Origin: a virus
DNA: 64,000 bases
IMG/VR virus record: IMGVR_UViG_3300035130_000336
Span: 1-64,000 of that record
Direction: 5' to 3' (one strand)
Shown here: positions 1 through 64,000 of the stretch, one piece after another
How positions within the stretch are numbered: position 1 is the first letter of the stretch
Layout: every line of letters starts with the position of its first letter
Program-made: the position numbers and the translations under genes
Notes under the pieces: generated by a model
What the model was told of the DNA's origin: nothing
Database searches by the model: none
What the model saw: only the letters and a program-made list of their open reading frames with translations

Positions 1-201
1 ATAGACATTTTCAAAAACTGCACGATAAGCTAAATTCCATGATAATTCTATTGTAATGAGACCGTCAAGAGTACGGAAAACCGGGAATTCCGCAAGCCGT
101 CCGATGATAACCCCTTCAATAACGGCATCATTTTTATCTCTCATTTTCGCTGATTTTCCGACAATTTCATCTTTCAATTTTTGAGAAATTTCCTTTTTCA
201 T
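1..201 (-). CDS. Hypothetical protein, C-terminus cut by window edge
   Basis: Reading leftward from an ATG at 201, 67 codons stay open to the edge of the window. The protein begins MKKEISQKLKDEIVGKSAKM and contains a Gly/Arg-poor, mixed alpha/beta-looking stretch (IEGVIIGRLAEFPVFRTLDG). I do not recognise the family. The gene is the last visible member of the leftward operon that starts near 3227, separated by 24 bp from the next upstream gene. No strong Shine-Dalgarno is visible, only an A-rich leader. The true length is unknown because the 3' end lies outside the window. Confidence 0.6.
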   Translation of the reverse strand, partial: MKKEISQKLKDEIVGKSAKMRDKNDAVIEGVIIGRLAEFPVFRTLDGLITIELSWNLAYRAVFENVY

Positions 202-225
202 AATTTTTTTTCTTTTTAGTGGATA

Positions 226-861
226 TTATTTTTCTATTATTTCACCATCCCATTTTTTCATGGCATAATGAATTGCTCTCTCTGAAAAGCCAAAAGAAAG
301 CAATTCACATTTTAATGAGGATAATTGTTCCTTTACTATTTCTTTAATATGTTCGCCGGAATCGCTTTCAATTCCCCATAATCCACCTGAAGTAATATGT
401 TGAGTGATTCCGTTCTCTGTTTGCACAGTTGCCTTTGCCATGATTCCAATAAAACACCAGTCACCCCTATTGAGTGATTCCATTCGTTTATAATCCTGAA
501 AAGCGTATTTTTTATACTCAGGTGTTCCCGGTTTTTCCCCTCCGGCATAAGGTTGAAAATACTGGTATTCTCCCCTCCCTATTGGGGATTGATCAAGGCA
601 GTTTTTCAGTTTTTCGATACGCTTTTCAGTTTGTTCAATGTTTACCTTTGAAAAAGCAGGATTATTATTTTCTTTCTCATAGATACGTTCTTCCAATTGT
701 TCTATAAGATCATCCTGTTTTATTTCTGATATAACAAAGCGTTCAGTTTTTCGGTCGATGTTCCATGGATCTGCACTATTTGTATACTCCCCGAGAAAAG
801 AAGTGTCGGGACAATCGTCTATTCTTTGTTCCACCGTGATGGATAAGATTTTATTTTTCAT
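226..861 (-). CDS. Conserved phage/plasmid hypothetical protein (211 aa)
   Basis: The 211-aa product is soluble and charged. Its N-terminal half has a lysine/glutamate-rich segment (about residues 45-90) that may be coiled coil. The C-terminal half carries a compact block around residues 131-170 (DWCFIGIMAKATV, then SGGLWGIESDSG) of a type I recall from hypothetical proteins of phages and plasmids. The function is not known to me. The ATG at 861 is preceded by GGAGA 11 nt upstream, and the gene sits 5 bp after the stop of the neighbouring gene, so both are probably one transcript. Nothing suggests truncation. Confidence 0.75.
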   Translation of the reverse strand: MKNKILSITVEQRIDDCPDTSFLGEYTNSADPWNIDRKTERFVISEIKQDDLIEQLEERIYEKENNNPAFSKVNIEQTEKRIEKLKNCLDQSPIGRGEYQYFQPYAGGEKPGTPEYKKYAFQDYKRMESLNRGDWCFIGIMAKATVQTENGITQHITSGGLWGIESDSGEHIKEIVKEQLSSLKCELLSFGFSERAIHYAMKKWDGEIIEK

Positions 862-866
862 AATAT

Positions 867-1088
867 TTATTCTCCATTATATGGGTTAATTTTAGTTAAT
901 GCGGCGCAAAATGCTCTTGCGATTATTTCTGCCTGTCTTTTTCCTTCTTTAGAATGAAATGGTATAATCGCTAGTTGGATTCCCCTATAATCTCCAATTA
1001 ACGGCACATCATAATTTTTTGTGAAAATTATAATACAATCCAAAAGATCATCATTGTCATTATCTTCAAATTGATAAAAAGCATTCAT
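867..1088 (-). CDS. Small hypothetical protein (73 aa)
   Basis: A 73-aa product starting at an ATG with AAAGGA eight bases upstream. The N-terminus is acidic (FEDNDNDDLLD), followed by a hydrophobic strand (CIIIFTK) and a C-terminal helix-like segment (REAQ/IARAFCAAL type). I do not recognise it. The stop is 5 bp before the start of the 211-aa gene downstream, which fits one operon. The clear ribosome binding site and the tight spacing are the main support. Confidence 0.65.
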   Translation of the reverse strand: MNAFYQFEDNDNDDLLDCIIIFTKNYDVPLIGDYRGIQLAIIPFHSKEGKRQAEIIARAFCAALTKINPYNGE

Positions 1089-1138
1089 AGTACTGTCCTT
1101 TCATCGACTTTTACGACCTGATGCCGGTCAAAGATGGT

Positions 1139-1582
1139 TTATTTTAATAAGTCTTTTGGTAAATCTTGTTGATAAACAATATTTTTCATCCAATTGGTAC
1201 AAAAAACAGCACAGTCTTTTTGATTCCTTCTATAAATACCTTTGATAAAACCTTTTTCATCATAAGTGAAAAATTCCTGATAGAGACCTAAATTATCCTG
1301 TAAAAAAGATGCTGGAAAAAAAGAGAATTCATCTTTAGAATTCTCATATGTTCCCGCAATTCTTTTTTTACGGAAAAAAGTGACTTCCGGATCACGCATA
1401 AGGTCGCCGTTTTGTTCATAATAATGAGCGACGGAAAACAATTCACCATTTGGTGTATTATGTAAAAATTCAATCGATACTGGCATGAATCCATTTCCGC
1501 CATTATTAATTTTACGGTATCTATTATTTTCATTTAATCCGGCGGTAATAAACCATAATACATGCATCGGAATTTTTGACAC
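1139..1582 (-). CDS. DUF6908-like protein (147 aa)
   Basis: The central block, FMPVSIEFL followed by FSVAHYYEQNGDLMRDPE, resembles the phage/plasmid family I know as DUF6908, whose function is unknown. That match is from memory, not a search. The listed start is GTG at 1582 with AAAAGAAG directly in front; the alternative ATG at 1567 has no visible ribosome binding site. The C-terminus (FCTNWMKNIVYQQDL) is not recognisable. The protein is soluble. It belongs to the leftward accessory operon, between the J-domain gene upstream and the 73-aa gene downstream. Confidence 0.65.
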   Translation of the reverse strand: MSKIPMHVLWFITAGLNENNRYRKINNGGNGFMPVSIEFLHNTPNGELFSVAHYYEQNGDLMRDPEVTFFRKKRIAGTYENSKDEFSFFPASFLQDNLGLYQEFFTYDEKGFIKGIYRRNQKDCAVFCTNWMKNIVYQQDLPKDLLK

Positions 1583-1633
1583 TTCTTTTATAATAATACT
1601 CTTTTCTAAAAGGGGGATTTCTCCCCCCTTGGT

Positions 1634-2137
1634 TTATGCTGCAATTAATTTTTCTTCCGCTTCACTTTCAAGGCAGATCGAACCGAATTTTTCCCGAATT
1701 TTTTTCATGGAATAGATACCGCGTACTTTGCCTTGGGACATAGTAGGGGACCAGTACCATGCTTTTTTATTTCGGCTAAATTTCGCGCCTAAAGCTTTAA
1801 TTCGCTGATGAACAGGAAAAGTATTCCCGGTTATCCATAACCATGAACCGCAAATTTCTACCACAATATCAGGAATAGCTAGAAACCGCTCTATAGCATC
1901 CTGAAGGGCTTTTTCTGATTCATAGGTGTAAAAGGGTTTCCTGTCTTTTGCTGCGGCCCTTCCCGCTTCTCCCGCTGCGGAAAGCTTAATAAAATAGTCG
2001 TATTCGTTTTTCATTGCCTTGAATTCTTCCGCATCTCCCCCTTTATCGGGATGCAATACAAGGCAATGCCGGCGGAAATTCTTTCTCAATTCTTCAATAC
2101 CCATTTCCGGCGAAAAGTATTTTGGAGTGAAAGTCAT
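1634..2137 (-). CDS. J-domain (DnaJ-like) phage protein (167 aa)
   Basis: Residues ~3-50 form a short J-domain with the diagnostic HPD triad at 29-31 (VLHPDKGG), which in this family stimulates an Hsp70 ATPase. The rest is a second conserved phage block, roughly residues 90-140 (EICGSWLWITGNTF, then KALGAKFSRNKKAWYW). The same fusion of a J-domain to a 'WLWITG...AWYW' module is familiar in phage and plasmid hypotheticals. Its role could be recruiting host DnaK for replication or assembly, but that is inference. The ATG at 2137 has GGAAAGGGG upstream, lying inside a small CTAACC/GGTTAG hairpin that may restrain translation. A hairpin at 2166-2197 precedes the gene. Confidence 0.8.
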   Translation of the reverse strand: MTFTPKYFSPEMGIEELRKNFRRHCLVLHPDKGGDAEEFKAMKNEYDYFIKLSAAGEAGRAAAKDRKPFYTYESEKALQDAIERFLAIPDIVVEICGSWLWITGNTFPVHQRIKALGAKFSRNKKAWYWSPTMSQGKVRGIYSMKKIREKFGSICLESEAEEKLIAA

Positions 2138-2165
2138 ATCTAACCCCTTTCCGGTTAGGTGTGAT

Positions 2166-2197
2166 AAAACCCTATTCTCGTTAACGCGGGAATAGGG
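2166..2197 (-). terminator. Rho-independent-like terminator or attenuator upstream of the J-domain gene
   Basis: On the minus strand CCCTATTC (2197-2190) pairs with GAATAGGG (2177-2170) around a 12-nt loop, followed by TTTTATC. It lies between the 68-aa gene and the J-domain gene of the same leftward operon, so it may reduce rather than end transcription. The U-run is short, so strength is uncertain. The hairpin could also act on + strand transcripts, where GATTTTTATTTT follows it. Confidence 0.45.
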
Positions 2198-2280
2198 GAT
2201 TTTTATTTTAGGCTGTTTCCATAAATTAATTTAATGTAGAGTTAAAAAAAGTATTTTATTATTTTTCTTGCCTTTTTCCC

Positions 2281-2487
2281 TTAATAATCAATTTCCGGTT
2301 CACGAACAGAAAGTATAGTGCTATGGTCTTTATTATCTAACCATTCACGATAAATATATAAACACGATCCAACAGCCAATTCATGCTGTTTAAGAATGGT
2401 AACAAGTTCCTGACGAGCACTGTTTGATAATCCAGCAATTTCACGGTTGACTCGTTGCTTTATACATTCATCATTTCCAGTATACAT
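2281..2487 (-). CDS. Small hypothetical protein (68 aa)
   Basis: A 68-aa product from an ATG with AAGGA seven bases upstream. It is helix-rich and hydrophilic at the N-terminus (KQRVNREIAGLSNSARQEL), with one short hydrophobic stretch (VGSCLYIYREWL). I do not recognise it. Its stop abuts one copy of the GGGAAAAAGGCAAG repeat, and its leader carries one copy of the AATCACCCACAACC repeat described for 2262-3212, so it belongs to the repeated-leader gene set. Confidence 0.6.
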   Translation of the reverse strand: MYTGNDECIKQRVNREIAGLSNSARQELVTILKQHELAVGSCLYIYREWLDNKDHSTILSVREPEIDY

Positions 2488-2549
2488 TTTAATTCCTTTT
2501 TCTTTCGGTTGTGGGTGATTGATATTTTTTCCTTGCCTTTTTCCCTGTA

Positions 2550-2726
2550 TTATCGAATTACAGAAATAGTACCGACACTGTTCCCGTTAATGTCACGGAT
2601 AGGGGACACGTTTTTTCCCTGTTCTAGCCTGTCCGCAATATCCCGCAGGATACGGCATGTTTCCGGTATCCTATTTTCGCCGTCAAATGCCGCATTATCC
2701 ATGTTGATTTTAATTGTTGCCGTCAT
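2550..2726 (-). CDS. Small conserved phage protein (58 aa)
   Basis: A 58-aa frame, too short for many gene callers, starting ATG ACG GCA with a strong GGGAGGA leader. The product begins MTATIKINMDNAAF, continues with PETCRILRDIADRLEQG, and ends PIRDINGNSVGTISVIR. That layout (strand with NAAF, helix ILRDIADRL, then DINGN.VG) matches a small phage protein type I have often seen next to recombination genes; its function is unknown. It is flanked by the repeated leader in front and the repeated GGGAAAAAGGCAAG element behind. Confidence 0.7.
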   Translation of the reverse strand: MTATIKINMDNAAFDGENRIPETCRILRDIADRLEQGKNVSPIRDINGNSVGTISVIR

Positions 2727-2738
2727 GTATCCTCCCGG

Positions 2739-2966
2739 TTATGGGTGATTTTTGATCATTTCCAGTCCAGCATTAACATTGTTCACATCGTCGTGTGTAA
2801 TATTATGAGGTTCGTAATTTGCCAACCAGTTTGTCATATCACACGTTGCTTTGGATCTGATTCTAATTTCGTCATTTTCGAGAACAAAACACGGATCTGC
2901 TGGTACATGCCCAACAGGGGCGTCTTTTTCTGCAACTATTTCGAGATTTCTTTTTGTGACCTTCAT
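2739..2966 (-). CDS. Small hypothetical protein (75 aa)
   Basis: A 75-aa acidic product with no recognised domain; it contains HVPADPCFVLENDEIRIRSK and a C-terminal helix (NNVNAGLEMIKNHP). The ATG follows GGGAGGAA, part of the repeated leader. Its TAA stop (2741-2739) lies inside the next copy of that leader, so stop codon and downstream ribosome binding site share bases. This suggests translational coupling to the 58-aa gene. Confidence 0.6.
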   Translation of the reverse strand: MKVTKRNLEIVAEKDAPVGHVPADPCFVLENDEIRIRSKATCDMTNWLANYEPHNITHDDVNNVNAGLEMIKNHP

Positions 2967-3029
2967 ATTTCCTCCCGGTTATGGGTGATTTAGATTTTTC
3001 CTTGCCTTTTTCCTTGATTATGAGGTTAT

Positions 3030-3188
3030 TTATAGCTCTTCTTTAATTAATCGATAATATTCCTCACAACTAATTTTTAACTCTTTTTGTATATTAATAC
3101 GCTGCTCTTGTGCGATATTATATAGTCGCATAGATTCATTTTCGTTTTTTTGCTGTTCCATTATTCGATTTATAGTTTTAATATCCAT
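3030..3188 (-). CDS. Small coiled-coil-like protein (52 aa), first gene of the leftward operon
   Basis: The 52-aa frame starts ATG GAT ATT with GGGAGGA eight bases upstream. The product (starting MDIKTINRIMEQQKNENES) is almost entirely charged helix. I do not recognise it. It is the promoter-proximal gene: the predicted start of transcription from the 3234-3262 promoter is about 40 bp upstream. The stop is followed by another copy of the GGGAAAAAGGCAAG-type element (there starting AAGGAAAAAGGC). Confidence 0.6.
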   Translation of the reverse strand: MDIKTINRIMEQQKNENESMRLYNIAQEQRINIQKELKISCEEYYRLIKEEL

Positions 3189-3233
3189 GTATCCTCCCGG
3201 TTGTGGGTGATTGATTAATTAATTGATAACTCC

Positions 3234-3262
3234 AATATACTGCTATTGTGAGACGATGTCAA
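3234..3262 (-). promoter_or_regulatory. Sigma70-type promoter of the leftward operon
   Basis: On the minus strand a consensus -35 box TTGACA (3262-3257) is followed by exactly 17 bp and a -10 box TATATT (3239-3234). Transcription would start near 3227 and read the 52-aa gene first. A dyad-rich AT stretch (TTAATTAATTAA near 3215-3225) overlaps the expected start and could hold an operator. This is the strongest promoter-like site I found. Confidence 0.7.
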
Positions 3263-3385
3263 TAAAATAATATAAAAAAGCGTATTCTCATTTAGAATAC
3301 ATCCTATAAAATCCCCTGCTATCCTATCGAATACTCTATAGATTATTATCTATCAATCTCTATAAATCGTTGAGAAATAAAATAC

Positions 3386-3414
3386 TTGCATTGTTCATAA
3401 AAATGTGCTATCAT
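3386..3414 (+). promoter_or_regulatory. Sigma70-type promoter facing right
   Basis: TTGCAT (3386-3391), a 17-bp spacer and TATCAT (3409-3414) make a plausible promoter. Expected start is about 3421. It is back to back with the leftward promoter, 124 bp apart. The first thing downstream is a strong terminator at 3467-3498, so the promoter may serve a short RNA rather than a gene. Confidence 0.55.
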
Positions 3415-3420
3415 ATAGAT

Positions 3421-3498
3421 AATGATGGAATGCATTGTATCCAGACTCGTAGTTATTGACGCACAGAGCGGACAGGCGCGCAACCTGTCCGCTTTTTT
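3421..3498 (+). ncRNA. Candidate small RNA (about 77 nt)
   Basis: The stretch between the promoter at 3386-3414 and the terminator ending at 3498 contains no plausible open frame. A transcript would start with AATGATGGAATGC and end in the GCGGACAGG/CCTGTCCGC hairpin and six U residues. TGATGGAAT at 3423-3431 is perfectly complementary to ATTCCATCA at 3500-3508, just past the U-run, so a read-through transcript could fold differently. Promoter plus terminator without an ORF is the only evidence for an RNA gene. Confidence 0.45.
3467..3498 (+). terminator. Strong Rho-independent terminator
   Basis: GCGGACAGG (3468-3476) pairs perfectly with CCTGTCCGC (3484-3492) around a 7-nt loop, followed directly by six T residues. 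It insulates the rightward genes from the divergent control region. Confidence 0.85.
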
Positions 3499-3647
3499 AA
3501 TTCCATCACTCAGCTAACTATCAGTTCATTGATATATTGACTCTCTATATTATACGGCATTGTGGCAGCAATGACAATACTCCCATAATGGCACCGTGAA
3601 CCGCAAACCCGGTCACAGTTAAAGGTGCTAACTATCCCCTACGGGAT

Positions 3648-3773
3648 CTACCAATAGGGGAAACCTACGGAAGGGGATATAATACCATAGGCTGTACAGC
3701 CTATCCACAACCGCCCCACTGCAATGATAACGACAAATAACCCCTCAGTTTCGTTAATTTCACCGGTTTTCAT
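3648..3773 (-). CDS. Possible 41-aa hydrophobic peptide
   Basis: An ATG at 3773 with AAAGGCG eight bases upstream opens a 41-codon frame (starting MKTGEINETEGLFVVIIAVG). It has one hydrophobic segment that could span a membrane. No family is recognised, and the region is otherwise non-coding control sequence. It could be a chance ORF. A minus-strand hairpin at 3814-3833 lies just upstream. Confidence 0.25.
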   Translation of the reverse strand: MKTGEINETEGLFVVIIAVGRLWIGCTAYGIISPSVGFPYW

Positions 3774-3810
3774 TGTTTTTCGCCTTTTATTGCATTTTAA
3801 AGTGAGAACA

Positions 3811-3833
3811 AAACACGCGCCGTAGGGCGCGTG
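3811..3833 (-). terminator. Hairpin, possible minus-strand terminator
   Basis: CACGCGCC and GGCGCGTG form a perfect 8-bp stem with a 4-nt loop (3814-3833). On the minus strand it is followed by TTTTGTT, on the plus strand by CAAAAACCC, so termination would act leftward. It would shield the control region from transcription entering from the right. Confidence 0.4.
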
Positions 3834-3851
3834 CAAAAACCCTATACCCTA

Positions 3852-4062
3852 TTAAACGTTTAAATTATACACGTGTATAATTTAATATTTGTTAAATAGC
3901 GTTTTTAAGCAAATTTCGCCATTTAACACGTGTTAAATTATGCATGCTCATAATTTAACGTGTTAAATTATACACGTGTATAATTTAACTTTTAGTTAAT
4001 TATGGTCAAATTGATCAAATTTAGCCATTTAACGAGTTAAATTATGCATGCTCATAATTTAA
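3852..4062. repeat. Duplicated palindrome-rich control block upstream of terS
   Basis: Two copies of an about 100-bp block lie in tandem. A perfect 26-bp palindrome with arms TTAAATTATACAC stands at 3860-3885 and 3963-3988. A second 26-bp dyad with 10-bp arms TTAAATTATG/CATAATTTAA stands at 3933-3958 and 4037-4062. Between them both copies share a CAAATTT.GCCATTTAAC segment. Extra palindromes are TTAAACGTTTAA (3852-3863) and ATTTAACACGTGTTAAAT (3921-3938). All have related TTAAAT half-sites, which suggests binding sites for one dimeric regulator. The last dyad ends 29 bp before the terS start. An origin or partition site is the alternative. Confidence 0.8.
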
Positions 4063-4090
4063 TTTGTTAAATAGATAAAAAAGGAGCATC

Positions 4091-4699
4091 ATGACAAGTA
4101 ATAAAAATGCTTTGCAGGTGATAAAAGGGGAGAAAAAACCGAACGTATCCCACCTATCATCTGAGGAAAAGGAATTGCTGGTTCCCGCTTCCGTGAAAAC
4201 GCCTTTCGGTCTTCAACACTACGACGCCCGAAAAATGCAAAGCATTATCCTCGAAATAGCCACCACTACCGATACCATCGACAATATCGTTAAACGCCAC
4301 GGACTAGCCAAAACGACCGTGTATTTGTGGAGATCGGTGTCTGTTCAACTGTTGAACACGTGGCGAACTGCCGTACGACATCGTACGCACGCAGTCGCGG
4401 ATGAATTCGAAGGTGAAGTTCAAATACTCAATAATCAGGTCGAAAATGACGATAATTACAAACGTACAAGTAACCGCATACGTCGGTTTGACCGTGTATG
4501 GGGCCACCGTCAATGGTTTATGTCAAGGTATAATAGGCAAGATTTCGGCGACAAAGTAGACATTGAGCAAAATATAACCATTGCACCAGCTAAAGCACGA
4601 GAGGAAGCGTATACTACGTTCCAAAACGCGCAAGTGGCTGATTTCGAGGAAGTTACCCTTCCCCCTATCAACCAAATAGAGAACGATTCAACTAGCTAG
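4091..4699 (+). CDS. terS: Probable terminase small subunit
   Basis: The 202-aa product would bind packaging-start DNA and regulate the large terminase. Residues ~45-85 look like a helix-turn-helix (IDNIVKRHGLAKTTVYLWRS). The C-terminal third contains WFMSRYNRQDFGDKVDIE, a pattern typical of phage small terminases, in which a Trp-led helix is followed by YGDK/FGDK-type residues. The start has AAAGGAG eight bases upstream (GGAGCATCATG). It is the first gene of the rightward late block and lies two genes and some accessory genes before terL, as in many phages. The assignment rests on motif and position, not on a search. Confidence 0.65.
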   Translation: MTSNKNALQVIKGEKKPNVSHLSSEEKELLVPASVKTPFGLQHYDARKMQSIILEIATTTDTIDNIVKRHGLAKTTVYLWRSVSVQLLNTWRTAVRHRTHAVADEFEGEVQILNNQVENDDNYKRTSNRIRRFDRVWGHRQWFMSRYNRQDFGDKVDIEQNITIAPAKAREEAYTTFQNAQVADFEEVTLPPINQIENDSTS

Positions 4700-5040
4700 T
4701 AATTGGTAGAATAACACAACTATTGACACTAATAATAGCAAAAGTGGTCAAATTTGATCAGAATCGCCATTATTGATGTCCATATAATAACTAATATGTA
4801 AACTATAGCCTAATGTAAACTATGATTTCCTTTAACGTTTAAATGCCCTAAATGGAAAGGATAGGGGGGGGGTGGTCCCGCTCACGCGTTCGACTCTTTT
4901 GTTTTATATATATATCCTCTCCCCACAGCGCGTCAATTTTTCATTACCATCTATGGAAACAAGGTTTACACAGAGGAATACGATTGCCATATGTTGTATG
5001 CAATTTTCGTTTTCTTTTGATTTATAGGAATTTTCACCTT
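4700..5040 (+). other. Intergenic region with partial operator repeat and a G9 tract
   Basis: No convincing gene. At 4745-4772 the sequence GTGGTCAAATTTGATCAG, then GCCATT, repeats part of the 3909-4030 block (GGTCAAATTGATCAAATTTAGCCATT). TTTAACGTTTAAAT occurs again near 4832. A run of nine G residues stands at 4864-4872, and an ATATATATAT run follows near 4907. An open frame continuous with the methyltransferase runs through this region from 4852, but its residues do not look like a conserved N-terminus. Confidence 0.6.
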
Positions 5041-5811
5041 ATGTCATACGAGTTAAGCAACATTATCAATTCTATAATCTGCGCCGATTGCTATGATGTA
5101 TTTAAGCAGCTTCCGGATAAGAGCGTGGATTTGGTTCTTACTGATCCTCCTTACGGAATTGGTGAATCAAACGGTAAAAACGATTCCAGAAGTTGTCTTG
5201 CAAAAGTTACATCATTTACTTATAAAACATGGGATAATAATATACCATCACCGGAATTTTTTCTTGAAATCAAACGAATCAGTAAGAATCAAATTGTGTG
5301 GGGCGGGAATCATTTCGCTGCGCATTTAGGAAATTCTCCTTGTTGGTTGGTTTGGCATAAAGATAATGGTGATAATGATTTTTCAGATTGTGAACTGGCT
5401 TGGTGTTCATTTTCGTCTACAATAAGATATTTTATGTGGCGTTGGCATGGTATGCTTCAGGGTCAAATGGGTTGGCGCAAGGAGATTCGCATTCACCCCA
5501 CACAAAAGCCATTGCCTTTGTTTAAATGGTGCCTTGTCAATTATTCAAAGCCTGGTGATCTTGTACTTGATCCAATGTGTGGTTCCGGGACAACGGCACT
5601 AGCTTGCCACGCTCTTGGAAGACGGTTCATTTGCATCGATAAAGAAGCTGAATACGTAACCGCAGCACGCAATCGGCTTTTGCAATTTCAAGCACAAGGT
5701 GATTTATTCAGCGGTGAAAATTCAGTATTAGTGGAAGAAAACGAAACCAACATACAACAGACGCTATACGCTGCGGGCGGAGTACCGCCCTTGGCCGGTG
5801 GCACATATTGA
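5041..5811 (+). CDS. DNA methyltransferase (N4-cytosine/N6-adenine type, beta order)
   Basis: The 256-aa product should transfer a methyl group from SAM to an exocyclic amino group in DNA. The catalytic motif DPPY is at 35-38 (VLTDPPYGIG) and the SAM motif comes later at 177-184 (DPMCGSGTT), preceded by IHPTQKP at 151-157; catalytic motif first is the beta-class order. I start it at 5041 (MSYELSN) because this ATG lies directly before the conserved fold, with AGGAA upstream; the frame stays open upstream to 4852 through a G9 tract. In phages such enzymes protect against host restriction. There is no adjacent endonuclease. Target sequence cannot be read from the sequence. Confidence 0.85.
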   Translation: MSYELSNIINSIICADCYDVFKQLPDKSVDLVLTDPPYGIGESNGKNDSRSCLAKVTSFTYKTWDNNIPSPEFFLEIKRISKNQIVWGGNHFAAHLGNSPCWLVWHKDNGDNDFSDCELAWCSFSSTIRYFMWRWHGMLQGQMGWRKEIRIHPTQKPLPLFKWCLVNYSKPGDLVLDPMCGSGTTALACHALGRRFICIDKEAEYVTAARNRLLQFQAQGDLFSGENSVLVEENETNIQQTLYAAGGVPPLAGGTY

Positions 5812-5867
5812 AGCAGCAAGTCGTATAGTGTTAAACGTAAATGGTACGATTAGCAAAAGGAGTGATT

Positions 5868-6077
5868 ATGGCGGATTTGGCGATTACGACGAGGAAGGGG
5901 CTTAATGAGGTTACGGGTGTGACGGTTTCCGGGTTAGGGGTAGCTGCCATAGTTTTCGTTGCTCAACATCTTGGGGTAGATATTGACGAAAAGGTAGCGG
6001 TAGGGATTGTAACGTTTGGGACGGCTTTGGTATCGGCGGCGATTCGCATGTACAATAATTGGAGGAAGCATGTATAG
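5868..6077 (+). CDS. Holin-like small membrane protein (69 aa)
   Basis: The product starts MADLAITTRKGLNEVTG and has two hydrophobic segments, VSGLGVAAIVFVAQHLGV and VAVGIVTFGTALVSAAI, separated by a short charged turn, ending in a basic tail NNWRKHV. This is the shape of a two-pass phage holin. AAAAGGAG lies 6 bases before the ATG at 5868; an ATG further upstream has no such site. No lysin is next to it, so the lysis role is inferred only from topology and size. Confidence 0.55.
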   Translation: MADLAITTRKGLNEVTGVTVSGLGVAAIVFVAQHLGVDIDEKVAVGIVTFGTALVSAAIRMYNNWRKHV

Positions 6078-6185
6078 GGTGTCGGGATGAAAGCCACATC
6101 ATGTGACCGAGCGACGGCGGAGTTGTGGACAAAACGTAGCCGAAAGGTTCTCTGTATCGGGCAGGTTGCATCGGCACCCTTTTTA
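6077..6185 (+). ncRNA. Structured intergenic element ending in a U-run
   Basis: GGGTG at 6077-6081 pairs with CACCC at 6175-6179, and inside that GATG (6086-6089) pairs with CATC (6169-6172). The whole 105-nt element is thus closed by an interrupted stem and is followed by TTTTTAT. It starts on the stop codon of the holin-like gene. It may be a terminator with a large structured loop or a cis-acting RNA. A 33-codon frame inside (from 6087) has no ribosome binding site and looks unreal. I recognise no known riboswitch or ribozyme class. Confidence 0.4.
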
Positions 6186-6217
6186 TAATATTCGTGGGAT
6201 AGGATGGTGATGGTTTA

Positions 6218-6496
6218 ATGTCGAAGGTTTTGATAGTGGGTAATCGGGTGGTATTGGTGGATGAAATTGATTGGTGGCGGGTGAAGGACCGGAAGTGGTG
6301 TTTGAACAAGGGGAAGTATAATGAGGGTTATTATGTGATGTATGGGAAGCGTGAGGGGCGGGTAGTGAGGAAAGTTTATTTGCATCGGTTTATAGCGGGA
6401 GCGCAGAGGGGGGATCGGGTGGAGTTTGTTGATGGAAATACGTTGAATTGTTGTAGGGGAAATTTAATGGTGAATGGGAGGAGATTAAATGGGTGA
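6218..6496 (+). CDS. HNH-endonuclease-like small protein (92 aa)
   Basis: The product contains KVYLHRFIAG, then DRVEFVDGNTLNCCRGNLMV. This matches the HNH_3-type core of phage HNH/AP2 proteins, where a His-led helix is followed by V.H.DGN.LN....NL. The usual second His (VHHIDGN) is replaced by Glu-Phe (VEFVDGN), so nuclease activity is doubtful. It may be a decayed or purely DNA-binding homing-type protein. It overlaps the next gene by 8 bp. Confidence 0.6.
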   Translation: MSKVLIVGNRVVLVDEIDWWRVKDRKWCLNKGKYNEGYYVMYGKREGRVVRKVYLHRFIAGAQRGDRVEFVDGNTLNCCRGNLMVNGRRLNG

Positions 6497-6755
6497 GATA
6501 GCGGAAATAGTAAAGTCATGTCCATTTTGTGGAAGAGAAAATATTAAATATTCTGTTTCTCATACAAGGATTAAGTTGCCACGGGTGGCGGGTGGTGGTA
6601 ATGTTGTTAAATACAAGCATTTTTATTCGTGTGATTGTGGTGCTTGTATAAGTGGATCGGATCAATTTAAAACTTTGGAAAAATGGAATTCTCGGTATGA
6701 AGACACGTCACAGAGTAATGCGGAGGATGCGCGGCGGGATGAAGGGGAAAAATGA
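6489..6755 (+). CDS. Zinc-ribbon protein resembling Lar restriction-alleviation proteins (88 aa)
   Basis: Residues 11-14 are CPFC and a second cysteine cluster C.CGAC stands near 49-53, followed by a helix ending KWNSRYED. CPFCG near the N-terminus, a second Cys pair 25-40 residues on and a terminal A/E.WN.R helix is the layout of the short Lar-like family, which in Rac prophage moderates type I restriction. Function here is inferred. It overlaps both neighbours by a few bases. Confidence 0.6.
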   Translation: MGEIAEIVKSCPFCGRENIKYSVSHTRIKLPRVAGGGNVVKYKHFYSCDCGACISGSDQFKTLEKWNSRYEDTSQSNAEDARRDEGEK

Positions 6756-6949
6756 ATATCAGGTCTAATTGTCAGGTATCGACGAATGATTTCTGGTATG
6801 ACCTTGCGTATAGCGGGGATATTAAGCCGCAGGAGATTTGCGAGTCGAAGGAAGATGCTGATCGCATTAATGAGGCGGTTGAGCTAATCAGGGAGTTTCA
6901 GGAGTCATGTGAGGAGTACATTGATAATTTTGTACGCGGTATTTGGTGA
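6752..6949 (+). CDS. Small acidic hypothetical protein (65 aa)
   Basis: A 65-aa acidic, helix-rich product (ending ELIREFQESCEEYIDNFVRG plus IW) with no recognised family. ATGA-type overlap with the preceding gene (ATG at 6752, previous stop at 6755) and GGGGAAAA just upstream support translation by coupling. Confidence 0.55.
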   Translation: MNIRSNCQVSTNDFWYDLAYSGDIKPQEICESKEDADRINEAVELIREFQESCEEYIDNFVRGIW

Positions 6950-6967
6950 AAACAAATAGGAGCTTTT

Positions 6968-7222
6968 ATGATTGCGCCGAATAATGTTCGAGAGTGGTTT
7001 GCGTTCCATGGTGGGGAGGAATCTGGAATAAGTCTTGATGTGGCTTCTAAAATTTGGGAGGCTGCGACGAATGCTGCCAATAAACGTAGCTTGCCATCAT
7101 TAGAGGAAGTAAAAGCGCATGTTCAACGAGAAATGTGGCTTCACCATTCTGAACCGAATAGTTTGAATATAACTGAACTTTGTTACGATTATATCTGTCG
7201 GCAACTTTCGGCGATTCAATGA
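6968..7222 (+). CDS. Small hypothetical protein (84 aa)
   Basis: An 84-aa soluble product. The segment VREWFAFHGGEESGISLDVA and a C-terminal helix ELCYDYICRQLSAIQ are visible. TAGGAGC lies eight bases before the ATG. I do not recognise it. It is followed by an ATGA overlap with the AP2-type gene. Confidence 0.55.
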   Translation: MIAPNNVREWFAFHGGEESGISLDVASKIWEAATNAANKRSLPSLEEVKAHVQREMWLHHSEPNSLNITELCYDYICRQLSAIQ

Positions 7223-7716
7223 AGGCTTTCTGTTTATCGCGAAATATTTACTGTCTTACCGATGATGATATTTACGATTGGTTGCATCATTGGAAGTGGA
7301 GTATTGCTAATCATGGAAGAAAGGGTTTCAGGTATGCCCGTCGTTTCGGGATCAATCCATTGTTGCATAAACAACAGTTCATTTATCTGCATAAAGTTGT
7401 CGCGGGAATATCAAAAAATTATCTGCTTAGGTTCCGGGACCATAATCCCCTTAATCTGCAACGTGCGAATTTATCGGTGATCAATCCACGGGGAGAACCG
7501 GTCAAATGGTGGGCTTCCAATGGGGTGTCGCGGTTTACCGGGGTAAAGTGGGATGGGTATTACGGTTTATGGAAAGCGCATCTTCTTGATTTGCCGATAG
7601 GGTATTTCGCTTCCGAAATGGATGCGGCGGAAGCGTATAATAAAAAAATAAGAGAACTTTCAAAAGAGAATTTATTGTTGAATGATTTGAATCTGGAGGC
7701 TTTGAATGCCGCGTAA
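7219..7716 (+). CDS. AP2/HNH homing-type DNA-binding protein (165 aa)
   Basis: Taking the ATG that overlaps the previous stop (ATGA at 7219), the product is 165 aa. The N-terminal half has an HNH_3-like segment: FIYLHKVVAG, then LRFRDHNPLNLQRANL. The C-terminal half (about residues 108-155) is an AP2-like module, SRFTGVKWDGYYGLWKAHL followed by a helix FASEMDAAEAYNKKIRE. Free-standing HNH-AP2 proteins of phages are homing endonucleases. Here FRDHN.LN replaces the common HIDGN.LN. It overlaps the terL start by 11 bp, a common insertion point for homing genes. Confidence 0.75.
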   Translation: MKAFCLSRNIYCLTDDDIYDWLHHWKWSIANHGRKGFRYARRFGINPLLHKQQFIYLHKVVAGISKNYLLRFRDHNPLNLQRANLSVINPRGEPVKWWASNGVSRFTGVKWDGYYGLWKAHLLDLPIGYFASEMDAAEAYNKKIRELSKENLLLNDLNLEALNAA

Positions 7717-9760
7717 AAGACCTCCGATGTCCGCCAATAAGTACGAATATTATTATCCCCGCCCCATAGCCTTCACTGAACAACAGGTATTGCGTCTTAC
7801 TCCGGAAGAAGTCGCGGCCAACAAGATCGGAAGACGGCTTGAACCGCAGACAAAGTTAATTCTGAAAGCCGTGGCCACGCATGATTATGTGTCGATATTT
7901 TCAGGAAGAGGATGCACAAAAACCAGTTCTCTCGCCTTTCTGGCTCTTTGGTGGATATGGACAAGGAATGAATCCCGCGTAATCGCCACCGGTCCCAAAT
8001 ACGAAAACCTGAAGGCAACGCTTTGGGCGGAAATAAGGAAGTGGCTTGACGGTTCGAATCTTACCGATGAGATACGACTTACCGGTGAGAAAATTTATCA
8101 TGTCGATCCCACCATGCATGCTTTTGGGCAGATAATGACCACCAAGGACAAGGAGAATATTTCCGGTGTTCATGCCACTCACGTTTTGTGGCTGGTTGAT
8201 GAAGCTTCAAATGTCGAAAAAGTTATTATCGATGCGATCTTGGCGGGAATGAACGATCCGGATAATAAAATTGTTATGGCCGGAAATCCCACCTTGGCAT
8301 CCGGTCCCTTCTATGATTCTCATTATAAAGATAAAAATGATTGGTATCGTATCCGGTTAAGCACCGAACATTCCGAACGGAAAAACAATATATGGTTCAA
8401 ACGCATGCAGCGGTTCCCGAGAGAATCGGATATGTACCGGGTGTATGTTCTGGGGATGCCTCCGCTTGGGAATCCCATGGCCATTATATCTCTTTCCGAT
8501 TGTCATGCCGCGAAGGACCGGGATGTTCCGGCGGGTGATTATTTGGAAATGGGAATCGATCCGGCAAGGGAAGGAAACGACCTTACCGCAATTGCGATGA
8601 GGCAAGGAATGAAGTTGTTGGAAGTGCGTGTATTTCCGAAAACAAAAGGACCGGAGACCATCGGCCATGCCTTGAAAATGCTGCGTGAATATCGGATTAA
8701 AACCGGAATCAAAAGTAAGGTAAGAATTAAAATTGATGATCATGGTTTGGGCGGTCCCATCGGCGATGAACTGGCGTTGAATGAAACCGATAATATCGAG
8801 GTGGTACCATGCTTATCGAATACGAAAATCGATGATGATCGGTATCCGGATTCCGGTTCCGAAATGTGGTTCTACATGGCGGAAATCATAGGATCGATAG
8901 AATTGTGCGATGATGAAGATCTTATAGAGGAAATGTCAACGAGAGAGTGGCGTCCCGCTTCCAATAATAAAATGAAAATTGAACCGAAAGCGGAACATAA
9001 AAAGAGAGTGGGGAGAAGTCCGGACAGGGCCGATGCGGTTATAATCTGTTTTTATAAGGGTAGTAAAAAGATATTCGAACGTCCGGATAACCGGAGTGTG
9101 TCGAATAATTTTACCATAGATTGGAATTACGATCATCTGACCGATCCTTTTTTTGACGGCATTTTTATGGTGGATGTTCTTCACTATGCCGCCCTAGTGC
9201 TTAATAAGGATCTTTCCATTAATGGAATCGCGGCAATATACCAGCAATTCATTGACAAATTGTGGATTTACGCCGAATTCAAACAGGAGCATCCCGATCC
9301 GGATGTTATCGCGAGAATCGTGAACAGGAGTACGCATAAAGGATGTTATGACGATGACCGGGAAATACGTGTTATCGGAAACAACGAAATGTTCAATAAC
9401 AATGAGGATCGTCAACCATTGGGAGAAATTCTTCTGCGGTCGGGATTATACATCGCTTCCGCTGAAAAATATGATGAATTCGGAGCTATCGCGCTCGGTA
9501 TTAAAATGTACGGAGAAAACAATATCATCATTCATAACGATTTGAAGGATATGCGAACCGCGATAGCTCTCTGGTCGGTAAAGAAGGAAGGTCCGGATGT
9601 TGATAATAACGGATTCGTCAAAGCCTTGTTACTCATATTAAGTGAAGTGAGACGGAGAAAGAAAGAGAAAATAGAAATGAAAAAATTAAGGGATTATTCT
9701 CCGGTGTTAAGAATAAAGAAGAAAGAAAATCACAGTATGACAGCATGGTGTACGAGATGA
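7706..9760 (+). CDS. terL: Terminase large subunit with long C-terminal extension
   Basis: This is the packaging motor ATPase and headful nuclease. The Walker A-like loop is SGRGCTKT at 66-73, Walker B VLWLVDEAS at 160-168, and the coupling motif MAGNP at 191-195. The RNase H-type nuclease follows: Asp285 in GIDPAREGND, Asp344/345 in IKIDDHGLGG and Asp440/Asp443 in SPDRADA. Most large terminases end soon after this point; this one continues for about 220 residues (460-684) with two blocks, DPFFDGIFMVDVLHYAALVL and a segment around LRSGLYIASAEKYDEFGAIA, that I cannot assign. It ends in an ATGA overlap with the GNAT-like gene. Confidence 0.93.
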   Translation: MPRKRPPMSANKYEYYYPRPIAFTEQQVLRLTPEEVAANKIGRRLEPQTKLILKAVATHDYVSIFSGRGCTKTSSLAFLALWWIWTRNESRVIATGPKYENLKATLWAEIRKWLDGSNLTDEIRLTGEKIYHVDPTMHAFGQIMTTKDKENISGVHATHVLWLVDEASNVEKVIIDAILAGMNDPDNKIVMAGNPTLASGPFYDSHYKDKNDWYRIRLSTEHSERKNNIWFKRMQRFPRESDMYRVYVLGMPPLGNPMAIISLSDCHAAKDRDVPAGDYLEMGIDPAREGNDLTAIAMRQGMKLLEVRVFPKTKGPETIGHALKMLREYRIKTGIKSKVRIKIDDHGLGGPIGDELALNETDNIEVVPCLSNTKIDDDRYPDSGSEMWFYMAEIIGSIELCDDEDLIEEMSTREWRPASNNKMKIEPKAEHKKRVGRSPDRADAVIICFYKGSKKIFERPDNRSVSNNFTIDWNYDHLTDPFFDGIFMVDVLHYAALVLNKDLSINGIAAIYQQFIDKLWIYAEFKQEHPDPDVIARIVNRSTHKGCYDDDREIRVIGNNEMFNNNEDRQPLGEILLRSGLYIASAEKYDEFGAIALGIKMYGENNIIIHNDLKDMRTAIALWSVKKEGPDVDNNGFVKALLLILSEVRRRKKEKIEMKKLRDYSPVLRIKKKENHSMTAWCTR

Positions 9761-10185
9761 ATATAATCAAAACCAGATATGCGATTGAAGGGAAAGGTTT
9801 GTTCGTTGAGTACGAATGCGTGCCGGTTGATTTTCTGGTAAATATACCGATAATGGGTAAAGATAACAGGATTCTCGGCAGGGCGATACTGACGAAAAAT
9901 GTGCATTTTAAAAGAAATAACGGTACCGCACCGGTGATAAATGAAACGGTTATATTGACTGATATTATTGTATATGATCCGGATAATCGCGGCGAGGGAA
10001 TCGGCGATCAGATTATGGGATTTATTACCGGTTCGGGATTTTTCAATATTATTGTAACGGGTATATCTACTGAAGGTGGAAGGGAATTGTGTTTGAAATG
10101 GGGTTTCAAGCAGGAAACCATAAAAGGAAACAAATTACTCGTGTGGAGAAAGGAGCATCAGGATGCCGTTGACAAAAAAGGGTAA
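9757..10185 (+). CDS. GNAT-like acetyltransferase (142 aa)
   Basis: The segment ILTDIIVYDPDNRGEGIGDQ has the acetyl-CoA-binding R/Q-G-x-G-x-G/A pattern (RGEGIG) of GNAT N-acetyltransferases, followed by a helix, a strand (FNIIVTGI), and a C-terminal LCLKWGFKQE block typical of the fold. Its substrate is unknown; homologues occur beside terminase genes in phages. The ATGA overlap with terL sets the start at 9757. Confidence 0.7.
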   Translation: MNIIKTRYAIEGKGLFVEYECVPVDFLVNIPIMGKDNRILGRAILTKNVHFKRNNGTAPVINETVILTDIIVYDPDNRGEGIGDQIMGFITGSGFFNIIVTGISTEGGRELCLKWGFKQETIKGNKLLVWRKEHQDAVDKKG

Positions 10186-10297
10186 GAAAATAATGACGAA
10201 CATGAAACAGGAATACGGCTCCAAAAAAGGGGAAAGCGTATTCTATGCATCGGCGAACAAGGGAACCATCAAAGGCGTGCATGGAAAGAAAAAGTGA
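10163..10297 (+). CDS. Small basic phage protein (44 aa)
   Basis: The 44-aa product begins MPLTKKGKKIMTNMKQEYGS and continues KKGESVFYASANKGTIKGV. This lysine-rich pattern (PLTKKGKKIM, then YG.KKGE.VFYAS.NKG.I.GV) is a recurrent small phage protein usually near portal or terminase genes; its role is unknown. AAGGAG stands 12 bases before the ATG. The stop overlaps a GTG start of the following gene. Confidence 0.75.
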   Translation: MPLTKKGKKIMTNMKQEYGSKKGESVFYASANKGTIKGVHGKKK

Positions 10298-11238
10298 GTA
10301 GATTCTGTTTCTCATCCGTCTGCACGAACGATTCATATCAGTTCTTCATACCTTTATTCGTCTATACGACGAAGAAAGCGTATCCGGATGCCGGGGTTAA
10401 AGTGTTTGTTAAAGGAGAATTAAAGAATAATACCCGTGAAGCTTTGAAAATGATTCCGTATGATGGATGGGAAGTAAAGGAAAATTGTTTCAAATCATAC
10501 CCGAACAGGCCGTTTATAACGAATTGTCTGCGATTTCTTGTAAACGAAAAGGAATATAAAGGATATGACTATGTTTTTATAAAGGATATCGATTTTCTTA
10601 TATTCCCGCACAAGATTTCTCATTTGAAATTCTTTAAAGATGCCATGGGAGGACTGCCGTATTTCGGGGTGCGCGGTCCTTACCGGCATCCAAGGCGTTA
10701 CAATATAAATAGAATTGGATGGAAAGGTGATTTTACGAGAATCGCTGGCGGTTCTTTCGTTTTTAAAAACCCGGAATGGTTTGAAAAAACGCGGGAAATT
10801 CAGAAAAAGTATCGTTCTTTTATTAAACACAATCTTGCGGACGGTATCGACAGTCATATTCCCGCGTCGTACAGGGAATATGACGAAGTGATGCTTTATA
10901 GAATCGTTAAAAAGGCGGGATTGCCCGCTCCGACGAGAAAAAATAAAAATGTTTACAAAAAACATGCGCCAAAAATTTACAGGGATATACATCTGGGTGA
11001 TTTTATAAAGAGAAAACACGGCAAAAAAAGACTTGCCGGACGGGTAGCGGTTGAAAACCTGAAATTACTCGCCAAGCTTGAAAAAGATCCGTTATGGTTT
11101 CAAATACGGAAAAAAGTCGGTGAAAACGCCAAAATAAGAGAGATATTGAGACGCGTTCGAAAGTATACAAAATGGAAATTACATTTATCATCCTTATTAG
11201 AGGAAGAAACTGCGAAAAAACAGTTGAAAAATGCGTAA
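10294..11238 (+). CDS. Glycosyltransferase-like protein (314 aa), first gene of the sugar cassette
   Basis: The product starts at a GTG that overlaps the preceding stop (GTGA). Features fit a GT-A-type transferase: N-terminal VCTNDSYQFFIPLFVYTTKKAY, then a D-rich metal-binding-like motif YVFIKDIDFLIF around residues 92-104, then AGGSFVFKNPEWFEK, which resembles the acceptor-site region. The C-terminal 70 residues are very basic (KRKHGKKRLAGR). Donor and acceptor cannot be predicted. It is the first of the about 25-gene cassette that separates terL from portal. Its 3' end overlaps the next gene by 67 bp in another frame. Confidence 0.65.
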   Translation: MSRFCFSSVCTNDSYQFFIPLFVYTTKKAYPDAGVKVFVKGELKNNTREALKMIPYDGWEVKENCFKSYPNRPFITNCLRFLVNEKEYKGYDYVFIKDIDFLIFPHKISHLKFFKDAMGGLPYFGVRGPYRHPRRYNINRIGWKGDFTRIAGGSFVFKNPEWFEKTREIQKKYRSFIKHNLADGIDSHIPASYREYDEVMLYRIVKKAGLPAPTRKNKNVYKKHAPKIYRDIHLGDFIKRKHGKKRLAGRVAVENLKLLAKLEKDPLWFQIRKKVGENAKIREILRRVRKYTKWKLHLSSLLEEETAKKQLKNA

Positions 11239-11879
11239 GATCGATACGAAGACAGACATATTCACGATGGAAAGCGATCATATCGCTGGATGCGCCGATG
11301 GATAATTCAGCAATCGTAACGAATGCAGCGATAAAAGATGATAATAGATTTGTTTTGTCAACGAATTTGAACAATTTCGGACTTTGCAGAAACATGTATT
11401 CGATTATAGGTCTTACGAAACATGTTTTTAAACCTGATAATGACGATGTGGCGGTGGTGGTTGACGCCGACGATTATATCAGTAAGGAAGCGCTTGCAAC
11501 CGTTGAACGTGTTTATCGCGAACATCCCGATACTTTGATTACTCATGGAAGTTATAAGAAGATTTCAAAAGGAAGAAGAACGAAGATCAGCAAACCGTAT
11601 CCGCGAAACGGCGATATCAGGAAATTGCCGTGGCGTGGATCGCATTTGAAAACAATTAAATGGAAAATCATTAAACAGGCAAAACCGCAATGGTTTCAAC
11701 ATGGTGGAAAATGGTTTGAAGCGGCAAGTGATTTGGCTTTGATGTTCGGTTGTATCGGCATTACGGGATTAAAAAAGGTGAGGCATATTCATAAAGTTAT
11801 TTATTACTGGAACGATCATGTGACGCGAAGAAAAAAACGGTTGCAAAGAAAATGCGAAAAGCTTTTGAGAAAGAGTTGA
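11172..11879 (+). CDS. Family 2 glycosyltransferase (235 aa)
   Basis: A GT-A fold enzyme of the GT2 type: ITFIILIRGRNCEKTVEKCV at the N-terminus (nucleotide-binding strand and helix), RRQTYSRWKAIISLD, then the DxD motif in VVVDADDYIS near residues 95-104. A conserved WRGSHLKTIK and FEAASDLALM (acceptor/catalytic region) follow. The protein is soluble and would transfer a sugar from a nucleotide donor. The start lies inside the previous gene because residues 2-10 form the family's first strand. Next gene begins 1 bp after the stop. Confidence 0.85.
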   Translation: MEITFIILIRGRNCEKTVEKCVRSIRRQTYSRWKAIISLDAPMDNSAIVTNAAIKDDNRFVLSTNLNNFGLCRNMYSIIGLTKHVFKPDNDDVAVVVDADDYISKEALATVERVYREHPDTLITHGSYKKISKGRRTKISKPYPRNGDIRKLPWRGSHLKTIKWKIIKQAKPQWFQHGGKWFEAASDLALMFGCIGITGLKKVRHIHKVIYYWNDHVTRRKKRLQRKCEKLLRKS

Positions 11880-11880
11880 A

Positions 11881-12189
11881 ATGGATGAGGAATTTTTAAA
11901 AAAAAGCGCTGAAATGGCGAAATCGGCGGTGGAAAAATGCCTCCTTACCGACGGTATTCAATATGTAACGGTGATGGATGAAGGTGGAGAATTCCGGGTA
12001 AAAGCGACGAAACGGCTGGATAGGGATAAAAAATTTTATGGAGAAATGCTGGTTACCATAGGACCGCCGAATTGGGGAGAACGTAATCGAATAGCCAATA
12101 TGAAAAAACGCGGCAAAGTACCGGAATTCTTTTTCAAAGTGATAGGTAAGTCACATCGTAAAAATTCGACGGAGGAGTATTTCTTTTGA
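11881..12189 (+). CDS. Hypothetical protein (102 aa)
   Basis: A 102-aa soluble product with an N-terminal helix (KKSAEMAKSAVEKCL), a beta-like middle (IQYVTVMDEGGEFRVKATK) and a GPPNWGERNRI motif. I do not recognise it. It is tightly packed between glycosyltransferase genes, with 4-bp overlap downstream (ATG at 12186), so it is co-translated with them and may be a small accessory of the sugar pathway. Confidence 0.6.
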   Translation: MDEEFLKKSAEMAKSAVEKCLLTDGIQYVTVMDEGGEFRVKATKRLDRDKKFYGEMLVTIGPPNWGERNRIANMKKRGKVPEFFFKVIGKSHRKNSTEEYFF

Positions 12190-12956
12190 AAACACTTCTT
12201 GCTGGACCATGGCTTGGAGAATTCGGATGGGAAATAATGACATGGGTTCCTGCTATTCGGAAATATAGTCGAAAATTCGATGAAACTATTATTGTATGTA
12301 AAATTGAACATGAGTATCTTTATCGTGATTTCGCGAAAAAGTTTATTTTTCACGAAAAAAAAGGTTTGCCAGACAGATGGTTGTTGAATGGTAAAAAAGT
12401 AAAGTTGCCCGAACTTATCATAAGGGATTTTCCGAAGACGTATGTTGTTCAACCGACGCGCTCTATATGTTCTGAATGGAAAAGAGAATATTTAAAATAT
12501 GGAATTAAAAGAATGAGCTGCGATTACGATCTTGTTATACATGCGAGGACGTGTGATAAATACGGACAGAGAAGTTGGAATTGGCCGAAACCGCGATATC
12601 GAGAGTTATTAAAAATATTAAAACCGAAAAAAGTGTGTTGTATAGGAACCGAAGCGCATTATATCGATAATACGGAAGATATGCGGAATTTTTCATTAAA
12701 CATTATATGTGATGTTTTGGCAAGCAGCAAAGTGCTCCTTACTCCTTCCAGCGGGCCGGGACATCTGGCGAGTTTATGCGGATGTCCTCAGGTGATTATG
12801 ACCGATAATAAATATCAAAAGTCAATAAAAGGAACCAATAAGGACAGATATAAACATATATGGAATCCGTTTGATACGCCGTGCAAGGTTCTTGATGAGG
12901 ATAATTGGCAATCATCCATTAAAAAGGTGGTAAAAGCCTTGGAGAAATTTTTATGA
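12186..12956 (+). CDS. Glycosyltransferase, GT-B fold, GT9/heptosyltransferase-like (256 aa)
   Basis: The N-terminus MKTLLAGPWLGEFGWEIMTW is a signature of phage-borne and polysaccharide-locus glycosyltransferases with a GEFGWE loop. The C-terminal Rossmann half has KVCCIGTEAHY, then SSKVLLTPSSGPGHLASLCG, which corresponds to the donor-binding 'D(T)GP.HLA' motif of GT9-like enzymes. The overall 256-aa length is short for GT-B. Donor unknown. It overlaps both neighbours by 4 bp, consistent with coupled translation. Confidence 0.75.
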   Translation: MKTLLAGPWLGEFGWEIMTWVPAIRKYSRKFDETIIVCKIEHEYLYRDFAKKFIFHEKKGLPDRWLLNGKKVKLPELIIRDFPKTYVVQPTRSICSEWKREYLKYGIKRMSCDYDLVIHARTCDKYGQRSWNWPKPRYRELLKILKPKKVCCIGTEAHYIDNTEDMRNFSLNIICDVLASSKVLLTPSSGPGHLASLCGCPQVIMTDNKYQKSIKGTNKDRYKHIWNPFDTPCKVLDEDNWQSSIKKVVKALEKFL

Positions 12957-13906
12957 ATATCTGTTTTTACGCGAATCATCCTTATTGGTCACAATTAAAT
13001 CCTAATGGGGGAACTTCGACCATTTTAAAATCCGCGAATTCATTGAAGAGTCTTGGTCATAAAGTTTATATTGTCGCGACAAAGGATAAATTTCGCTGGT
13101 TTAAACATCCTAAACCGGTGAATAAGATTTCAGAAGATGCCGATGCATGTATCGCCGTTACCGTCAGCGATATTAAACCGATGCTGAAGTATGCACCGAA
13201 AAAAGCGAAATTGTTCTATTGGTGCAGGCTTTTGGAAAATCATCAAATGCCGAAAAGGAAAGTGCTTAAATGGGCATCAAAAGTAAAAGTAATAGTAAAT
13301 AGTGAAAATTTGCGTGATTGGTATGCGAACCATGGAATAGAAACACGTATTGCTTATCAGGGTATTGATTCATATCGATGGCATAATTTGTATATCCATG
13401 AAAAAAACAGCATCGGTTTTTTAATATCGGATAAACCGCGAAAACATTTTGATTTCGTGATGGAGATCGTTAAAAAGCTTGGTGATACTTATCGATATTA
13501 TGGATATGGTATCGATTTGAATAAGAAAATAAAGAGATTTGTTAAAAACAATTTTTATTCTTTTGTAAAAAATGCGGATTACAGCAGCTTGATACGGATA
13601 TATAATGTCGTTGATACATGGGTTGTTACCAGCACGAAAGAGGGATTGCACAATCCGCCGATGGAAGCCGCGTTGTGCGGATGTACGGTCGTCTATCCGG
13701 ATGCTCCGTTAGCGGGTTGCAGCGATCATTGTATTGATAATGAAACCGCATGGCGATACAAGGCTCTTGATGTCGATTCGGCGATAAAAGCGATAAAATC
13801 ATCGGATAAAACGCGATGTAAAACTCATCGTGAACTTATCCTTAATAAAATAGGTAATCGCGAACAAGCAATGAGAAACTTCGTGGAGGTGTTAAAATGT
13901 TATTGA
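12953..13906 (+). CDS. Family 4-like glycosyltransferase (317 aa)
   Basis: GT-B architecture: the N-terminal domain starts NICFYANHPYWSQLNPNGGT (glycine-rich loop) with SANSLKSLGHKVYIVATK. The C-terminal donor domain has TKEGLHNPPMEAALCGCTVV around residues 226-246, the E-x7-E-like region of GT1/GT4 retaining enzymes. Signals for secretion or membrane anchoring are absent. Its position in a run of overlapping sugar genes supports a role in building a short glycan. The stop overlaps the next start by 10 bp. Confidence 0.85.
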   Translation: MNICFYANHPYWSQLNPNGGTSTILKSANSLKSLGHKVYIVATKDKFRWFKHPKPVNKISEDADACIAVTVSDIKPMLKYAPKKAKLFYWCRLLENHQMPKRKVLKWASKVKVIVNSENLRDWYANHGIETRIAYQGIDSYRWHNLYIHEKNSIGFLISDKPRKHFDFVMEIVKKLGDTYRYYGYGIDLNKKIKRFVKNNFYSFVKNADYSSLIRIYNVVDTWVVTSTKEGLHNPPMEAALCGCTVVYPDAPLAGCSDHCIDNETAWRYKALDVDSAIKAIKSSDKTRCKTHRELILNKIGNREQAMRNFVEVLKCY

Positions 13907-15114
13907 CAAAAGATCAGTACAGGGAATTGTCGGGAAGTTGGGCGAAACATGGAACTATTTATCAGAAATTTGACAGATATCAGGTTCGGTTTCCTACGTT
14001 GTTGAAACATATCAATGTATTCAAAGGAAAAAACGTGCTCGAAGTGGGATGTAATGCCGGACTCGCCGCGTATCATATCGCACAAGTTGCTAATTGTTAT
14101 ACAGGAGTGGAAGGAGAAAAAGGATATTGGCAGCAAGCGCTTGAAACGAAAAAGCACATTCCTGAATTAGAATATGAACCGACGTTTTTAAATATGAGTA
14201 TTAAATCTTTCATGAAACGTATTGAAAAAGGTAAGTTGAAGGATGAGACAAATGCCGCGTATCTTTCATACGTGCTTTATCATTTCAGCGATAAAGAAGT
14301 GCGTCTGTTTGAAAAAGTGATTCTTCCAAAACTGGATGTAATTATCGTGCAAAGCAGATTTGCAGAAAGAAATAAGAAAGGCCGCAGGAAACATAATAGT
14401 TATGCTTTCTGGCATCCCATGAACGTTGAAAAATATTTAAATAAAAACGGATTTTCCACAACGGTGGAATGGGGACCGGAAAGGAAATTTCATTTTATTA
14501 TAGGGAGTAAAGATATATCTGATGAGAAGCTTTTAAAAGAAGAAGATAATATGATACATGAAGCTTTAACGGAACCTAAAGGTGAAGCTGTCACATATAC
14601 AAAAGAGATTGAAGATGCTTTAATAAAAAATCGGGTTGAACTTCCAACTGAGAAATTACAGGAATTGGATAAATGGGCAAAAATACATAAACCAATGGGA
14701 ATACAGCTTCCGGAATTTGATAAGGAGCAAACTGATGGAGATAAAAGGGATAGCGGAATTCATTCAGAGAGCGCATGTGCCGTGCCCGAAGGACGGAGTG
14801 CATCAGGTGGGAGCGAACAATCGGATAAAGGGGAGCCATGCGATACTGTTGAACGAGAAATTGATTCCGAAGGGAAGAGTGAAACTGTATTACCAAAAAA
14901 GCCAGAAAGTGGGCGTTCAGGTATTTTACAGCCTGTCATGGAAGAAAGCACAGAAGAAACGGTACGTGATAAAGATATTCAAAAAGTGGGAAAAAATCCA
15001 CGAATTCGGCGTCGCCCCACGACCAGAAAAAATAGTGGAAGTAAAGGTAAATCTGTTGTACAAAAAGACGCGCCACAAAACGACGGCGTTGGGGATAAAG
15101 ACGCAACATGTTGA
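13897..15114 (+). CDS. SAM-dependent methyltransferase with an over-extended C-terminus
   Basis: Residues 1-205 are a class I methyltransferase: KNVLEVGCNAG at 46-56 is motif I, followed by YTGVEGEKGYWQQAL (motif II) and AAYLSYVLYHFSDKEV. It is paralogous to the 202-aa gene at 23729, sharing Y.K/EL.G.W...G.IYQK and FP near the N-terminus. From about residue 280 the frame overlaps the next gene for 380 nt and reads as low-complexity Ser/Glu/Lys/Arg, unlike a folded protein. The paralog stops right where its partner gene starts, so this tail is probably a shadow created by loss of a stop codon. The functional part is likely 1-280. See the separate finding. Confidence 0.75.
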   Translation: MLLTKDQYRELSGSWAKHGTIYQKFDRYQVRFPTLLKHINVFKGKNVLEVGCNAGLAAYHIAQVANCYTGVEGEKGYWQQALETKKHIPELEYEPTFLNMSIKSFMKRIEKGKLKDETNAAYLSYVLYHFSDKEVRLFEKVILPKLDVIIVQSRFAERNKKGRRKHNSYAFWHPMNVEKYLNKNGFSTTVEWGPERKFHFIIGSKDISDEKLLKEEDNMIHEALTEPKGEAVTYTKEIEDALIKNRVELPTEKLQELDKWAKIHKPMGIQLPEFDKEQTDGDKRDSGIHSESACAVPEGRSASGGSEQSDKGEPCDTVEREIDSEGKSETVLPKKPESGRSGILQPVMEESTEETVRDKDIQKVGKNPRIRRRPTTRKNSGSKGKSVVQKDAPQNDGVGDKDATC

Positions 15115-15334
15115 TGCGCCGGAAAAAGCATGGTGGGATTATGTTTGCGGTTATCCATATGATTGGAAAGCGGTTGATCATCCGGATCATTCACCGGAGG
15201 GGTATTTAAAATTCGTAAAATGGGCGAAAAGAAAACAGCATGCGAACGGAGTTTCAACCGAAGGGAGTTATAAACTCGGTGATGTGATGTGGAGTTGTTC
15301 GAAAAAACGATGGTATCTGGTGGATATTGATTGA
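14735..15334 (+). CDS. Cassette protein paralogous to 24318-24911 (199 aa)
   Basis: Start at ATG 14735, with AAGGAG eight bases upstream inside the preceding ORF. The product has CPKDGVHQVGANNRIKGSH near its N-terminus, then EKAWWDYVCGYPYDWKAVDH and the terminal KKRWYLVDID. The same blocks occur in the 197-aa protein at 24318 (CPNDGIH, EKAWLNFAKGKPYDW, NKRWYLVDVR), and both genes follow a related methyltransferase gene. The family is unknown to me. Conserved Trp/His/Asp residues (WW, PYDW, DHPDHS) suggest an enzyme or a sugar-binding protein. Confidence 0.75.
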   Translation: MEIKGIAEFIQRAHVPCPKDGVHQVGANNRIKGSHAILLNEKLIPKGRVKLYYQKSQKVGVQVFYSLSWKKAQKKRYVIKIFKKWEKIHEFGVAPRPEKIVEVKVNLLYKKTRHKTTALGIKTQHVDAPEKAWWDYVCGYPYDWKAVDHPDHSPEGYLKFVKWAKRKQHANGVSTEGSYKLGDVMWSCSKKRWYLVDID

Positions 15335-15345
15335 TAATATAAAGG

Positions 15346-15435
15346 TTGCCATGCCTTATGCCGTCCTTAACGTATACGAACGTGGTAGAAGTTGAGCAAC
15401 CGTGGTATCGGTTCAACGGTCAATTGGCATGGCAA
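15346..15435 (+). ncRNA. Intergenic RNA-like element closed by a 10-bp stem
   Basis: TTGCCATGCC (15346-15355) is perfectly complementary to GGCATGGCAA (15426-15435), enclosing about 70 nt. Inside, GTTG...AACCG and CGGTTCAAC form another interrupted stem near 15392-15417. It lies in the only sizeable gap (137 bp) in the front part of the sugar cassette. AATTATTTTATG follows, so weak termination is possible. No open frame is seen here. Confidence 0.4.
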
Positions 15436-15471
15436 TTATTTTATGATAAATAATATGAAGTTGGAAATAAA

Positions 15472-16431
15472 ATGCTCATCCATGTAAACAAAAATTATTT
15501 CGCAAGGGGGAAAACCGGTAAAGGTAAATTCGCGGCACGGTTGGTTAATTCATGGCGTGAAATGGGAATTAAAATAACTGAAAATCCGAAAGCAAAAGCC
15601 GATATCGCGCTTCATATCGGAAGAATGAATTATGATTCAAAGGCGAAAAAGCATGTATTGCGTGTCGGTCCCGCCTGTATCAATACCAATATGAATTGGA
15701 AGAAAATAAATCACGAAAAAGCGCAATCGGTAAAGAAAGCCGATGCCGTGATTTATCAGTCGCGATATTCAAAGAAGATATATCATAATCTTGTTTGCAA
15801 GCCGAATAAGCCGGAAACGGTAATATTCAACGGTGCCGATCCTCGTGATTATGATGTTGAACCGTTTGACAGTCATTTCAAAAATAATTTTCTGGCGAGT
15901 ACGAGAGTATGGTTGAAACAGAAAAGGCTTAAAACGATTATTCAATCTTTTCTTGAAATTGAAAGTGATGAAAATCGTTTAATCGTTTGTGGGGATACTC
16001 AAGGGATTGATAAAAAATATAATGGTTATAATAATATATTGTTTACCGGGTCGGTAAGCGATGAAGTTTTATCGGGGTTTTATAAAGCATGCAATGCGAT
16101 GATTCATATTACTTGGATCGATGCATGTCCTAACAGCGTTGTGGAAGCCCTTGTTGCTGGATTGCCGGTTATCTGTACCGATCAGGGGGGAACGCATGAA
16201 TTATTGGATATTTCTTCTGTCTATCGTTATTGTATCGTTTTAAAACATGATTCAATATTTAAATATAAACCTGTCAATCTGGATAAACCTCCGCAATCGG
16301 ATGAATTGATATGGTTGTTATCGAGTGCTATGAAAAGATATGTTCATGAATCATATAAAATAGAAGCTTCATATCTTTATATTGAAAATATCGCAAAACA
16401 GTATTTAAAATATTTCGAAAAAATATTATGA
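15472..16431 (+). CDS. Family 4-like glycosyltransferase (319 aa)
   Basis: A GT-B enzyme that closely parallels the protein at 20851: both have a GKS/GKGKF..RL N-terminal loop, an ADAVIYQSRYSKKIYHNL-type helix, a NGADP.DY segment, and the donor-binding block DACPNSVVEALVAGLPVICT with the catalytic-type Glu, followed by GG..E. Both end Y.ENIAKQYLKYFEKIL-like. The two probably arose by duplication and may add successive sugars. Soluble; stop overlaps the next ATG by 4 bp. Confidence 0.87.
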   Translation: MLIHVNKNYFARGKTGKGKFAARLVNSWREMGIKITENPKAKADIALHIGRMNYDSKAKKHVLRVGPACINTNMNWKKINHEKAQSVKKADAVIYQSRYSKKIYHNLVCKPNKPETVIFNGADPRDYDVEPFDSHFKNNFLASTRVWLKQKRLKTIIQSFLEIESDENRLIVCGDTQGIDKKYNGYNNILFTGSVSDEVLSGFYKACNAMIHITWIDACPNSVVEALVAGLPVICTDQGGTHELLDISSVYRYCIVLKHDSIFKYKPVNLDKPPQSDELIWLLSSAMKRYVHESYKIEASYLYIENIAKQYLKYFEKIL

Positions 16432-16982
16432 GTGAAATCAAATATTTAAGCAAGAAATTTGAAAAAATTGATTTGAGAAAATTAAAATATCAATTCGTTC
16501 CCGAGTTTACGAATATGGATATTTGGAATTATGATATGAGTTTGCCGTATAGTCCGCAAGTGGAATGCGCGAAATTGCTTTTAAAATATGGAAGGGATTG
16601 GTCGAAACTGAAAGATTGCAGATTCGCGCAAGATCGTCGGCATAGATATAAATGCGGAATGACCAAATGGACCGAAAAAGCGATAAAAAAACATATTTTA
16701 GATTCACGTTATAATATTCTCATGAGTATAAAGAAACACGGATTCGATGAAAAATTAAATAGAAAGCAGCCGATAGCGATTCTTATTTCGCCTTTCTGGA
16801 CTACGAGATTTAATTATATGGCTGATTGGTTAATGGGACCGGAAATATATCATGGAGGACGCCGATGCGCGGCAATGTACGCACTTGGATATAAAAAGGT
16901 ATCGGTTTTGTGGGTAGAAGATAAATATCCCGGATCGAATAAAGGCGGAAAATTCGAAACGAAAGTAATCAAATATTTATGA
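16428..16982 (+). CDS. Hypothetical cassette protein (184 aa)
   Basis: A basic, aromatic-rich soluble protein with no recognised domain. Visible blocks are KYQFVPEFTNMDIWNYDMS, a middle helix region (WTEKAIKKHILDSRYN) and PIAILISPFWTTRFNYMADW near residue 120-140. It overlaps both flanking glycosyltransferase genes by 4 bp, so it is an integral member of the cassette. Function unknown. Confidence 0.6.
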   Translation: MSEIKYLSKKFEKIDLRKLKYQFVPEFTNMDIWNYDMSLPYSPQVECAKLLLKYGRDWSKLKDCRFAQDRRHRYKCGMTKWTEKAIKKHILDSRYNILMSIKKHGFDEKLNRKQPIAILISPFWTTRFNYMADWLMGPEIYHGGRRCAAMYALGYKKVSVLWVEDKYPGSNKGGKFETKVIKYL

Positions 16983-17731
16983 TTAGCGTTATAATACCCG
17001 TTTATAATTACGCACAGTATCTTTTACAGGCTTTTTTATCGGTAGTAAACGAATGCGACGATATGGAAATTATCATCGTTGATGACGGCAGTACCGATGA
17101 TATCAAAAAAGTGATAGATAAAATAAGCCGACCTTTTGCTTTTCCGGAGAAGATTATAAGGTTTATATCGTTGGGATCGAACAGGGGAGTATCGATAGCG
17201 AGAAACGCGGGATTGAGAATAAGTGAAGGAAAATACATTACTTTCCTCGATGCGGATGATATGCGTGTTCCGGGGAGTATACTGGCTCAAAAAATGTATC
17301 TTGATAATTATGAGAATGTTGATGTGGTGTTCGGTGAAGCATTGGAAATACGCGGGGACATAAAATATTCTCAAGCTATAAACAGAGTAAGAAAATTTAG
17401 AATTCATCCGTCAGAAGTAAATCCGCAAACGGTGATGTATCGCAGAATCGTTTTTGAAAAATATGGTGGCTGGTATGAAGGGCTTATTTCCGGGGAGGAT
17501 AAAGAGATGAGTATTCGTCTCGGCATACATCCGGAATCGCCTTTTAAATTAGTTAAGGCGAAAAAACTTAAAGCTCCCATGGCATTTTATCGGAAGCATC
17601 CAAATGAAAAACATAAATTGAGAAAAGCCAATGTTGTTTGGAATAAAGAGACGAAACGAATTCAGAAAGACCGTATCATACAATTAAAACGTGAGGGAAT
17701 TACGAGAGAAAATACCTGTTTTCCTATTTAA
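16979..17731 (+). CDS. Family 2 glycosyltransferase (250 aa)
   Basis: Classical GT2: ISVIIPVYNYAQYLLQAFLS at the N-terminus, IIIVDDGSTDD at about 32-42, SNRGVSIARNAGL, and the DxD-type metal site FLDADDM near residue 95. The acceptor-side block GEDKEMSIRLG follows. These residues bind the nucleotide-sugar and metal; the family is inverting. No membrane segment. Its 5' end overlaps the previous gene by 4 bp. Sugar identity is not predictable. Confidence 0.92.
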   Translation: MISVIIPVYNYAQYLLQAFLSVVNECDDMEIIIVDDGSTDDIKKVIDKISRPFAFPEKIIRFISLGSNRGVSIARNAGLRISEGKYITFLDADDMRVPGSILAQKMYLDNYENVDVVFGEALEIRGDIKYSQAINRVRKFRIHPSEVNPQTVMYRRIVFEKYGGWYEGLISGEDKEMSIRLGIHPESPFKLVKAKKLKAPMAFYRKHPNEKHKLRKANVVWNKETKRIQKDRIIQLKREGITRENTCFPI

Positions 17732-17741
17732 AGGATATAAA

Positions 17742-18002
17742 ATGTCGTTACGAAAGGCAACAAAAATAAGAACATTATGCGAAGTTCTTCGTGAAATAAA
17801 CGATCTTCATCAGGGAGAAACAAAACATGACAGAAAAGTTCGTAAAAGGCTTGTTGAAATTGAGCGTATGGCGAAAAAAATGTCTTATAAACTTTTGGAC
17901 TACAATAAGGAATATGATAAAGAATGGTGGGAAACTGTTGAAGGTAAAGAACGTGAAAAACGTTTAAGAAAGCGGTTGTCAAAATCATATTTAATTGGAT
18001 AG
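17742..18002 (+). CDS. Small basic helical protein (86 aa)
   Basis: Starting at ATG 17742 behind AAAGGA, the product (MSLRKATKIRTLCEVLREIN...) is almost all helix and rich in Lys, Arg and Glu. No family recognised. It lies 10 bp after the GT2 gene and 3 bp before the radical SAM gene, so it is translated with the cassette; it may be an accessory subunit. Confidence 0.6.
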   Translation: MSLRKATKIRTLCEVLREINDLHQGETKHDRKVRKRLVEIERMAKKMSYKLLDYNKEYDKEWWETVEGKEREKRLRKRLSKSYLIG

Positions 18003-18005
18003 CAT

Positions 18006-18842
18006 ATGCAAATAAATAAAATGGGAATAGATATTGTTCATGGGTGCCAACTTCGATGTATTGGTTGTCCGAATTCAACATTGAAACCAAGGATAATTTA
18101 TTGCGATACTGATATTTTAGATGCATGTTTGCATAATCTTGATGTAAAAAAGATACGTAAATTAAGACTGTATAATTACGGAGAACCACTATTGCATCCG
18201 CATCTTGATAAAATACTCTTAATTATTTCACGACAATCATTTAAAATAAACAATGTGGAGATAACGACAAATGCACAATATTGGAATGAAGAGGTTTTTA
18301 CAAAGGCTTTTAGCCTTGGAGTAGTAACGCAATTATATGTATCTTGTGATGGGAATGCCACTTCTGATGATTATGAACGTTTGCGTCCTCCCGCTAAATG
18401 GGATAAGTTGATTGCTTTTATGAAAAACATGAGACGGCTTCGTGATACGGTTTGTCCTGATATGTTTCTTGGTACACGAACGATATGTACCGATAAAAAA
18501 GATCGGGATAGATGGAAAAAGTTATTAAAACAATTAGGTTATAAACCTGAATTTAGACCATGGGGTACAAGAGCCGATGCGCTAGAAAAACCATGGGGAA
18601 AAGTAAGAATACCAAGAGGAATATGTCGTTATCTCACAAAGGCCAAAGGTTTACGGTTATATGTCGATTATGACGGTACGGTTGTTCCTTGTTGCGTTCA
18701 TCCTCGTGCCGGAGTATTGGGAAATCTTGTCAAAAGCAAATACAGCGATATATTGAAATCTGATTTAAGAAATGAATTCATAAAAGTTATAAAAAAAAAT
18801 AGGGCGTTAATACCTGCCTGTATAGAGTGTCAGGAGAAATAA
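18006..18842 (+). CDS. Radical SAM/SPASM-like protein (278 aa)
   Basis: The CxxxCxxC cluster motif for the radical SAM [4Fe-4S] centre is at Cys14, Cys18 and Cys21 (GCQLRCIGC). The barrel continues with LRLYNYGEPLLHP (the GEP motif) and VEITTNAQYW. The C-terminus has CCVHPRAGVLGNL and IPACIECQEK, cysteines that fit a SPASM-like auxiliary cluster. Radical SAM proteins in sugar cassettes can act on sugars (dehydration, epimerisation, deoxygenation) or on peptides. The substrate is unknown. It is flanked by a small helical protein and a GT-B gene. Confidence 0.88.
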   Translation: MQINKMGIDIVHGCQLRCIGCPNSTLKPRIIYCDTDILDACLHNLDVKKIRKLRLYNYGEPLLHPHLDKILLIISRQSFKINNVEITTNAQYWNEEVFTKAFSLGVVTQLYVSCDGNATSDDYERLRPPAKWDKLIAFMKNMRRLRDTVCPDMFLGTRTICTDKKDRDRWKKLLKQLGYKPEFRPWGTRADALEKPWGKVRIPRGICRYLTKAKGLRLYVDYDGTVVPCCVHPRAGVLGNLVKSKYSDILKSDLRNEFIKVIKKNRALIPACIECQEK

Positions 18843-18843
18843 T

Positions 18844-19752
18844 ATGCTTGTGGCCGGAGTACAGACAGGACAAATGAGGGGAGCCTCTGCAAGGATAAGA
18901 TACTACACGTTTATGAAATATCTTAAATGTGACAAAACTGATAATTTGGAAGAAGCTGATGTTGTTTATTTTCAAAAAAAATCTTCCAAAGATATTATTA
19001 AATTAGCGTGGGAATTAAAACATAAAGGGAAAAAAATAGTTTACGATTGTGATGATGGGGATGGGAAAAGGGACAGAAAAAATAGAAACGATTCTGCAAT
19101 GTTTGAAGTTGCTGATGTTATTACAACCGATACTGAAGAAAGGGCGAAAGAATTTAGAAAAAAAACCGACACAATAGTTTGTGTAGTTCCGGATTGTATT
19201 GATTATAATATAGATAGAAATGAACATAAAATAATACATCCGGAAATTATAACAATAGGAACATTTGGAACACACAAAGTTCTTGAATCAACATTTAATA
19301 AAATCAAACTACTACCTAAATTTAAAAATCAATATTACATTACTGATAGAAAAATATCAAGCTATAACAAACATGGATGGAAATTGATATTGTGGAATGT
19401 TGATACGTTTATAAAAAATATAAAGAAGTTTGATTTATGCGTATTGCTGCATTCTGAAAACAAACTTGGAGAACTTAAATCAAATAACAGGTTACTTGTA
19501 TGTATGGCCCTTGGATTACCCACAATAGTTTCAAATACATGTGCATATGCGGAAACTATGTTTTTTGCCGGTCTTGATCACTGTATTATATCAGGAAAAG
19601 CAAAAAAAACAATTTCAATGTTGTTAAAATATAAAACAAGGATAATCTGTTCCGATAAAATGCATAATTATGTTTGGAGCGTTTATTCTCCGGAAAGATC
19701 TGCTGAACGATTGGAGTTTATATTTAGGAGATTATATGATTCAAGTCTTTAA
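18844..19752 (+). CDS. GT-B glycosyltransferase-like protein (302 aa)
   Basis: The N-terminus MLVAGVQTGQMRGASARIRY has the R.GASA.R.R pattern of a GT4-like phage subgroup. Then ADVVYFQKKSS and KIVYDCDDGDG follow. The second half has IGTFGTHK (start of donor domain) and LGELKSNNRLLVCMALGLPT with P.IVS, corresponding to the nucleotide-sugar contact region. It lacks the clear EX7E pair of canonical GT4 enzymes, so activity is less certain. It overlaps the aminotransferase gene by 17 bp. Confidence 0.7.
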   Translation: MLVAGVQTGQMRGASARIRYYTFMKYLKCDKTDNLEEADVVYFQKKSSKDIIKLAWELKHKGKKIVYDCDDGDGKRDRKNRNDSAMFEVADVITTDTEERAKEFRKKTDTIVCVVPDCIDYNIDRNEHKIIHPEIITIGTFGTHKVLESTFNKIKLLPKFKNQYYITDRKISSYNKHGWKLILWNVDTFIKNIKKFDLCVLLHSENKLGELKSNNRLLVCMALGLPTIVSNTCAYAETMFFAGLDHCIISGKAKKTISMLLKYKTRIICSDKMHNYVWSVYSPERSAERLEFIFRRLYDSSL

Positions 19753-20854
19753 GCCATTGTTAAGAGTAGAAGAAATAATGCCTGAAATAGAAAAGGCGTT
19801 AAAAAGTGGATGGATAGGATTAGGACCGAAAGTATCTGAATTTGAAGAGAGAATCGTTCAATTTATATCAGGGAGAACAAATCCGGATTTGTATTGTTGT
19901 GCATTGAATAGTTGCACTTCCGCGCTTCATTTGGCGGTTAAATTTCTCAATCTTCCTGAGAAATCAATGATTATAACGACTCCGATAACTTTTGTTTCTA
20001 CTAATCATGCAATATTATATGAGAATCATATTCCTGTTTTTTGTGATGTTGAACCAAAGACGGGAAATATAAATGTTGACAGTATTTCAAAAGCAATAAA
20101 AGAATATAAAATAAGTGCGATTATGGTTGTTCATATTGGCGGTTATCCGTGTGAAATGGAAAAAATAAATGAAATAGCGAAAAATGCGGATATACCGATT
20201 ATAGAAGATTGCGCTCATGCATTCGGATCTTGTTATGATCCATGGACGTATGTAGGTAATTCAAATAATATATGTTGTTTTTCTTTTCATGCTGTAAAGA
20301 ATCTTCCTGTCGGAGATGGAGGAGCGATAGTATCAAAAAATAAAGAATTAATAAATTGGTGCAAAAAACAGCGTTGGCTTGGGATAGATAAAGATACGAT
20401 AAGCAGAAGCAAAGATGGCTATTCTTGGGAATATGAAGTTGAAAATATGGGATATAAATATCATATGTCGGATATTGCAGCTATTATAGGAATAGAACAG
20501 CTGAAATTGCTTGATGAAGATAATGTATGGAGGAGTTATATCGTATCATTATATAATTTTTACATGTCTGAATTTATTGGCAGACCGGCATATTGTCGTA
20601 ACAAGCAAAGCAGTTATCATTTTTACCCGATGTTTTTTAAAAACAGAGATGAAGTATATAAAAGATACGTTGAAAACGGTGTTTATTGCGGTATGCATTA
20701 TAAAATGAATACTAATTATAAACCGTATAAAAATTTTCCTAAAATGGATTTGTCCGGCGCAAAAGAGTATGAAAGTACGGAATTGACATTACCTTTGCAT
20801 TTGGGGCTTACTGAAAAAGATGTAAAATTTATTGCCGATATAATGATTTTATGA
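19736..20854 (+). CDS. DegT/DnrJ/EryC1-type sugar aminotransferase (372 aa)
   Basis: PLP-dependent aminotransferase of nucleotide-keto-sugars. The order of motifs is typical: GWIGLGPKVSEFE, then NSCTSALHLAV at 58-68, TTPITFVSTNHAI, PIIEDCAHAFG (Asp158, PLP-ring contact) and CFSFHAVKNLPVGDGGA with Lys188 as the Schiff-base lysine. The ATG at 19736 has AGGAG in front and is inside the end of the previous gene. In sugar cassettes this enzyme makes amino sugars, usually with a dehydratase; none is visible here, so a host-supplied keto-sugar is implied. Confidence 0.92.
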   Translation: MIQVFKPLLRVEEIMPEIEKALKSGWIGLGPKVSEFEERIVQFISGRTNPDLYCCALNSCTSALHLAVKFLNLPEKSMIITTPITFVSTNHAILYENHIPVFCDVEPKTGNINVDSISKAIKEYKISAIMVVHIGGYPCEMEKINEIAKNADIPIIEDCAHAFGSCYDPWTYVGNSNNICCFSFHAVKNLPVGDGGAIVSKNKELINWCKKQRWLGIDKDTISRSKDGYSWEYEVENMGYKYHMSDIAAIIGIEQLKLLDEDNVWRSYIVSLYNFYMSEFIGRPAYCRNKQSSYHFYPMFFKNRDEVYKRYVENGVYCGMHYKMNTNYKPYKNFPKMDLSGAKEYESTELTLPLHLGLTEKDVKFIADIMIL

Positions 20855-21780
20855 AACTTGCCATACGATACGAAAAAAATTCAACCGGCAAAAGCAAATT
20901 CATACAACGGCTTATTCCGGCATTGCAAAGACTTGGAATAGAGATCGTGAAAACACGACCTGATATTACTCTCGGGTTGCAATACTGGAAAGATAAACCT
21001 CATGGTAAAGCTATTATACGGGTTGATGGTATTCATATTGAAAAAGATGAAAAATATAGTTGGCGTAGGCATCTGATTAAAGACGCCATTAAGAAATCCG
21101 ATGGCGTAATATTTCAGTCAAAATTCGCTTATGATATATTGACGCAAATATTGAATGTACACGGTAAAAAGGAATTTATTATATATAATGGCGCTTCACC
21201 GGATGATTATAAAGTTAAACCCATAAAATCACCGTATGAAAAGAATATTATTATATCCGGACGTTATGCTACGGATAAGGTAAGACCGCATAAACGTATA
21301 AAAGAAATGGTTGAAATAGCGAAAAGTTATGTCAAAAAACATGATAATGTCCGTTTCTGGTTTCTTGGAAAGACAATGGGAGAACATTCAGAAAATTTAC
21401 AAATAAAATATACCGGTGATTTGGATGAGAAAAAAATAAAACGGTATCTTGTAATGGCTGATGTTATGTTGAGTATAGGTTATTGGGATTGGTGTCCGAA
21501 CAGCGTGGTTGAAGCTCTTGTCGCGGGATGTCCGGTAATATGCGGCAATCATGGAGGAGTACCGGAAATAGTTAAAGATTGCGGGATGATATTGTCGATA
21601 GATTCGGTGCCGTTAAAACCGAAATTGCAGAAAAATAAACCTCCAGAAATAAGAACCGATCTTGTGATAGAAGCATTGGATTTAATTTTTAATTCACCAA
21701 TGAAACCGGTTAACGCGGAACATCTTTATATAGATCGCATAGCGCAACAATATAAAACCGCTTTTGAGGATATTCTGTAA
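20851..21780 (+). CDS. Family 4-like glycosyltransferase (309 aa)
   Basis: GT-B enzyme and paralog of the gene at 15472. It starts MKLAIRYEKNSTGKSKFIQR, contains KKSDGVIFQSKFAYDIL, then YNGASPDDYKV, and the donor block DWCPNSVVEALVAGCPVICG followed by HGGVPEIV; Glu in VVEAL is the conserved acid. The C-terminus HLYIDRIAQQYKTAFEDIL matches the paralog. It is soluble and co-translated with the aminotransferase (4-bp overlap), so it may use the amino sugar made by it. Confidence 0.9.
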   Translation: MKLAIRYEKNSTGKSKFIQRLIPALQRLGIEIVKTRPDITLGLQYWKDKPHGKAIIRVDGIHIEKDEKYSWRRHLIKDAIKKSDGVIFQSKFAYDILTQILNVHGKKEFIIYNGASPDDYKVKPIKSPYEKNIIISGRYATDKVRPHKRIKEMVEIAKSYVKKHDNVRFWFLGKTMGEHSENLQIKYTGDLDEKKIKRYLVMADVMLSIGYWDWCPNSVVEALVAGCPVICGNHGGVPEIVKDCGMILSIDSVPLKPKLQKNKPPEIRTDLVIEALDLIFNSPMKPVNAEHLYIDRIAQQYKTAFEDIL

Positions 21781-22367
21781 TGACCATTATAATGCCTAAA
21801 AAGATATTATGGAAGGATACCGACATATCCAGTATTCAGCAGTTTATTAAAAAAAAACAAGGTGCCGCCGATAATGAAATAAGAAAGAAGAATTGCAGAA
21901 CCAGAATAATCAGAACTTATTTGAAATCGCTTGTTGATAAAGAAAAAATAACATGTAACTTCAGGCTTGTCGATTTGTTTTGCGGTGATGCCATTATAAT
22001 TACTTATTTGAAAAAATATTTTAAAACGGCTGAAATAATCGGAGTTGATATAAACAGATTTGATACTCATGAGGAAGCTAAAAAATCAGGTGTTGAAATC
22101 AAATATAAATATGTGCAGAAATATATTAAAACAAGACGTGAAAAAATAGACGTTTTATTGATGTTAAATACATATAGAAATTATTCTTTATCAGGAATGA
22201 CAAAACGTGAATTTGACAAAATAAATAAATGGATGTTAAAAACTTGCAGACATGCAATTATAACCGCAAAAAATATAAAGCGAATTAAAAAATATGGATT
22301 TAAACCCTTAATAATAGGTAAAGGTGAAGGAAATTCAATGATGATTGATTTAAAAGGCGTTGAGTAA
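21780..22367 (+). CDS. Methyltransferase-like Rossmann protein (195 aa)
   Basis: Residues 61-71 (FRLVDLFCGDA) and IIGVDINRFD about 20 residues later form motifs I and II of a class I SAM methyltransferase. KIDVLLMLNTYRNYS is the post-motif strand. The N-terminus is basic. No substrate can be named. The ATG shares its A with the previous stop (TAATG) and the stop codon overlaps the kinase-like gene, so translation is coupled. Confidence 0.65.
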   Translation: MTIIMPKKILWKDTDISSIQQFIKKKQGAADNEIRKKNCRTRIIRTYLKSLVDKEKITCNFRLVDLFCGDAIIITYLKKYFKTAEIIGVDINRFDTHEEAKKSGVEIKYKYVQKYIKTRREKIDVLLMLNTYRNYSLSGMTKREFDKINKWMLKTCRHAIITAKNIKRIKKYGFKPLIIGKGEGNSMMIDLKGVE

Positions 22368-22834
22368 TGAGTCAATCAAAAATAGAGATAATAAAAAAAT
22401 GCGTTTGTAAACAATATTATGATAACAAAAAAAATAGGCTTTCTTCGGTAAAAATGGAATTGGCGATGATTGATCGTTTTAAAAGTCGTCATGCTCCAGA
22501 AATTATAAGTCGATTTGATAACGGTTATTATATGAAACGCTATGATTATGCTCTTGGAACGACTAAAAAATTAAATCGTTTTTGTCCGAACTTTTTGGAT
22601 GAAATCAATGAAATTGAACGGGATTTAATAAATAGTAGAATTAATCATCGGGATATCAATCCCGGTAATTTACTGTATTGTGAAGACGAACATTCTTTGA
22701 TCTTGATAGATTTTTATTGGGCGATTTCATTAGAAATGTCAAAAATAAGAATCGGTAAGTTGAATAAATATTACGGAAATGATCGTGATGCGTTTGAAAG
22801 GTTAAGAAGAGAATATGGGAAAAACCATTTATAA
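22367..22834 (+). CDS. Minimal kinase-like protein (155 aa)
   Basis: The core NHRDINPGNLLY (His94-Arg95-Asp96, Asn101) followed by LILIDF (Asp115) is the catalytic loop and metal-binding Asp of the protein-kinase/RIO/choline-kinase superfamily. The N-terminal lobe is very short: a VK.E helix near Lys29-Glu31 is the only candidate for the ATP-lysine/Glu pair, and a glycine loop is not obvious. At 155 aa it is about half a normal kinase. In this cassette it might phosphorylate a sugar, polyol or choline; that is inference. Confidence 0.7.
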   Translation: MSQSKIEIIKKCVCKQYYDNKKNRLSSVKMELAMIDRFKSRHAPEIISRFDNGYYMKRYDYALGTTKKLNRFCPNFLDEINEIERDLINSRINHRDINPGNLLYCEDEHSLILIDFYWAISLEMSKIRIGKLNKYYGNDRDAFERLRREYGKNHL

Positions 22835-23732
22835 TTTGGCAAAAGCCCAAATTGATAATTACTGCATATTTCCTGAAAGGCTTACTATAGAAAAAGATGA
22901 TGAATATCATTTGCATTATCGAAGTCTTCGTATAGCATTTACCATGCAAGAATATAAAGATTTTCTCAGTTTAATGAGATACAATCCAGAAGATAAAAAG
23001 AGTATTTTCTTGAAGAAAGTGATAACTTCTAAAGACGATGTGATAAATAAAAATGATCTTGTGATTGAATACAATAAAAATACTTACATAAAGCACCGCA
23101 ACGATTCGGCAAAGGAAGCGGATTTTTTTGAAGAGAAATATTATATCCACGTTCATTACCGCAATATTAGGCTTGAGTTTCCGATAAAAGAGTTTGTTCA
23201 AGTCGCACAAACATTTGAAACAGCACGAAAGTCGTTACCGATAAAAACCATTCAAGATATGTTTTCAGTTATTGATGATGTTTCATATGTTGTAATAAGA
23301 AATTTTGATAATTTGCCTGATTCCATAAAATTCGGGCAGCATAGCGATCTTGATTTGCTTTTTGCATCAAAAGCCGATGTTGACAAATTTATTAAACTCA
23401 CGCATGCCGAAAAAACATTTAAAGAAGAATATCGTGTACAGCATAAAGTAACTATTGGTAACGATTATATTCTTTGTGATTTGAGAGTGATAGGGGATGA
23501 TTATTTTCCATTATCCTTATGCGTTGATATGATAAACAACAGAATTCGGTGTAAATGTTTTTGGGTTTCTTCAGAACCTTGGCATTCAATAGCTTTGACA
23601 TATCATGCCTATATTCACAAAAAAAACATGACTGATGATTATCGAAAAAGGATAATATGCTCAAAAAATGATATACGAACAATGTTTGAAACAACTAAAC
23701 CTAAAGACAGATCGGTTTATTATAATCCATGA
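22815..23732 (+). CDS. Nucleotidyltransferase-like protein with internal repeat (305 aa)
   Basis: Residues 174-183 (GQHSDLDLLF) carry the S-D-x-D pattern of the nucleotidyltransferase superfamily, with YILCDLRVIGDD providing a possible third acid. The N-terminal half has two similar segments of about 24 residues, 31-54 (YHLHYRSLRIAF) and 110-133 (YIHVHYRNIRLEF), probably a duplicated small beta-alpha unit. It overlaps the kinase-like gene by 20 bp. The role may be transfer of a nucleotidyl or phospho group in the sugar pathway; uncertain. Confidence 0.6.
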   Translation: MGKTIYNLAKAQIDNYCIFPERLTIEKDDEYHLHYRSLRIAFTMQEYKDFLSLMRYNPEDKKSIFLKKVITSKDDVINKNDLVIEYNKNTYIKHRNDSAKEADFFEEKYYIHVHYRNIRLEFPIKEFVQVAQTFETARKSLPIKTIQDMFSVIDDVSYVVIRNFDNLPDSIKFGQHSDLDLLFASKADVDKFIKLTHAEKTFKEEYRVQHKVTIGNDYILCDLRVIGDDYFPLSLCVDMINNRIRCKCFWVSSEPWHSIALTYHAYIHKKNMTDDYRKRIICSKNDIRTMFETTKPKDRSVYYNP

Positions 23733-24337
23733 TAACCAAAAAAGAGTATAAAAAAATATCTTCCAGATGGACCGGAAAAATATATCAGAAATGGAAGAAA
23801 ATAAAAAAGAGGTTTCCCATGATAGAACAACATATTGAATTTTTTAAAGACGCAAAAGTTCTTGAACTTGGAGCGAACGCGGGAATGTATGCTTTTCTTT
23901 TATACCATTATATAAAAAAATATATCGGCATTGAATTTGATGAACATTATTACAATCAATCGCTTCATACGCTCAAAGGGAAAATGGATGTTACCCTGAT
24001 AAAAGATAAATTTGAAAACATCGATATCGAGGTATTGGATTATGATTTGTTTTTTGTCTGTTATGTGCTTCACCATTTAAATGAAAAGGAAATTAACAAG
24101 CTCAATGTAATATTTGATAAATGCAATAAAGTCGCGATCAGTACGAGAAGCGGCGATCCGCTTAAATACGGTCATGATGAAATCGGATTCGATCCTCTGC
24201 CGAAATGGGAGAACAGCAGAATAAAGAAAATGCTAGATGAACACGGCTTTAAGAGCGAATTGCATCTTATGGGAAAACATGATTATAACGGTATTTATTT
24301 GATATTGGCGGAGAAAAATGATAACAATCAAGGGTAA
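23729..24337 (+). CDS. SAM-dependent methyltransferase (202 aa)
   Basis: Class I methyltransferase with motif I KVLELGANAG at 43-52 and motif II YIGIEFDEHYY, then LFFVCYVLHHLNEKEI. It is the paralog of the N-terminal 205 residues of the protein at 13897. The start overlaps the previous stop by 4 bp. Its stop comes 20 bp into the next gene, which is the paralog of the gene that follows the 13897 methyltransferase, so the pair was duplicated as a unit. Acceptor unknown. Confidence 0.8.
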   Translation: MITKKEYKKISSRWTGKIYQKWKKIKKRFPMIEQHIEFFKDAKVLELGANAGMYAFLLYHYIKKYIGIEFDEHYYNQSLHTLKGKMDVTLIKDKFENIDIEVLDYDLFFVCYVLHHLNEKEINKLNVIFDKCNKVAISTRSGDPLKYGHDEIGFDPLPKWENSRIKKMLDEHGFKSELHLMGKHDYNGIYLILAEKNDNNQG

Positions 24338-24911
24338 AGCGAAAAAAATTCCAAAAAAGAAATATAAATGTCCGAATGACGGTATTCACCGGAAAAAGGA
24401 GAGCGGAGGAATTCGCGGGTTTTGGGCGGCGAAGATTTCCGATACATACATATATTATGGCAATTGGTCTTATTATATAAAACATATGGATTTCGGATTG
24501 AAGGTTTTTTATTCATTGAAATTCAATAAACCGACGAAAACAATCAAGGATGTCAAATCAACGGTGAACATGATGGTTGATTTGAAAGAATTCTGTCCAA
24601 AAATTTATTGTTACGATATAATAGAAACCGATATCAAATTCGATAAAAGAGTATGTCGTTCGGCTTCTCACGCCGTCTATATGCAACATATACATTTTTC
24701 CGAAAAAGCTTGGTTGAATTTCGCCAAAGGGAAACCGTATGATTGGAGTGCCGACAATCATCCGGCGCATTCGGAAGTGGGATTTATTGAATTTCGGAAT
24801 CGGCTTGAAGATGTCGTTAAAGATATTAATTATGATTTCGATCATTTTTCAATAGGTAATATTGTATGGTGTACAGTTAATAAACGCTGGTATTTGGTGG
24901 ATGTAAGATGA
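24318..24911 (+). CDS. Cassette protein paralogous to 14735-15334 (197 aa)
   Basis: The product contains YKCPNDGIHRKKESGGIRGF, then HFSEKAWLNFAKGKPYDWSA, and ends NKRWYLVDVR. These match the conserved blocks of the 199-aa protein at 14735. Family and function are unknown. The repeated association with a methyltransferase suggests the two proteins act together. The protein is soluble, rich in aromatic residues, and co-translated with both neighbours. Confidence 0.75.
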   Translation: MITIKGKAKKIPKKKYKCPNDGIHRKKESGGIRGFWAAKISDTYIYYGNWSYYIKHMDFGLKVFYSLKFNKPTKTIKDVKSTVNMMVDLKEFCPKIYCYDIIETDIKFDKRVCRSASHAVYMQHIHFSEKAWLNFAKGKPYDWSADNHPAHSEVGFIEFRNRLEDVVKDINYDFDHFSIGNIVWCTVNKRWYLVDVR

Positions 24912-25537
24912 TTGTCGGTTTAATGGCATTGTGCAGATTTCCGTATTATGAGGGATGTTTATTATCGTTATGCAATCTCGTGGATAAAGTATATCTGCGA
25001 TTTGATGGGATAACCGGTAATGAAAAAATACGTGAAGTCGCTCCGTATATATGTGGAAATAAATTCGGCGAAATGTTGGTAAGTTCTACTGTCTGGAATG
25101 CTTTTATATGGCGTGAAGAACTGTTGAGAATGCTTGATGATGTCAAACCGGAACTTGTTTTATTTCCCGATGAGGATGAAGTTTTCGGTCTTGGAATAGA
25201 TGATGATTTAAAAAGATTTATAAAAAGTGATAAACAACAGCTTGCATTTAATTATCAATATCCGGCACCGACGATAGATGGTTGGAAGCATAAAAAGCCT
25301 TATCCTTCAGAACCCCACATCAAGGCATATAAATGGAAGCCGGGATTGACATATATTCCATACAAAAAAAGAGCTAGTCTAAGTAATTATGGAAAATTTC
25401 ACTATAAAATGGCGAAAAGTAAAATACTTCATTATTGTTTTTATACTCCGGAATTAAGAAAAAGAAAACTTTGGACTACACCAGCTAAAAAGTTATGGTT
25501 TCGACAAGAAATGAAAGGGAGAAATGATGAAAAATAA
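24908..25537 (+). CDS. Glycosyltransferase family 2-like protein (209 aa)
   Basis: MIVGLMALCRFPYYEGCLLS, VDKVYLRFDG, and LVLFPDEDEVF follow the plan of the Glyco_tranf_2_4-type proteins, where FPDEDE takes the place of the DxD metal site. At 209 aa it is on the short side. The C-terminus is basic (KKLWFRQEMKGRNDEK). It overlaps the 197-aa gene by 4 bp and a 45-aa Gly-rich gene downstream. Confidence 0.65.
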   Translation: MIVGLMALCRFPYYEGCLLSLCNLVDKVYLRFDGITGNEKIREVAPYICGNKFGEMLVSSTVWNAFIWREELLRMLDDVKPELVLFPDEDEVFGLGIDDDLKRFIKSDKQQLAFNYQYPAPTIDGWKHKKPYPSEPHIKAYKWKPGLTYIPYKKRASLSNYGKFHYKMAKSKILHYCFYTPELRKRKLWTTPAKKLWFRQEMKGRNDEK

Positions 25538-25664
25538 GGGTAATTATTCGGGAAAAGGTGGTCGTGGTATTTGTGGAGGACAGCGAAGAAAAGATGGTTC
25601 AGGCGGTGGTGTCGGGAATCGTGGTACAAATAGACAGCCGATTAGTAGGAATAATAAAAAATGA
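25527..25664 (+). CDS. Gly-rich small protein (45 aa)
   Basis: A 45-aa frame between two sugar genes with GGGAGAAATG in front. The product (MKNKGNYSGKGGRGICGGQR...) is Gly/Arg/Asn-rich with one Cys and no hydrophobic core. It overlaps the upstream gene by 11 bp and the downstream ATG by 4 bp. Similar Gly-rich micro-proteins occur in bacteria and phages, but I cannot give a function. Confidence 0.55.
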   Translation: MKNKGNYSGKGGRGICGGQRRKDGSGGGVGNRGTNRQPISRNNKK

Positions 25665-26599
25665 ACTGGCTTTTTCTTCGTGGACGGATGGAACGGCATT
25701 CGGAATGTTTATGGCGAAATCTTGATGAATGTACCGATATGTGGACGCATCTGTTCGCGGGTATGATTGATGAAAATAATTCAGGAGTTATCTTATACGG
25801 TAACGGTCATAGAACCGTTAAATATTCTGATAAATTATGTGAAAAGTGGATTTTAAAATTCAAGGAATATGAAGGAGAGAAACCTGATATCATCATAGCT
25901 CGTGGTGGATTTAAAGACTATGTTCCGTTGTTGAAAAAATATCCTGAAGCGAAAAAAGTTTATTATGGTGCCAATCATGGCTGTATTCCAAAAGATGGAA
26001 TAAAATATGATTTGATTATGTGCGATAGTGAAGAACAGGTAAAGAAATGCCGTAAGCATGGATTGAACGGACAACTATTTATTAAACCCGCCGCGCCGCA
26101 ATTTTATCCTCGATTTTTTAAAAAAAAATATGATGTCGGATTTTCAGCCATATGGCCGAAGGATAAAAGAAAGAATGTGGCTTGGGTGCATAAAACCGCT
26201 CCGAAGGATTTGAATATACTTCAGATGGGACATGCATGTAAAGCACCGAAAAATATTTTGGTAAAAATGATTGATCATGATAAAATGCCGAGAGCGATAT
26301 CACGATGCAAAGTAATTATCGCTCCTTATACTGGAGAGGATTCATGTCCGAGAATAATTCCGGAAGCTCTGGCTTGCGGAGTGCATGTAGTTGCTTTGCA
26401 TGGGTGTCAGTATTGGCGTGAAAAATATCCGGTTGATTATATATCGAAAAAACATTTTTGGGAAACCGTTAAAAGATGCGTGAAGTATTATCAAAACAAT
26501 TTGCATGATGATTATAAGGAAACTCTTTCCATACCGGTAGCGGCGGATTGTTTAAGGAGATTAATATATGAAAGTTGCGATATTCAGCGGCAGGTTTGA
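25661..26599 (+). CDS. GT-B glycosyltransferase-like protein (312 aa)
   Basis: The N-terminal domain has MNWLFLRGRMERHSECLWRN and KKVYYGANHGCIPK; the donor domain has VGFSAIWPKDKRKN and YTGEDSCPRIIPEALACGVH, in which Glu in IPEAL corresponds to the second Glu of the GT4 EX7E motif. No membrane segment. It overlaps the cytidylyltransferase gene by 32 bp. This is the last clear glycosyltransferase of the cassette. Confidence 0.8.
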   Translation: MNWLFLRGRMERHSECLWRNLDECTDMWTHLFAGMIDENNSGVILYGNGHRTVKYSDKLCEKWILKFKEYEGEKPDIIIARGGFKDYVPLLKKYPEAKKVYYGANHGCIPKDGIKYDLIMCDSEEQVKKCRKHGLNGQLFIKPAAPQFYPRFFKKKYDVGFSAIWPKDKRKNVAWVHKTAPKDLNILQMGHACKAPKNILVKMIDHDKMPRAISRCKVIIAPYTGEDSCPRIIPEALACGVHVVALHGCQYWREKYPVDYISKKHFWETVKRCVKYYQNNLHDDYKETLSIPVAADCLRRLIYESCDIQRQV

Positions 26600-27008
26600 T
26601 CCTTTACATATAGGACATATTCTTACTATAATTGAAATAGCGAAAAAATACGATCATGTATTTGTACCAATATTAAATTATTCAAATCGATTTATTGAAG
26701 TTGAAATAATTTTGAAAATATTTAAAAGAATTTTTGAACATATGGATAATCTTTTTTTTAAAGTAACTCTTATAGTAAATGAAATACATTTTGGAAAAAT
26801 TACTTCTAAAGAATATAAAACATTAATTAGAAGTATTAATTGTGAAAATGATGATGTGACATATCTTTCCGGCAATTTCGAAGTGCTTGATCATATGAAT
26901 AAAATAGGAATAAAAAACGAATATTTTAAACGAACCATGGATGAAGTATATACGGGAACGAACATTCGTAATCAGATCAAAGATGGAGTATGTGAAGAAT
27001 TTTTATAA
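26568..27008 (+). CDS. Cytidylyltransferase-like nucleotidyltransferase (146 aa)
   Basis: IFSGRFDPLHIGHILTI contains the HxGH signature (His14-Ile-Gly-His17) of the TagD/PCT/NMNAT nucleotidyltransferase family, and YTGTNIRNQI at 128-137 is the equivalent of the ISST..R motif. Such enzymes couple CTP (or ATP) to a phospho-compound such as glycerol-3-P, choline-P or ethanolamine-P. Next to two LicD-like genes this points to making a CDP-activated group for transfer to a glycan. Confidence 0.82.
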   Translation: MKVAIFSGRFDPLHIGHILTIIEIAKKYDHVFVPILNYSNRFIEVEIILKIFKRIFEHMDNLFFKVTLIVNEIHFGKITSKEYKTLIRSINCENDDVTYLSGNFEVLDHMNKIGIKNEYFKRTMDEVYTGTNIRNQIKDGVCEEFL

Positions 27009-27026
27009 AATAAATTTGGAAAGAAA

Positions 27027-27734
27027 ATGCATATGAACAATCAAATCGAATCGGCGAAAAAGATACTTGATGATTTGACAACGTTGTTTGATTTTCTGGA
27101 AACAAGCGATGGTAAATCCATATGGTGGTGTCATTGTTTCGGCGGTGTTCTCGAATTCATAGCGGATAAAACTTTTTCATTGAATTATGACATCGATATC
27201 GGGGTAATGTACGGGGAATGCGATGAAAATAAATTGATATATGCACTGGAAGGACATGGATATAAAGCCGAAAAAAAATGTATAAATGATGTTAATAAAA
27301 AATCGTTTAATATTCATTTTACTCCACGTGAAGAGACGTTGAAAGGGACGCCTACCGTGGATGTCTATTTTTGGGTTCCGATAGGAGATAAATATTATCA
27401 TACGTATGATACGAAAAAAGAGGGAAACAAAATACCTTCCGAATATGTGTTCAAGGGTGTGAAAAAATGGTGGTTGAAACCTTCGCCCGAAATAATAAAA
27501 ATGGAAAAAAACAAAGGTAAACCCGGACGGGAACAAATGCTTACGGATCAAGGTACGTGGAGGTTTCCGGTTTTTGGCAGTTCCGGCGGATTGACCATGA
27601 GGCTTCCTTATGCAATAGGACATTTGCTCGATACATGGTATTCACCGACGTGGAGATTCAGAGAATATTATAAAGGACAGAGCATGAGTCCGTGGGTGAA
27701 AAAAGTAAAATCTTGCAGGGAATTGGAACAATGA
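27027..27734 (+). CDS. LicD-like phosphotransferase/nucleotidyltransferase (235 aa)
   Basis: WWCHCFGGVLEFI followed by LNYDIDIGVMYGE (Asp55, Asp57) is the LicD-type arrangement, in which a G..L helix precedes a D.D metal site. GTPTVDVYFW provides a later acid. LicD enzymes move phosphocholine or related groups from a CDP donor to a sugar. The start is taken at 27027 behind GGAAAG; ATG 27033 is an alternative. An ATGA overlap links it to the next gene. Confidence 0.65.
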   Translation: MHMNNQIESAKKILDDLTTLFDFLETSDGKSIWWCHCFGGVLEFIADKTFSLNYDIDIGVMYGECDENKLIYALEGHGYKAEKKCINDVNKKSFNIHFTPREETLKGTPTVDVYFWVPIGDKYYHTYDTKKEGNKIPSEYVFKGVKKWWLKPSPEIIKMEKNKGKPGREQMLTDQGTWRFPVFGSSGGLTMRLPYAIGHLLDTWYSPTWRFREYYKGQSMSPWVKKVKSCRELEQ

Positions 27735-28006
27735 ATTTATGTGAAACCAATAAAGGCGCTGCCTTATATTGGGTTGAAAGATTCGGTTATGGTAAAGACT
27801 GCCGGAAATGTGAACATTATAACGATACATGTTGTTGTGAAATAGCCGATAGAATAATCAAGAAATTGGAAGAGCATAAAGGTTTTCTTTATAATATTCG
27901 CAAAAAAAAGAAGGTATATAGAATTACAGCCCAAGAATGCGACAGGTTCGATTTATGTACTTATCCTTATTCAAACGAACTTTATTTAAAAGAAAATGAT
28001 TTATGA
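27731..28006 (+). CDS. Cys-rich hypothetical protein (91 aa)
   Basis: Starting at the ATGA overlap, the 91-aa product has CRKCEHYNDTCCCEI at about 27-41 and later CDRFDLCTY, eight or so cysteines that could bind zinc or an iron-sulfur cluster. No family recognised. Co-translation with the LicD-like genes places it in the same pathway or makes it a small accessory. Confidence 0.6.
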   Translation: MNLCETNKGAALYWVERFGYGKDCRKCEHYNDTCCCEIADRIIKKLEEHKGFLYNIRKKKKVYRITAQECDRFDLCTYPYSNELYLKENDL

Positions 28007-28308
28007 AGGAAAAAACAATTGAGATTTGTTTTTTTGGCACTGTTATTTTCTTAATTGTGTTACTAATTGGTGTAACAATATATGGTGGCATGAGTGTTGA
28101 GAATAAAACAATAACAGTTACCGTTAAAGAAAAAATATATCAACCTAGTACTGAAGTTTTAATATTTGGACACCATGAGGCTTACTACATTATATCTGAA
28201 GACAGTGCTGGAAATATGTATAAAACTAAGACCAATTATGCTACTTATGGTGAACTAAATCGAGGAGATGATATTTATTTGGATGTAAATGTTAGTAAAG
28301 CAAGATAA
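28003..28308 (+). CDS. Small membrane-anchored protein (101 aa)
   Basis: Residues 9-28 (FFGTVIFLIVLLIGVTIYGG) form one membrane span after a short basic/acidic start; the remainder (about 70 aa) is a predicted beta-rich domain facing outward, with KTITVTVKEKIYQ and GDDIYLDVNVSKA. This is the only clear membrane protein of the sugar cassette. It overlaps the previous stop by 4 bp. Function unknown. Confidence 0.6.
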   Translation: MKEKTIEICFFGTVIFLIVLLIGVTIYGGMSVENKTITVTVKEKIYQPSTEVLIFGHHEAYYIISEDSAGNMYKTKTNYATYGELNRGDDIYLDVNVSKAR

Positions 28309-28339
28309 GTAAATACAATAAAAAAGGACATTGATTTCA

Positions 28340-29017
28340 ATGAGTTACTTCAATTACGATCGAAAAAGATGGGCTATTGAAGATATCGCGACTTGTTATG
28401 AATGTGCGGAGAAAGTGGGTATCAAAGAAAAGCTGTTCATCAATTTCGGTTTGTTATTGGGAATCATAAGAGAAAATGATTTTATTCCAAATGATGATGA
28501 TGTCGATATTTGCGTGCAATCCGATAATGTTTCAAAAAGGCAACAGGAAGAGTATATCAATCGTCTGGATGATCATGGATTGTTTTTCGCACGGGAAAAA
28601 AAGGTAAAGCGATTTGATAAAGATATGTATTTATGGTTTTCGTTGAGAAAAGAAATCAATAGATCAAAATTTTGCCATTGGTGGGGATTTAATTGGCAAG
28701 GTTATTATTGGTGGTCTAAAGGAAGAAAATGGGTGCGTCCGAATAAATTTGATGGATCACGATGGGGATATGAAGATACTGATGAAGGAATTGCCTTAGG
28801 AATACCGTTAAATTATGTTGAAAAATTAATGTGGATTAAATTCAAAGGAATTAAAATTCAAATTCCTGAAAAATACGGGCATGTTTTGGATTGGGAATAT
28901 CCGGGATGGCCGGTACCGCAATCGGGAAGCAGCAGAAAACAGGTTGCATGCATCATACCAAAATGGAATAATCCGCGAGATTGGAAGATAAAAACCGCTT
29001 CTTTATCTTTGTATTAA
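28340..29017 (+). CDS. LicD-family protein (225 aa)
   Basis: FGLLLGIIRENDFIPNDDDV (residues 36-55) is the clear LicD signature: an LLG..RE.DFIP loop followed by DDDVDI metal-binding acids. The C-terminal half has IPLNYVEKLMWIKFKG and YGHVLDWEYPGWPVPQ, as in this family. LicD proteins transfer phosphocholine or a similar group to cell-surface sugars. ATG 28340 is chosen with AAAAAGGA about 12 bases upstream; a TTG at 28331 is closer to it. Last gene of the cassette. Confidence 0.85.
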   Translation: MSYFNYDRKRWAIEDIATCYECAEKVGIKEKLFINFGLLLGIIRENDFIPNDDDVDICVQSDNVSKRQQEEYINRLDDHGLFFAREKKVKRFDKDMYLWFSLRKEINRSKFCHWWGFNWQGYYWWSKGRKWVRPNKFDGSRWGYEDTDEGIALGIPLNYVEKLMWIKFKGIKIQIPEKYGHVLDWEYPGWPVPQSGSSRKQVACIIPKWNNPRDWKIKTASLSLY

Positions 29018-29039
29018 TATTTTTTTGTTTTTATTAACG

Positions 29040-29057
29040 TATGCGGTACGTGTGTCG
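29040..29057 (+). repeat. Left arm of 18-bp inverted repeat around a methyltransferase
   Basis: TATGCGGTACGTGTGTCG, perfectly inverted at 29951-29968. The local context also folds: GTATGCG (29039-29045) pairs with CGCATAC (29056-29062). It lies 18 bp before the methyltransferase ATG. Confidence 0.85.
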
Positions 29058-29074
29058 CATACATTAGGTGCAAT

Positions 29075-29944
29075 ATGGCAAATGAAAACATGAATATTAT
29101 ACGCGCGGGGCAAGACACAGCGCGTCCTGTGCCGAAGATAAATACAATTACGTGCGGTGATTGTATTGAGGTTATGCAATTAGTACCAGACAAAAGTGTC
29201 GATATGATTCTTTGTGATTTACCTTATGGTACTACCCAAAATAAATGGGATACTGTAATCCCATTTGTGCCGTTGTGGAAGCAATACAATCGTATTTGCT
29301 TAGGTGCCATTGTTCTTACTGCAAGTCAACCATTTACATCTGCCATAATTATGAGCAATCTAAAAATGTTCAAACACGAATGGATTTGGATAAAAAACAG
29401 GGGAAGTAATTTTGCAAATACAGTGCGTGAACCGATGAAAGAGCATGAATCGGTTTTGGTTTTTGCTTATGGCAAATGGACATACAACAAACAGATGCAA
29501 GAAAGAACCGGAGGAGGTCTGTCTAGGGTTGGGTACAAGTTTACCTGCTGCACCGAAACCGAAAACTATGGGAGGATAGGTAACCCAAAAGAAGCGCAGG
29601 GAGAGTTGCGGGTTCCATCTTCGTGGCAAAAGTTCAATACTGAGGTTGGATTGCATCCAACACAAAAACCAGTAGCCCTTTTCGAGTACCTAATCCGCAC
29701 CTACACAAACGAAGGTGATACGGTTCTGGATAATTGCATAGGTTCAGGCACAACAGCAATAGCCTGTATTAACACCGGAAGAAATTATATCGGAATTGAG
29801 AAGGAAGAAAGATACTGCCGGATAGCAGAAGAGCGCATCCATGCGCTAAGAAGCCCCGTGCAGAACACTAAAGAAATTTGCCATACAGCACCTAACAGCG
29901 GTAGGGATGCCATGCTGCTGACACTATGGAATGAGAATAAATAG
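29075..29944 (+). CDS. DNA adenine methyltransferase (289 aa)
   Basis: Beta-order N6-adenine/N4-cytosine methyltransferase: the catalytic motif is DLPY at 48-51 (ILCDLPYGTT), then LHPTQKP at 193-199 and the SAM motif DNCIGSGTT at 219-227 with YIGIEKEE. DLPY in place of DPPY is common in phage adenine methylases. It has no partner nuclease. The gene is bracketed by an 18-bp perfect inverted repeat, 18 bp before its start and 7 bp after its stop, and it sits between the sugar cassette and the portal block, so it may be a mobile single-gene insertion. Confidence 0.87.
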   Translation: MANENMNIIRAGQDTARPVPKINTITCGDCIEVMQLVPDKSVDMILCDLPYGTTQNKWDTVIPFVPLWKQYNRICLGAIVLTASQPFTSAIIMSNLKMFKHEWIWIKNRGSNFANTVREPMKEHESVLVFAYGKWTYNKQMQERTGGGLSRVGYKFTCCTETENYGRIGNPKEAQGELRVPSSWQKFNTEVGLHPTQKPVALFEYLIRTYTNEGDTVLDNCIGSGTTAIACINTGRNYIGIEKEERYCRIAEERIHALRSPVQNTKEICHTAPNSGRDAMLLTLWNENK

Positions 29945-29950
29945 GCGGCA

Positions 29951-29968
29951 CGACACACGTACCGCATA
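29951..29968 (-). repeat. Right arm of 18-bp inverted repeat
   Basis: CGACACACGTACCGCATA on the + strand, exact reverse complement of 29040-29057. The match does not extend on either side. It begins 7 bp after the methyltransferase stop codon. Confidence 0.85.
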
Positions 29969-29977
29969 GGTTGTCTT

Positions 29978-30030
29978 ATAACGGATCGCGCAACGGTTGA
30001 TCGTTTTAATGTCAACCTTGCGCTGTTGTG
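29978..30030 (+). other. Imperfect hairpin, attC-like
   Basis: GCGCAA (29988-29993), a single unpaired C, and GGTTGA (29995-30000) pair with TCAACC (30012-30017) and TTGCGC (30018-30023) around an 11-nt loop. TAAC and GTTG-type ends flank the stem. No U-run follows, so it is not an ordinary terminator. A two-part stem with an extrahelical base is what integron attC sites look like; the R' box (GTTGTGT) does not match GTTRRRY fully. Confidence 0.35.
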
Positions 30031-30073
30031 TGAATGTAAAATTGATTACCATAATATTATTTTGCGAACGGTG

Positions 30074-30217
30074 TTATTTTTTTAAACTACCGGGCTTGTG
30101 ATAACCGCCTGTTTCCATTCTTGCACGCACCTTAAGCTCTCCAATGTTGCTTTTCATCATTTTATCAAAATCTTTTTGACGAGAATCGAGCCTTTTAAAT
30201 CTCATTTTAACTTTCAT
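30074..30217 (-). CDS. Small basic protein on the opposite strand (47 aa)
   Basis: A minus-strand ATG at 30217 with a strong GGAGG seven bases upstream opens a 47-codon frame (starting MKVKMRFKRLDSRQKDFDKM). The product is basic and helical at the N-terminus and ends in a flexible GGYHKPGSLKK tail. It is the only leftward gene between 3.2 and 57 kb, so it needs its own promoter. No family recognised. From 30218 to 30417 I see no gene, only AT-rich sequence. Confidence 0.5.
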   Translation of the reverse strand: MKVKMRFKRLDSRQKDFDKMMKSNIGELKVRARMETGGYHKPGSLKK

Positions 30218-30417
30218 AGAACCTCCAATGTAGTGAGCAAAAACTATTTATATAAAAATCAATTTTATTTCCACACAAATACTAAATATATGTAACCATA
30301 TTAATATATTAATATGCTTCATTTAATTCAATATTAAATTAGGATATTTCGTTTCTATGCTATTGTTTTAATAGCGCAACATTATAAGACCCTTCCTAAA
30401 AATCTATATAAGTAGTA

Positions 30418-30636
30418 GTGATTTTCAAGATCCTATGTCCTAACCATAGGTATGAAAAAATACTTATGGCGTATGAACCCGAATTGCGGAGATTTTGGGT
30501 GAATTGTCGTGGCTATAAATGCAAACGATGGATTCAAATCGACATAAATAATGTTGGTGGGGTAAATACGACGCTTATGCCTAAAGGTTATCTATTCGAT
30601 TTCGAAACGATGCCAACACTCGTAAAGGGAATATGA
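30418..30636 (+). CDS. Small zinc-ribbon-like protein next to portal (72 aa)
   Basis: A GTG-started 72-aa frame. FKILCPNHRYEKILM and FWVNCRGYKCKRWIQIDIN suggest a small treble-clef or ribbon with CP.H and C...KC ligands. This resembles the short Com-like zinc proteins found just upstream of some phage structural genes. It couples to the portal through an ATGA overlap (portal ATG at 30633). Confidence 0.5.
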   Translation: MIFKILCPNHRYEKILMAYEPELRRFWVNCRGYKCKRWIQIDINNVGGVNTTLMPKGYLFDFETMPTLVKGI

Positions 30637-32747
30637 TGAATCAGCCGATTGGATTGGTTTCCGATACGAAATTTCCCATTGAAGAAATTAATATAAATAC
30701 CAAAACATCCCGTAGGATGCGATCGTCCGACGGCGAACTGGTTCGGTACGTTGAAGATAAACATCGACATTGGGTTGATTATCACTCTCCTGCACGGAAA
30801 CGATTATATGACGTCCTCGAAGCATTTATGGATATCAACGGCGGGATGTGGCCGAAAAAAGAACGTGATGAAATAACCGGTTCCGGTCGTCATGCGGCGA
30901 GTATAAATATCGCCAAACAAAAAATGGAAACACTCAGCGGTTCGTTGATGTCGGAAAAATTTGATTTCGATTTCAAGCCGTTGGATATCGAAGAAAATAC
31001 CCTTATAGAATCCATCAAGCACTGGTATTTCGCTGACAAGGAACAATACAACTATCATAACGCGGATAATCAGACCAATATTTCAGGACTTCTCCATGCC
31101 GGTGTTCAGACGATGTATATCGATTACAATATACGTCGTACCGGAGCGATCGGCTTTAAACCTTTAACCGATGGTATGGTTCTTTCCGATCCTTATTGGC
31201 AGACAAATGAAAATAAGGATTGGCGGGAAGCGATGATTGACGGTTATTTGACTCCTTCGAAAATGATCGAGGATTTCAATATAACCGATGATGGAATCAG
31301 AAAACTTGCTGAAGCTGATTTTTATATTGGTGAAACATATGAGGGACAGGATGATGTAAGGGCGTGGGAAAATTTACCGAACAGAGAAGGTTCGCGTTTT
31401 CTTGTCAGTGAATACCGATGGCTGGAAAAATTAAAAACAACGAGATTGCATGCACAATTACCTGATGGAGAGTGGTTTGCTTTTCCGCTTAAAGTAAGGG
31501 AAGAACAGGTAAGAGATTTCATCGAAAAAATGGAAATTCATTGGTCCGATATCAGGGAATTTCCTTATGAAGACAATATTCTTCAGTATTGCATAATTTC
31601 ACCGGATTTGACCGGCATAGCTCCCGACTTGATATTTGTTCGCGGAAAACATCCGATACAGTGCGGCGGTATCGGACTTTTTAAATTTTCCGCCACCCGC
31701 ATGTTCGGTATCGATAAAGGGCTGTTCGAATACATCCTTGATTTGAACAGGACGTTGAATTATCGGCAATCCAAGATAGACGATATTATCGCTTCCGCCG
31801 CGTCGGGAATGGCTTTTGTCAATAAAAACAAAATCGGTGGGGATGCGGGTATCCGGCAATTGGCGCAGAATAAAACCCGTCCCGATTACATTCATCCCGT
31901 TGATGGTTCTCCGGATGGCGTAGCGACACTGTTTCCCATCAATCAGGTTCCCGAGCATATTTTCCGGGAAGTAAACAATATCATCGATCTTTTCGATCGG
32001 GTAAGTCCGGTTACTCCCGCGTTGGAAGGTGCGGCGACGAAAGACGAATCGGGAATTTTGCTGGAAATGCGGCATGAAATAACCAAGCTCGGGACGTTGC
32101 GGCTTTATAACAACTGGCAGCAGTTTTTAATGGACAAAGCGGAAGCGTGGTACAATCAGGCCCAAATCACCTATAAAAATTTGTATCGTAAAGTGCCGTC
32201 GGCGAACGGAGCGGGAAGTGTCGAGTTTAACGTTCCGGCTTTCAGAACGACGGCTGAAGGAACGCGGGAAAAGGTGTATATCAATTCGATCGGCGATTTG
32301 CCGAGAGCGAAAGTGATCGTGACGCTTTCGAAAGCTTCACCGACGAAAAGAATGGCGCGACGGCTTGAATTGTTCGATACGACGAAAATGCTGTCGGCTC
32401 ATCCCGAATTGTTCAAGAACGAAATCAGAATTCTCACGAACGATCTGATCAGTACGATAGAGCGTGAACCTGAAGAACAGGTCAAATTGGAACGAATGCA
32501 AACCTTGCAGGAGATGCGCGATATCCTTGAAATATTCACTCAAATCGAAAGTTTGAAAGCGCAAGGCATGGAAGCGCAAATGATGCAGAAAAGATTGAGC
32601 GATATGATGCAGAGCGCTCAGGGAGCCATGCAGCAAATAACCGGACAACAACAGGTTCCCGAACAATTCGAGACCGCGAAGAAACGGATGCCATTTACTC
32701 AGGAACAACCTGCGGCACCAACCGGAGAAAACGGAGGAATGAGGTGA
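30633..32747 (+). CDS. Portal protein, P22-like (704 aa)
   Basis: The portal forms the ring at the packaging vertex. The 704-aa size, N-terminal helix-rich region (HHWVDYHSPARKRLYDV-type segment near residues 47-65), ASINIAKQKMETLSGSLMS, and the core DLNRTLNYRQSKIDDIIASA are features of large P22-like portals. The C-terminus (about 640-704) is a Met/Gln-rich helix (MQKRLSDMMQSAQGAMQQI), comparable to the portal barrel. It follows the zinc-ribbon gene and precedes scaffold and coat, as expected. Confidence 0.85.
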   Translation: MMNQPIGLVSDTKFPIEEININTKTSRRMRSSDGELVRYVEDKHRHWVDYHSPARKRLYDVLEAFMDINGGMWPKKERDEITGSGRHAASINIAKQKMETLSGSLMSEKFDFDFKPLDIEENTLIESIKHWYFADKEQYNYHNADNQTNISGLLHAGVQTMYIDYNIRRTGAIGFKPLTDGMVLSDPYWQTNENKDWREAMIDGYLTPSKMIEDFNITDDGIRKLAEADFYIGETYEGQDDVRAWENLPNREGSRFLVSEYRWLEKLKTTRLHAQLPDGEWFAFPLKVREEQVRDFIEKMEIHWSDIREFPYEDNILQYCIISPDLTGIAPDLIFVRGKHPIQCGGIGLFKFSATRMFGIDKGLFEYILDLNRTLNYRQSKIDDIIASAASGMAFVNKNKIGGDAGIRQLAQNKTRPDYIHPVDGSPDGVATLFPINQVPEHIFREVNNIIDLFDRVSPVTPALEGAATKDESGILLEMRHEITKLGTLRLYNNWQQFLMDKAEAWYNQAQITYKNLYRKVPSANGAGSVEFNVPAFRTTAEGTREKVYINSIGDLPRAKVIVTLSKASPTKRMARRLELFDTTKMLSAHPELFKNEIRILTNDLISTIEREPEEQVKLERMQTLQEMRDILEIFTQIESLKAQGMEAQMMQKRLSDMMQSAQGAMQQITGQQQVPEQFETAKKRMPFTQEQPAAPTGENGGMR

Positions 32748-32887
32748 AAAAGACGAAACCTGAACCGACGGATATCCAAAAAAATCTGGACAACAGGAAT
32801 AAGACTTTGCAAGGATGCGAACATAATTCCTATGAAAGTGAACCTGATCCCGAACCCGATCTTATGCTGTTCGGCATAAGTGGCTGA
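32744..32887 (+). CDS. Small acidic protein (47 aa)
   Basis: A GTG start overlapping the portal stop (GTGA), with GGAGGAATGAG in front, opens a 47-codon frame. The product has a charged N-terminal part and a C-terminal ESEPDPEPDLMLFGISG. It is wedged between portal and scaffold genes. Family not recognised; the strong ribosome binding site and spacing support translation. Confidence 0.5.
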   Translation: MKKTKPEPTDIQKNLDNRNKTLQGCEHNSYESEPDPEPDLMLFGISG

Positions 32888-32915
32888 TTCGTTCGGGAAT
32901 GAGGATTTTTAATAA

Positions 32916-33002
32916 ATGATTGTCAAGAAAAAGCAGCCCGATAAGCAGCCAACTGTTTTTGACGGACCCAACTGCAATTCGAAAGGACGATTGAATGGAT
33001 GA
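32916..33002 (+). CDS. Possible 28-aa peptide
   Basis: ATG 32916 preceded by GAGG about 13 bases upstream opens a 28-codon frame (MIVKKKQPDKQPTVFDGPNC...). It overlaps the scaffold-like start by 8 bp. It fills an otherwise empty 107-bp gap. Whether it is translated is uncertain. Confidence 0.3.
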   Translation: MIVKKKQPDKQPTVFDGPNCNSKGRLNG

Positions 33003-34575
33003 TGTAGCCATGGAAACACTTGTTTTTACGAGTGAAGAAGAAAGACAGAAAGCTTTAATTGACATACCGGATGAACCGCCCCCCGGCGTTGACATCGAGG
33101 AATGGCAAAAGGAGCAGGACGAAAAAGTAAAAAAAATAGTCGAAGCTTCCATTTCCGAAGAAGCGGCTCCGAAAACGGAATCCAAAACCGATGAAGGACA
33201 CCCTCCCGCGAAACCGGAACAAGAAGATAAGACGAAACAGCCCGTGGAGGAGGAAGACGAATACGTAGATTTTTCCGCGCTTGGAAAAATGAAAAAATCC
33301 GAATTGCCGGAGAATTTGCGTCCCTATCGAAGTCCTCAGGAAATCATCAAGCAGGCGGCTCACGCGAGACGTTATGCGAATAGTGCCGAGGATAAGATAC
33401 GTCAATATGAAGAGAAGATCACGGAATTGCAGTCAACAGCCGGAAAAGTTCCTGATTTGCAGAAGCAACTTGAAGAACTTAAAAAGGCGACTGAAGACGC
33501 GAAGAAATCCGTTGAGCAAAAGCCTTTCATATCATCCGGGAAACGAGCGGAATTCAATACGAAATTGGATGAAATCAACGCCCGGATAGAAAAATTGAAG
33601 GATTACGGCGGAGAAGATGTTGATGCTCTTCAGAGTGTGATGTCCGGTACGGTCGAAGTTTTCAAGGATACTCTGGCCGAACTTGATTCGGTAAAGGATG
33701 AATTTACGAGTTATCGTAAAACCGCCGAATCACGATATGCCAATCTTGAAAAAAGCATTAAAAGCGTATCGGAAATGACCCAACGGGCTGAGGAAAAAAG
33801 AAAGTTGGAGTTTGAACAAAAAACAGCGGAAAGAAATCTGGAGGAGTTACAATCGAAGTTTCCCGAATTAAAGACGACGAAACCTTTATATGCCGACAAC
33901 AGGGATGACCTTGAATCGGCGATCGTCAGAATGGCTGAAGTAGTATATGATAGAAAGCCGAAAAATTTTGATGAGATAAACAGGTTCGTCAGTGATTTTA
34001 ATGCGAAAAATCCTGAACTTATTAAAATTTGTGAAAGGAACAGTATTTTCCCCGGCAATTTCGGCATTAATCCAAATGATATCCGGAATTACGGAATACT
34101 CATGAATGTTTACTGGAGGCAACGGGGAGAACGCATTGATCCTATGACCGGTTCCCGTATACCGGTTACCGATTGGAGAGGACAGAAAGTAACGTTTCCG
34201 GATTTCGCATCCACGTTTCAACATATGAAGGAAAGTGAAGGGATAACGACTGCGGAAAAGGAATTGGCGATTATTGAGGCTGAAAAAAAGGGACAGCAAA
34301 ATCTTGATGCATCCCTTAAAAAACGCGATACATCACCGCCGACGCTCGAACCGACCGGTTTACCGCCTGAAGGACAGGGTTTGACTGAAAATCAGGCGTT
34401 GGAAATCATTGGTGAAAGAAAGGGCCGGATGACCGTTGACGAAGAAAAAATGGAACGGTTGTTACGGATCGGTGATAAGCGCGGATGGGATATGTTCAAA
34501 GCGTTGCAAGCAGCCCATGAGACTTTAGGAATGCCGATTCCGCAGCCGGAACCGTATTGGAGAAATTCTGCCTGA
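32995..34575 (+). CDS. Probable scaffolding/head-assembly protein (526 aa)
   Basis: Residues 1-95 are acidic and proline-rich (EPPPGVDIEEWQ, KPVEEEDEYVDF-type), and residues ~125-290 are long Glu/Lys/Gln coiled coil (IRQYEEKITELQ, DLQKQLEELKKAT). The C-terminal part is more globular (ERIDPMTGSRIPVTDWRGQK). Size, charge and position directly before the coat gene match phage scaffolds. It starts at ATG 32995 with AAAGGA upstream. It contains no protease motif that I can see. Confidence 0.65.
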   Translation: MDDVAMETLVFTSEEERQKALIDIPDEPPPGVDIEEWQKEQDEKVKKIVEASISEEAAPKTESKTDEGHPPAKPEQEDKTKQPVEEEDEYVDFSALGKMKKSELPENLRPYRSPQEIIKQAAHARRYANSAEDKIRQYEEKITELQSTAGKVPDLQKQLEELKKATEDAKKSVEQKPFISSGKRAEFNTKLDEINARIEKLKDYGGEDVDALQSVMSGTVEVFKDTLAELDSVKDEFTSYRKTAESRYANLEKSIKSVSEMTQRAEEKRKLEFEQKTAERNLEELQSKFPELKTTKPLYADNRDDLESAIVRMAEVVYDRKPKNFDEINRFVSDFNAKNPELIKICERNSIFPGNFGINPNDIRNYGILMNVYWRQRGERIDPMTGSRIPVTDWRGQKVTFPDFASTFQHMKESEGITTAEKELAIIEAEKKGQQNLDASLKKRDTSPPTLEPTGLPPEGQGLTENQALEIIGERKGRMTVDEEKMERLLRIGDKRGWDMFKALQAAHETLGMPIPQPEPYWRNSA

Positions 34576-34609
34576 TATTATCAGGCAATAAACTAAAAGG
34601 AGCTTAAAA

Positions 34610-35896
34610 ATGGGTGTCAGGAATTACACCGATTTGAATACTCTTTCGGGCGGAAGTCTTGTTGTACGTAAATTCAGCAATACTCTCCGTCGGAGAGCTA
34701 TTCCGAAATCGATTTATGCGAACATTACCGGTGAACGCATCATTTATAAACGGCAGGAATTGTCGATGCCTTCCGCCGTTATCGAACGTTTGTCACCGGA
34801 GGAAATCGGTGGAGCGAACAATGTTCGCGTCGGATTGAAAATGGAAGCGAATGCGAATATCATTCGCGGCAATGGCGTCGCGATGGGAACTGAAGTGGCT
34901 CCCGTCGTGAAGAGCGGTACATTATTTCGTAATAATTACCGCGTTGTTTTTCAGGACAAACCCGGATACGGAGAGCACAAACTCGACGCCGAGTTTTTCA
35001 ATCTCTATGAGCAACATGCGAAGGATCTGGCTCCTCATGCGGCGGCGGAGGAAGACCTTGAAATTCATATGGGGCTTATCGAGACGAACGGATGGAACCT
35101 GCAATTCGGTTCTACGGCAAATACCTGTCCGGCGCAATGGAACCGGCACTGTTATGTTGCCAATGCCGGAACCATCTATCAGCAACCGCAGTTTCATCCG
35201 AACTGGGCAACGTATACCAACCGTATAGTTGCGGCGATTGATACCGCTTCCGGAGGGACGGGAACCTTTCCGCAAACTGCTGCTCAGATGCTGAGCGGAC
35301 AGGTAATGGATGAGCTTGTCAGGTTCGCGTTCATGCGTAGATTGTGGCCGCTTTCGATCGAAAACAATCAGGCGTTTCTTCTTACCGTTTCCCAGCTTCA
35401 GGCGGCGCGTTTTTCGAATCCGCGATTCGTCGATACGCTTGGTTCACGGTATACCCGTGTTGATGATATCAAGGATAGCAAGGTACAAAACTGGTACGGA
35501 ATGCTTGGCAAATGGGAAAGTGCCGCCGGAGCGACGATTTATCTCGTTCGTGATGACAGGCTCGCCACCCTTCTGCCGAGTGGTACGGCGGCTCCGTACG
35601 GGTTGCAGGCCAATTATATGTGGCCGACCGCCAACGACCAGCGGCAGCTTGAAAATCCGCTGGTAAGGGATGCGTCGATTCTTCACGGGGCTGGCGCTCT
35701 TTACCTGCTTGAACCGGAAAAAATGCACATGATATCTCAGGATTGGGATTACAACGTGCGTAACGGTGTCGGGTATGCCGGTGTACGAGGATATCAGCAT
35801 ATGCAGTTTGACAATACTCCCGTTGATCCGACGGGTGCTGCGAGAGAGTATTTCGGTTCGGTGCTTGTTGTACTCGGGCGTGTTGAAAACGCATGA
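34610..35896 (+). CDS. Major capsid (coat) protein, P22-like (428 aa)
   Basis: This makes the icosahedral shell. The 428-aa length equals that typical of P22-type coats, and the motifs SFSNTL..RAIPKSIYANITGE-like N-terminus, GEHKLDAEFFNLYEQHAKDL and a C-terminal domain with RNGVGYAGVRGYQHM and YFGSVLVVLGRVENA fit the family. A strong AAAAGGAG leader nine bases before the ATG and the hairpin after the gene suggest very high expression. The 34-bp gap after the scaffold gene has no other feature. Confidence 0.8.
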   Translation: MGVRNYTDLNTLSGGSLVVRKFSNTLRRRAIPKSIYANITGERIIYKRQELSMPSAVIERLSPEEIGGANNVRVGLKMEANANIIRGNGVAMGTEVAPVVKSGTLFRNNYRVVFQDKPGYGEHKLDAEFFNLYEQHAKDLAPHAAAEEDLEIHMGLIETNGWNLQFGSTANTCPAQWNRHCYVANAGTIYQQPQFHPNWATYTNRIVAAIDTASGGTGTFPQTAAQMLSGQVMDELVRFAFMRRLWPLSIENNQAFLLTVSQLQAARFSNPRFVDTLGSRYTRVDDIKDSKVQNWYGMLGKWESAAGATIYLVRDDRLATLLPSGTAAPYGLQANYMWPTANDQRQLENPLVRDASILHGAGALYLLEPEKMHMISQDWDYNVRNGVGYAGVRGYQHMQFDNTPVDPTGAAREYFGSVLVVLGRVENA

Positions 35897-35928
35897 AGTT
35901 GAAGTAAAAACAGTTTGTAAATTTTTGA

Positions 35929-35957
35929 GGGTAGTATCCCGCTTTGCGGGACTACCC
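35929..35957 (+). terminator. Hairpin after the coat gene
   Basis: GGGTAG (35929-35934) pairs with CTACCC (35952-35957) and TCCCGC (35937-35942) with GCGGGA (35946-35951), with a 2-nt bulge and a 3-nt loop. TTATATCC follows, a weak U-run. It may partly terminate or stabilise the coat mRNA, keeping downstream tail genes at lower level. Confidence 0.55.
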
Positions 35958-35984
35958 TTATATCCATTAAAAAAGGGATGAATT

Positions 35985-36620
35985 ATGAATGAACTGGCTG
36001 AAATTCTGAAGTCGCAGGAGGAACGGGACCGATTAAAAAGAGTCGAACAATTACGGCGAAAGGGAGAACGGTTCATACGTGTTCGATATAAAGGACCGAT
36101 TATTCCTGAAATCGATCATGAAGGCATCTGTTACAATATCAGGCCGCATGGACTGAGAGATGTCGAAGCGTATGAATCATCGGATATAAATACCGGGCGG
36201 ACGGAATGGAAATCGAGAAAAGGCGCTCGTGTTTTATACTTTCGCCAGACAGCAAGCGGGGATATTGAAGCTGACATATGGGATGATCCCGACGGCTGGA
36301 ATCGAAGATACATCGCATCGCATCCCGACGATCTTGAGGTATTGGATGATAAGTTAAGAGAGGAAATCAGAGAGGAAGCCAAGAAACCATTCAAAGCCGA
36401 ACTCAGTAGAAAAGAGCAATTGGAAAGAGACATCGCCGAAAAAGTGCGTGAACTCGAATTGATAAATCAACAGGAAAATGAAGCCGGAAACAGGAAAAGA
36501 GGAAGGCCGAAAGGAAGTGTAACGAATGGCATCAACGAGTCAACATCTGGCGTGGATAGCTCTGGAGTGCCACGGGTGGCAACCGGAGGGGACAGAGAAG
36601 GGAATACTTCCTCTTTATAA
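35985..36620 (+). CDS. Hypothetical virion-region protein with AT-hook-like tail (211 aa)
   Basis: The N-terminal 75 residues include YKGPIIPEIDHEGICYNIRP (a beta-rich part), the middle is helical (DDKLREEIREEAKKPFKAEL), and residues ~168-176 read RKRGRPKGS, an AT-hook-like motif that binds the DNA minor groove. The last ~30 residues are Ser/Gly-rich and overlap the next gene by 95 bp in another frame. It lies between coat and connector genes. A role at the capsid interior is possible; not established. Confidence 0.6.
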   Translation: MNELAEILKSQEERDRLKRVEQLRRKGERFIRVRYKGPIIPEIDHEGICYNIRPHGLRDVEAYESSDINTGRTEWKSRKGARVLYFRQTASGDIEADIWDDPDGWNRRYIASHPDDLEVLDDKLREEIREEAKKPFKAELSRKEQLERDIAEKVRELELINQQENEAGNRKRGRPKGSVTNGINESTSGVDSSGVPRVATGGDREGNTSSL

Positions 36621-37209
36621 TCAGGCACACCGGATACTGAACACGGCTGAACGGGAACAGAATCTTCTTTACGATTCCGCTACCGGAGATTTTCCTTTTA
36701 TTGCTACCGCTGATAATACCTTTCAGTATAATTGTCCGGAAACCGTTTGGCAGGTTAAACATATCGTAATTGATTGGGACGCCGATCTGCCGTCGGCATG
36801 GACAAATGAATGGTTAGTTGAAGCACTGCACTTTGAGGGAATGGAATATCGGCGGATTCTCAATGTAAAAACCAGACCCGCGAGAGTAGCCGGAAGTGGA
36901 AACGTCACTCCGGCTATTCTCATGTTCCGAGGAGTAAATCCCGGAAATACCACTTCTCTGTTTCGCCGCATAGCCTATAAATTACCCACGGAAATTACCT
37001 CACAGAGAATACAGCATGAATGTCCGAGTCCGGAAGCGGAACAGATTTTGATGCAGGCTACAATGTCGCTTATCGATGCCGTCAATGATCATAAAAAACA
37101 ATTGGCGGTAACGAAATATATCGAAGATGTTTTAAAGCCGAAATACTGGTCGGAACTTGATAATGGAGAACAGGGGATTTCGTTGTTTTGTACGAAAAGA
37201 CCTTTTTGA
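36526..37209 (+). CDS. Head-tail connector-like protein (227 aa)
   Basis: Mixed alpha/beta protein: LYNQAHRILNTAEREQNLLY (helical), PFIATADNTFQYNCPETVWQ and VKHIVIDWDADLPS (beta), then a C-terminal helix ILMQATMSLIDAVNDHKKQL. Position after the coat gene and before the large tail protein, and the length, fit a neck or head-completion protein such as P22 gp4, but sequence evidence is weak. The start lies inside the preceding gene. Confidence 0.45.
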   Translation: MASTSQHLAWIALECHGWQPEGTEKGILPLYNQAHRILNTAEREQNLLYDSATGDFPFIATADNTFQYNCPETVWQVKHIVIDWDADLPSAWTNEWLVEALHFEGMEYRRILNVKTRPARVAGSGNVTPAILMFRGVNPGNTTSLFRRIAYKLPTEITSQRIQHECPSPEAEQILMQATMSLIDAVNDHKKQLAVTKYIEDVLKPKYWSELDNGEQGISLFCTKRPF

Positions 37210-37218
37210 CGATTTGCT

Positions 37219-39747
37219 ATGAGCAGACAGACAGACGATAATCTGGAAAACTGGAATCAAACCAATTTCGGTAATGGTTTGGTAAAGAATGCGCCGCATG
37301 AGGACATACCGGTCAATGCGGTCGCAGGATTGATCAATGCCCATTCTTTCGACACCGAAATACAGCCGAGATTGGCATCGTGGCTATGGTCCGATTTGCA
37401 ACCTCCGCCTTGGAGGGATGGCTGCGGAAGCGAATTAAAAAATCTTTATATGAGCAAAGTTAATAACGTCGTTACCTGCGATCAGGACGTTTTTAATTAT
37501 GACAGTGTAAGTTGTTATATCGCATGGCCGACCGATGACGGCGAATATTATCACGACGAAATAGCCGAATATATTTCCGAAAATCAGGTAAGGATGGCAT
37601 TATCGGGAATTGACAGGGAATCGGACGGATGTTATATCCATGGCCGCTTGAATATTAATAGTTGGCATAAAATACAAAGAAAAAAAATATGGCAGTTCGG
37701 TAAAAGAGTATATACCAGCAGTTATAAATACAGGGGATATAGTGAATGTCTTTGTGTTTCGAGAAGAATGCCATCGAACGTCATATCCGATTGGGACGAT
37801 TCCGACAATGACGGGGTATTCGGGAATTCGAACGGCATATTCAAGTTGAGTTTCGATCAAAGCGTCGGTATTTTCTGGCGTGCGAACGGGCCGGTTCCGC
37901 ATATACTGCTTTATGGAAGACAAAGAAGAAAAGAGCATAAGCATCGTTACGATTATCTCTATTCCATGGCGAGAATCGCTGGAGCCGGAATAAGGGATAG
38001 AACGAATGCGAAACTGTTGCAGCAAAGCGGAACGACGCAATTAAATACCGATGTGATTCCAAACAGGGATTATTCGACGTATTGGAGAGAAAAACCGATA
38101 GGAAACAATGATAGCAGCGTTAAAATCGGTTGTCGTCTTACGTGCGCTGAAATGTCTGATGTCAATAAAGATCCCGCTTATTATCGAACGATTGCGGCTC
38201 CCGGTGCTTCTTTTAAATTTACCCACAATGAATACGAGGCTGAATTTATTGTTGATATGAGCACGACCGGAACTAATGTGCAGAGCATGCATGAAGTTGC
38301 TAATTCGCTGCAAAAAGGTATCAACACGTTGTTTCCGTGGATTGTCGTCAAATATAATGACGACGGTTACTTTACTTTTAATACGGGTCGCGAAAAAAAC
38401 GCATCGATCGGTTATCTGGGAGCGGGTACTACCGGAACGGATATTTCAGGGGTAATAAAAGGAACTGAAGCTGATGGTGCCAAAATAAATGACCAATGGG
38501 AATATACCGAACCCAATCAGGTAGGAGTGTTTTTTATTCCGCTTGATCAAGATTATTTTGAATGGCACTGGACGCATTATACGAAATGGCGCACTACCGA
38601 TATCAGTGAAAACGGGGCTAATCCGCGAACTACCGAAAACGGGGAAGAATTAACGCCGCTTAAATTTACATGGTGCGGCGATTTTCGCGTGGCTGCCGCC
38701 TTTTATGCAAGTAAAGCACACGGTATCGTTACTGCAATAGTCGGTACATTTGAAAAGGCCGATGAGGGAACGCCGCTTAAATGGGAGGATGGCGATACCG
38801 AAACCATTATAGAATATTTATCTCCAAAAAAAGTAAGGGTGGGAACCGATTATTACGGCGGGACGAAACCGTTACAGGCTTGCGCGATCGGCGCGGGACG
38901 GGTTATGCGTGCCTCGCAGGATGGATACATAGTTACTTTACATAATGTATATACGGATGATTATTTTTCCAAAACCGAATGTGATGAACGGAAAACGATA
39001 TTCTGGTCCACCGGCTACGAATCGATTATCGTGGAAGTGATTTCCAGCAATCAGGTGCGGGTACATGAAAATTTGTCAAAAGAAATTCAGGGAATAACTC
39101 TTGATCCGATGTACCGGGTAATTACGGATATTACTACCGATGAAACACTGCGGAATCGCATGGATGAAAAGCATATCGGCTTATTGAATATGCGTTATAA
39201 AGAGGCAATGCCTAATTGCAATATTCTTCGGATGGTTCCCGGTTTTATGGTGACGGCACAGCGCGGCGATTCGTTGATTCATTATTGCGATCTTGCCAAC
39301 AACATGCGATATAATGCCGGTTATTATTTGATGTCGAGACAGATTATCGACAAGATCGAAGGTTCGATACAGCTTATTCGCAAAGCTCCCAACTATATCC
39401 TTGTCTGGTGTATCGACAGTTTGTGGAGCATTCCGACCAATAATCCTGATGTTGAAACGTTGCCTGATTTTGGGGAATATTATGGTATTCTTCATGCCGA
39501 TGTGGTTGACGAATATCTCGGTGCCATTGATTGGGGAAGTATACAGGAAATAGACAAGGGAACATTCGAACTTCTCTGTCATGATATGAGCGTACGTCAG
39601 GTTATCAATAGAACATATAGTGAAGACATGACGTTTAATTCGCTCGAACAGGATATAATCGCGAAGGATTTCAAAGAGTGCTGGAATATCGGCGCGAGCG
39701 CTTATGGGAGGACGCTCGGGCATGTATTCTGGAGAACTAGGAAATAA
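37219..39747 (+). CDS. Tail hub/stabilisation-like protein (842 aa)
   Basis: A large beta-rich structural protein. Near the N-terminus: NAVAGLINAHSFDTEIQPRL, a segment seen in phage tail-hub proteins. In the middle, about 345-400, GASFKFTHNEYEAEF followed by EVANSLQKGINTLFPWIVVK and GYFTFNTGREKNASIGY forms a compact unit I recall from other phage structural proteins. The C-terminal part has NILRMVPGFMVTAQRGDSL. Its length and place after the connector suggest a role like P22 gp10. No enzymatic motif. Confidence 0.6.
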   Translation: MSRQTDDNLENWNQTNFGNGLVKNAPHEDIPVNAVAGLINAHSFDTEIQPRLASWLWSDLQPPPWRDGCGSELKNLYMSKVNNVVTCDQDVFNYDSVSCYIAWPTDDGEYYHDEIAEYISENQVRMALSGIDRESDGCYIHGRLNINSWHKIQRKKIWQFGKRVYTSSYKYRGYSECLCVSRRMPSNVISDWDDSDNDGVFGNSNGIFKLSFDQSVGIFWRANGPVPHILLYGRQRRKEHKHRYDYLYSMARIAGAGIRDRTNAKLLQQSGTTQLNTDVIPNRDYSTYWREKPIGNNDSSVKIGCRLTCAEMSDVNKDPAYYRTIAAPGASFKFTHNEYEAEFIVDMSTTGTNVQSMHEVANSLQKGINTLFPWIVVKYNDDGYFTFNTGREKNASIGYLGAGTTGTDISGVIKGTEADGAKINDQWEYTEPNQVGVFFIPLDQDYFEWHWTHYTKWRTTDISENGANPRTTENGEELTPLKFTWCGDFRVAAAFYASKAHGIVTAIVGTFEKADEGTPLKWEDGDTETIIEYLSPKKVRVGTDYYGGTKPLQACAIGAGRVMRASQDGYIVTLHNVYTDDYFSKTECDERKTIFWSTGYESIIVEVISSNQVRVHENLSKEIQGITLDPMYRVITDITTDETLRNRMDEKHIGLLNMRYKEAMPNCNILRMVPGFMVTAQRGDSLIHYCDLANNMRYNAGYYLMSRQIIDKIEGSIQLIRKAPNYILVWCIDSLWSIPTNNPDVETLPDFGEYYGILHADVVDEYLGAIDWGSIQEIDKGTFELLCHDMSVRQVINRTYSEDMTFNSLEQDIIAKDFKECWNIGASAYGRTLGHVFWRTRK

Positions 39748-39750
39748 CAA

Positions 39751-40944
39751 ATGCCTATTATTCTTAATGATTGGACTCGGAAACTTGCCGCTGCTCCTTG
39801 GTCTGAACGCAGGTTAATGCGTGCCGTTTCAGTCGGTGATTATATTTATATGACCGGTGGGAATACGAATGCAGCAGGAGTGAGAGTTGCTGAAGTATGG
39901 AGAACTAGAGATGGAATATCATGGGAACTTCTTACCGATACTCCCGGATGGTCGGCGAGAGCGGCGCACGGATTCGTTTATTATAATGGACTTTTTTGGG
40001 TTTTCGGCGGTTCCGAACAAGCGGCATTTTTAAACGATGTATGGTCTTCTCCTGATTGTATAACGTGGACGGAAAGAACGGCTGCCGCCGCATGGAGTGT
40101 ACGTCATGAATTCGCATACTGTTTACATAAGGGAGAAATCTATTTATCCGGTGGTTATGGCGGAGGATATAGACAAAATATATATAAAACATCGGATATG
40201 ATCAATTGGGCACTTGTTGCGAATTTACCACAAGCGGTTCGTGAACATGTAATGCTTTCATTCGGAGGTAATTTATACTGTTATTATGGAGATAACGGCG
40301 CTTCATCAAATGTGGTGCATCGATCAATAGATAATGGAGTTAATTGGGTAAATCTTGGAAATGCAGCTTATGGAGTCAGAAGAGAACATTGCGGCTTGAT
40401 AGATGGGGAGGGTGATAATTTAGCTATCGTCGGCGGTTATAATACAGCAACCAGTACATCATATCATGATGTATGGGAAACGGATGACGGATTTAATTTT
40501 ACTGAAATTGCACAGATAAACGCATATACCGAAAGAAGTGATTTTTGTTTTGTTCATCACAATAAAAGGCTTTATATATTCGGTGGGACGCCGGATACCG
40601 GAGCGACATATTTAAATGACGTTTGGGAATCACCCGCCGAACCGTATGCGGAATTTAGTGGTTATCCTTTAAGTGGTATATATCCGTTAACCGTTAATTT
40701 TACTAATAAATCGTCGGGTTCGCCGACATCGTATCTCTGGGATTTCGGTGACGGAAAGACTTCTACCGAAGAGAATCCGACGCACCGGTATGATGCGCCG
40801 GGAGTTTATACGGTTACATTGAGTTCAACCTATTCTTATGGTTTGTATACCGAAACAAAAAAGGATTACATCACCGTAACGCTTGACTTTACTGGAACGC
40901 CTCGAAGCGGCGTCCGTCCTTTTGAAGTGACATTCAAATTATGA
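39751..40944 (+). CDS. Kelch-repeat and PKD-domain virion protein, N-terminal part (397 aa)
   Basis: Residues 1-300 contain about six Kelch-like blades with GG doublets (YIYMTGGNTNAAGVRVAEVW, WVFGGSEQAAFLNDVW, YIFGGTPDTGATYLNDVW), forming a predicted beta propeller. Residues ~310-375 are a PKD domain (YLWDFGDGKTSTEENPTHRY, then APGVYTVTL). A second PKD starts (FTGTPRSGVRPFEVTFK) but the frame stops, and the rest of that domain is encoded at the start of the next ORF through an ATGA overlap. It is likely an exposed adhesion protein. Confidence 0.8.
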   Translation: MPIILNDWTRKLAAAPWSERRLMRAVSVGDYIYMTGGNTNAAGVRVAEVWRTRDGISWELLTDTPGWSARAAHGFVYYNGLFWVFGGSEQAAFLNDVWSSPDCITWTERTAAAAWSVRHEFAYCLHKGEIYLSGGYGGGYRQNIYKTSDMINWALVANLPQAVREHVMLSFGGNLYCYYGDNGASSNVVHRSIDNGVNWVNLGNAAYGVRREHCGLIDGEGDNLAIVGGYNTATSTSYHDVWETDDGFNFTEIAQINAYTERSDFCFVHHNKRLYIFGGTPDTGATYLNDVWESPAEPYAEFSGYPLSGIYPLTVNFTNKSSGSPTSYLWDFGDGKTSTEENPTHRYDAPGVYTVTLSSTYSYGLYTETKKDYITVTLDFTGTPRSGVRPFEVTFKL

Positions 40945-42401
40945 GTGGGATAATTGTTAAATATCTATGGACATTCGGTGACGGTGAAATTTCCAATGAA
41001 AAGGAACCGGTGCATGTCTATCGGATGCCCGGTGTATATACGGTAAAGCTTGAGGTATGGGATAATGACGGCAATCTTTTTTCTGAAACCAAAGTTGATT
41101 ACATCTATGTCTATGAAAACAGTTACGCTCCCGGCGGAAGAAACGTTACCAAATCAGACCGGATTTATCGATTGGGCGTTCCGCAGGAAAAGAAACAGGG
41201 GATAAGCTGGAGTGAATATCAGGGAAGTGATTATCCCAATGCGATCGGTTTGATAGGAACCTGTAAAATATTTGATAACAATGATGAAGAACGGATAATC
41301 GTTACCGATTGCGATTCGTTCAAACATTACTGGTTGGGCAAGGAAGATCACTGGCTTGACGGCGGGAATGAGGATTATGGCGGAAGTGAAATTGAATCCG
41401 ATATTTTATTCAGAGAGCATGTTCCGCCCATCGAAGCGACTGCTAAATTACGGCATTCTGAAAGTCATGCCAATTTAAAACCGTGGTATAAAGATCGAAG
41501 AAATACCGGCGATTATAATGTATTCGGTTTCAGGAAAAATTTCAAATCAAGCATGTATTTCCGTGAGGATTCGAGTCCGGAAGATCGGGCGGTAGTAAAA
41601 TATTTCCCGAGAAAAGCGCAGATAGTTTCTGATCGGCATATAGAGAGCGAAAGCATACAGGCCGGATTGAGACTTATTGGAGCACCGTGGCGATTGGTCA
41701 ATATGCAGCAATGGTATGAGCAGATCGATACCGCCGCCGCGCCGCCCGAAAAGCAGATGAGTGAAAAGACATGGGCTGAGTTGATGGCCGATTCGATCAT
41801 ATGGATCGGCAGAAGTATTGAACTTGTCAGTCTGGAAGATGGCTCCCATAAAATGCCGTGGGACAAGGGAAGCAATCAGCGGACAACCGGAAGTTTTTCC
41901 GGGGTAATCGGCGGTCCTGATGGGGTTACACGATCGGCGATCGTATTTAATGCTTCCGAAAGTATGAGCGTGGATACGGATTTACCCTCAGGAGACATGA
42001 GTATCGTGTTATGGGTAAAATCTCCGGCGTCTTCCTGTACAATAATCAGCAATGCCGATTTGACAATCAAATTGATCAAAAGCGGGTATGGATGGAATCT
42101 TGATTGGGATGACGGGGTGAATAACTGGAAGGTCGCGTTAAGCGCGGCACTGACGCAATGGACGATGATTACCATTATCCGCCATGAAACGACGGTTGAA
42201 GTTTATGAAAACAAATCGTTCGCGAATACACGGCTTTTGAAAACGAATCGATCGTATGCTGGTCCTATTGAATTTTATTCCGGTTCGGTAATCGGATTCG
42301 AACCGCGAATTGTCGGATCAATATTGACGGCGGATGCGATCGAGTGGTTATACAATGATGTGATTGAAAATCAGGGAAAATCAACCTGTGCAATGTATTG
42401 A
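40941..42401 (+). CDS. PKD/LamG-like virion protein, C-terminal part (486 aa)
   Basis: The product begins in the middle of a PKD domain: VKYLWTFGDGEISNEKEPVH, then MPGVYTVKLEVWD. The first strand of that domain is in the preceding ORF. The middle (about 60-290) is unassigned. The C-terminal ~150 residues (SAIVFNASESMSVDTDLPSG, MSIVLWVKSP, TQWTMITIIRHETTVEVYEN) look like a LamG/concanavalin-type jelly roll, a carbohydrate- or protein-binding fold. It overlaps the previous gene by ATGA and may be made by coupling or by frameshifting. Confidence 0.75.
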   Translation: MSGIIVKYLWTFGDGEISNEKEPVHVYRMPGVYTVKLEVWDNDGNLFSETKVDYIYVYENSYAPGGRNVTKSDRIYRLGVPQEKKQGISWSEYQGSDYPNAIGLIGTCKIFDNNDEERIIVTDCDSFKHYWLGKEDHWLDGGNEDYGGSEIESDILFREHVPPIEATAKLRHSESHANLKPWYKDRRNTGDYNVFGFRKNFKSSMYFREDSSPEDRAVVKYFPRKAQIVSDRHIESESIQAGLRLIGAPWRLVNMQQWYEQIDTAAAPPEKQMSEKTWAELMADSIIWIGRSIELVSLEDGSHKMPWDKGSNQRTTGSFSGVIGGPDGVTRSAIVFNASESMSVDTDLPSGDMSIVLWVKSPASSCTIISNADLTIKLIKSGYGWNLDWDDGVNNWKVALSAALTQWTMITIIRHETTVEVYENKSFANTRLLKTNRSYAGPIEFYSGSVIGFEPRIVGSILTADAIEWLYNDVIENQGKSTCAMY

Positions 42402-42407
42402 TAGAAT

Positions 42408-45254
42408 ATGACAAAATCAATTATTACTAATTCCCGTGATCTACTTAATGCCATTGCCAAAATGGAAAGGGAGATGAATGGCATTTCGGATGATATACGG
42501 AATTTGAAATCCGCCAAAGCGACTATTAATCAACCGACAAATAATCAATTGCTTACATGGGATTCCGAAATATCCATGGTTGAAGACAGTCTTTGGCAAC
42601 TTCCCGCAGCCGATGGCGCTGCCAATGAAATCATGTATACCGATGGAGCGGGAAATCTGGCTTGGATCGCTCCGGGAGCGGCGGCGGTCGCGGGAGCGGA
42701 TACGCAGGTACAATACAATGCCGGAGGCGTCATGGCTGCCGAAGCGGCATTTACCTATAATTACGGTACGAATACGCTGACTACCGACCATATTCAGGCA
42801 ACAATTGATTTCGCGCCGAGTGCGGCTGATGGAGCGTCGCTTGGAACCGCTGCCCTTGAATTTTCAGATCTTTATCTTGCTGACGGCGGAATCATTTATT
42901 TGGGTGACGATCAGGATGTAACGCTTACCCATATTGCCGATACCGGTATACGCATTAATTCAACCATGCAACTGCAATTCAGGGATGCCGCCATTTATAT
43001 AGCGTCGCTTGACGATGGGCATCTTGATTTGAAAGCTGATACGCAGATTGATTTGAACAGCGCGGTATACCTCAATGTTTGTGCCGATGCGGGAGCGGAT
43101 GTCAATGCATTTCTCGTGAGGGATGCCGGAGGGTTTATTGATTATCGCACCGGTACGGAATTGCTGGCCGATCTGAGCGGGGATGCCGGAGCGGCATTTT
43201 CCTTTAATAGTCAGGATGTTACCAATGTAGCTACACTATATGGCGCTTATGTTGATTTGACGAATTGTATTGATTTGGTAAATACCATATCGGCGATTAC
43301 CGGTGTTGTAAGAAAGAATGGTGATAGATTTATTCATGATTTTAAGCATCCGACCGGCGGGGGAGCAATTCCGGTCGGACATAATTTGTTTATAGGAGAA
43401 GACGCCGGTAATTTTACTATGGGTGCAGCGGCAACGAATATCTCTGAAGCTTCATACAATTTGGGTATTGGATGGAAGTCATTATTAAGTGTAGCTCTAG
43501 GATATAATAATATAGCTATTGGACCGCAGGCTCTTACAAGTTTAACGGATGCCCCTTATTGTATTGCTATAGGAAGAGATGCTCTGGCACTTTGTACAAC
43601 CGGAGGGAGTAATCTTGGAATAGGTTATTCAGCTTTATATAAAAATACTACAGGTAGATATAATACTGCTATTGGGCGTCAGGCTCTTTACAATTGCGAT
43701 GGTGGTGAATATAATTGCGGAATATCCACTCAGGCTTTGAATGCATTAGCGGGAGGAGATTCTAATTGTGGAATTGGTTATAGAGCCTTATTTAATATAG
43801 TCGATCCAGATTATAATGTAGGGATCGGACATTATGCCGGAGCTTATATAGTAGGTGGAGGCAATAATACAGCAGGAAGTAATTCTATATTTATTGGAGT
43901 TGATACTCGACCTGCTGCTAATGGCGAAACCAATGAAATAGTTATTGGATATCAAGGTAACGGTATTGGCAGCAATACGACGGTAATCGGCAATGCTTCA
44001 ACGGTTACCGCCAGAATATACGGCGATATTCAAATCGATTCCGATACCGATATGATAATATTCGGCGACGGTCAGGATGCCGGTATTTATTACAACGGTT
44101 CCAATTTAGTTTACAATTCAACATTAGTAGGTGCGGGAGCACATGCGTTTACCGGCACGGTAAGACTTAATACCTGTGCGGACGCCGGGACGGATACCGA
44201 CAAATTTCTTGTTCGCGATGCTGCGAATAATATTGACTATCGCACCGGGGCGGAACTGCTTGCTGATTTGAGCGGAGATGCGGCGGCATCTTTTGATTGG
44301 AACAGTCAGGAACTTGATAATGTTGGATGGCTTGGTATTAATACCGCAGCAGACTCGAATCGGTATATAAATATTGATGATGCGGCGTTGTCGTTTACGA
44401 GTACGTTTTATGGAATATATCAGTCTTTGACAAAAACGGCGGGGGCTAGTGATGCTGGAGATTATTATTATGGTATTTATAATGTTACGGAATTAAATCA
44501 GGCCGGTGGAAAAATAGGATATGCGAGAGGAATACAGAATGAATTTCAACTGACAGATGGCGATATTGGAGATGCTAGTAATTCGAGAAATTTGATGTCT
44601 ATATATAGTTTCCTTGATTTAAACGGTGGAAAAATATATGGGGATGTTCGTGCTGGTTATTTTTCCATAGATCAGGAAGCGGGAAATGAAATAACAACTG
44701 ATGCGGTTGGAGTACGGATATACGCTGATCTTGATGGTACCGTTGGTGGAATATCCTATATGCTGCATTTGATTGAAGGCAATGGCATTGATTACGGTAT
44801 TTATCAGGAGGGGGTGGCGCAGAACAGGCTGGGTGGAATATTAGATATTTGGTCAAGCGCTAAAACAATCTTTCTTGGTGCTGACGAAGGGTTAAATACA
44901 CGAACCGACAACACAAATAAACGTTGTCATATTCAGTGCACCCAATACGATACCGACGCTGACGGAATGGCAATTTTAGCGACTTTATGTAATGTCGGTC
45001 AAAATTTGTTATTGATTGGTGGTCGCGGTTCAATGACCGGTAACGCTCCGACTGCCATATATTTTACTACATCCGCAAATACAACCGCCGGAGCTGGTGC
45101 CTCTGCACTTGGAATAGAATCGGATGGGGGAGTTTATTTATATATAGTCAAGTCCGGTGCAACGCAAGCGGCTGCCGGAGCATCGGCAGGTGAAATTTGG
45201 GAAACTTCCGGTCATGCATCATTGCCGGATCACGTTTTAATGTTGGGAGCTTAA
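42408..45254 (+). CDS. Tail fibre/appendage protein (948 aa)
   Basis: The N-terminus is a coiled coil (LLNAIAKMEREMNGISDDIR). Then come fibre-type repeats (GIIYLGDDQDVTLTHIADTG), and a ~75-residue module occurs twice: LNVCADAG.D.NAFLVRDAGG with YRTGTELLADLSGDAGA near 225-275 and LNTCADAGTDTDKFLVRDAA near 585-640. Between them, about 335-530, are YadA-head-like repeats of the form N.GIG..AL..N..GRYNTAIG. The sequence is rich in Ala, Gly, Asp and Asn. Likely trimeric receptor-binding fibre. No intramolecular chaperone triad is evident at the C-terminus. Confidence 0.75.
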   Translation: MTKSIITNSRDLLNAIAKMEREMNGISDDIRNLKSAKATINQPTNNQLLTWDSEISMVEDSLWQLPAADGAANEIMYTDGAGNLAWIAPGAAAVAGADTQVQYNAGGVMAAEAAFTYNYGTNTLTTDHIQATIDFAPSAADGASLGTAALEFSDLYLADGGIIYLGDDQDVTLTHIADTGIRINSTMQLQFRDAAIYIASLDDGHLDLKADTQIDLNSAVYLNVCADAGADVNAFLVRDAGGFIDYRTGTELLADLSGDAGAAFSFNSQDVTNVATLYGAYVDLTNCIDLVNTISAITGVVRKNGDRFIHDFKHPTGGGAIPVGHNLFIGEDAGNFTMGAAATNISEASYNLGIGWKSLLSVALGYNNIAIGPQALTSLTDAPYCIAIGRDALALCTTGGSNLGIGYSALYKNTTGRYNTAIGRQALYNCDGGEYNCGISTQALNALAGGDSNCGIGYRALFNIVDPDYNVGIGHYAGAYIVGGGNNTAGSNSIFIGVDTRPAANGETNEIVIGYQGNGIGSNTTVIGNASTVTARIYGDIQIDSDTDMIIFGDGQDAGIYYNGSNLVYNSTLVGAGAHAFTGTVRLNTCADAGTDTDKFLVRDAANNIDYRTGAELLADLSGDAAASFDWNSQELDNVGWLGINTAADSNRYINIDDAALSFTSTFYGIYQSLTKTAGASDAGDYYYGIYNVTELNQAGGKIGYARGIQNEFQLTDGDIGDASNSRNLMSIYSFLDLNGGKIYGDVRAGYFSIDQEAGNEITTDAVGVRIYADLDGTVGGISYMLHLIEGNGIDYGIYQEGVAQNRLGGILDIWSSAKTIFLGADEGLNTRTDNTNKRCHIQCTQYDTDADGMAILATLCNVGQNLLLIGGRGSMTGNAPTAIYFTTSANTTAGAGASALGIESDGGVYLYIVKSGATQAAAGASAGEIWETSGHASLPDHVLMLGA

Positions 45255-45557
45255 ATGTCAAAAAATTACACGGCAACAAAAATGGATGAGATTACCATAC
45301 GTATGCGAATTCCCGCATATTGTCCGGAAACGGGTAAATATCATGCGGGTTCGATGCAGATGATTGGTATAGCGAAAAATGGTGTTATGAAAGTACCCGT
45401 AATAATGGATATGGAATATCTCGGTTCCGAAAAAGATGTTCCGTGGACGCCGAGCGAAATATATACGGCATTGACGAATTACAGTAATTTTAATACAATG
45501 CTCGCGAATAAATTAAAAGATCTTTATGTCGAAGGTATAAACGAAGATATTACGTGA
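45255..45557 (+). CDS. Hypothetical protein after the fibre gene (100 aa)
   Basis: The 100-aa product starts right after the fibre stop. It has a beta-like N-terminal half (DEITIRMRIPAYCPETGKYH) and a helical C-terminus (TALTNYSNFNTMLANKLKDL). Small genes in this place can be fibre chaperones, but I see no family match. It is followed by GAGGAG for the next gene. Confidence 0.6.
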   Translation: MSKNYTATKMDEITIRMRIPAYCPETGKYHAGSMQMIGIAKNGVMKVPVIMDMEYLGSEKDVPWTPSEIYTALTNYSNFNTMLANKLKDLYVEGINEDIT

Positions 45558-45568
45558 GGAGAATCTTT

Positions 45569-45769
45569 ATGTCAAATGGCGGTGAAACGAATGTTCAACA
45601 GAAACAACAACCGGTCAGTTTGGAACAAATTGAATTGCGAACACGGAGAATAGTTGATGAATTAAATGGGGTAATTACTTTTTTATGCAAAAATTATGCT
45701 GCGTTGGCACAGGAAAATGATCAATTGAAAAAACAGACATCGAAAATAAAAAATGGCTCAAAGAAATGA
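45569..45769 (+). CDS. Small coiled-coil protein (66 aa)
   Basis: ATG 45569 is preferred over the upstream GTG 45554 because GTGAGGAG provides a ribosome binding site at the right distance. The product is Gln/Glu-rich helix (VSLEQIELRTRRIVDELNGV, then AALAQENDQLKKQ), likely coiled coil. Function unknown. Confidence 0.55.
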   Translation: MSNGGETNVQQKQQPVSLEQIELRTRRIVDELNGVITFLCKNYAALAQENDQLKKQTSKIKNGSKK

Positions 45770-45923
45770 AATTCAATCGCAAAACATTCAATTGGATATG
45801 ATTGATCCGAAAAATCCGGAATCGTTGATGCAATTGATTGAATGGGCGAAACAGACATCCGCCAAACAAAAGGAACTGCAACGGCAGATAGACCGATTAA
45901 ACCGGTGGGTATATCCTCAGTAA
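45753..45923 (+). CDS. Small helical protein (56 aa)
   Basis: An ATG inside the end of the previous gene opens a 56-codon frame: MAQRNEIQSQNIQLDMIDPK, then a helix IEWAKQTSAKQKELQRQIDRL. It ends 11 bp before the next ATG, with AAAGGAG between. Tight packing between structural genes suggests it is real; family unknown. Confidence 0.5.
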   Translation: MAQRNEIQSQNIQLDMIDPKNPESLMQLIEWAKQTSAKQKELQRQIDRLNRWVYPQ

Positions 45924-45934
45924 AGGAGTGAAAG

Positions 45935-46369
45935 ATGTTGAAATGTTATCCTGTAAGCGATGTGTGGCTGCGAACGAAAGACAAAAATGCGCCGGAGTAT
46001 TGCGACATCGATGAAATAAGAAACGATCCGCACGGCAATGTACGGCAACCTGAAAATGTACTGGTCGGCGCTCCGAATTATCCGAACAGCGCTTACTTGA
46101 CATGGGTGCTTGCGAATGATCCGAACGTATTTACTTTGCAGGATGGCAGCACCCCGACGAGAATGGATCATATTATTGCGGCGCGATTCAACGATACGAA
46201 AATCCGGGTGGGTGATGTCGATAATGGAAATAATATCAAAGGGATATTGAAATACAACAATATCGTTACCGTTGGTGAATATACCGGCGGCATTCTTCAT
46301 GAGGAAGTGTATCGTCGAATATACCGCAAGGGAACGACCGTGGAAAAATTATGGTTCATGGGGTGCTAA
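45935..46369 (+). CDS. Hypothetical structural-region protein (144 aa)
   Basis: A beta-rich 144-aa protein (SDVWLRTKDKNAPEYCDIDE, VLVGAPNYPNSAYLTWVLAN) with no transmembrane segment and no recognised motif. AAAGGAG precedes the ATG. It stands between fibre-associated genes and the internal virion proteins, and could be a minor virion component. Confidence 0.6.
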   Translation: MLKCYPVSDVWLRTKDKNAPEYCDIDEIRNDPHGNVRQPENVLVGAPNYPNSAYLTWVLANDPNVFTLQDGSTPTRMDHIIAARFNDTKIRVGDVDNGNNIKGILKYNNIVTVGEYTGGILHEEVYRRIYRKGTTVEKLWFMGC

Positions 46370-46384
46370 TAAAGGACATGTAAA

Positions 46385-49069
46385 ATGACTTCGAGCAATT
46401 ATCCATTTCTGGCCAGAAACCAGAAAACGGAAGAGGAACGTCAGAAAGAGAATATCGATGCTCTTTGGGACCGGTTGGGAGTAATCGGTCTTCCCGGCAA
46501 GCAATCTTTTTTCACAGGATACGGCAATGACAAACAGTTGCAACCGGAAAGACCGACCGGCATATTGAATACCAATCAGGGACCGAAAACCGTTCATGAA
46601 GGCGAACAGGTGAACATCGAACCTGATGGTCAATTCGGTGTTATTCCTGCGTCGCAATTGGGAGGACAGGAAAATCTCCAGACTATGGAACGTGAAAATA
46701 ATATGGAGGGTTATCAGTTGGGGAAATCTCCCGATGATAATACCATCATTGACGATACATATAAACCATATACTACCCGTGGATTGCAGCGTCTTGAACG
46801 GTACGCCGATTATGAAAGTCCGGTGAATACCGCTATCAGGGAAGGGGAACGGGAGCGTTTTGCCGGTGAAGCGGTAGCGGCGAAAGGTGCATTGGCTCAG
46901 GAACAGGCGCAGATGGGAATTAAAGGAAGGGAAGCTGCTACGGAAGAGGCGCGGCTGGGAAGACAGATCGGTGCTCAGGAAAATGAGCTTATGACAAATT
47001 TGAGAAAGCAGGAATCGGAACAGGCGTTTACCGCTGCACGACAATTGCCCGGAGAGGCGATTACGGCGCGGGGAGTGGATTTTGAAAGACAGAAATACGG
47101 CGATCAGGAATTTACCCGTATGGCTGATGATGCGCAAACCACATCGTATGAAACGTGGAAGCAGAAATATCCGAATGCCACTGAAGAGGATTATACGACG
47201 GCGAGAGAGTATAAAACACGACAACTTCAAAGCATGGATATAGGGATTCAAACGCAGAGTGAAAATTTATATCAGCTTAAGAAAAGCGATCAATGGAATG
47301 ATGCCGAACAATTTCTTAATGCTGGAGATTATGACAATTATGCGGCACTTGTAAAAAAGATTACGGGACGTACTATCAATTACACGCAATTCGTGGAAGA
47401 CCGTGATTATGTTTTGAAAACTCGCGAACAAACCATTACCGCAGGTGATATCGCAAATGATGCCGCCCGATACGGATTGAACGATGCGGAGATGCAATCC
47501 GTTGTAAGGGATATAAACAGCGGTGTTCCGGTTGATACCATCAATTCTCAATATGGTACGGAATTTACTGAGGACGACAGGGATTCAATCGCCGCGAGAT
47601 ACGATTCTGAATTGTTGTCATTGAAAAACAGAGTGGGCGATGAGATATACAATTCACTTCAGGAGATGATTAACGGTGGATCGTCGCTTGAAGCGATCAA
47701 TGATCGCGCGAGATATTATGGAATGGGAGAAATATCAACTTCAGAATACATGAAGATGCTGGATGCGACGCCGCTTGGAGAACGTACGTGGGAACGTAAT
47801 CTACAATATTCGAATATGCTGCTTCAATCTCAGGACCCCGATAATATCATCAAGGCGCAACGCATACTCAAAGAACTTTTTCCGTTCATGGGTTATGACG
47901 TTACTTTTGATGTCGATCAGCTTATTAACGATATCGGGGCGGAAAGATTCGCCGGAGCATTGACGGATATGTCAACACTAGCTTCGACCTACGATACATG
48001 GGAGGAAGCCAAAGCCAGCGCTGAAGGATTGAATCTTATCGAAACGCTTGGAGGCGGACGGGAGGATGCCGAAGGTAATGCGATGAGGATGTTTCAGAGT
48101 CTTAAAATGAATGCGGTGGATGAACAGTGGGATGCTATTGAACAGTCGGATTTCTATCAGGGATTGTTGAGAAGTAATCCCGATGGAGCGGAATTGATCC
48201 GGCAGACATTTACCAAAGGACTTACCGGAGAACTTGAATTCGACATCAAACCGGTTTATAACGTAACTGATGAAACTGGAAAATTTGTACAATCGTTTGA
48301 CAATATCGTTGACGCCAACAAGTTTTTAAGTGAAAACGCCGATAAGGGATATATCGTAAATGAAAGTTCAAATTACATTTACAAGGATATCGTATCTGGC
48401 AATACGGTAACGGTAAATAACCAGACGGGAACGACGACGACAGGTAATGAAGGTACGACCGAAACGGTGCAAACCGTGGCGGCAAGATTTAAAAAGGCCG
48501 GATCGGATTATTCGGAAGTGGATGTACAGGATTTTTTTGATGAAATGGGAAGACTTCCTCTTGACACAAAAGAAATGGATGAATGGGATGCGAAAAGATA
48601 CGGAATCAATTTTTGGGATAGGGTTGAAACCAGTTATCCCGATGGTAATTTGAGTTTGGGAGGAACAAGGCCGAATATAGGCGAGGAAGATTTAAACAAG
48701 ATACTTGAAGCAAAAGCAAGCGGAGATAAAAGAGCCGATAAATTTTTCATGGTGGAAGAGGATTTAAATCGTGTTCTCAATGCTAATAGTAAATATACCA
48801 CGAATTCAAGGAAGGGAAGTAATGCGGCGGCGGCTCGAACGGAAGCATATACAAACGCCGCAAGGGAAATCAGGGAAGCGGTAGGTAATAATACCGGAAA
48901 AATAGTTGAAACAAGTAAAGGAACGTTCATCATTTTAGGATTAAGTTCTGATGATACGATTAAATTATATGATCCGCAAAATAAAAATAACGTTTATCTT
49001 GATCTGGCTACTATTATACAAAAAGGAACTGAAACTGCATTGTCACAAATGACTGAAAAGCCGAGTTAA
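46385..49069 (+). CDS. Large internal virion-like protein (894 aa)
   Basis: Long hydrophilic, mostly helical protein: coiled-coil Gln/Glu/Ala region at about 160-230 (AGEAVAAKGALAQEQAQMGI, ALGRQIGAQENELM-type), several DY/TE-rich linkers, and a Thr/Gly-rich patch (TVNNQTGTTTTGNEGTTETV). No enzymatic motif recognised. It is the first of four consecutive genes that resemble the ejection/internal-core protein block of podoviruses (P22 gp7/gp16/gp20-like or T7 gp14-16-like in arrangement). Confidence 0.6.
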   Translation: MTSSNYPFLARNQKTEEERQKENIDALWDRLGVIGLPGKQSFFTGYGNDKQLQPERPTGILNTNQGPKTVHEGEQVNIEPDGQFGVIPASQLGGQENLQTMERENNMEGYQLGKSPDDNTIIDDTYKPYTTRGLQRLERYADYESPVNTAIREGERERFAGEAVAAKGALAQEQAQMGIKGREAATEEARLGRQIGAQENELMTNLRKQESEQAFTAARQLPGEAITARGVDFERQKYGDQEFTRMADDAQTTSYETWKQKYPNATEEDYTTAREYKTRQLQSMDIGIQTQSENLYQLKKSDQWNDAEQFLNAGDYDNYAALVKKITGRTINYTQFVEDRDYVLKTREQTITAGDIANDAARYGLNDAEMQSVVRDINSGVPVDTINSQYGTEFTEDDRDSIAARYDSELLSLKNRVGDEIYNSLQEMINGGSSLEAINDRARYYGMGEISTSEYMKMLDATPLGERTWERNLQYSNMLLQSQDPDNIIKAQRILKELFPFMGYDVTFDVDQLINDIGAERFAGALTDMSTLASTYDTWEEAKASAEGLNLIETLGGGREDAEGNAMRMFQSLKMNAVDEQWDAIEQSDFYQGLLRSNPDGAELIRQTFTKGLTGELEFDIKPVYNVTDETGKFVQSFDNIVDANKFLSENADKGYIVNESSNYIYKDIVSGNTVTVNNQTGTTTTGNEGTTETVQTVAARFKKAGSDYSEVDVQDFFDEMGRLPLDTKEMDEWDAKRYGINFWDRVETSYPDGNLSLGGTRPNIGEEDLNKILEAKASGDKRADKFFMVEEDLNRVLNANSKYTTNSRKGSNAAAARTEAYTNAAREIREAVGNNTGKIVETSKGTFIILGLSSDDTIKLYDPQNKNNVYLDLATIIQKGTETALSQMTEKPS

Positions 49070-49083
49070 TATAGGGAGAGATT

Positions 49084-49470
49084 ATGTCAATAGCGGCGGC
49101 GGTAATAACGGGAATAGCGGGAATCGCTTCGACTCTAATAGGTGGCGGTCTTCAAATGAGGACTCTTAAACGGGGAGAAGCGGCGGCCAAGGAACAGTAT
49201 CAAGGAGAACTTGCCGAAAGCGCACGGCGTTTTAATCTTGAAGCGGGACTTTCACGGCAATCGCTTTCTCTTCAACGGCAAAATCTCGCGGAACAGAAAC
49301 GGCAGTTCAATGAATCATTGGGTTTGAAACAGACGGAACTTGCCATGACAAAAAACGAATACGCGAGAAATGCTTTTAGGGAACAGGTGAAAAATCTTAC
49401 CGGCATCCTTGATAAAAACGAGCAATTAAAGGATTTATATATAAACCGTCTTAAAGGATTGAGGAATTAA
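49084..49470 (+). CDS. Small internal virion-like protein (128 aa)
   Basis: Residues 2-24 (SIAAAVITGIAGIASTLIGGG) are hydrophobic and glycine-rich and could insert in a membrane; the rest is a long charged coiled coil (RQSLSLQRQNLAEQKRQFNE). This shape, an amphipathic N-terminus plus a helical rod just before larger core proteins, is that of small ejection proteins. GGGAGAG lies before the ATG. Confidence 0.6.
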   Translation: MSIAAAVITGIAGIASTLIGGGLQMRTLKRGEAAAKEQYQGELAESARRFNLEAGLSRQSLSLQRQNLAEQKRQFNESLGLKQTELAMTKNEYARNAFREQVKNLTGILDKNEQLKDLYINRLKGLRN

Positions 49471-49471
49471 T

Positions 49472-50881
49472 ATGCCTTACGATCCATATCAATTTTCAGT
49501 GGCAAGAGCGAATGTTATCGGCGGTATGACTTCCGGTATTGAAAAAGCCGTAGTGGATACCGCTTCGAGAATAGCCGAGATATCGAAACAAAAAGGTATC
49601 AATGATAAAATAAGAGGTCTTTACAAAGAGACGGTAAACAGATTTGTAACGGAAATGAAGGAAGCCGATCCTTCCATATCGGATGAGAAAGCCAGAATTA
49701 CCGCTATGAGAAAATTGCCTTCTCCCATGGAAGGTATTTCGAGCGAGGATAATTTAAAAAATCTGTTGGCTGCTTCTTTATCGGCGGATAAATATATTGA
49801 GGAGTTGCAGAAAAAAACAAAAGCCACGCAATTTACGAAAGCTGCTGAACAGCCTGTTTCCGAAACAAGACAGATACAAGCTGAAGGACCGCCTATACAA
49901 CAAGGCGAACGTACCGGTGAAGTTCCCATGGAACAGCAAACAATTCAGCGTCCGATGAGATATGAAGAGTATGAAAAAGGATATGAAACATTGGAACCGG
50001 AAACGCGAAAAATGATTCCCGAATCGGTTGGAGCGCGGGTAAAAACCACTGAATCTGTTTATCAACAACCGTTAAAAACATTCGAGACTGAAAGAGAAGC
50101 ATCGGTAAAAGAGCGGGAAAATAATATAAAAACGATGTCGGGGATCGATAAGGGTGCCGGATTTCATACGGCGATAATTGAAAGTCAGAAAGCGGTGGAT
50201 AAATTAAAATCCAAAAAATCGACGCTTGAAGATTTGATAAAAACCGTCAGCAAATCCGAAGGTTTATCCATGAAACAGATCGAACAGGGAAAACAAAAAG
50301 ATCTGGAAATGGAAATCGATCAGATTTCTCAAGAACTTAATATCCCGCAACAGCTCGCGCATAATGATGAATTTTTAGGACGTATGAAAGAGGATATCGA
50401 TCGTCTTGTTGCGAAAGAAGAGGATTGGCAGAAAGGTTGGGAAACCGCTTATGATGAAATGAAAAAGCGGGAAGAAATGAATGCACGGAGAAAAGGAGCG
50501 CCGACACCGACTCCCGATTGGAAATTAGGTAAAGAGTTGCAGAATGCTTTAGAAAAAATGGCGAAACAGCAATTTCCCAATCTTTTTAAAGTTATCGAAG
50601 GCGAATATGGTATTGATGTTCTTAAGCAAACAAGCGGTATTGCTGAAGCGGCGAGAGCAATTTTAAGAGATCCGCAAAAAAGAATAGCTCTGGCTTATGC
50701 TTTTCCGGAAGAAGTGGGAGCGATAGCGCGGGCGAAAGGTGCGCCGCGTCCATCTGATGCTGAAATTCAATCGGTATTAAATGAGATGCAGCAATTACAA
50801 AATCAAGTATATGGAGTTATCGAAAAAACGCCTTCATCGCAAAGTGAGGATATTTTTAGCGGATTGGGCGGATTGCAGTGA
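49472..50881 (+). CDS. Internal virion-like helical protein (469 aa)
   Basis: Predominantly helical and charged, with a Gln/Pro/Glu-rich linker ([17 protein letters not shown]) around 140-160 and long helices ([20 protein letters not shown]-type). No known catalytic motif. It starts 1 bp after the previous stop and overlaps the next start by 4 bp (ATG/GTG type), so all four core genes are co-translated. Probable ejection-complex component, by context. Confidence 0.55.
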
Positions 50882-53800
50882 AGCAATATACGGTTGATGA
50901 ATTTGCGGAAGAACTTAAAAATAAATATCCGCAATACAAAAATCTTGATAATAATATATTGGTGGAAAAGGCATTATCAAAAAAACCTGAACTTGAACAA
51001 TATATTATAAAGGAAGAAACCACTCCCGTTTCTTCTCCAACCAAATATACCGTCAAAGAATTCGCCGCCAAATTAAAGGAACTTCATCCGGAATACGCTT
51101 CAATTGATGATAAGGAATTGGTTGATAAAGCCATAGAAAAAAAACCCGATATTAAAAATTATATTGAGACGCCTTCTCTTCTTGAACGGGGGAAAGAATT
51201 TGTTGGGAAAGGCGTGGAAGCGATTAAAGGTTTTGCGGAAAAAATTATTTTTCCATCAGAACCCGGCAATATTGATTTATCAAATAGACCGATTGTAAAA
51301 AATGCCGATGGTTCAATAAGTACCGTTCGTTCTATAAGTTTTAATGAGAATGGAAAAGAAATTCTTATTCCGACTATATCTAATGATGGAAAAATATTGA
51401 CTGATCAGGAGGCAATTGAACAATATCATAAAACAGGTAAACATCTTGGAAAATTTAATTCGATTGAAGAAGCTAACAAATATGCTGAAAAGTTGCATCA
51501 ATCACAAGAGCAACGTTATTCAGAATCGAAAAAACCAATTGGCGCAACGCGATCTTTTGAACCTTCTGAAACAATTGAAAAACCGGAACAAAAACCGGAA
51601 CCGGGACAAATTCCCATTCCTCAATTAAGCGCTGAACCGCAAATAAAGGCTATCGAATCAAGATTTTATAGTATTCAAGATTCCCGTGCAAAAGCGCTTG
51701 AATTGAAATCTTTGCCGTTGGATACAAGTATTAATCTGATTAACAAATTGCCTGATGATCAAAAAACTGCGGTAAATGGAGAGCTTGAAAAATTATTAAA
51801 AGAAGATAAAGAAGCGAATGCTTTTGCTATGGGGATATTGCAATCAACTTTGGCACCGACTTTTTTTCCGAAAGAAACCAAAAGGGAAATAGAAAAAACA
51901 CAACAGGCCGCTCCGATACGATTCGGTGTAGGGCAATTCGCTGGAACGGCAAGTCAGGCTTTGATTGGCGCGGGCGCATTGAGTAAGCTTCTTGGAAAAA
52001 CAATCATTTCAAAATCTCCTTTATTGACTAATGCCATTACGAGATTAACTACCGCCGGTGCGATCGCCGCTGAACAAAATATAGGAAGGAAAGAAATCGG
52101 TGAGGCTATAGGAGATGTCGCGCAACAGAGCGGGGGAGGATTGGTATCGATAATTCCCGAAATTGTCGTTCCTGCCGGACCTTTACAATTAATAGCACAA
52201 CCTCTTGGTGATTTGGTATATGATATCGTTTCCGGAAAAATAAGGGGACAGGATGTCGGTTCAAAAAGATGGTGGAAAAATGAAATAATTACTCTTGCCT
52301 CATCCGCTGGATTCGCTATAAGGGATGTTGCTTCAGGGAAGACATTTGAAGTACAGCAACAAGCACAACGGAATGAATTAAAAAAGCTTCTCAATTCCGG
52401 AAAAACGAAAGAGTGGGAACTTACCCCTGAAGCAAGTCGGCGTATTGATGAGAATGTTAGTAAATGGATTAAAGAAACAGAATCACCACCAAAATCTAAA
52501 GTAATAACTGATGAAGAATCAGAATTTATAGCAGCAAATAAAGGTGTAATGGCAGGTAGAATAAATGTTAAAAAACCACCGACGGAAATAGAACTTAAAG
52601 CCGTAGATGAAGAAGCACGAATAAGGGAGGAAATAGAACGGCTTACGGAATCGAAACCCGTTGAAAAGACGATTCGATTCAGATCGGATGAAATGAAAAA
52701 TGCCGATAATGAAATGAATAAAAGATTGCAGGATGTATCCGAATTCGAACGAGCGGAGGCGCAGAAAGGTTTTTTACAGCTTCCCGGAGAAAAAAAAGTT
52801 ATTGAAGGAGGAGAAAAAAAGGTTGCGGAAACATTGGAAGCGGGAAGATATGAATCGTTAAATCCCATTGAAAAAATAAAAAAATCAATTAATGCCACGA
52901 TCGGATCGATTAAAAAAAGCTTTACCAAATATGAAAGTGATGTTGAAAGCTATCCTCAATACAGGGATGATCGGCGTACTGAATTCGATACAATGAGAAG
53001 AGGATTGTTTGAAACGGTTGCTAAATATCGTTATGCATCTCTGTCAAAATTGTTTAAAAGTGAAGGAAAGCGGGGAGTCAGAAAAGCAACGGATATTCTT
53101 TTATTGAGAAATTTGAAATTGCGGGGATTAAAAGGTCAGACGCTTGAGAATGATTTAAGTGTTGAACAGGTGCAAAACCATTTGGATTGGGTTGAAAAAA
53201 ATTCAAGTAAAGAAGTTCTCGATGCCGTGGAAGATATGAGAACGGTTTTACAGGGTATTGGTAAAGAACTTGTAGCGCGTGGTAAATTGCCGGAAGCGGC
53301 TCTTGAAGTAGATTATTTTCCTCATAAGGTTCTTGATTATACTCCTGAATTTATGCTTGGTTTGAAAACGCCGATGAATAGAAAATTCGGCGAACCATAT
53401 CGACCGTATACAAAAAAAGCGGTCGGATCGAAACGATTGATATCATCTGACGACAGCGTTGTATGGACCCATATCGCAAAGGTTTTAGCTGATAACGCAC
53501 AAGAGGATTGGTTTACAAAGCAGGCATTGAAGTATGATGCCACGAGTCGTGTTACGCCGGAAGAACGTCAAAAGTTTTATAAAGGGTATGAAACGGTAAT
53601 AAATGGCAAACGATACAAGGTGATGGAATGGAAGAAAACGAGATACCGGGCGCGTGCAATCAGTGAAGGTTTACTGGAAAAAGCGCAACAGGAAGATATG
53701 CTCGTTAAGGATTGGCTGGAAACGAAAGGGCCTTTTGGAGGAAAACCGGTAAGAGAAATTACGGCGATGGGTAAACCTCAATTGTATTTATTACCGAAGG

Positions 53801-55521
53801 AAATAGCCGTTGATCTTGATAATCTCATTGAAAAAAGTCCGCCTTTTATGGATGCGATTTATAATATCGGACATTTAACTCAGAAATGGAAAGGTTTCAC
53901 ATTAGCGACGGCTGCATTACCGTATCAGATGGGTAATATAATGGGTGACGGGATATCAACATTGGTTTTTGATCCTCATGCATATACTTATTTACCGCAA
54001 TCCAGCCGTGTGGCGATGAGAATATTTTATCCTCAAGGCATCGGTAAAAATATTACTCTGAATAGTTTTGAACAGAGATTATACGATGTTGCTTTGCAAA
54101 AAGACGTTGCTCGAAGTGGAATGACATCCGAACTCAGATATGGGATTTTAAAAAGTTTGTCCGAAAAATATAAAACGGCATCGGAATATCGGGAATCCTT
54201 GATGCGGCTTTCCATATTGGCACATCAGTTGGACAGGGTAGATAAAGGTGAAGCGGTACAAAATCTGGCTGGATTGAATTTAGAAGGATTGGATAATGAA
54301 TCAGCGGCTGGGAAAGTCGCGAGAGAAGTATTGGTTGATTATTTGGCCGTACCAAGATCATATCAATTGTTTCTCAGCCGGGGATTGATGCCTTTTGTAC
54401 GTTTTCATGAAGGGAATTTTCGCAATTATGCACGGGCGATCACGAGAAATGAAGGAACGCATAAAGCATTAAAAACCGCAACGCCGATCCTTGCCGCTTA
54501 TGCGGCGCAATGGGCGTATAATAATTTGTCTGAAAATAAAAAAGACATGGAAATGCAATTGCCCGATTATCTTCGCGAACGGTGGCATCTGAATTTATTT
54601 AAAAACAAGGATGGCAATGTAGTCGTTTGGGCACCGCAACAACCGGTTGACATGGCGATGAGTTGGCTTGGTTTGGATAAAATGAATAAAATCGCTTCAG
54701 ATATGAAAGCTGGAAGAATTACTCCGAAACAGGCTGCCGGAGAATTTTGGGATGCCATACGCGGCGGGGCATCCGAAAATATCGGTTCTTTAATGAATCC
54801 GCTGATTCAAGCGTGGCAAGGGTTGCAATCAAACGAAGATCCATTTACTCATCGTAAAATAATGCCGGATGCGGTACATAGGGAAGGGATATTCAGCAAA
54901 TATGGAAAACGATATACTATTGGTTATTTAGGGGAAAAACTCATTACGCCGATCGCTCAATATACCCGTACCAAAAAAGGCGGCGATCCGACGAAAAATC
55001 CGTTATTGGATTGGTTAACGGAAGGACCGTTTAATATAAAAAGAGCTTTCGGTATTTATGAAGTAAATCCATTGACTCAAAAATTATCGGAACATTTCGA
55101 AGTTGCGGGACCGATAGAGGCGGCGAATGAATATTATCGAACGAAGTTTTATGATATTCTGGATGAATACGGAGATAATGTAAGTGAGGGTTTGAAAGCC
55201 CGGAAAAATAATGTGGCATTAACCGATAAACAACAAAGGGCGATTAATGATGTTGAAGCGTTGGTGAAGACCGCCAAAGAAAACGGTTTCGAAGGGTTGC
55301 AATTGAATACATGGTTCAAAAACAATACCGCGCAGAGAAAAATAATTGATTCCGAATTGCGGAATACGACCGATGAAAACAAAAGAAAAGAGTTGATCAA
55401 CAGAAAAAAGGAATTGTTAACTGGTAGTCAGGTTGAGTATATGAAAAAGGTGCCTAAAACGGGACAGAGAAAATACGTAACTGAAATGCAGCGGCGTAGT
55501 GCCATGCCGGGGAATGAATAA
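50878..55521 (+). CDS. Giant internal virion/ejection protein (1547 aa)
   Basis: Starts at GTG 50878. The N-terminus has two ~41-residue tandem repeats (3-43 and 56-96: [34 protein letters not shown]). Residues ~134-210 carry a well-known phage core-protein motif ([20 protein letters not shown], then [20 protein letters not shown]). Residues ~370-480 contain Ala/Gly-rich, possibly membrane-active helices. The C-terminal third ([20 protein letters not shown] and [20 protein letters not shown]) resembles large polyvalent phage proteins. It probably enters the cell with the DNA. No lytic transglycosylase residues were recognised. Confidence 0.75.
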
Positions 55522-55522
55522 C

Positions 55523-55786
55523 ATGATACATCCTGAAGTGCAGGGAGCATTAATAGGCGTGGGAGCGATGTCTATCGCCCATATAGGTAAAATGGGATTT
55601 GATTATTTAATGCTGAAATTAAATAAAAATGGAAAAAATAAAAATGGATTTTGCAAAGAACATTACAGGCTTGTCGAAACTCTTAACAAATTGGAAGAAC
55701 ATTATAAGGAAGAAAAACAAATTTTTTTATATAAAGAAGCCATAAAACAGGTTAATAAAGAAATCTTAAATGGTGCTTTGAAATAA
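55523..55786 (+). CDS. Small membrane-associated protein (87 aa)
   Basis: ATG 55523 (GGGGA nine bases upstream) gives MIHPEVQGALIGVGAMSIAH, a moderately hydrophobic N-terminal segment, followed by a basic stretch (KLNKNGKNKNGFCKEH) and a coiled-coil-like C-terminus. ATG 55514 is an alternative. One membrane span plus charged helix could suit a lysis or virion-exit role; unproven. Confidence 0.5.
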   Translation: MIHPEVQGALIGVGAMSIAHIGKMGFDYLMLKLNKNGKNKNGFCKEHYRLVETLNKLEEHYKEEKQIFLYKEAIKQVNKEILNGALK

Positions 55787-55801
55787 AATATTGGGGGGAT
55801 G

Positions 55802-55888
55802 ATGGATAAACCCGGCTGGATACTCGCGGCGATAGGAACGGTTTTCGTAATGTGGATGTTACTGTATCTGATTTACTATTGCAAGTGA
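55802..55888 (+). CDS. Single-span membrane micro-protein (28 aa)
   Basis: A 28-codon frame behind a TGGGGGG run. The peptide MDKPGWILAAIGTVFVMWML continues LYLIYYCK; nearly all of it is one hydrophobic helix with a C-terminal Cys-Lys. Such peptides in phage late operons can be lysis-related. ATG 55799 is an alternative start. Too short for most ORF finders. Confidence 0.45.
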   Translation: MDKPGWILAAIGTVFVMWMLLYLIYYCK

Positions 55889-55892
55889 TAGC

Positions 55893-56273
55893 ATGAAAAT
55901 TCGAAATCTTTCGGAATTGAATAAATATCCTATTCCGGAACATATAAAGCAACAGATCGTTGATGCATACCGAAAAAAAAAGAATGGAGATAATACTCCC
56001 CATTCCGTTACCGACATGGAACCGGCTTCTCGAAATGAATCCGTTTCAGCGTATTCGGGTGAGACATTTGATTCACCTGTTCATATCGATATTTATTCTA
56101 CCCGAAAGCAAAAGACCGACATTGATAACATATCGGGGAAAGCCGCAATCGACGGAATCGTTAATTGCGGAATACTTGAAACTGATTCGCCCGACCAAAT
56201 CGAAAGCTATCAGGTCCATAAGCCGGAAATATCGCCGGTAGAACAGACGGTGATAGTGATTGAGGAGGTATGA
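55893..56273 (+). CDS. RusA-like resolvase C-terminal half fused to an unrelated N-terminus (126 aa)
   Basis: Residues ~62-126 (SPVHIDIYSTRKQKTDIDNI, GKAAIDGIVNCGI, ETDSPDQIESYQV) are the C-terminal half of RusA-type Holliday-junction resolvases, whose catalytic acids include the D.DN and D.L/DD positions. Residues 1-30 (MKIRNLSELNKYPIPEHIKQ) look like the short N-terminal motif seen on other phage nucleases. Residues ~31-60 are low quality. The expected RusA N-terminal half is in the +1-offset frame at 55984. It is the last gene of the rightward block; array A begins directly after its stop. Confidence 0.65.
   Translation: MKIRNLSELNKYPIPEHIKQQIVDAYRKKKNGDNTPHSVTDMEPASRNESVSAYSGETFDSPVHIDIYSTRKQKTDIDNISGKAAIDGIVNCGILETDSPDQIESYQVHKPEISPVEQTVIVIEEV
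55984..56241 (+). CDS. RusA-like N-terminal half in an overlapping frame (85 aa)
   Basis: This frame starts MEIILPIPLPTWNRLLEMNP and continues FQRIRVRHLIHLF. The PIPLPTWNRLL..N..QR..VR.LIH pattern is the N-terminal part of short phage RusA-like proteins. After about residue 32 it continues ESLIAEYLKLIRPTKSKAIR, which is the out-of-frame reading of the RusA C-terminal half. The conserved N-terminal half ends at about 56076, just where the conserved C-terminal half begins in the other frame (56073). A -1 shift would join them. Confidence 0.5.
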   Translation: MEIILPIPLPTWNRLLEMNPFQRIRVRHLIHLFISIFILPESKRPTLITYRGKPQSTESLIAEYLKLIRPTKSKAIRSISRKYRR

Positions 56274-56274
56274 T

Positions 56275-57265
56275 GCGCCTTTGCTTCGCACGACCAAACG
56301 ATACTTAGCTTTGCTTTTGCTGGGCTAAACACAACAATGCCCCACATTGCCTTTGCAAAACAATGCATTGCATTACTTCACTTTGCCTTTGCAACACAAT
56401 ACGCAACACTACCATGCTCTGCCTATGCTCTACTTTACATAACATGACCGCACTTTGCCTTTGCATTACATTACATTACCACGCCTTTACATTACCATAC
56501 TCAACACCACCATGCTCCGCCTATGCTTCACACGCCGCTACTTCGCTTCGCTTTGCCTTTGCATTACTTCACTACACTATACGGTGCTTTTGCATTACTC
56601 CACTACACCTGACTCCGCATTGCCTTTGCAACACTATACATTGAATAGCCTTTCCAATGCATCGCAATACTTAACTATGCTGATCCTTTGCTAGCACAGC
56701 TTCACCATACACTACTTTTGCTTTGTCGTACTGAACGGAACTTTGCCCAACCATTGCAACACATGGCTATACTGCACAATACAATACCTTCGCATGGCGA
56801 TACGAAACAAGGCTTCACACTTCCTTTGCGTCGCTAAACCACGCAAAACTATGCCTTTGCCGTATTGAACGGAACTTCGCTTTGCCTTTGCGGCGTAAAA
56901 CTACGCTTCACTCAGCTTCTGCTTTACGCAACGAAACAGCACTATGCTTTACCTTTGCCATACAGCACATCACTTCGCTTTTGCTTGGCCACTCCTAACT
57001 ATTCTGTGCCTGTGCCACACGATACAACGCCTCGCCAAGCCTGTGCTTTGCTCCACCGTATCCGGCCCTGCTTTACCAAACCATTACAACACAGTGCAGT
57101 ACAAGGCTATGCCTGTGCTTAACTATACTAGACTTTGCCTGTGCCAAACATGACGAGACTTTGCCTGTGCTTAACTTTACTTTGCTTAACGGCACCATAC
57201 CACGCCTGTGCTCTACTAAACATCACTGTACTTTGCCTGTGCCATACACCACCCTGCAATACATG
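56275..57265 (-). repeat. Pentamer-phased array A (about 990 bp)
   Basis: On the + strand hexamers, mostly CTTTGC with CTATGC variants and CTGTGC near the right end, are each followed by a variable number of pentamers NNNRC. Example, 57178-57232: TTTAC TTTGC TTAAC GGCAC, later CTGTGC TCTAC TAAAC ATCAC. The array fills the convergent gap between the RusA-like stop (56273) and the stop of the leftward gene at 57316; the last 50 bp are degenerate. No gene is plausible in it. On the minus strand the grammar reads GCAAAG or GCACAG followed by GYNNN words. Confidence 0.9.
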
Positions 57266-57315
57266 GTATTAGCGATGTTTGACCGCACCGGGCATTCCTA
57301 TACTTTGGATTGCCT

Positions 57316-57951
57316 TTAGCTTTTTAAATAATTGACGGTAAAGCGGCCTTTTCCACTGTTTCGCCACTGTCCGATGCCGCGCAATTGGCCATAATCAAGC
57401 CATTCGCGTACGAACTTTTCATGGCTGTCACTTAAACACTGAATTTCCAATTCGCAGGTGCTTCCTGCGGGGACGGTTTCACTGTTCGCCAAAGCAATTC
57501 TCTCGCCCTGTGCGGTATTTCCGCGAAGAGGACGTTGACAGTTTCCCATCTTGCCTTTTACTTTGATGGCAATCATTCTCGGGTGAACGAAAATACATCC
57601 ATCGATCACCTTTTTATACGCTCTTAATTCTCCCTTCTTTCCTTTACCCGATTCGGATTTTGACGCCTTATACGTTTCGAATCCCTCACAGCGCATGAGA
57701 GCGGCGCAGGTATCCTTGAAAAACCCCTTCCACTGGTAATCCCAAAAGATGGGATTACTATCCTTATCGCGTGGAAAAATAGTCATTGCTTTTTCAACAA
57801 CTTCTTCTATCCCGATCGCTTCCACTTCTTCTTCCCGCGACAGCTTATCGGGAGCCTTGCTTGCTATATACTCCGCATGGATTTCTTTTGACGGACTTGC
57901 TGTTCCCAACACTTCTTCTTGGAAAGTGATTTTTACTTTGAGCGTTTTCAT
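57316..57951 (-). CDS. Conserved phage protein with RAMP-like glycine loop (211 aa)
   Basis: The protein belongs to a phage family of unknown function that I recognise by KITFQEEVLGTASP, EIHAEYIASKAPD, MTIFPRDKDSNPIFWDYQWK, NCQRPLRGNTAQGERIALAN, and SETVPAGSTCELEI. Its last 20 residues contain GIGQWRNSGKGRF (192-204), which fits the G-h-G-x5-G-x-G loop of RAMP proteins (Cas5/6/7-like RNA binders). The loop match is by eye. AAAGG stands before the ATG. Array A lies behind the gene and array B in its leader, so it is enclosed by the unusual repeats. Confidence 0.75.
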   Translation of the reverse strand: MKTLKVKITFQEEVLGTASPSKEIHAEYIASKAPDKLSREEEVEAIGIEEVVEKAMTIFPRDKDSNPIFWDYQWKGFFKDTCAALMRCEGFETYKASKSESGKGKKGELRAYKKVIDGCIFVHPRMIAIKVKGKMGNCQRPLRGNTAQGERIALANSETVPAGSTCELEIQCLSDSHEKFVREWLDYGQLRGIGQWRNSGKGRFTVNYLKS

Positions 57952-57984
57952 ACTGAACCTTTCTGATAAAATTGAGGGTTGATT

Positions 57985-58101
57985 TACCTTTGCATAACTT
58001 CACAACACATTGTTTTGCCTTTGCGTTGCCAAACTATTCCTTGCTCAACTCTGCCGTTGCAAAACACCACATTGCAATACAGCACTTTACAATTGCGATA
58101 C
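57985..58101 (-). repeat. Pentamer-phased array B (about 117 bp)
   Basis: Same grammar as arrays A, C and D, CTTTGC type: CTTTGC ATAAC TTCAC AACAC, then CTTTGC GTTGC CAAAC, then CGTTGC AAAAC ACCAC ATTGC AATAC. It fills the gap between the 49-aa gene (stop 58089-58087) and the leader of the 211-aa gene. The stop codon of the 49-aa gene lies inside the array phase. Confidence 0.85.
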
Positions 58102-58236
58102 ATCTCCTTTCTGTTTGAACCATTTGGTTTTTTCTTTATAATATTTTCTACTCTCCTCTCTTGTTTTATTTTTTGTTTCTCTATACATTTTGTCACGGGT
58201 TTTTCTTATGAATCTCATTACTTTGAAATTTTTCAT
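58087..58236 (-). CDS. Small basic helical protein (49 aa)
   Basis: A 49-codon frame not listed by long-ORF searches: MKNFKVMRFIRKTRDKMYRE, then TREESRKYYKEKTKWFKQKG. The pattern IR..RD.MY.ETK..T.EE...Y....  is that of a small helical protein common in phages and mobile elements, of unknown role. There is no clear ribosome binding site. Its end is directly joined to array B, and array C begins 34 bp upstream of its start. Confidence 0.55.
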   Translation of the reverse strand: MKNFKVMRFIRKTRDKMYRETKNKTREESRKYYKEKTKWFKQKGDVSQL

Positions 58237-58269
58237 AATTGATATTTTTTTTGAGATAATAAAAGAAAC

Positions 58270-59790
58270 CGTGCTGTTCCATACGATACGTTACATCGAC
58301 CTGCTTTTGCAACACTTAACTACGCAAATCCATACAAAGCTTTTGCGGGGCTAGACTAGACATCACAGTACCCCTGCCTCGCTGCGCGTTACATTACTAT
58401 GCATTACCCCTGCCCCGCTGCGCGTCACATTGCTATGCTTTACCTTTGTTTTGCTGGGCAATACGTTACCGTGCGTTGCCATGCCTGTACGGAACTTTAC
58501 TTAACTCTACTTAGCCTTTGCTCCACAAAACATAACTTCACTTTGCCATTCCTGTGCTACACAAGACACAACCTTACTCTACCATGCCTTTCCTTTGCTT
58601 GGTTATACTGTACCATGCCATACCTGCGCAATACCCCACAATACCGAACTGTACAATGCTACGCCTTAACAATGCCAAACAGCGCTTTGGCATGCATTGC
58701 CGGTGCTGTGCCAAACTACTCAACGCTTTACCATCGCCATGCCAAGCTTTGCCGTTCCTTTGCCGCACTAAACGCCGCGATACCATGCCTGTGCATAACC
58801 ATGCATAACTGTGCTCTGCCTGTGCATTACTGAACAACATACCGCTTTGCCTTACCTTTGCAGAACAATGCTTCGCTATGTATTGCCTGTGCTCCACAAT
58901 GCATCACAATACTTCACATTGCTTCGCCTTTGCCATACAGCGACATGCGATACTCCGCCTTTCCTTTGCAAAACACAGCGTCACAACGCATAGCCTATGC
59001 TTCACGAAACAGCACGTCACAAAACTATGCCTTTGCGTCACTAAACTACACAGTGCCTGTGCTTTACTAAACATCACTTTGCTTTTGCATAACAGCACAT
59101 CACTACGCCTGTGCTTCACCTTACTTCACTCTACATTGCCTGTGCCGCGCAATACATAGCGAAACCAGACCATGCCTGTGCATAACGTTACCAAACTCTG
59201 CTGTGCCTGTGCATTACCTTACCTCACTTCGCTTTACCATGCCAGCGCACCACGGTACAGCACTATGCCTGTGCATCACGCTACCAAACAATACATTGTC
59301 ATGCATGTGCATCACATTACTTCACTTCCCACCGCCTGTGCCTTACTAAACTCCACTCTACAGTGCCTGTGCATCACTTGACTTCGCTCTACCTCGCTTT
59401 GCCTGTGCATTACATCACCACACAGTGCTTTGCCGGTGCTTCACGTTACAACACTATACACTACATATCCTAACCATTTCTTTGCCAAACAGTGCATCAC
59501 CATACAATGCCGGTGCCATACATTGCTATACCATGCATCGCCTGTGCTTTGCTTCACTCCACCTCGCTTTGCCTGTGCTTGGCTTAACCACGCTCTGTCT
59601 GTGCATTGCATCACGGCACACAACGGGACAGCACTACGCCTGTGCATCACTAAACTATACTGTGCCTGTGCTTGGCTTAACTAATCTGTGCCTGTGCATC
59701 ACTTCGCCGCACATAGTTCTGCTGGTGCTTTGTATTACTATACTATGCATCGCCTGTGCATGACAGTACATCACATTGCTTTGCCTCTGT
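58270..59790 (-). repeat. Pentamer-phased array C (about 1.5 kb)
   Basis: The longest array. The left third has mixed hexamers (CTTTGC, CCCTGC, CTGTGC), the rest nearly all CTGTGC. Units such as CTGTGC TTTAC TAAAC ATCAC TTTGC and CTGTGC TTCAC CTTAC TTCAC TCTAC ATTGC show the rule: words ending in AC, with the last word before the next hexamer usually ending in GC. Occasional one-base slips or substitutions occur and the phase then resumes. It lies between the 49-aa gene and attP. Open frames up to 144 codons run through it on both strands but are by-products of the composition. Confidence 0.9.
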
Positions 59791-59949
59791 ATTGATTCTC
59801 TGTTTTTGATACCCTCCCGAATTGATTTTTTGGTTCTCAGAGGCTACAAAAAGACTACAATTGGCCCTGATGATAGTATATTTAAGGATAAAATTACTCA
59901 TGATGGAAAGCAGGTTTTTAAAAAAAGTGCCCAAATTCGTTAAAAAAAC
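59791..59949. other. Spacer between array C and attP core, possible integrase arm sites
   Basis: No gene is seen. GAGGCTACAAAAAGACTACAA at 59839 onward has two GRCTACAA-like words, and AGGCTACCTGAGGGCTACAT at 60068 onward, at the integrase 3' end, has two more GGCTAC words. Paired direct words on both sides of the core are what arm-type integrase sites look like. The rest is AT-rich. Confidence 0.3.
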
Positions 59950-60010
59950 GGAGGGGAGAGGATTTGAACCTCCGGTAGAGTTGCCCCTACGCAGGTTTAG
60001 CAACTCTACG
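59950..60010 (-). other. attP: attP core: 3' half of tRNA-Ser(GCU)
   Basis: On the minus strand the segment from the anticodon loop (TTGCTAA, 60004-59998) to the discriminator base (59950) matches the 3' half of a serine tRNA. It has anticodon-stem strand ACCTG, a long variable arm GTAGGG-GCAA-CTCTAC, a T-arm with TTCAAAT loop, and the acceptor strand CCCCTCCG. The 5' half is missing. A phage attP normally carries this so that integration rebuilds the host tRNA. GTAGAGTTGC and GCAACTCTAC form a 10-bp inverted repeat, 15 bp apart, across the core. The integrase gene starts 35 bp away. Confidence 0.85.
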
Positions 60011-60044
60011 GCGGAGTAGGTTTCACCCAATAAAACCAATGGTT

Positions 60045-61097
60045 CTATGCCGTCTTTCGCAGCGAAAAGGCTACCTGAGGGCTACATAATACGTCATTTA
60101 TGATATCAATCTGACGCCGGTTGTCGTAAACATGCTGCGTTTTCGGACTCGTTTGAATGCCCATTTTCTTTAACATCTCATAGGTGAATCCCTGCCGCAA
60201 CAGATACGTCTCCGCGCAATGCTTTAAATCGTGCCAGTTGAAATCATAAATCCCCACCTGTTTTAAAACTGTATCGAAATGCCATCGGGGATCGCTGATT
60301 TTTTTCCAGACGACCTTTCCGTTTTTCCGTTCCAACATGGGAAAGAGCCACGGACAATCCTTCGGCAACGAATGGGCGTACCGGACAAAATCCATGTCGA
60401 TATTCGGCAGGATCGTTACCCGGATTTTATCTTTCGTTTTCTTCGCCTGAAAACGAACGACCCATCGTGATACTTCCATCTGAAGATTTTTTCGCTGTAA
60501 ATTGAAAAGATCCCCCTTGCGGATGGGATTAATAAGGGAGAATTTTACCGCTTCGAGAATGTGGGATTTATGTAAGGTCAAATAATTGATCAGGGCGTTT
60601 TTTTCGCCGTCGGAGAGAATCCGATTGCGCTCGTTGCCTTTCCTGATCCTCCATTTTCTGACCGTGGTTCGACCGCACCGCCCGGTTTCATAAGCGAAAT
60701 TGCAGATTGACCGGACGACGATTTTATAATTATTGACGGTATTGACCGCAAGGCCGCTCCCTTCGAGATTTCCGACATACCGGCTGTAACCGGCGGCGAA
60801 AATCTGCTTGTCGGGAAACAGACGACCCAATTCCTTAATCGATCGGTCGTAACACGCCTGATTAAATCCCCCGCGTCCGCGCTCGTTCAAATAAAGTTCC
60901 GCGCATTTGGAAAATCGTAACGATGTCAAAGAACAATCTCCCGTCAATGAACGGGCTTCGATCTGATTTTTTAAATGCTGATCGAAATTATCCGTCTTGC
61001 GGCGGAAGTGACGCGCCTTTCCCGCGCCGTTTCGGTATGCCCGGTCAACGTAATACCACCGAACCCCATTTGCATCATTCTTATACCAGACTCGCAT
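60045..61097 (-). CDS. int: Tyrosine recombinase (integrase), 350 aa
   Basis: Catalyses site-specific integration at the neighbouring attP. The start is ATG 61097, set by GGGAGGAG seven bases upstream; the frame remains open to 61184. The N-terminal part (MRVWYKNDANGVRWYYVDRA) is an arm-binding-like domain. The catalytic domain has Arg in NPIRKGDLFNL, Lys in FQAKKTKDKI, and Tyr324 in TQHVYDN. The second catalytic Arg of the HxxR box is replaced by Lys (HDLKH, His289/Lys292), and the usual GH before the Tyr is missing (KMGIQTSPKTQ). It may still act, as it looks otherwise intact. Confidence 0.88.
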   Translation of the reverse strand: MRVWYKNDANGVRWYYVDRAYRNGAGKARHFRRKTDNFDQHLKNQIEARSLTGDCSLTSLRFSKCAELYLNERGRGGFNQACYDRSIKELGRLFPDKQIFAAGYSRYVGNLEGSGLAVNTVNNYKIVVRSICNFAYETGRCGRTTVRKWRIRKGNERNRILSDGEKNALINYLTLHKSHILEAVKFSLINPIRKGDLFNLQRKNLQMEVSRWVVRFQAKKTKDKIRVTILPNIDMDFVRYAHSLPKDCPWLFPMLERKNGKVVWKKISDPRWHFDTVLKQVGIYDFNWHDLKHCAETYLLRQGFTYEMLKKMGIQTSPKTQHVYDNRRQIDIINDVLCSPQVAFSLRKTA

Positions 61098-61168
61098 ATC
61101 TCCTCCCTTTTCAGGGAGGGTATCTGAGTATAATATAGTATCAGGTAGGGGAAAAGAGGGTATATTTT

Positions 61169-61441
61169 CTACGCTTTTACGCATACCGCATTATAGATGA
61201 TTTTATTGGCGTATTCCGGACAGAATTCAGGCGTTTTCGACATATCGTATCGATTGCCCTGTTCGTATTTCACGCAAGTGTTTTTGAGGGGACACTCTTC
61301 ACAGGTCGGAATATCTTTTTTCCACCGGTCGGCGTATTCCCGGCAGCCGCCGAGCATACATCGCGGACTCCACTTATGCGGGACGGCGGAGGGACACCCT
61401 TCACACTCTTTTACGGCTTTGCCGCAAATATAGAGGCTCAT
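61169..61441 (-). CDS. Cys-rich hypothetical protein (90 aa)
   Basis: About twelve cysteines in a 90-aa protein: CGKAVKECEGCPS, CMLGGCREYAD, CEECPLKNTCVKYEQ and FCPEY. They could bind two or more zinc ions or an iron-sulfur cluster. It sits between the excisionase-like gene (4-bp overlap) and integrase, so it may belong to the lysogeny module. Family unknown to me. Confidence 0.65.
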   Translation of the reverse strand: MSLYICGKAVKECEGCPSAVPHKWSPRCMLGGCREYADRWKKDIPTCEECPLKNTCVKYEQGNRYDMSKTPEFCPEYANKIIYNAVCVKA

Positions 61442-61641
61442 TTTTTTCTTCCTCTCTCCGGCAATAAAAACTCTCCGCCGGTCAGTCGTTTTTCAATATC
61501 GGCACGCCTGAACCGATAAATTCCCCCGATTTTTACCATACCGGGCAGACGTCGTAACGCCATGTATTTTTCGATGAACTTTTTACTGACGTTCAACCTC
61601 TCGCTCAGCTCGTCGGGAGTCATCAGCGAATCTTTCGTCAT
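61438..61641 (-). CDS. Excisionase-like helix-turn-helix protein (67 aa)
   Basis: From ATG 61641, with AAGGAG six bases upstream, the product MTKDSLMTPDELSERLNVSK, then GMVKIGGIYRFRRADIEKRL is a MerR/excisionase-type winged helix (DNA-binding domain, excisionase family). It likely binds attP and steers integrase toward excision, or acts as a small regulator. It is co-translated with the Cys-rich gene. Array D begins in its leader and touches the ribosome binding site. Confidence 0.8.
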   Translation of the reverse strand: MTKDSLMTPDELSERLNVSKKFIEKYMALRRLPGMVKIGGIYRFRRADIEKRLTGGEFLLPERGRKK

Positions 61642-61650
61642 ACGCGCTCC

Positions 61651-62150
61651 TTGCCTTTGCATCACTGAACATTACTTTGCATTGCCATGCCTGTGCTTGA
61701 CTACGCCTTACTTCGCCTGTGCTATACTAAACTTCACATCGCATCGCCTGTGCTACACCAAACAACACTGCGCACTGCCTGTGCCTAACTCAACAATGCC
61801 AAACCGTGCCTGTGCTTAACAAAACAACACCATGCTAATCCTGTGCTTCACATAACTGAACAGCACTATGCATTGCCTGTGCCGCGCAATACACCACCTC
61901 GCTTTGCCTGTGCTGGGCCAAACATTACCCTGCCTTGCCTGTGCATAACGAAACTCCACCGCGCATTACCTGTGCATTACCTTACCAAACCTTACATCAC
62001 CATGCCTGTGCAAAACTTGACATTGCTTCACGATGCCTGTGCTTAACAAAACATGTCATAACAATGCATTGCCTATGCTTAACCAAACCGTGCTGTACCT
62101 GTGCTTGACAATACATCACCCCACGGTGCCTATGCATTACCTTACCAAAC
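61651..62150 (-). repeat. Pentamer-phased array D (500 bp)
   Basis: The cleanest array. I parsed it by hand into 16 hexamer-led units: one CTTTGC, two CTATGC, the rest CTGTGC, each followed by 4, 5 or 6 pentamers. Unit lengths are therefore 26, 31 or 36 bp. Of about 80 pentamers all but two (TAATC, ATGTC) end in AC or GC. The words are varied: TTGAC, TACGC, CTTAC, TTCGC and so on. The array exactly fills the gap between the SSB-like stop (62155) and the leader of the excisionase-like gene. Confidence 0.95.
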
Positions 62151-62154
62151 ACCG

Positions 62155-62583
62155 TTAAAACGGCAGATCGGAATCCGCTGGGGGAGCGTTGTTCTGGTCC
62201 GCCAGATGTTTCGCTTCACGGCACACGTAATCATCGATTTTGTTCTTGTCGGGATAGATGCCGTTTTTATCCACTTCGATACCGATTTTTGCTTTACCGA
62301 CACGACCTTCGAAATCGAAGGCTCTGAGGCTTCCCGTTTCGTATTTCGCCAGCAGCCCGAAAGCATCGCATGCATGGCGGAGTTTCGCGGGCATCTCATC
62401 AAGCAGATAGTCATAGATTCTGTTGACGACGCGATCCCCCAACCAGACGGCAATAGTAAGCCGGATCATCTCCTTGTCGTTTTTACTTACCTGATCGATC
62501 GCTTCGATCACTTCGACGTCGTAAACGCCTTTATCGATGATTTTTCTCGGTAGATCTTTTTCCGAATAGGTTTTGAACCTCAT
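62155..62583 (-). CDS. SSB-like protein, DUF669-type (142 aa)
   Basis: From ATG 62583, coupled to the ATPase by an ATGA overlap. GVYDVEVIEAIDQVSKNDKE, NRIYDYLLDEMPAKLRHACD, and KAKIGIEVDKNGIYPDKNKI follow the plan of the phage DUF669-like family, thought to bind single-stranded DNA. The last residues, ADSDLPF, resemble the acidic tip of SSB proteins (D..PF) that recruits other repair factors. Together with the Sak4-like ATPase this makes a recombination pair. Confidence 0.75.
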   Translation of the reverse strand: MRFKTYSEKDLPRKIIDKGVYDVEVIEAIDQVSKNDKEMIRLTIAVWLGDRVVNRIYDYLLDEMPAKLRHACDAFGLLAKYETGSLRAFDFEGRVGKAKIGIEVDKNGIYPDKNKIDDYVCREAKHLADQNNAPPADSDLPF

Positions 62584-63479
62584 TTCTTTTTTCCGCCTTT
62601 CAATTTGCCGTTTAACCATTCTATTGTTTTCGCCGCCTGATCGGCGGTAAGTTCGTTCCAGTTGTCCGCTCCCGCCTTGGTCAATACTTTCGTCGTTTCC
62701 TCAGGGGTGATTTTAAGGAGCGCCACCATCCGTTCGATTTCCTCGACATCTTCATCCGACGCGATCGTGATAGGGTTTACATTCGATTCAATATTCTCCC
62801 TGCCGTACCGTTTCGAAAACTCCTCGTAATCGAGGGAAAAGGTTTCCTGATCGGGAAAACCCGCGAGGCGCGTTTTATAAACGATCGCCGTCGGCGGATA
62901 GACGGTGCCGCGTTTGATCACCCGCAATCCCAGATCAAGCTCGTAAACGAGTTTGTCCCATACGTCGGGACACTTTCCTGTCTCTTCCCGCTGCCCGGTT
63001 CGGGGATTGGTACCCCATTCCGACGTCTCATGCGCGATGAACCAGATGTTCATATCAAGTTTCATACACCAATTGACAAGTCGGCGCATTTGCGCGATCG
63101 CCGGTTTTTTCGACGCGCCAAAGACATCACGTTCGGCGAGACGCTCCGCCTCGTTGGCGATGCATGTCTGGTAGACTTTCGTGATTGAATCGATCACCAG
63201 CGTACCGTAATTATGTTTTTCGGTGGCAAGCGACTGCATCTCGGTAACGATCGCCGAAAGGTCAAGCGCCCCTTCTTCCGGTCCCATGTACGCGCCTCCC
63301 GCCGCTTTGAGGCGTTTCTGGTATTCCACTCCATCCGCTCCCCCTTCGGTATCGATATAATACGGCCTTGGGAACGTGAGAGAAAACCATGTTTTTCCCA
63401 CTCCACTCGCTCCGAAAAGAAGCCCTTTCGCCTTACCCTGTTTTACTTCTTCAGGATCTTTCGCTTTCAATTTGCTCAT
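62580..63479 (-). CDS. Sak4-like RecA-fold ATPase (299 aa)
   Basis: From ATG 63479 with GGAGG eight bases upstream. Walker A GASGVGKT at 23-30, PYYIDTEGGADG (residues 39-50), and Walker B YGTLVIDSITK at 91-101, followed by MNIWFIAHETSEW, characterise phage Sak4/AAA_24-type single-domain RecA-like ATPases, which anneal or pair single strands during replication-recombination. The C-terminal ~50 residues (LKITPEETTKVLTKAGADNW) form a helical domain. Its partner SSB-like gene follows directly. Confidence 0.85.
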   Translation of the reverse strand: MSKLKAKDPEEVKQGKAKGLLFGASGVGKTWFSLTFPRPYYIDTEGGADGVEYQKRLKAAGGAYMGPEEGALDLSAIVTEMQSLATEKHNYGTLVIDSITKVYQTCIANEAERLAERDVFGASKKPAIAQMRRLVNWCMKLDMNIWFIAHETSEWGTNPRTGQREETGKCPDVWDKLVYELDLGLRVIKRGTVYPPTAIVYKTRLAGFPDQETFSLDYEEFSKRYGRENIESNVNPITIASDEDVEEIERMVALLKITPEETTKVLTKAGADNWNELTADQAAKTIEWLNGKLKGGKKK

Positions 63480-63618
63480 CAAAAACCTCCATTGATTGAC
63501 AATTAGCGGTGCAGCGGTTATGTTCCCGGTCCCACGGCGCACCGCATTCGGGACATGTTTCTTTCACGATGTCATTGCCGTTGCGTCGACGGCGGTCGCG
63601 CGACGGAACGGGCGTCAT
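63451..63618 (-). CDS. Small zinc-ribbon protein (55 aa)
   Basis: ATG 63618 overlaps the previous gene's stop (ATGA) and has AGCAGGA upstream. The product has an Arg-rich start and CPECGAPWDREHNRCTANC, a C..C...C...C zinc-binding cluster. It ends 29 bp inside the ATPase gene. Function unknown. Confidence 0.6.
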   Translation of the reverse strand: MTPVPSRDRRRRNGNDIVKETCPECGAPWDREHNRCTANCQSMEVFDEQIESERS

Positions 63619-63779
63619 ATCCTGCTGGCCCAATGCTCTTCCACCGGTTTTCTGCGGTGTTCGCCCCATTGCTCCATTATCCGTGCGATCGCCGCGTCAT
63701 AATCAAACGGTTCTTCCGATTTTTCTGAGGACTCCGGCAACGACGTCTTCCGTTGCGGCAATTTGTTCTCGTTTCTCAT
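63615..63779 (-). CDS. Small hypothetical protein (54 aa)
   Basis: A 54-codon frame absent from long-ORF lists: MRNENKLPQRKTSLPESSEK, then EEPFDYDAAIARIMEQWGEH and HWASRI. It starts inside the end of the preceding gene and ends in an ATGA overlap with the zinc-ribbon gene. The helix around DYDAAIARIMEQW and the tight overlaps make it credible. Confidence 0.55.
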   Translation of the reverse strand: MRNENKLPQRKTSLPESSEKSEEPFDYDAAIARIMEQWGEHRRKPVEEHWASRI

Positions 63780-64000
63780 CATCGGTCATGCTCACTTGTT
63801 TCACCGGTTCCTTTTCCGGTGCCGGTTGCATCCTTCCCCGTATTTTGTCGATCACCCAATTGCGGATAACCTTGTTGTGATCCTGATACTGTTTGCGTTT
63901 CTTCGGGTTATTGGTCAGATATTCATCGAGATATTTTATACATGCTTTAACAAACCGTTCGCCAAGTTCTTTCTTCAACCGCTCATACTCTTCATCGGTC
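63703..64000 (-). CDS. Replication-protein-like CDS, N-terminus cut by window edge
   Basis: Reading leftward from the window edge, the frame is open for 98 codons: TDEEYERLKKELGERFVKAC, then QYQDHNKVIRNWVIDKIRG and a linker KEPVKQVSMTDDEKREQIAA. The block EEY..L....G......I..L..Y......K.Y.DH...I.NWV is the C-terminal domain of many phage replication-initiation proteins. A TTG at 63978 could be read as a start, but the upstream residues fit the family, so the real start is outside or at the window edge. Confidence 0.7.
   Translation of the reverse strand, partial: TDEEYERLKKELGERFVKACIKYLDEYLTNNPKKRKQYQDHNKVIRNWVIDKIRGRMQPAPEKEPVKQVSMTDDEKREQIAATEDVVAGVLRKIGRTV

Follow-up and report, generated by a model that had tools for sequence, protein, structure and literature searches.

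A gene for a RAMP protein, homologous at a remote level of sequence similarity to the Vipr protein of phage SUSP1, and four arrays of five-base words are found together in the window, i.e. the whole stretch of 64,000 nucleotides analysed here (positions 1 to 64,000 of the IMG/VR virus record IMGVR_UViG_3300035130_000336). According to the reading preferred here, with a probability of about 0.87, the arrays provide the guide RNAs of a VIPR-type system of a temperate phage, used against competing elements. VIPR systems have been described as combining a phage-encoded ancestral RAMP with vrRNAs built of alternating GGY/NN pentamers (PMC13142463, bioRxiv 2026). The first-pass annotation of this DNA had assumed that the repeats belong to no described family, an assumption that does not survive comparison with the published main text, as VIPR possesses pentamer-phased guide RNAs with conserved and variable positions beside a RAMP gene (PMC13142463). 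The features concerned are the following:

56280–57280, minus strand: array A, immediately adjoining the 3' end of the vipr-like gene; lag-5 z = 17.6
57316–57951, minus strand: gene for the Vipr-like RAMP protein of 211 aa with the C-terminal glycine-rich loop GIGQWRNSGKGRF; homologue in 31 of 31 array locus groups
57985–58110, minus strand: array B, a short array on the 5' side of the vipr-like gene; lag-5 z = 4.9
58270–59795, minus strand: array C, likewise on the 5' side of the vipr-like gene; lag-5 z = 22.1
61651–62152, minus strand: array D, with an HTH/excisionase-like gene on one side and the gene 62155–62619 on the other; lag-5 z = 14.7

The vipr-like gene thus sits between arrays A and B, and a fifth array is located at 71.24–72.44 kb of the 73,074-base IMG/VR record, beyond the 64-kb window.

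On the plus strand, all four arrays follow the grammar CTKTGC(NNNRC)n, and the hexamer-punctuated NNNRC arrays at 56.28–62.15 kb are present as initially described. Pairs of RC dinucleotides at a distance of five bases are strongly enriched over 500 exact dinucleotide shuffles per array, with 143 pairs observed versus a shuffle mean of 45 (maximum 65) in array A, 13 versus 4 (maximum 9) in array B, 213 versus 64 (maximum 88) in array C and 78 versus 22 (maximum 38) in array D. The excess over shuffled sequence proposed as a check in the first-pass annotation has consequently been obtained for each array (z = 4.9–22.1), and 20 other 500-bp stretches of the window range from -2.0 to 1.9. Equally, a local score for the grammar reaches 718 and 237 as compared with at most 18.4 in ten shuffles of the whole window. 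Rule-keeping in array D is as high as previously noted, with RC ending 81 of the 85 parsed five-base words. Consecutive hexamers are spaced by 26, 31, 36 or 41 bases (6 + 5k). The hexamer corresponds to a word with one extra base and thus introduces a phase slip of +1.

The functional strand of the arrays is the minus strand. In this RNA-sense spelling the word reads G-Y-N-N-N and the hexamer reads GCAMAG followed by GC. More precisely, the word can be written G-Y-R-N-N, with GY strongly conserved, a purine after Y in approximately 76% of words (averaged over loci) and the last two positions variable, while the base before GY is a G in only about 16% of the words in the window's arrays. The consensus over 1,105 slips is GCAAAG|GCA, with GCA[AC]AG|GCA in the window, and the distance between slips is mostly 5–7 words, so that many unrelated phages have the unit lengths 26, 31 and 36 nt in common. 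With regard to the early impression that no unit copies another, the words are not strictly unique, as some segments of 17–23 bases recur between arrays.

How the arrays diverge can be seen upon comparison with the closest relative, IMGVR_UViG_3300029827_000121, which has an integrase 96% identical to that of the window and arrays at the same locations. Substitutions per site amount to 18, 17 and 15% at the three N positions, to 7% at R, where 29 of the 35 changes exchange A and G, and to 3.5% at C; as parsing of the phase relied on the sequence of the window, these rates contain a slight bias toward RC conservation, which is minor given the effect size. Lengths of insertions and deletions are mostly multiples of 5 and blocks of words are swapped in frame. 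The alignment of related phages hence bears out the expectation that words diverge while the phase is kept.

Beyond this pair, scanning IMG/VR with a pattern of two hexamers retrieved 32 stretches, nearly all of which contain arrays of the same grammar and many of which are GC-rich with words of the type NNNGC. The CTTTGC version of the pattern has two matches in 85,000 prokaryote genomes, both in metagenome-assembled genomes. Blastn of one array against INPHARED gave zero matches, with blastn being uninformative for gapped codes, and the guide units common to unrelated phages were restricted to low-complexity GCAAAGGC matches.

Association of the arrays with the RAMP gene has been approached from both directions. 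Array loci had been found by DNA grammar alone, such that the vipr-like gene played no part in their selection, and upon clustering of their open reading frames one family of approximately 200-aa proteins occurs in each of the 31 locus groups whose flanks are sufficiently long. Among the listed loci, the gene lies on the strand opposite to the CTTTGC/NNNRC spelling, and in most of them an array is found directly at its 3' end. Conversely, 427 IMG/VR loci were recovered with the protein as the sole query. Among the best 80 of these 427 protein-picked loci, a strong GY array is present within 3 kb in 34 and, by a loose criterion, periodicity or another sign of an array in 76, while the 5-nt periodicity of the flanks exceeds the maximum of 211 background windows (1.31) in 73. 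In 64 of the 73 loci above background, the guanine signal is stronger than the cytosine signal, that is, the gene's own strand carries the stronger periodicity. Taken together, the two scans demonstrate that the link between gene and array holds both ways and with a fixed strand. Of four human gut phage records that possess the gene, three display the 5-nt periodicity in a looser form, and a plasmid search with the vipr-like protein found zero. Several loci of the family stem from records resembling isolate genomes, L062, L069 and L070 among them. Among 90 loci no recurring neighbour of the RAMP gene was observed, the commonest neighbour being a single-strand binding protein gene (SSB; 19 loci).

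Confident assignment of the window protein by Pfam, PHROGs and NCBIfam is absent. On the other hand, 7 of 26 family members match the PADLOC model Cas7_IIId (best 5.7e-4), the Csm3 and Cas6 models are also matched by the family, and a profile search against the PDB points to type VII Cas7 (5.5e-4) and Csm4 (0.02). An AlphaFold2 model of the protein (pLDDT 83.8, pTM 0.80) has type VII Cas7 and Csm3 as its best Foldseek matches, with E-values from 7e-8 to about 1e-6, a probability of 1.0 and a TM-score of about 0.5; the top match in BFVD is a viral UniProt entry (54% identity) that bears the annotation 'Cas system-associated RAMP superfamily protein'. Profile, fold and annotation matches together identify the vipr-like protein as a RAMP of the guide-coating kind, in agreement with the small RAMP with RRM core and glycine-rich loop that forms the core protein of VIPR systems. 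Furthermore, the family was compared by hhalign with SUSP1-type Viprs, for which seven homologues had been aligned. The two profiles run colinearly for 169 aligned columns, with a remote similarity of approximately 24% and a score of 35.8 compared with a maximum of 22.5 for 20 column-shuffled alignments. The motifs MKxLxIKIT and GxGxWRxxxGRF are common to the family and to SUSP1 Vipr. The latter is likely ALH47069, judged by its size, motif and location between vrRNA tracts, and, by these sequence criteria, the vipr-like protein is its remote homologue. A protein contacting nucleic acid every five bases, as had been anticipated from the phase of the words, fits with the RAMP/Cas7-like gene linked to the arrays, and the unusual copying mechanism suggested as its alternative is not needed.

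In the main text of the published work, NN pairs of VIPR guides read the DNA target with one skipped base (NNx), competing phages are repressed by a mechanism reported for SUSP1 and P. fulva, vrRNAs are discrete and of approximately 100 nt with 9–16 repeats and a conserved 3' tail, other types have other array architectures, and an accessory vap gene is typical, but not universal (PMC13142463). Likenesses of the present locus to VIPR type II (SUSP1, ALH47069) extend to a phage-borne single RAMP of approximately 20 kDa with a C-terminal glycine loop, to guide arrays flanking the gene on both sides on the gene's strand and to pentamers that mix conserved and hypervariable positions. In SUSP1, tracts of (R/G)GY-NN words form two intergenic arrays around ALH47069, with guides of about 15 words without slip. 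In contrast, words are of GYR/NN and not of GGY/NN type here, with the G that nearly always precedes GY in SUSP1 found in the mentioned small fraction of words; arrays are continuous over 0.5–1.5 kb and tail-less, one-base slips occur at GCAMAG|GC every 5–7 words and a recurrent vap gene is absent. Vibrio phage 1.266.O, which has a homologue of SUSP1 Vipr, harbours GCA-NN words in vrRNA-like tracts, some ending in GCAAAG, thus sharing the word type and the hexamer with the arrays of the window. These GCA/NN tracts (L054, positions 1178–1501 and 2091–2337), several of which are preceded by GGGGTAAAACTCAAG, constitute a good small model of the code.

Seven VIPR types have been distinguished; 'a related consensus' is mentioned for some of them, as are 'staggered arrays with overlapping vrRNAs', and by this main-text description the types so characterized are the best published candidate relatives of the arrays (PMC13142463). 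The kind of system is known, and the form of the arrays and the spelling of the words depart from VIPR as described in the main text (PMC13142463); with the differences drawn from that main text only, the system may belong to one of the seven published types. More tentatively, it could constitute an undescribed VIPR type with kilobase-long tail-less RNAs, dozens of overlapping guides delimited by slips and GYRNN words that are not read according to NNx but, for instance, with three bases each or as separate guides of 5–7 words, which we regard as possible, though rather doubtful.

Two further contigs combine elements of both kinds. Locus L098 (9300–13700) has two Vipr-type genes, one a member of the array-linked family that has a looser array of its own upstream, the second of SUSP1 type (12733–13320), followed by YNNGG tracts. 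In locus L035, a classic GGY/NN tract of approximately 20 words (1142–1247) and a GYRNN array share one contig; a SUSP1-type Vipr gene was not detected on the stretch of L035 examined.

The predicted fold is shared with type VII Cas7 and type III-A Csm3, and a coating of the guide RNA at a fixed step would be expected, but identity is 9–14%, the step is 5 nt here and 6 nt there, and a cas operon and CRISPR repeats are absent here. Class 1 CRISPR-Cas as such was rejected, with near-identical repeats lacking and cas genes absent among the recurrent neighbours. Equally, TRF reports weak short fragments only, which speaks against a tandem repeat or CRISPR, and coding sequence was dismissed because the arrays have no single open frame throughout and a 5-nt phase is incompatible with codons. 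Tandem guide-RNA arrays are reported to be phage-encoded in TIGR-Tas systems as well (PMC12045711). This organization would be common to TIGR-Tas and to the system proposed here. Tas proteins are not known to be RAMPs, nor are TIGR arrays known to be pentamer-phased.

How such a system might work can be outlined on the basis of the sequence and its published relatives. The arrays would be transcribed from the minus strand, which is the strand of the vipr-like gene, and possibly processed at the hexamer. Protomers of the RAMP (57316–57951, minus strand) would then line up along the RNA at intervals of five bases, each holding the conserved GY(R) and leaving the variable bases exposed to a DNA target. 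The GCAMAG|GC slip would split the array into units of 5–7 words and probably represents the edges of individual or overlapping guides; this role as a guide boundary is suggested by the guides of SUSP1, in which about 15 words follow one another without slip. If it acts like its counterpart in SUSP1, the complex would attach to the DNA of competing phages or satellites, with repression of transcription as the outcome; the assumption of DNA targeting and silencing is borrowed from the published VIPR relatives.

Eight to ten reading rules were applied in searches for the targets, which covered 1–3.3 Mb of DNA from related phages; guides of ten words, single units and pairs of units with a free offset at the slip matched about as often as shuffled words. 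With the NNx rule applied to the last two N positions, 91 perfect matches were counted versus 64 ± 6 in 12 shuffles, and after de-duplication 51 units were matched versus 41.6 ± 4.9, with wobble bias absent; an excess is not claimed because it is weak after removal of duplicates and lacks that bias. Four exact NNx scans of IMG/VR with guides of the array-linked family gave one match (L136), which is off the wobble register and was rejected as a target, the skipped base falling on codon position 2 and the match being probably due to chance. The classic GGY/NN tract of L035 had zero matches in an exact IMG/VR scan. At the RNA level, neither a conserved 3' tail nor an excess of secondary structure is detected in the arrays (fold z from -1.1 to 2.2), an Rfam search of the arrays gave nothing credible and promoters and terminators are no more numerous than in shuffles.

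Might the arrays act as DNA rather than as RNA? Binding sites on double-stranded DNA, of iteron-like, partition or packaging type, would be touched by a protein every half helical turn, and the arithmetic agrees, as units of 26, 31 and 36 nt correspond to 10.29–10.4 bp per two words, near the helical repeat, and six words plus one base make 31 bp or three turns; the absence of strong RNA structure is equally in line with it. However, the arrays are accompanied in all informative loci by a gene for a RAMP, a fold that binds RNA, the strand of the arrays is fixed relative to this gene and words are hypervariable. SUSP1-type relatives, moreover, share the 5-nt phase with zero slips in 15 words, hence the slip is not a helical requirement, and binding sites of this kind are considered improbable.

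Hypervariable positions would be superfluous if the arrays gave rise to decoy or inhibitor RNAs directed against a host class 1 CRISPR system or the VIPR of another phage, with RAMP and repeat mimic forming an anti-CRISPR sponge. The proximity of the fold to Cas7/Csm3, the phage-borne location and target searches without a convincing match would all suit a sponge, but between close relatives N positions change at about twice the rate of R and 4–5 times the rate of C with the frame held, as guides would, which renders the sponge very improbable. Close relatives do differ by gain and loss of units and by shuffled segments, as would a functionless satellite-like repeat that evolves fast and persists through slippage and unequal recombination; yet G and Y have the lowest substitution rate between relatives and the grammar is common to unrelated phages with the same gene always adjoining, and such a repeat is hardly credible. 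Guide RNAs of a VIPR-type system remain the preferred reading.

It was in 2026 that RNA guidance by non-contiguous guides was first described, from a few model phages (PMC13142463). The locus and its more than 400 IMG/VR relatives show a divergent branch, with its own spelling and very long arrays, to be common in uncultured temperate phages. As guides are replaced in frame between the two closely related phages, their turnover can be measured directly and, if the guide units are confirmed, one phage would carry in the order of 100 guides.

The setting in the IMG/VR record is that of a phage or provirus with integrase, portal and Sak4-like genes. The HTH_17/excisionase-like gene (61438–61665) has the integrase on one side and array D on the other. 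Directly adjoining the integrase gene, positions 59945–60045 (GGAGAGGATTTGAACCTCCGG...) are similar to the 3' half of tRNAs, and ARAGORN finds no complete tRNA; the phage probably uses a tRNA gene for integration and has its attP core here. At 3851–4072, an intergenic AT-rich unit of approximately 104 bp is present twice, with repeated ACGTGTTAAATTATACACGTG-like motifs, and could be a regulator or origin site. About 25 consecutive plus-strand genes of 200–400 aa (10294–29944), including one for a LicD-like protein (28331–29017) and one with a weak methyltransferase match (13897–15114), look like a sugar-modification cassette in a phage.

What the first reader, a model, noticed from the sequence alone, without database searches (positions are those of the whole stretch)
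57985..59790. Arrays occupy nearly every gap of the leftward block and stop at gene borders; hexamer type shifts along the genome
Array A fills the convergent gap before 57316, B the gap between 57951 and 58087, C the gap between the 49-aa gene and attP, and D the gap before the excisionase-like gene. None interrupts a gene, and none occurs in the rightward block. The hexamer is CTTTGC in A and B, mixed in the left part of C, and CTGTGC in most of C and in D. This gradient suggests the arrays grow and drift locally by expansion rather than being inserted as finished units.
Basis: partly seen in the sequence, partly recalled or inferred. Interest (0 to 1): 0.7.

Follow-up and report, generated by a model that had tools for sequence, protein, structure and literature searches.

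The report
Phage guide-RNA arrays (VIPR system)
The odd repeats between this virus's genes are almost certainly arrays of small guide RNAs for a CRISPR-like protein (Vipr) encoded right beside them, part of a recently described system that phages use to silence rival phages; this phage carries dozens of such guides, written with a slightly different spelling from the one published.

Summary
Arrays A-D, plus a fifth array E in the rest of the contig, share one strand and one grammar. Read leftward it is (GYNNN)4-7 punctuated by a phase-shifting hexamer, GCAAAG or GCACAG. Chance does not produce this: 49 matches against 0 in shuffles.

A blind DNA-pattern scan of IMG/VR recovered 47 stretches; 41 of them encode a homologue of the window's 211-aa gene (57316-57951, minus). 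In the reverse test, 112 non-redundant loci recruited by that protein held 249 strict modules within 2.5 kb of the gene. All 249 were on its coding strand, and none lay beyond 4 kb.

The protein has no Pfam, PHROG or NCBIfam match, but its model is a Cas7/Csm3 RAMP fold. Its profile aligns full length with the SUSP1 Vipr family (E 9.5e-9). This is therefore a VIPR system (PMC13142463): the arrays are vrRNA guide arrays, not passively expanding satellites.

Between two close relatives the G changes at 1-5%, Y at 16% and the three Ns at 23-31% each, and indels are often whole modules. The published code is GGY/NN with a one-base skip. Here all three Ns vary and weak evidence hints at contiguous triplet reading. 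No natural target was found.

The parts
57316..57951 (-). vipr: 211-aa RAMP (Cas7/Csm3-like) guide-RNA-binding protein with C-terminal glycine-rich loop GIGQWRNSGKGRF
   Evidence: AlphaFold model pLDDT 84, pTM 0.80; Foldseek: the 50 best PDB hits listed are all class 1 CRISPR RAMP-complex structures (Csm, type VII Cas7, one Cmr, Cas7-11), best E 3e-7; profile vs SUSP1 Vipr family hhalign prob 95.7, E 9.5e-9; no Pfam, PHROG or NCBIfam family
56280..57262 (-). array A: vrRNA array directly 3' of vipr (GYNNN units; hexamers GCAAAG on the left, GCACAG on the right)
57985..58090 (-). array B: short vrRNA array directly 5' of vipr
58306..59784 (-). array C: longest vrRNA array, about 30 hexamers recognised
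61655..62150 (-). array D: vrRNA array between the excisionase-like gene and the 154-aa gene, 16 hexamers
55981..56006 (-). terminator-like stem-loop with U-tract, about 270 bases past array A, possible end of the leftward transcript (inferred; terminator-like sites in this region are no more frequent than in shuffles)
   Evidence: 10 pairs, loop 6, T-run
60045..61184 (-). tyrosine integrase of the same leftward block (context, not part of the guide system)
   Evidence: PF00589 E 4.9e-5 below gathering score; phrog_1 integrase E 8e-27
61438..61665 (-). HTH_17 excisionase-like protein (context)
58087..58236 (-). 49-aa ORF between B and C; absent from the close relative L049, so doubtful as an accessory (vap) gene
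   Evidence: most of it is deleted in L049

Best explanation
The arrays are vrRNA guide arrays of a VIPR (Viral Interference Programmable Repeat) system whose RAMP protein is the 211-aa gene 57316-57951. SHOWN HERE: the pentanucleotide grammar, strand lock, tight linkage to a Vipr-family RAMP gene across more than 100 phages, hypervariable NNN within near-invariant G, and whole-module gain or loss between relatives. INFERRED from the published SUSP1/P. fulva systems: the arrays are transcribed leftward with or near vipr; Vipr protomers coat the RNA, one per 5-nt unit, holding the GY and presenting the Ns; the complex binds matching double-stranded DNA of competing phages, prophages or satellites and represses transcription, giving this temperate phage a bank of dozens of programmable repressors. 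INFERRED, weaker: each hexamer-bounded module (26-36 nt and longer, 4-7 units) is one guide or the start of one, with the extra base of the hexamer acting as punctuation.
For: DNA-only scan: 41 of 47 viral stretches with the two-hexamer pattern encode the 211-aa homologue. Protein-only scan: 112 non-redundant loci, 249 strict modules within 2.5 kb of vipr, 249/249 on its coding strand, 0 in 444 kb beyond 4 kb, 3 in reversed-sequence controls. RAMP fold; PDB profile hits to type VII Cas7 (E 4e-4), Csm4 (0.018) and SUSP1 Vipr 36pp (weak, 0.83). Vipr homology: hhalign E 9.5e-9 against a SUSP1-family profile that itself hits 36pp at 7e-75. SUSP1's own flanks show YNNGG repeats on the vipr strand, as the paper describes. 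Array evolution.
Against: No RNA data for this phage. No natural target was identified: contiguous-triplet decodes of 274 modules found 0 exact or near matches in 1.9 Mb of related loci, and five decoded guides searched in IMG/VR gave only chance-like hits. No conserved accessory (vap) gene was found beside vipr in this group. The constant motif is GY rather than GGY, and no structured 3' tail like SUSP1's was recognised. Type assignment was not possible because the paper's supplement is not readable here.
Confidence: 0.93

Rival explanations
1. Locally expanding and drifting intergenic satellite repeats with no guide function.
For: Whole-module indels between relatives and blocks of one hexamer type.
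Against: Strand lock, exclusive linkage to vipr in 112 phages, near-invariant G against hypervariable N, and non-identical neighbouring units (so not simple tandem duplication).
Confidence: 0.03
2. DNA-level binding sites (centromere, packaging or nucleoid-type iterons) for the RAMP-like protein or another protein; the 5-bp period is half a helical turn.
For: A 5-bp period with a fixed dinucleotide could phase DNA contacts; a Sak4-like protein sits nearby.
Against: RAMP folds bind RNA; all arrays are strand-locked to vipr; the hexamer shifts helical phase by one base every module; hypervariable Ns are not expected of iterons.
Confidence: 0.02
3. A VIPR array, but with guides spanning several hexamer-bounded modules (staggered, overlapping vrRNAs as the paper mentions) rather than one guide per module.
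For: SUSP1 vrRNAs have 9-16 units, whereas modules here have 4-7; the paper reports staggered arrays in some types.
Against: Single modules are gained and lost independently between close relatives.
Confidence: 0.4

Closest known systems
VIPR systems, type II (Escherichia phage SUSP1, Pseudomonas fulva prophage); PMC13142463
   Same: Phage-encoded minimal RAMP (about 20-23 kDa) with glycine-rich loop; flanking same-strand arrays of pentanucleotides with constant and hypervariable letters; no cas genes beside it.
   Different: Constant GY with three variable Ns instead of GGY with two; one-base-longer hexamer GCAAAG/GCACAG every 4-7 units instead of 9-16 units plus a structured tail; far more guide modules (48 strict, about 80 hexamers) spread over five gaps; no recognised vap gene.
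Class 1 CRISPR-Cas backbone proteins (Cas7/Csm3, type VII Cas7, Csm4)
   Same: RAMP/RRM fold and C-terminal G-rich loop; protomers expected to repeat along guide RNA.
   Different: No CRISPR repeats or spacers, no Cas1/Cas2, Cas6 or large subunit near the gene; guide and constant letters alternate every 5 nt.
TIGR-Tas (tandem interspaced guide RNA) systems (from memory, not tested)
   Same: Phage-linked tandem guide arrays with very short variable segments.
   Different: Tas proteins are Nop-domain (box C/D snoRNP-like), not RAMP; repeats carry box C/D-type motifs rather than a 5-nt GY grid.

Membership tests
VIPR system | Vipr protein: minimal RAMP homologous to known Vipr | tested here: met
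   Foldseek RAMP hits; hhalign to SUSP1 Vipr family prob 95.7, E 9.5e-9, aligned over the full length
VIPR system | Flanking non-coding arrays of pentanucleotide repeats with constant and hypervariable positions on the vipr strand | tested here: met
   (249/249 modules on the vipr strand)
VIPR system | Constant motif GGY with variable NN, or a related consensus | tested here: inconclusive
   Constant motif is GY; the base before G is A/T/G/C 0.39/0.33/0.20/0.09. It fits 'related consensus' only; fig. S17 could not be read
VIPR system | vrRNAs expressed and bound by Vipr | not testable with these tools
   needs RNA sequencing or pull-down
VIPR system | Targets in competing mobile elements under the 1-nt skip rule | tested here: inconclusive
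   No targets found for decoded guides in related loci or IMG/VR; the 1-nt-skip pattern itself was searched for two guides only
VIPR system | Adjacent accessory gene (vap) | tested here: inconclusive
   No gene other than vipr is shared by more than a quarter of 112 loci within 4.5 kb; the 49-aa ORF is absent in the close relative
VIPR type II (SUSP1 type) | YNNGG repeats and a structured 3' tail | tested here: not met
   Repeat is GYNNN and no tail was seen; not filed as type II
CRISPR-Cas (class 1) | CRISPR array plus cas genes | tested here: not met
   No repeat-spacer array in the window repeats scan; the neighbouring proteins scanned are not Cas families

The most novel reading that the evidence does not exclude
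This VIPR group uses a different code from the published one: each 5-nt unit presents three pairing bases (GY-NNN), so the target is read as contiguous triplets without a skipped base, and the hexamer marks guide boundaries. The best signal is that the last N of a unit and the first N of the next, separated in the array by the constant GY, are statistically dependent (conditional on locus and Y, p about 0.001; best of nine position pairs), and the dependence resembles ordinary adjacent-base bias of phage genomes.
Probability: 0.35. Interest if true: 0.8.

Novelty: new member of a known kind. Interest (0 to 1): 0.62.

Why it matters
VIPR is proposed to be the phage-borne ancestor of CRISPR RAMP effectors, and so far a pairing code has been shown only for type II. 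This group (438 IMG/VR stretches with a relative) offers dense arrays with a different constant motif, all three remaining bases variable, and a built-in hexamer punctuation mark. That makes it a direct test of whether the noncontiguous code is universal, and of how guides are gained and lost. It also shows that long intergenic pentanucleotide arrays, easily dismissed as satellites or misread as genes, can be located in raw sequence by grammar alone.

Tried and rejected
(1) Codon-register reading: triplets look like codons and in-register stops are depleted (z -3.3 sense), but TA dinucleotides are depleted generally and TGA is not. N5 does not behave as a wobble position across genomes, and changes between orthologous modules are not enriched for synonymous ones (6 observed, 6.0 expected). 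Rejected as unproven. (2) Contiguous-triplet code: pair dependence N5 to next N3 survives conditioning (p 0.001), but two other pairs reach p 0.005-0.008 and G000 with L049 alone is weak (z 1.4), so it is kept only as the novel case. (3) Direct target search failed: local loci, IMG/VR patterns for five guides, phage blastn. (4) Host identification: the contig is an unassigned IMG/VR record; vipr relatives occur in only 2 of 397 genomes of the family of L070's host. (5) Rfam: no family near its threshold, no hammerhead in the arrays. (6) Promoter and terminator scans: no excess over shuffles.

Full report
OBSERVATION. On the + strand the four gaps read CTKTGC followed by 4-7 pentanucleotides NNNRC. 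On the minus strand, the coding strand of the leftward block, this is (GYNNN)n punctuated by GCAAAG or GCACAG. Runs of this grammar occur in A 56280-57262, B about 57985-58090, C 58306-59784 and D 61655-62150, nowhere else in the window, and never on the other strand. A 26-nt form has 49 matches against none in 100 shuffles. The contig is a 73,074-bp IMG/VR record, and a fifth array E lies at 71285-72440 on the same strand. Periods are 26, 31 and 36 (5n+1), because the hexamer adds one base to the 5-nt grid. The hexamer types form blocks (A left GCAAAG, A right GCACAG; C mixed then GCACAG; D GCACAG; E mixed), not one gradient.

WHAT IT IS. Scanning IMG/VR for two hexamers spaced by five NNNRC units, with no protein information, returned 47 stretches. 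Of these, 41 encode a homologue of the window's 211-aa ORF 57316-57951, usually with the array abutting its 3' end, in contigs from about 37 to 66% GC. Two of 15 bacterial-genome stretches, L070 (Clostridia-type MAG) and L083 (Sedimentisphaerales MAG), also hold it. In reverse, protein-recruited loci reduced to 112 non-redundant vipr genes contain 249 strict modules within 2.5 kb. All are on the vipr coding strand, there are none in 444 kb beyond 4 kb, and three in reversed-sequence controls; 75 of 112 loci have at least one strict module. Several of the loci that failed a first, stricter scan show looser GNNNN arrays with GCAAAG by eye. In 100 of 112 loci one cluster of similar antisense ORFs rich in ALLCLC-like peptide was found, which I read as translation through the arrays.

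THE PROTEIN. No Pfam, PHROG or NCBIfam family is reached. A 32-member alignment gives an AlphaFold model with pLDDT 84 and pTM 0.80. The 50 best PDB matches listed are all from class 1 CRISPR RAMP complexes (mostly Csm and type VII Cas7), best E 3e-7. The sequence profile weakly hits type VII Cas7, Csm4 and PDB 36pp 'SUSP1 Vipr protein'. A profile of SUSP1 Vipr relatives, which itself hits 36pp at 7e-75, aligns with ours over the full length at E 9.5e-9, probability 95.7. SUSP1 itself carries YNNGG arrays on the vipr strand beside its gene. The literature names this VIPR: phage-encoded RAMP plus vrRNAs of alternating GGY/NN that bind double-stranded DNA under a one-base-skip rule and repress competing phages (PMC13142463).

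HOW IT EVOLVES. Against a close relative (L049/L084; vipr protein 99.5% identical), array lengths differ (A 1044 vs 1084; B+C 1919 vs 1659; D 511 vs 461). Many indels are of 26, 31 or 36 bp or 5-10 bp. Aligned cells differ at G 1-5%, Y about 16%, and N3/N4/N5 23-31% each. Some of the mismatch comes from pairing non-orthologous modules. In 30 confident module pairs the three N positions also change about equally (15, 13, 11) and synonymous change is not enriched. So guide content turns over quickly while the constant letters are kept.

MECHANISM. Most likely, leftward transcription through D-C-B-vipr-A makes vrRNAs; Vipr binds one protomer per GYNNN unit; the Ns pair with DNA of a competing element and the complex blocks transcription. 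The array anatomy, linkage and fold are shown here. Transcription, RNA binding and repression are inferred from SUSP1. A terminator-like hairpin lies at 55981-56006 (minus) past array A, but such sites are not in excess over shuffles.

THE CODE. In type II the fifth base is a constant G opposite the skipped target base. Here it varies as much as the other two. If it pairs, the target would be contiguous triplets. In 3,082 unit pairs from 88 loci, dependence between N5 and the next N3 is the strongest of nine pairs (p 0.001 conditional on locus and Y; Bonferroni about 0.009) and resembles genomic adjacent-base bias. But two other pairs are also significant, G000 with L049 alone is weak, and no natural target was found. 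I report this as a possibility, not a finding.

STATUS. A member of the VIPR kind; not type II; type otherwise unassigned because the paper's supplement could not be read.

Noticed in passing
contig G000 71285-72440 (L068 15286-16440), outside the window: A fifth array of the same grammar on the same strand, about 14 kb from vipr; its hexamers run GCACAG, GCATAG, GCAAAG from left to right, opposite to array A.
   Followed up: partly
antisense of arrays A-D and of arrays in 100 of 112 related loci: The 5-nt grid gives long spurious antisense ORFs (ALLCLC-like peptides) that resemble each other between phages and would be mistaken for a conserved gene family.
   Followed up: partly
L109 9250-9500 versus 10574-10900: One locus seems to carry two grammars: GGYNN-like arrays (as in SUSP1) upstream of vipr and looser GNNNN arrays with GCAAGG-type breaks downstream.
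   Followed up: no
L105, L126, L088, L090 flanks of vipr: In other relatives the second base of the unit is often A (GANNN), so the constant part may be only G in some clades.
   Followed up: partly
window 62155-63542 (-): A Sak4-like ssDNA annealing protein (phrog_124) lies next to a 154-aa protein without a family in the same leftward block.
   Followed up: no
window 3851-4072: Imperfect 104-bp tandem repeat built of ACACGTGT / TTAAATTA palindromic motifs, unrelated to the arrays.
   Followed up: no
Pseudomonas phage LESphi2 (L279 601-1185): The 'hypothetical protein' P21_9 of this P. aeruginosa LESB58 prophage is a Vipr homologue (38% to SUSP1 Vipr).
   Followed up: no
window 59950-60045: A tRNA-3'-end-like stretch beside the integrase (probable attP), not called as a tRNA by ARAGORN.
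   Followed up: no
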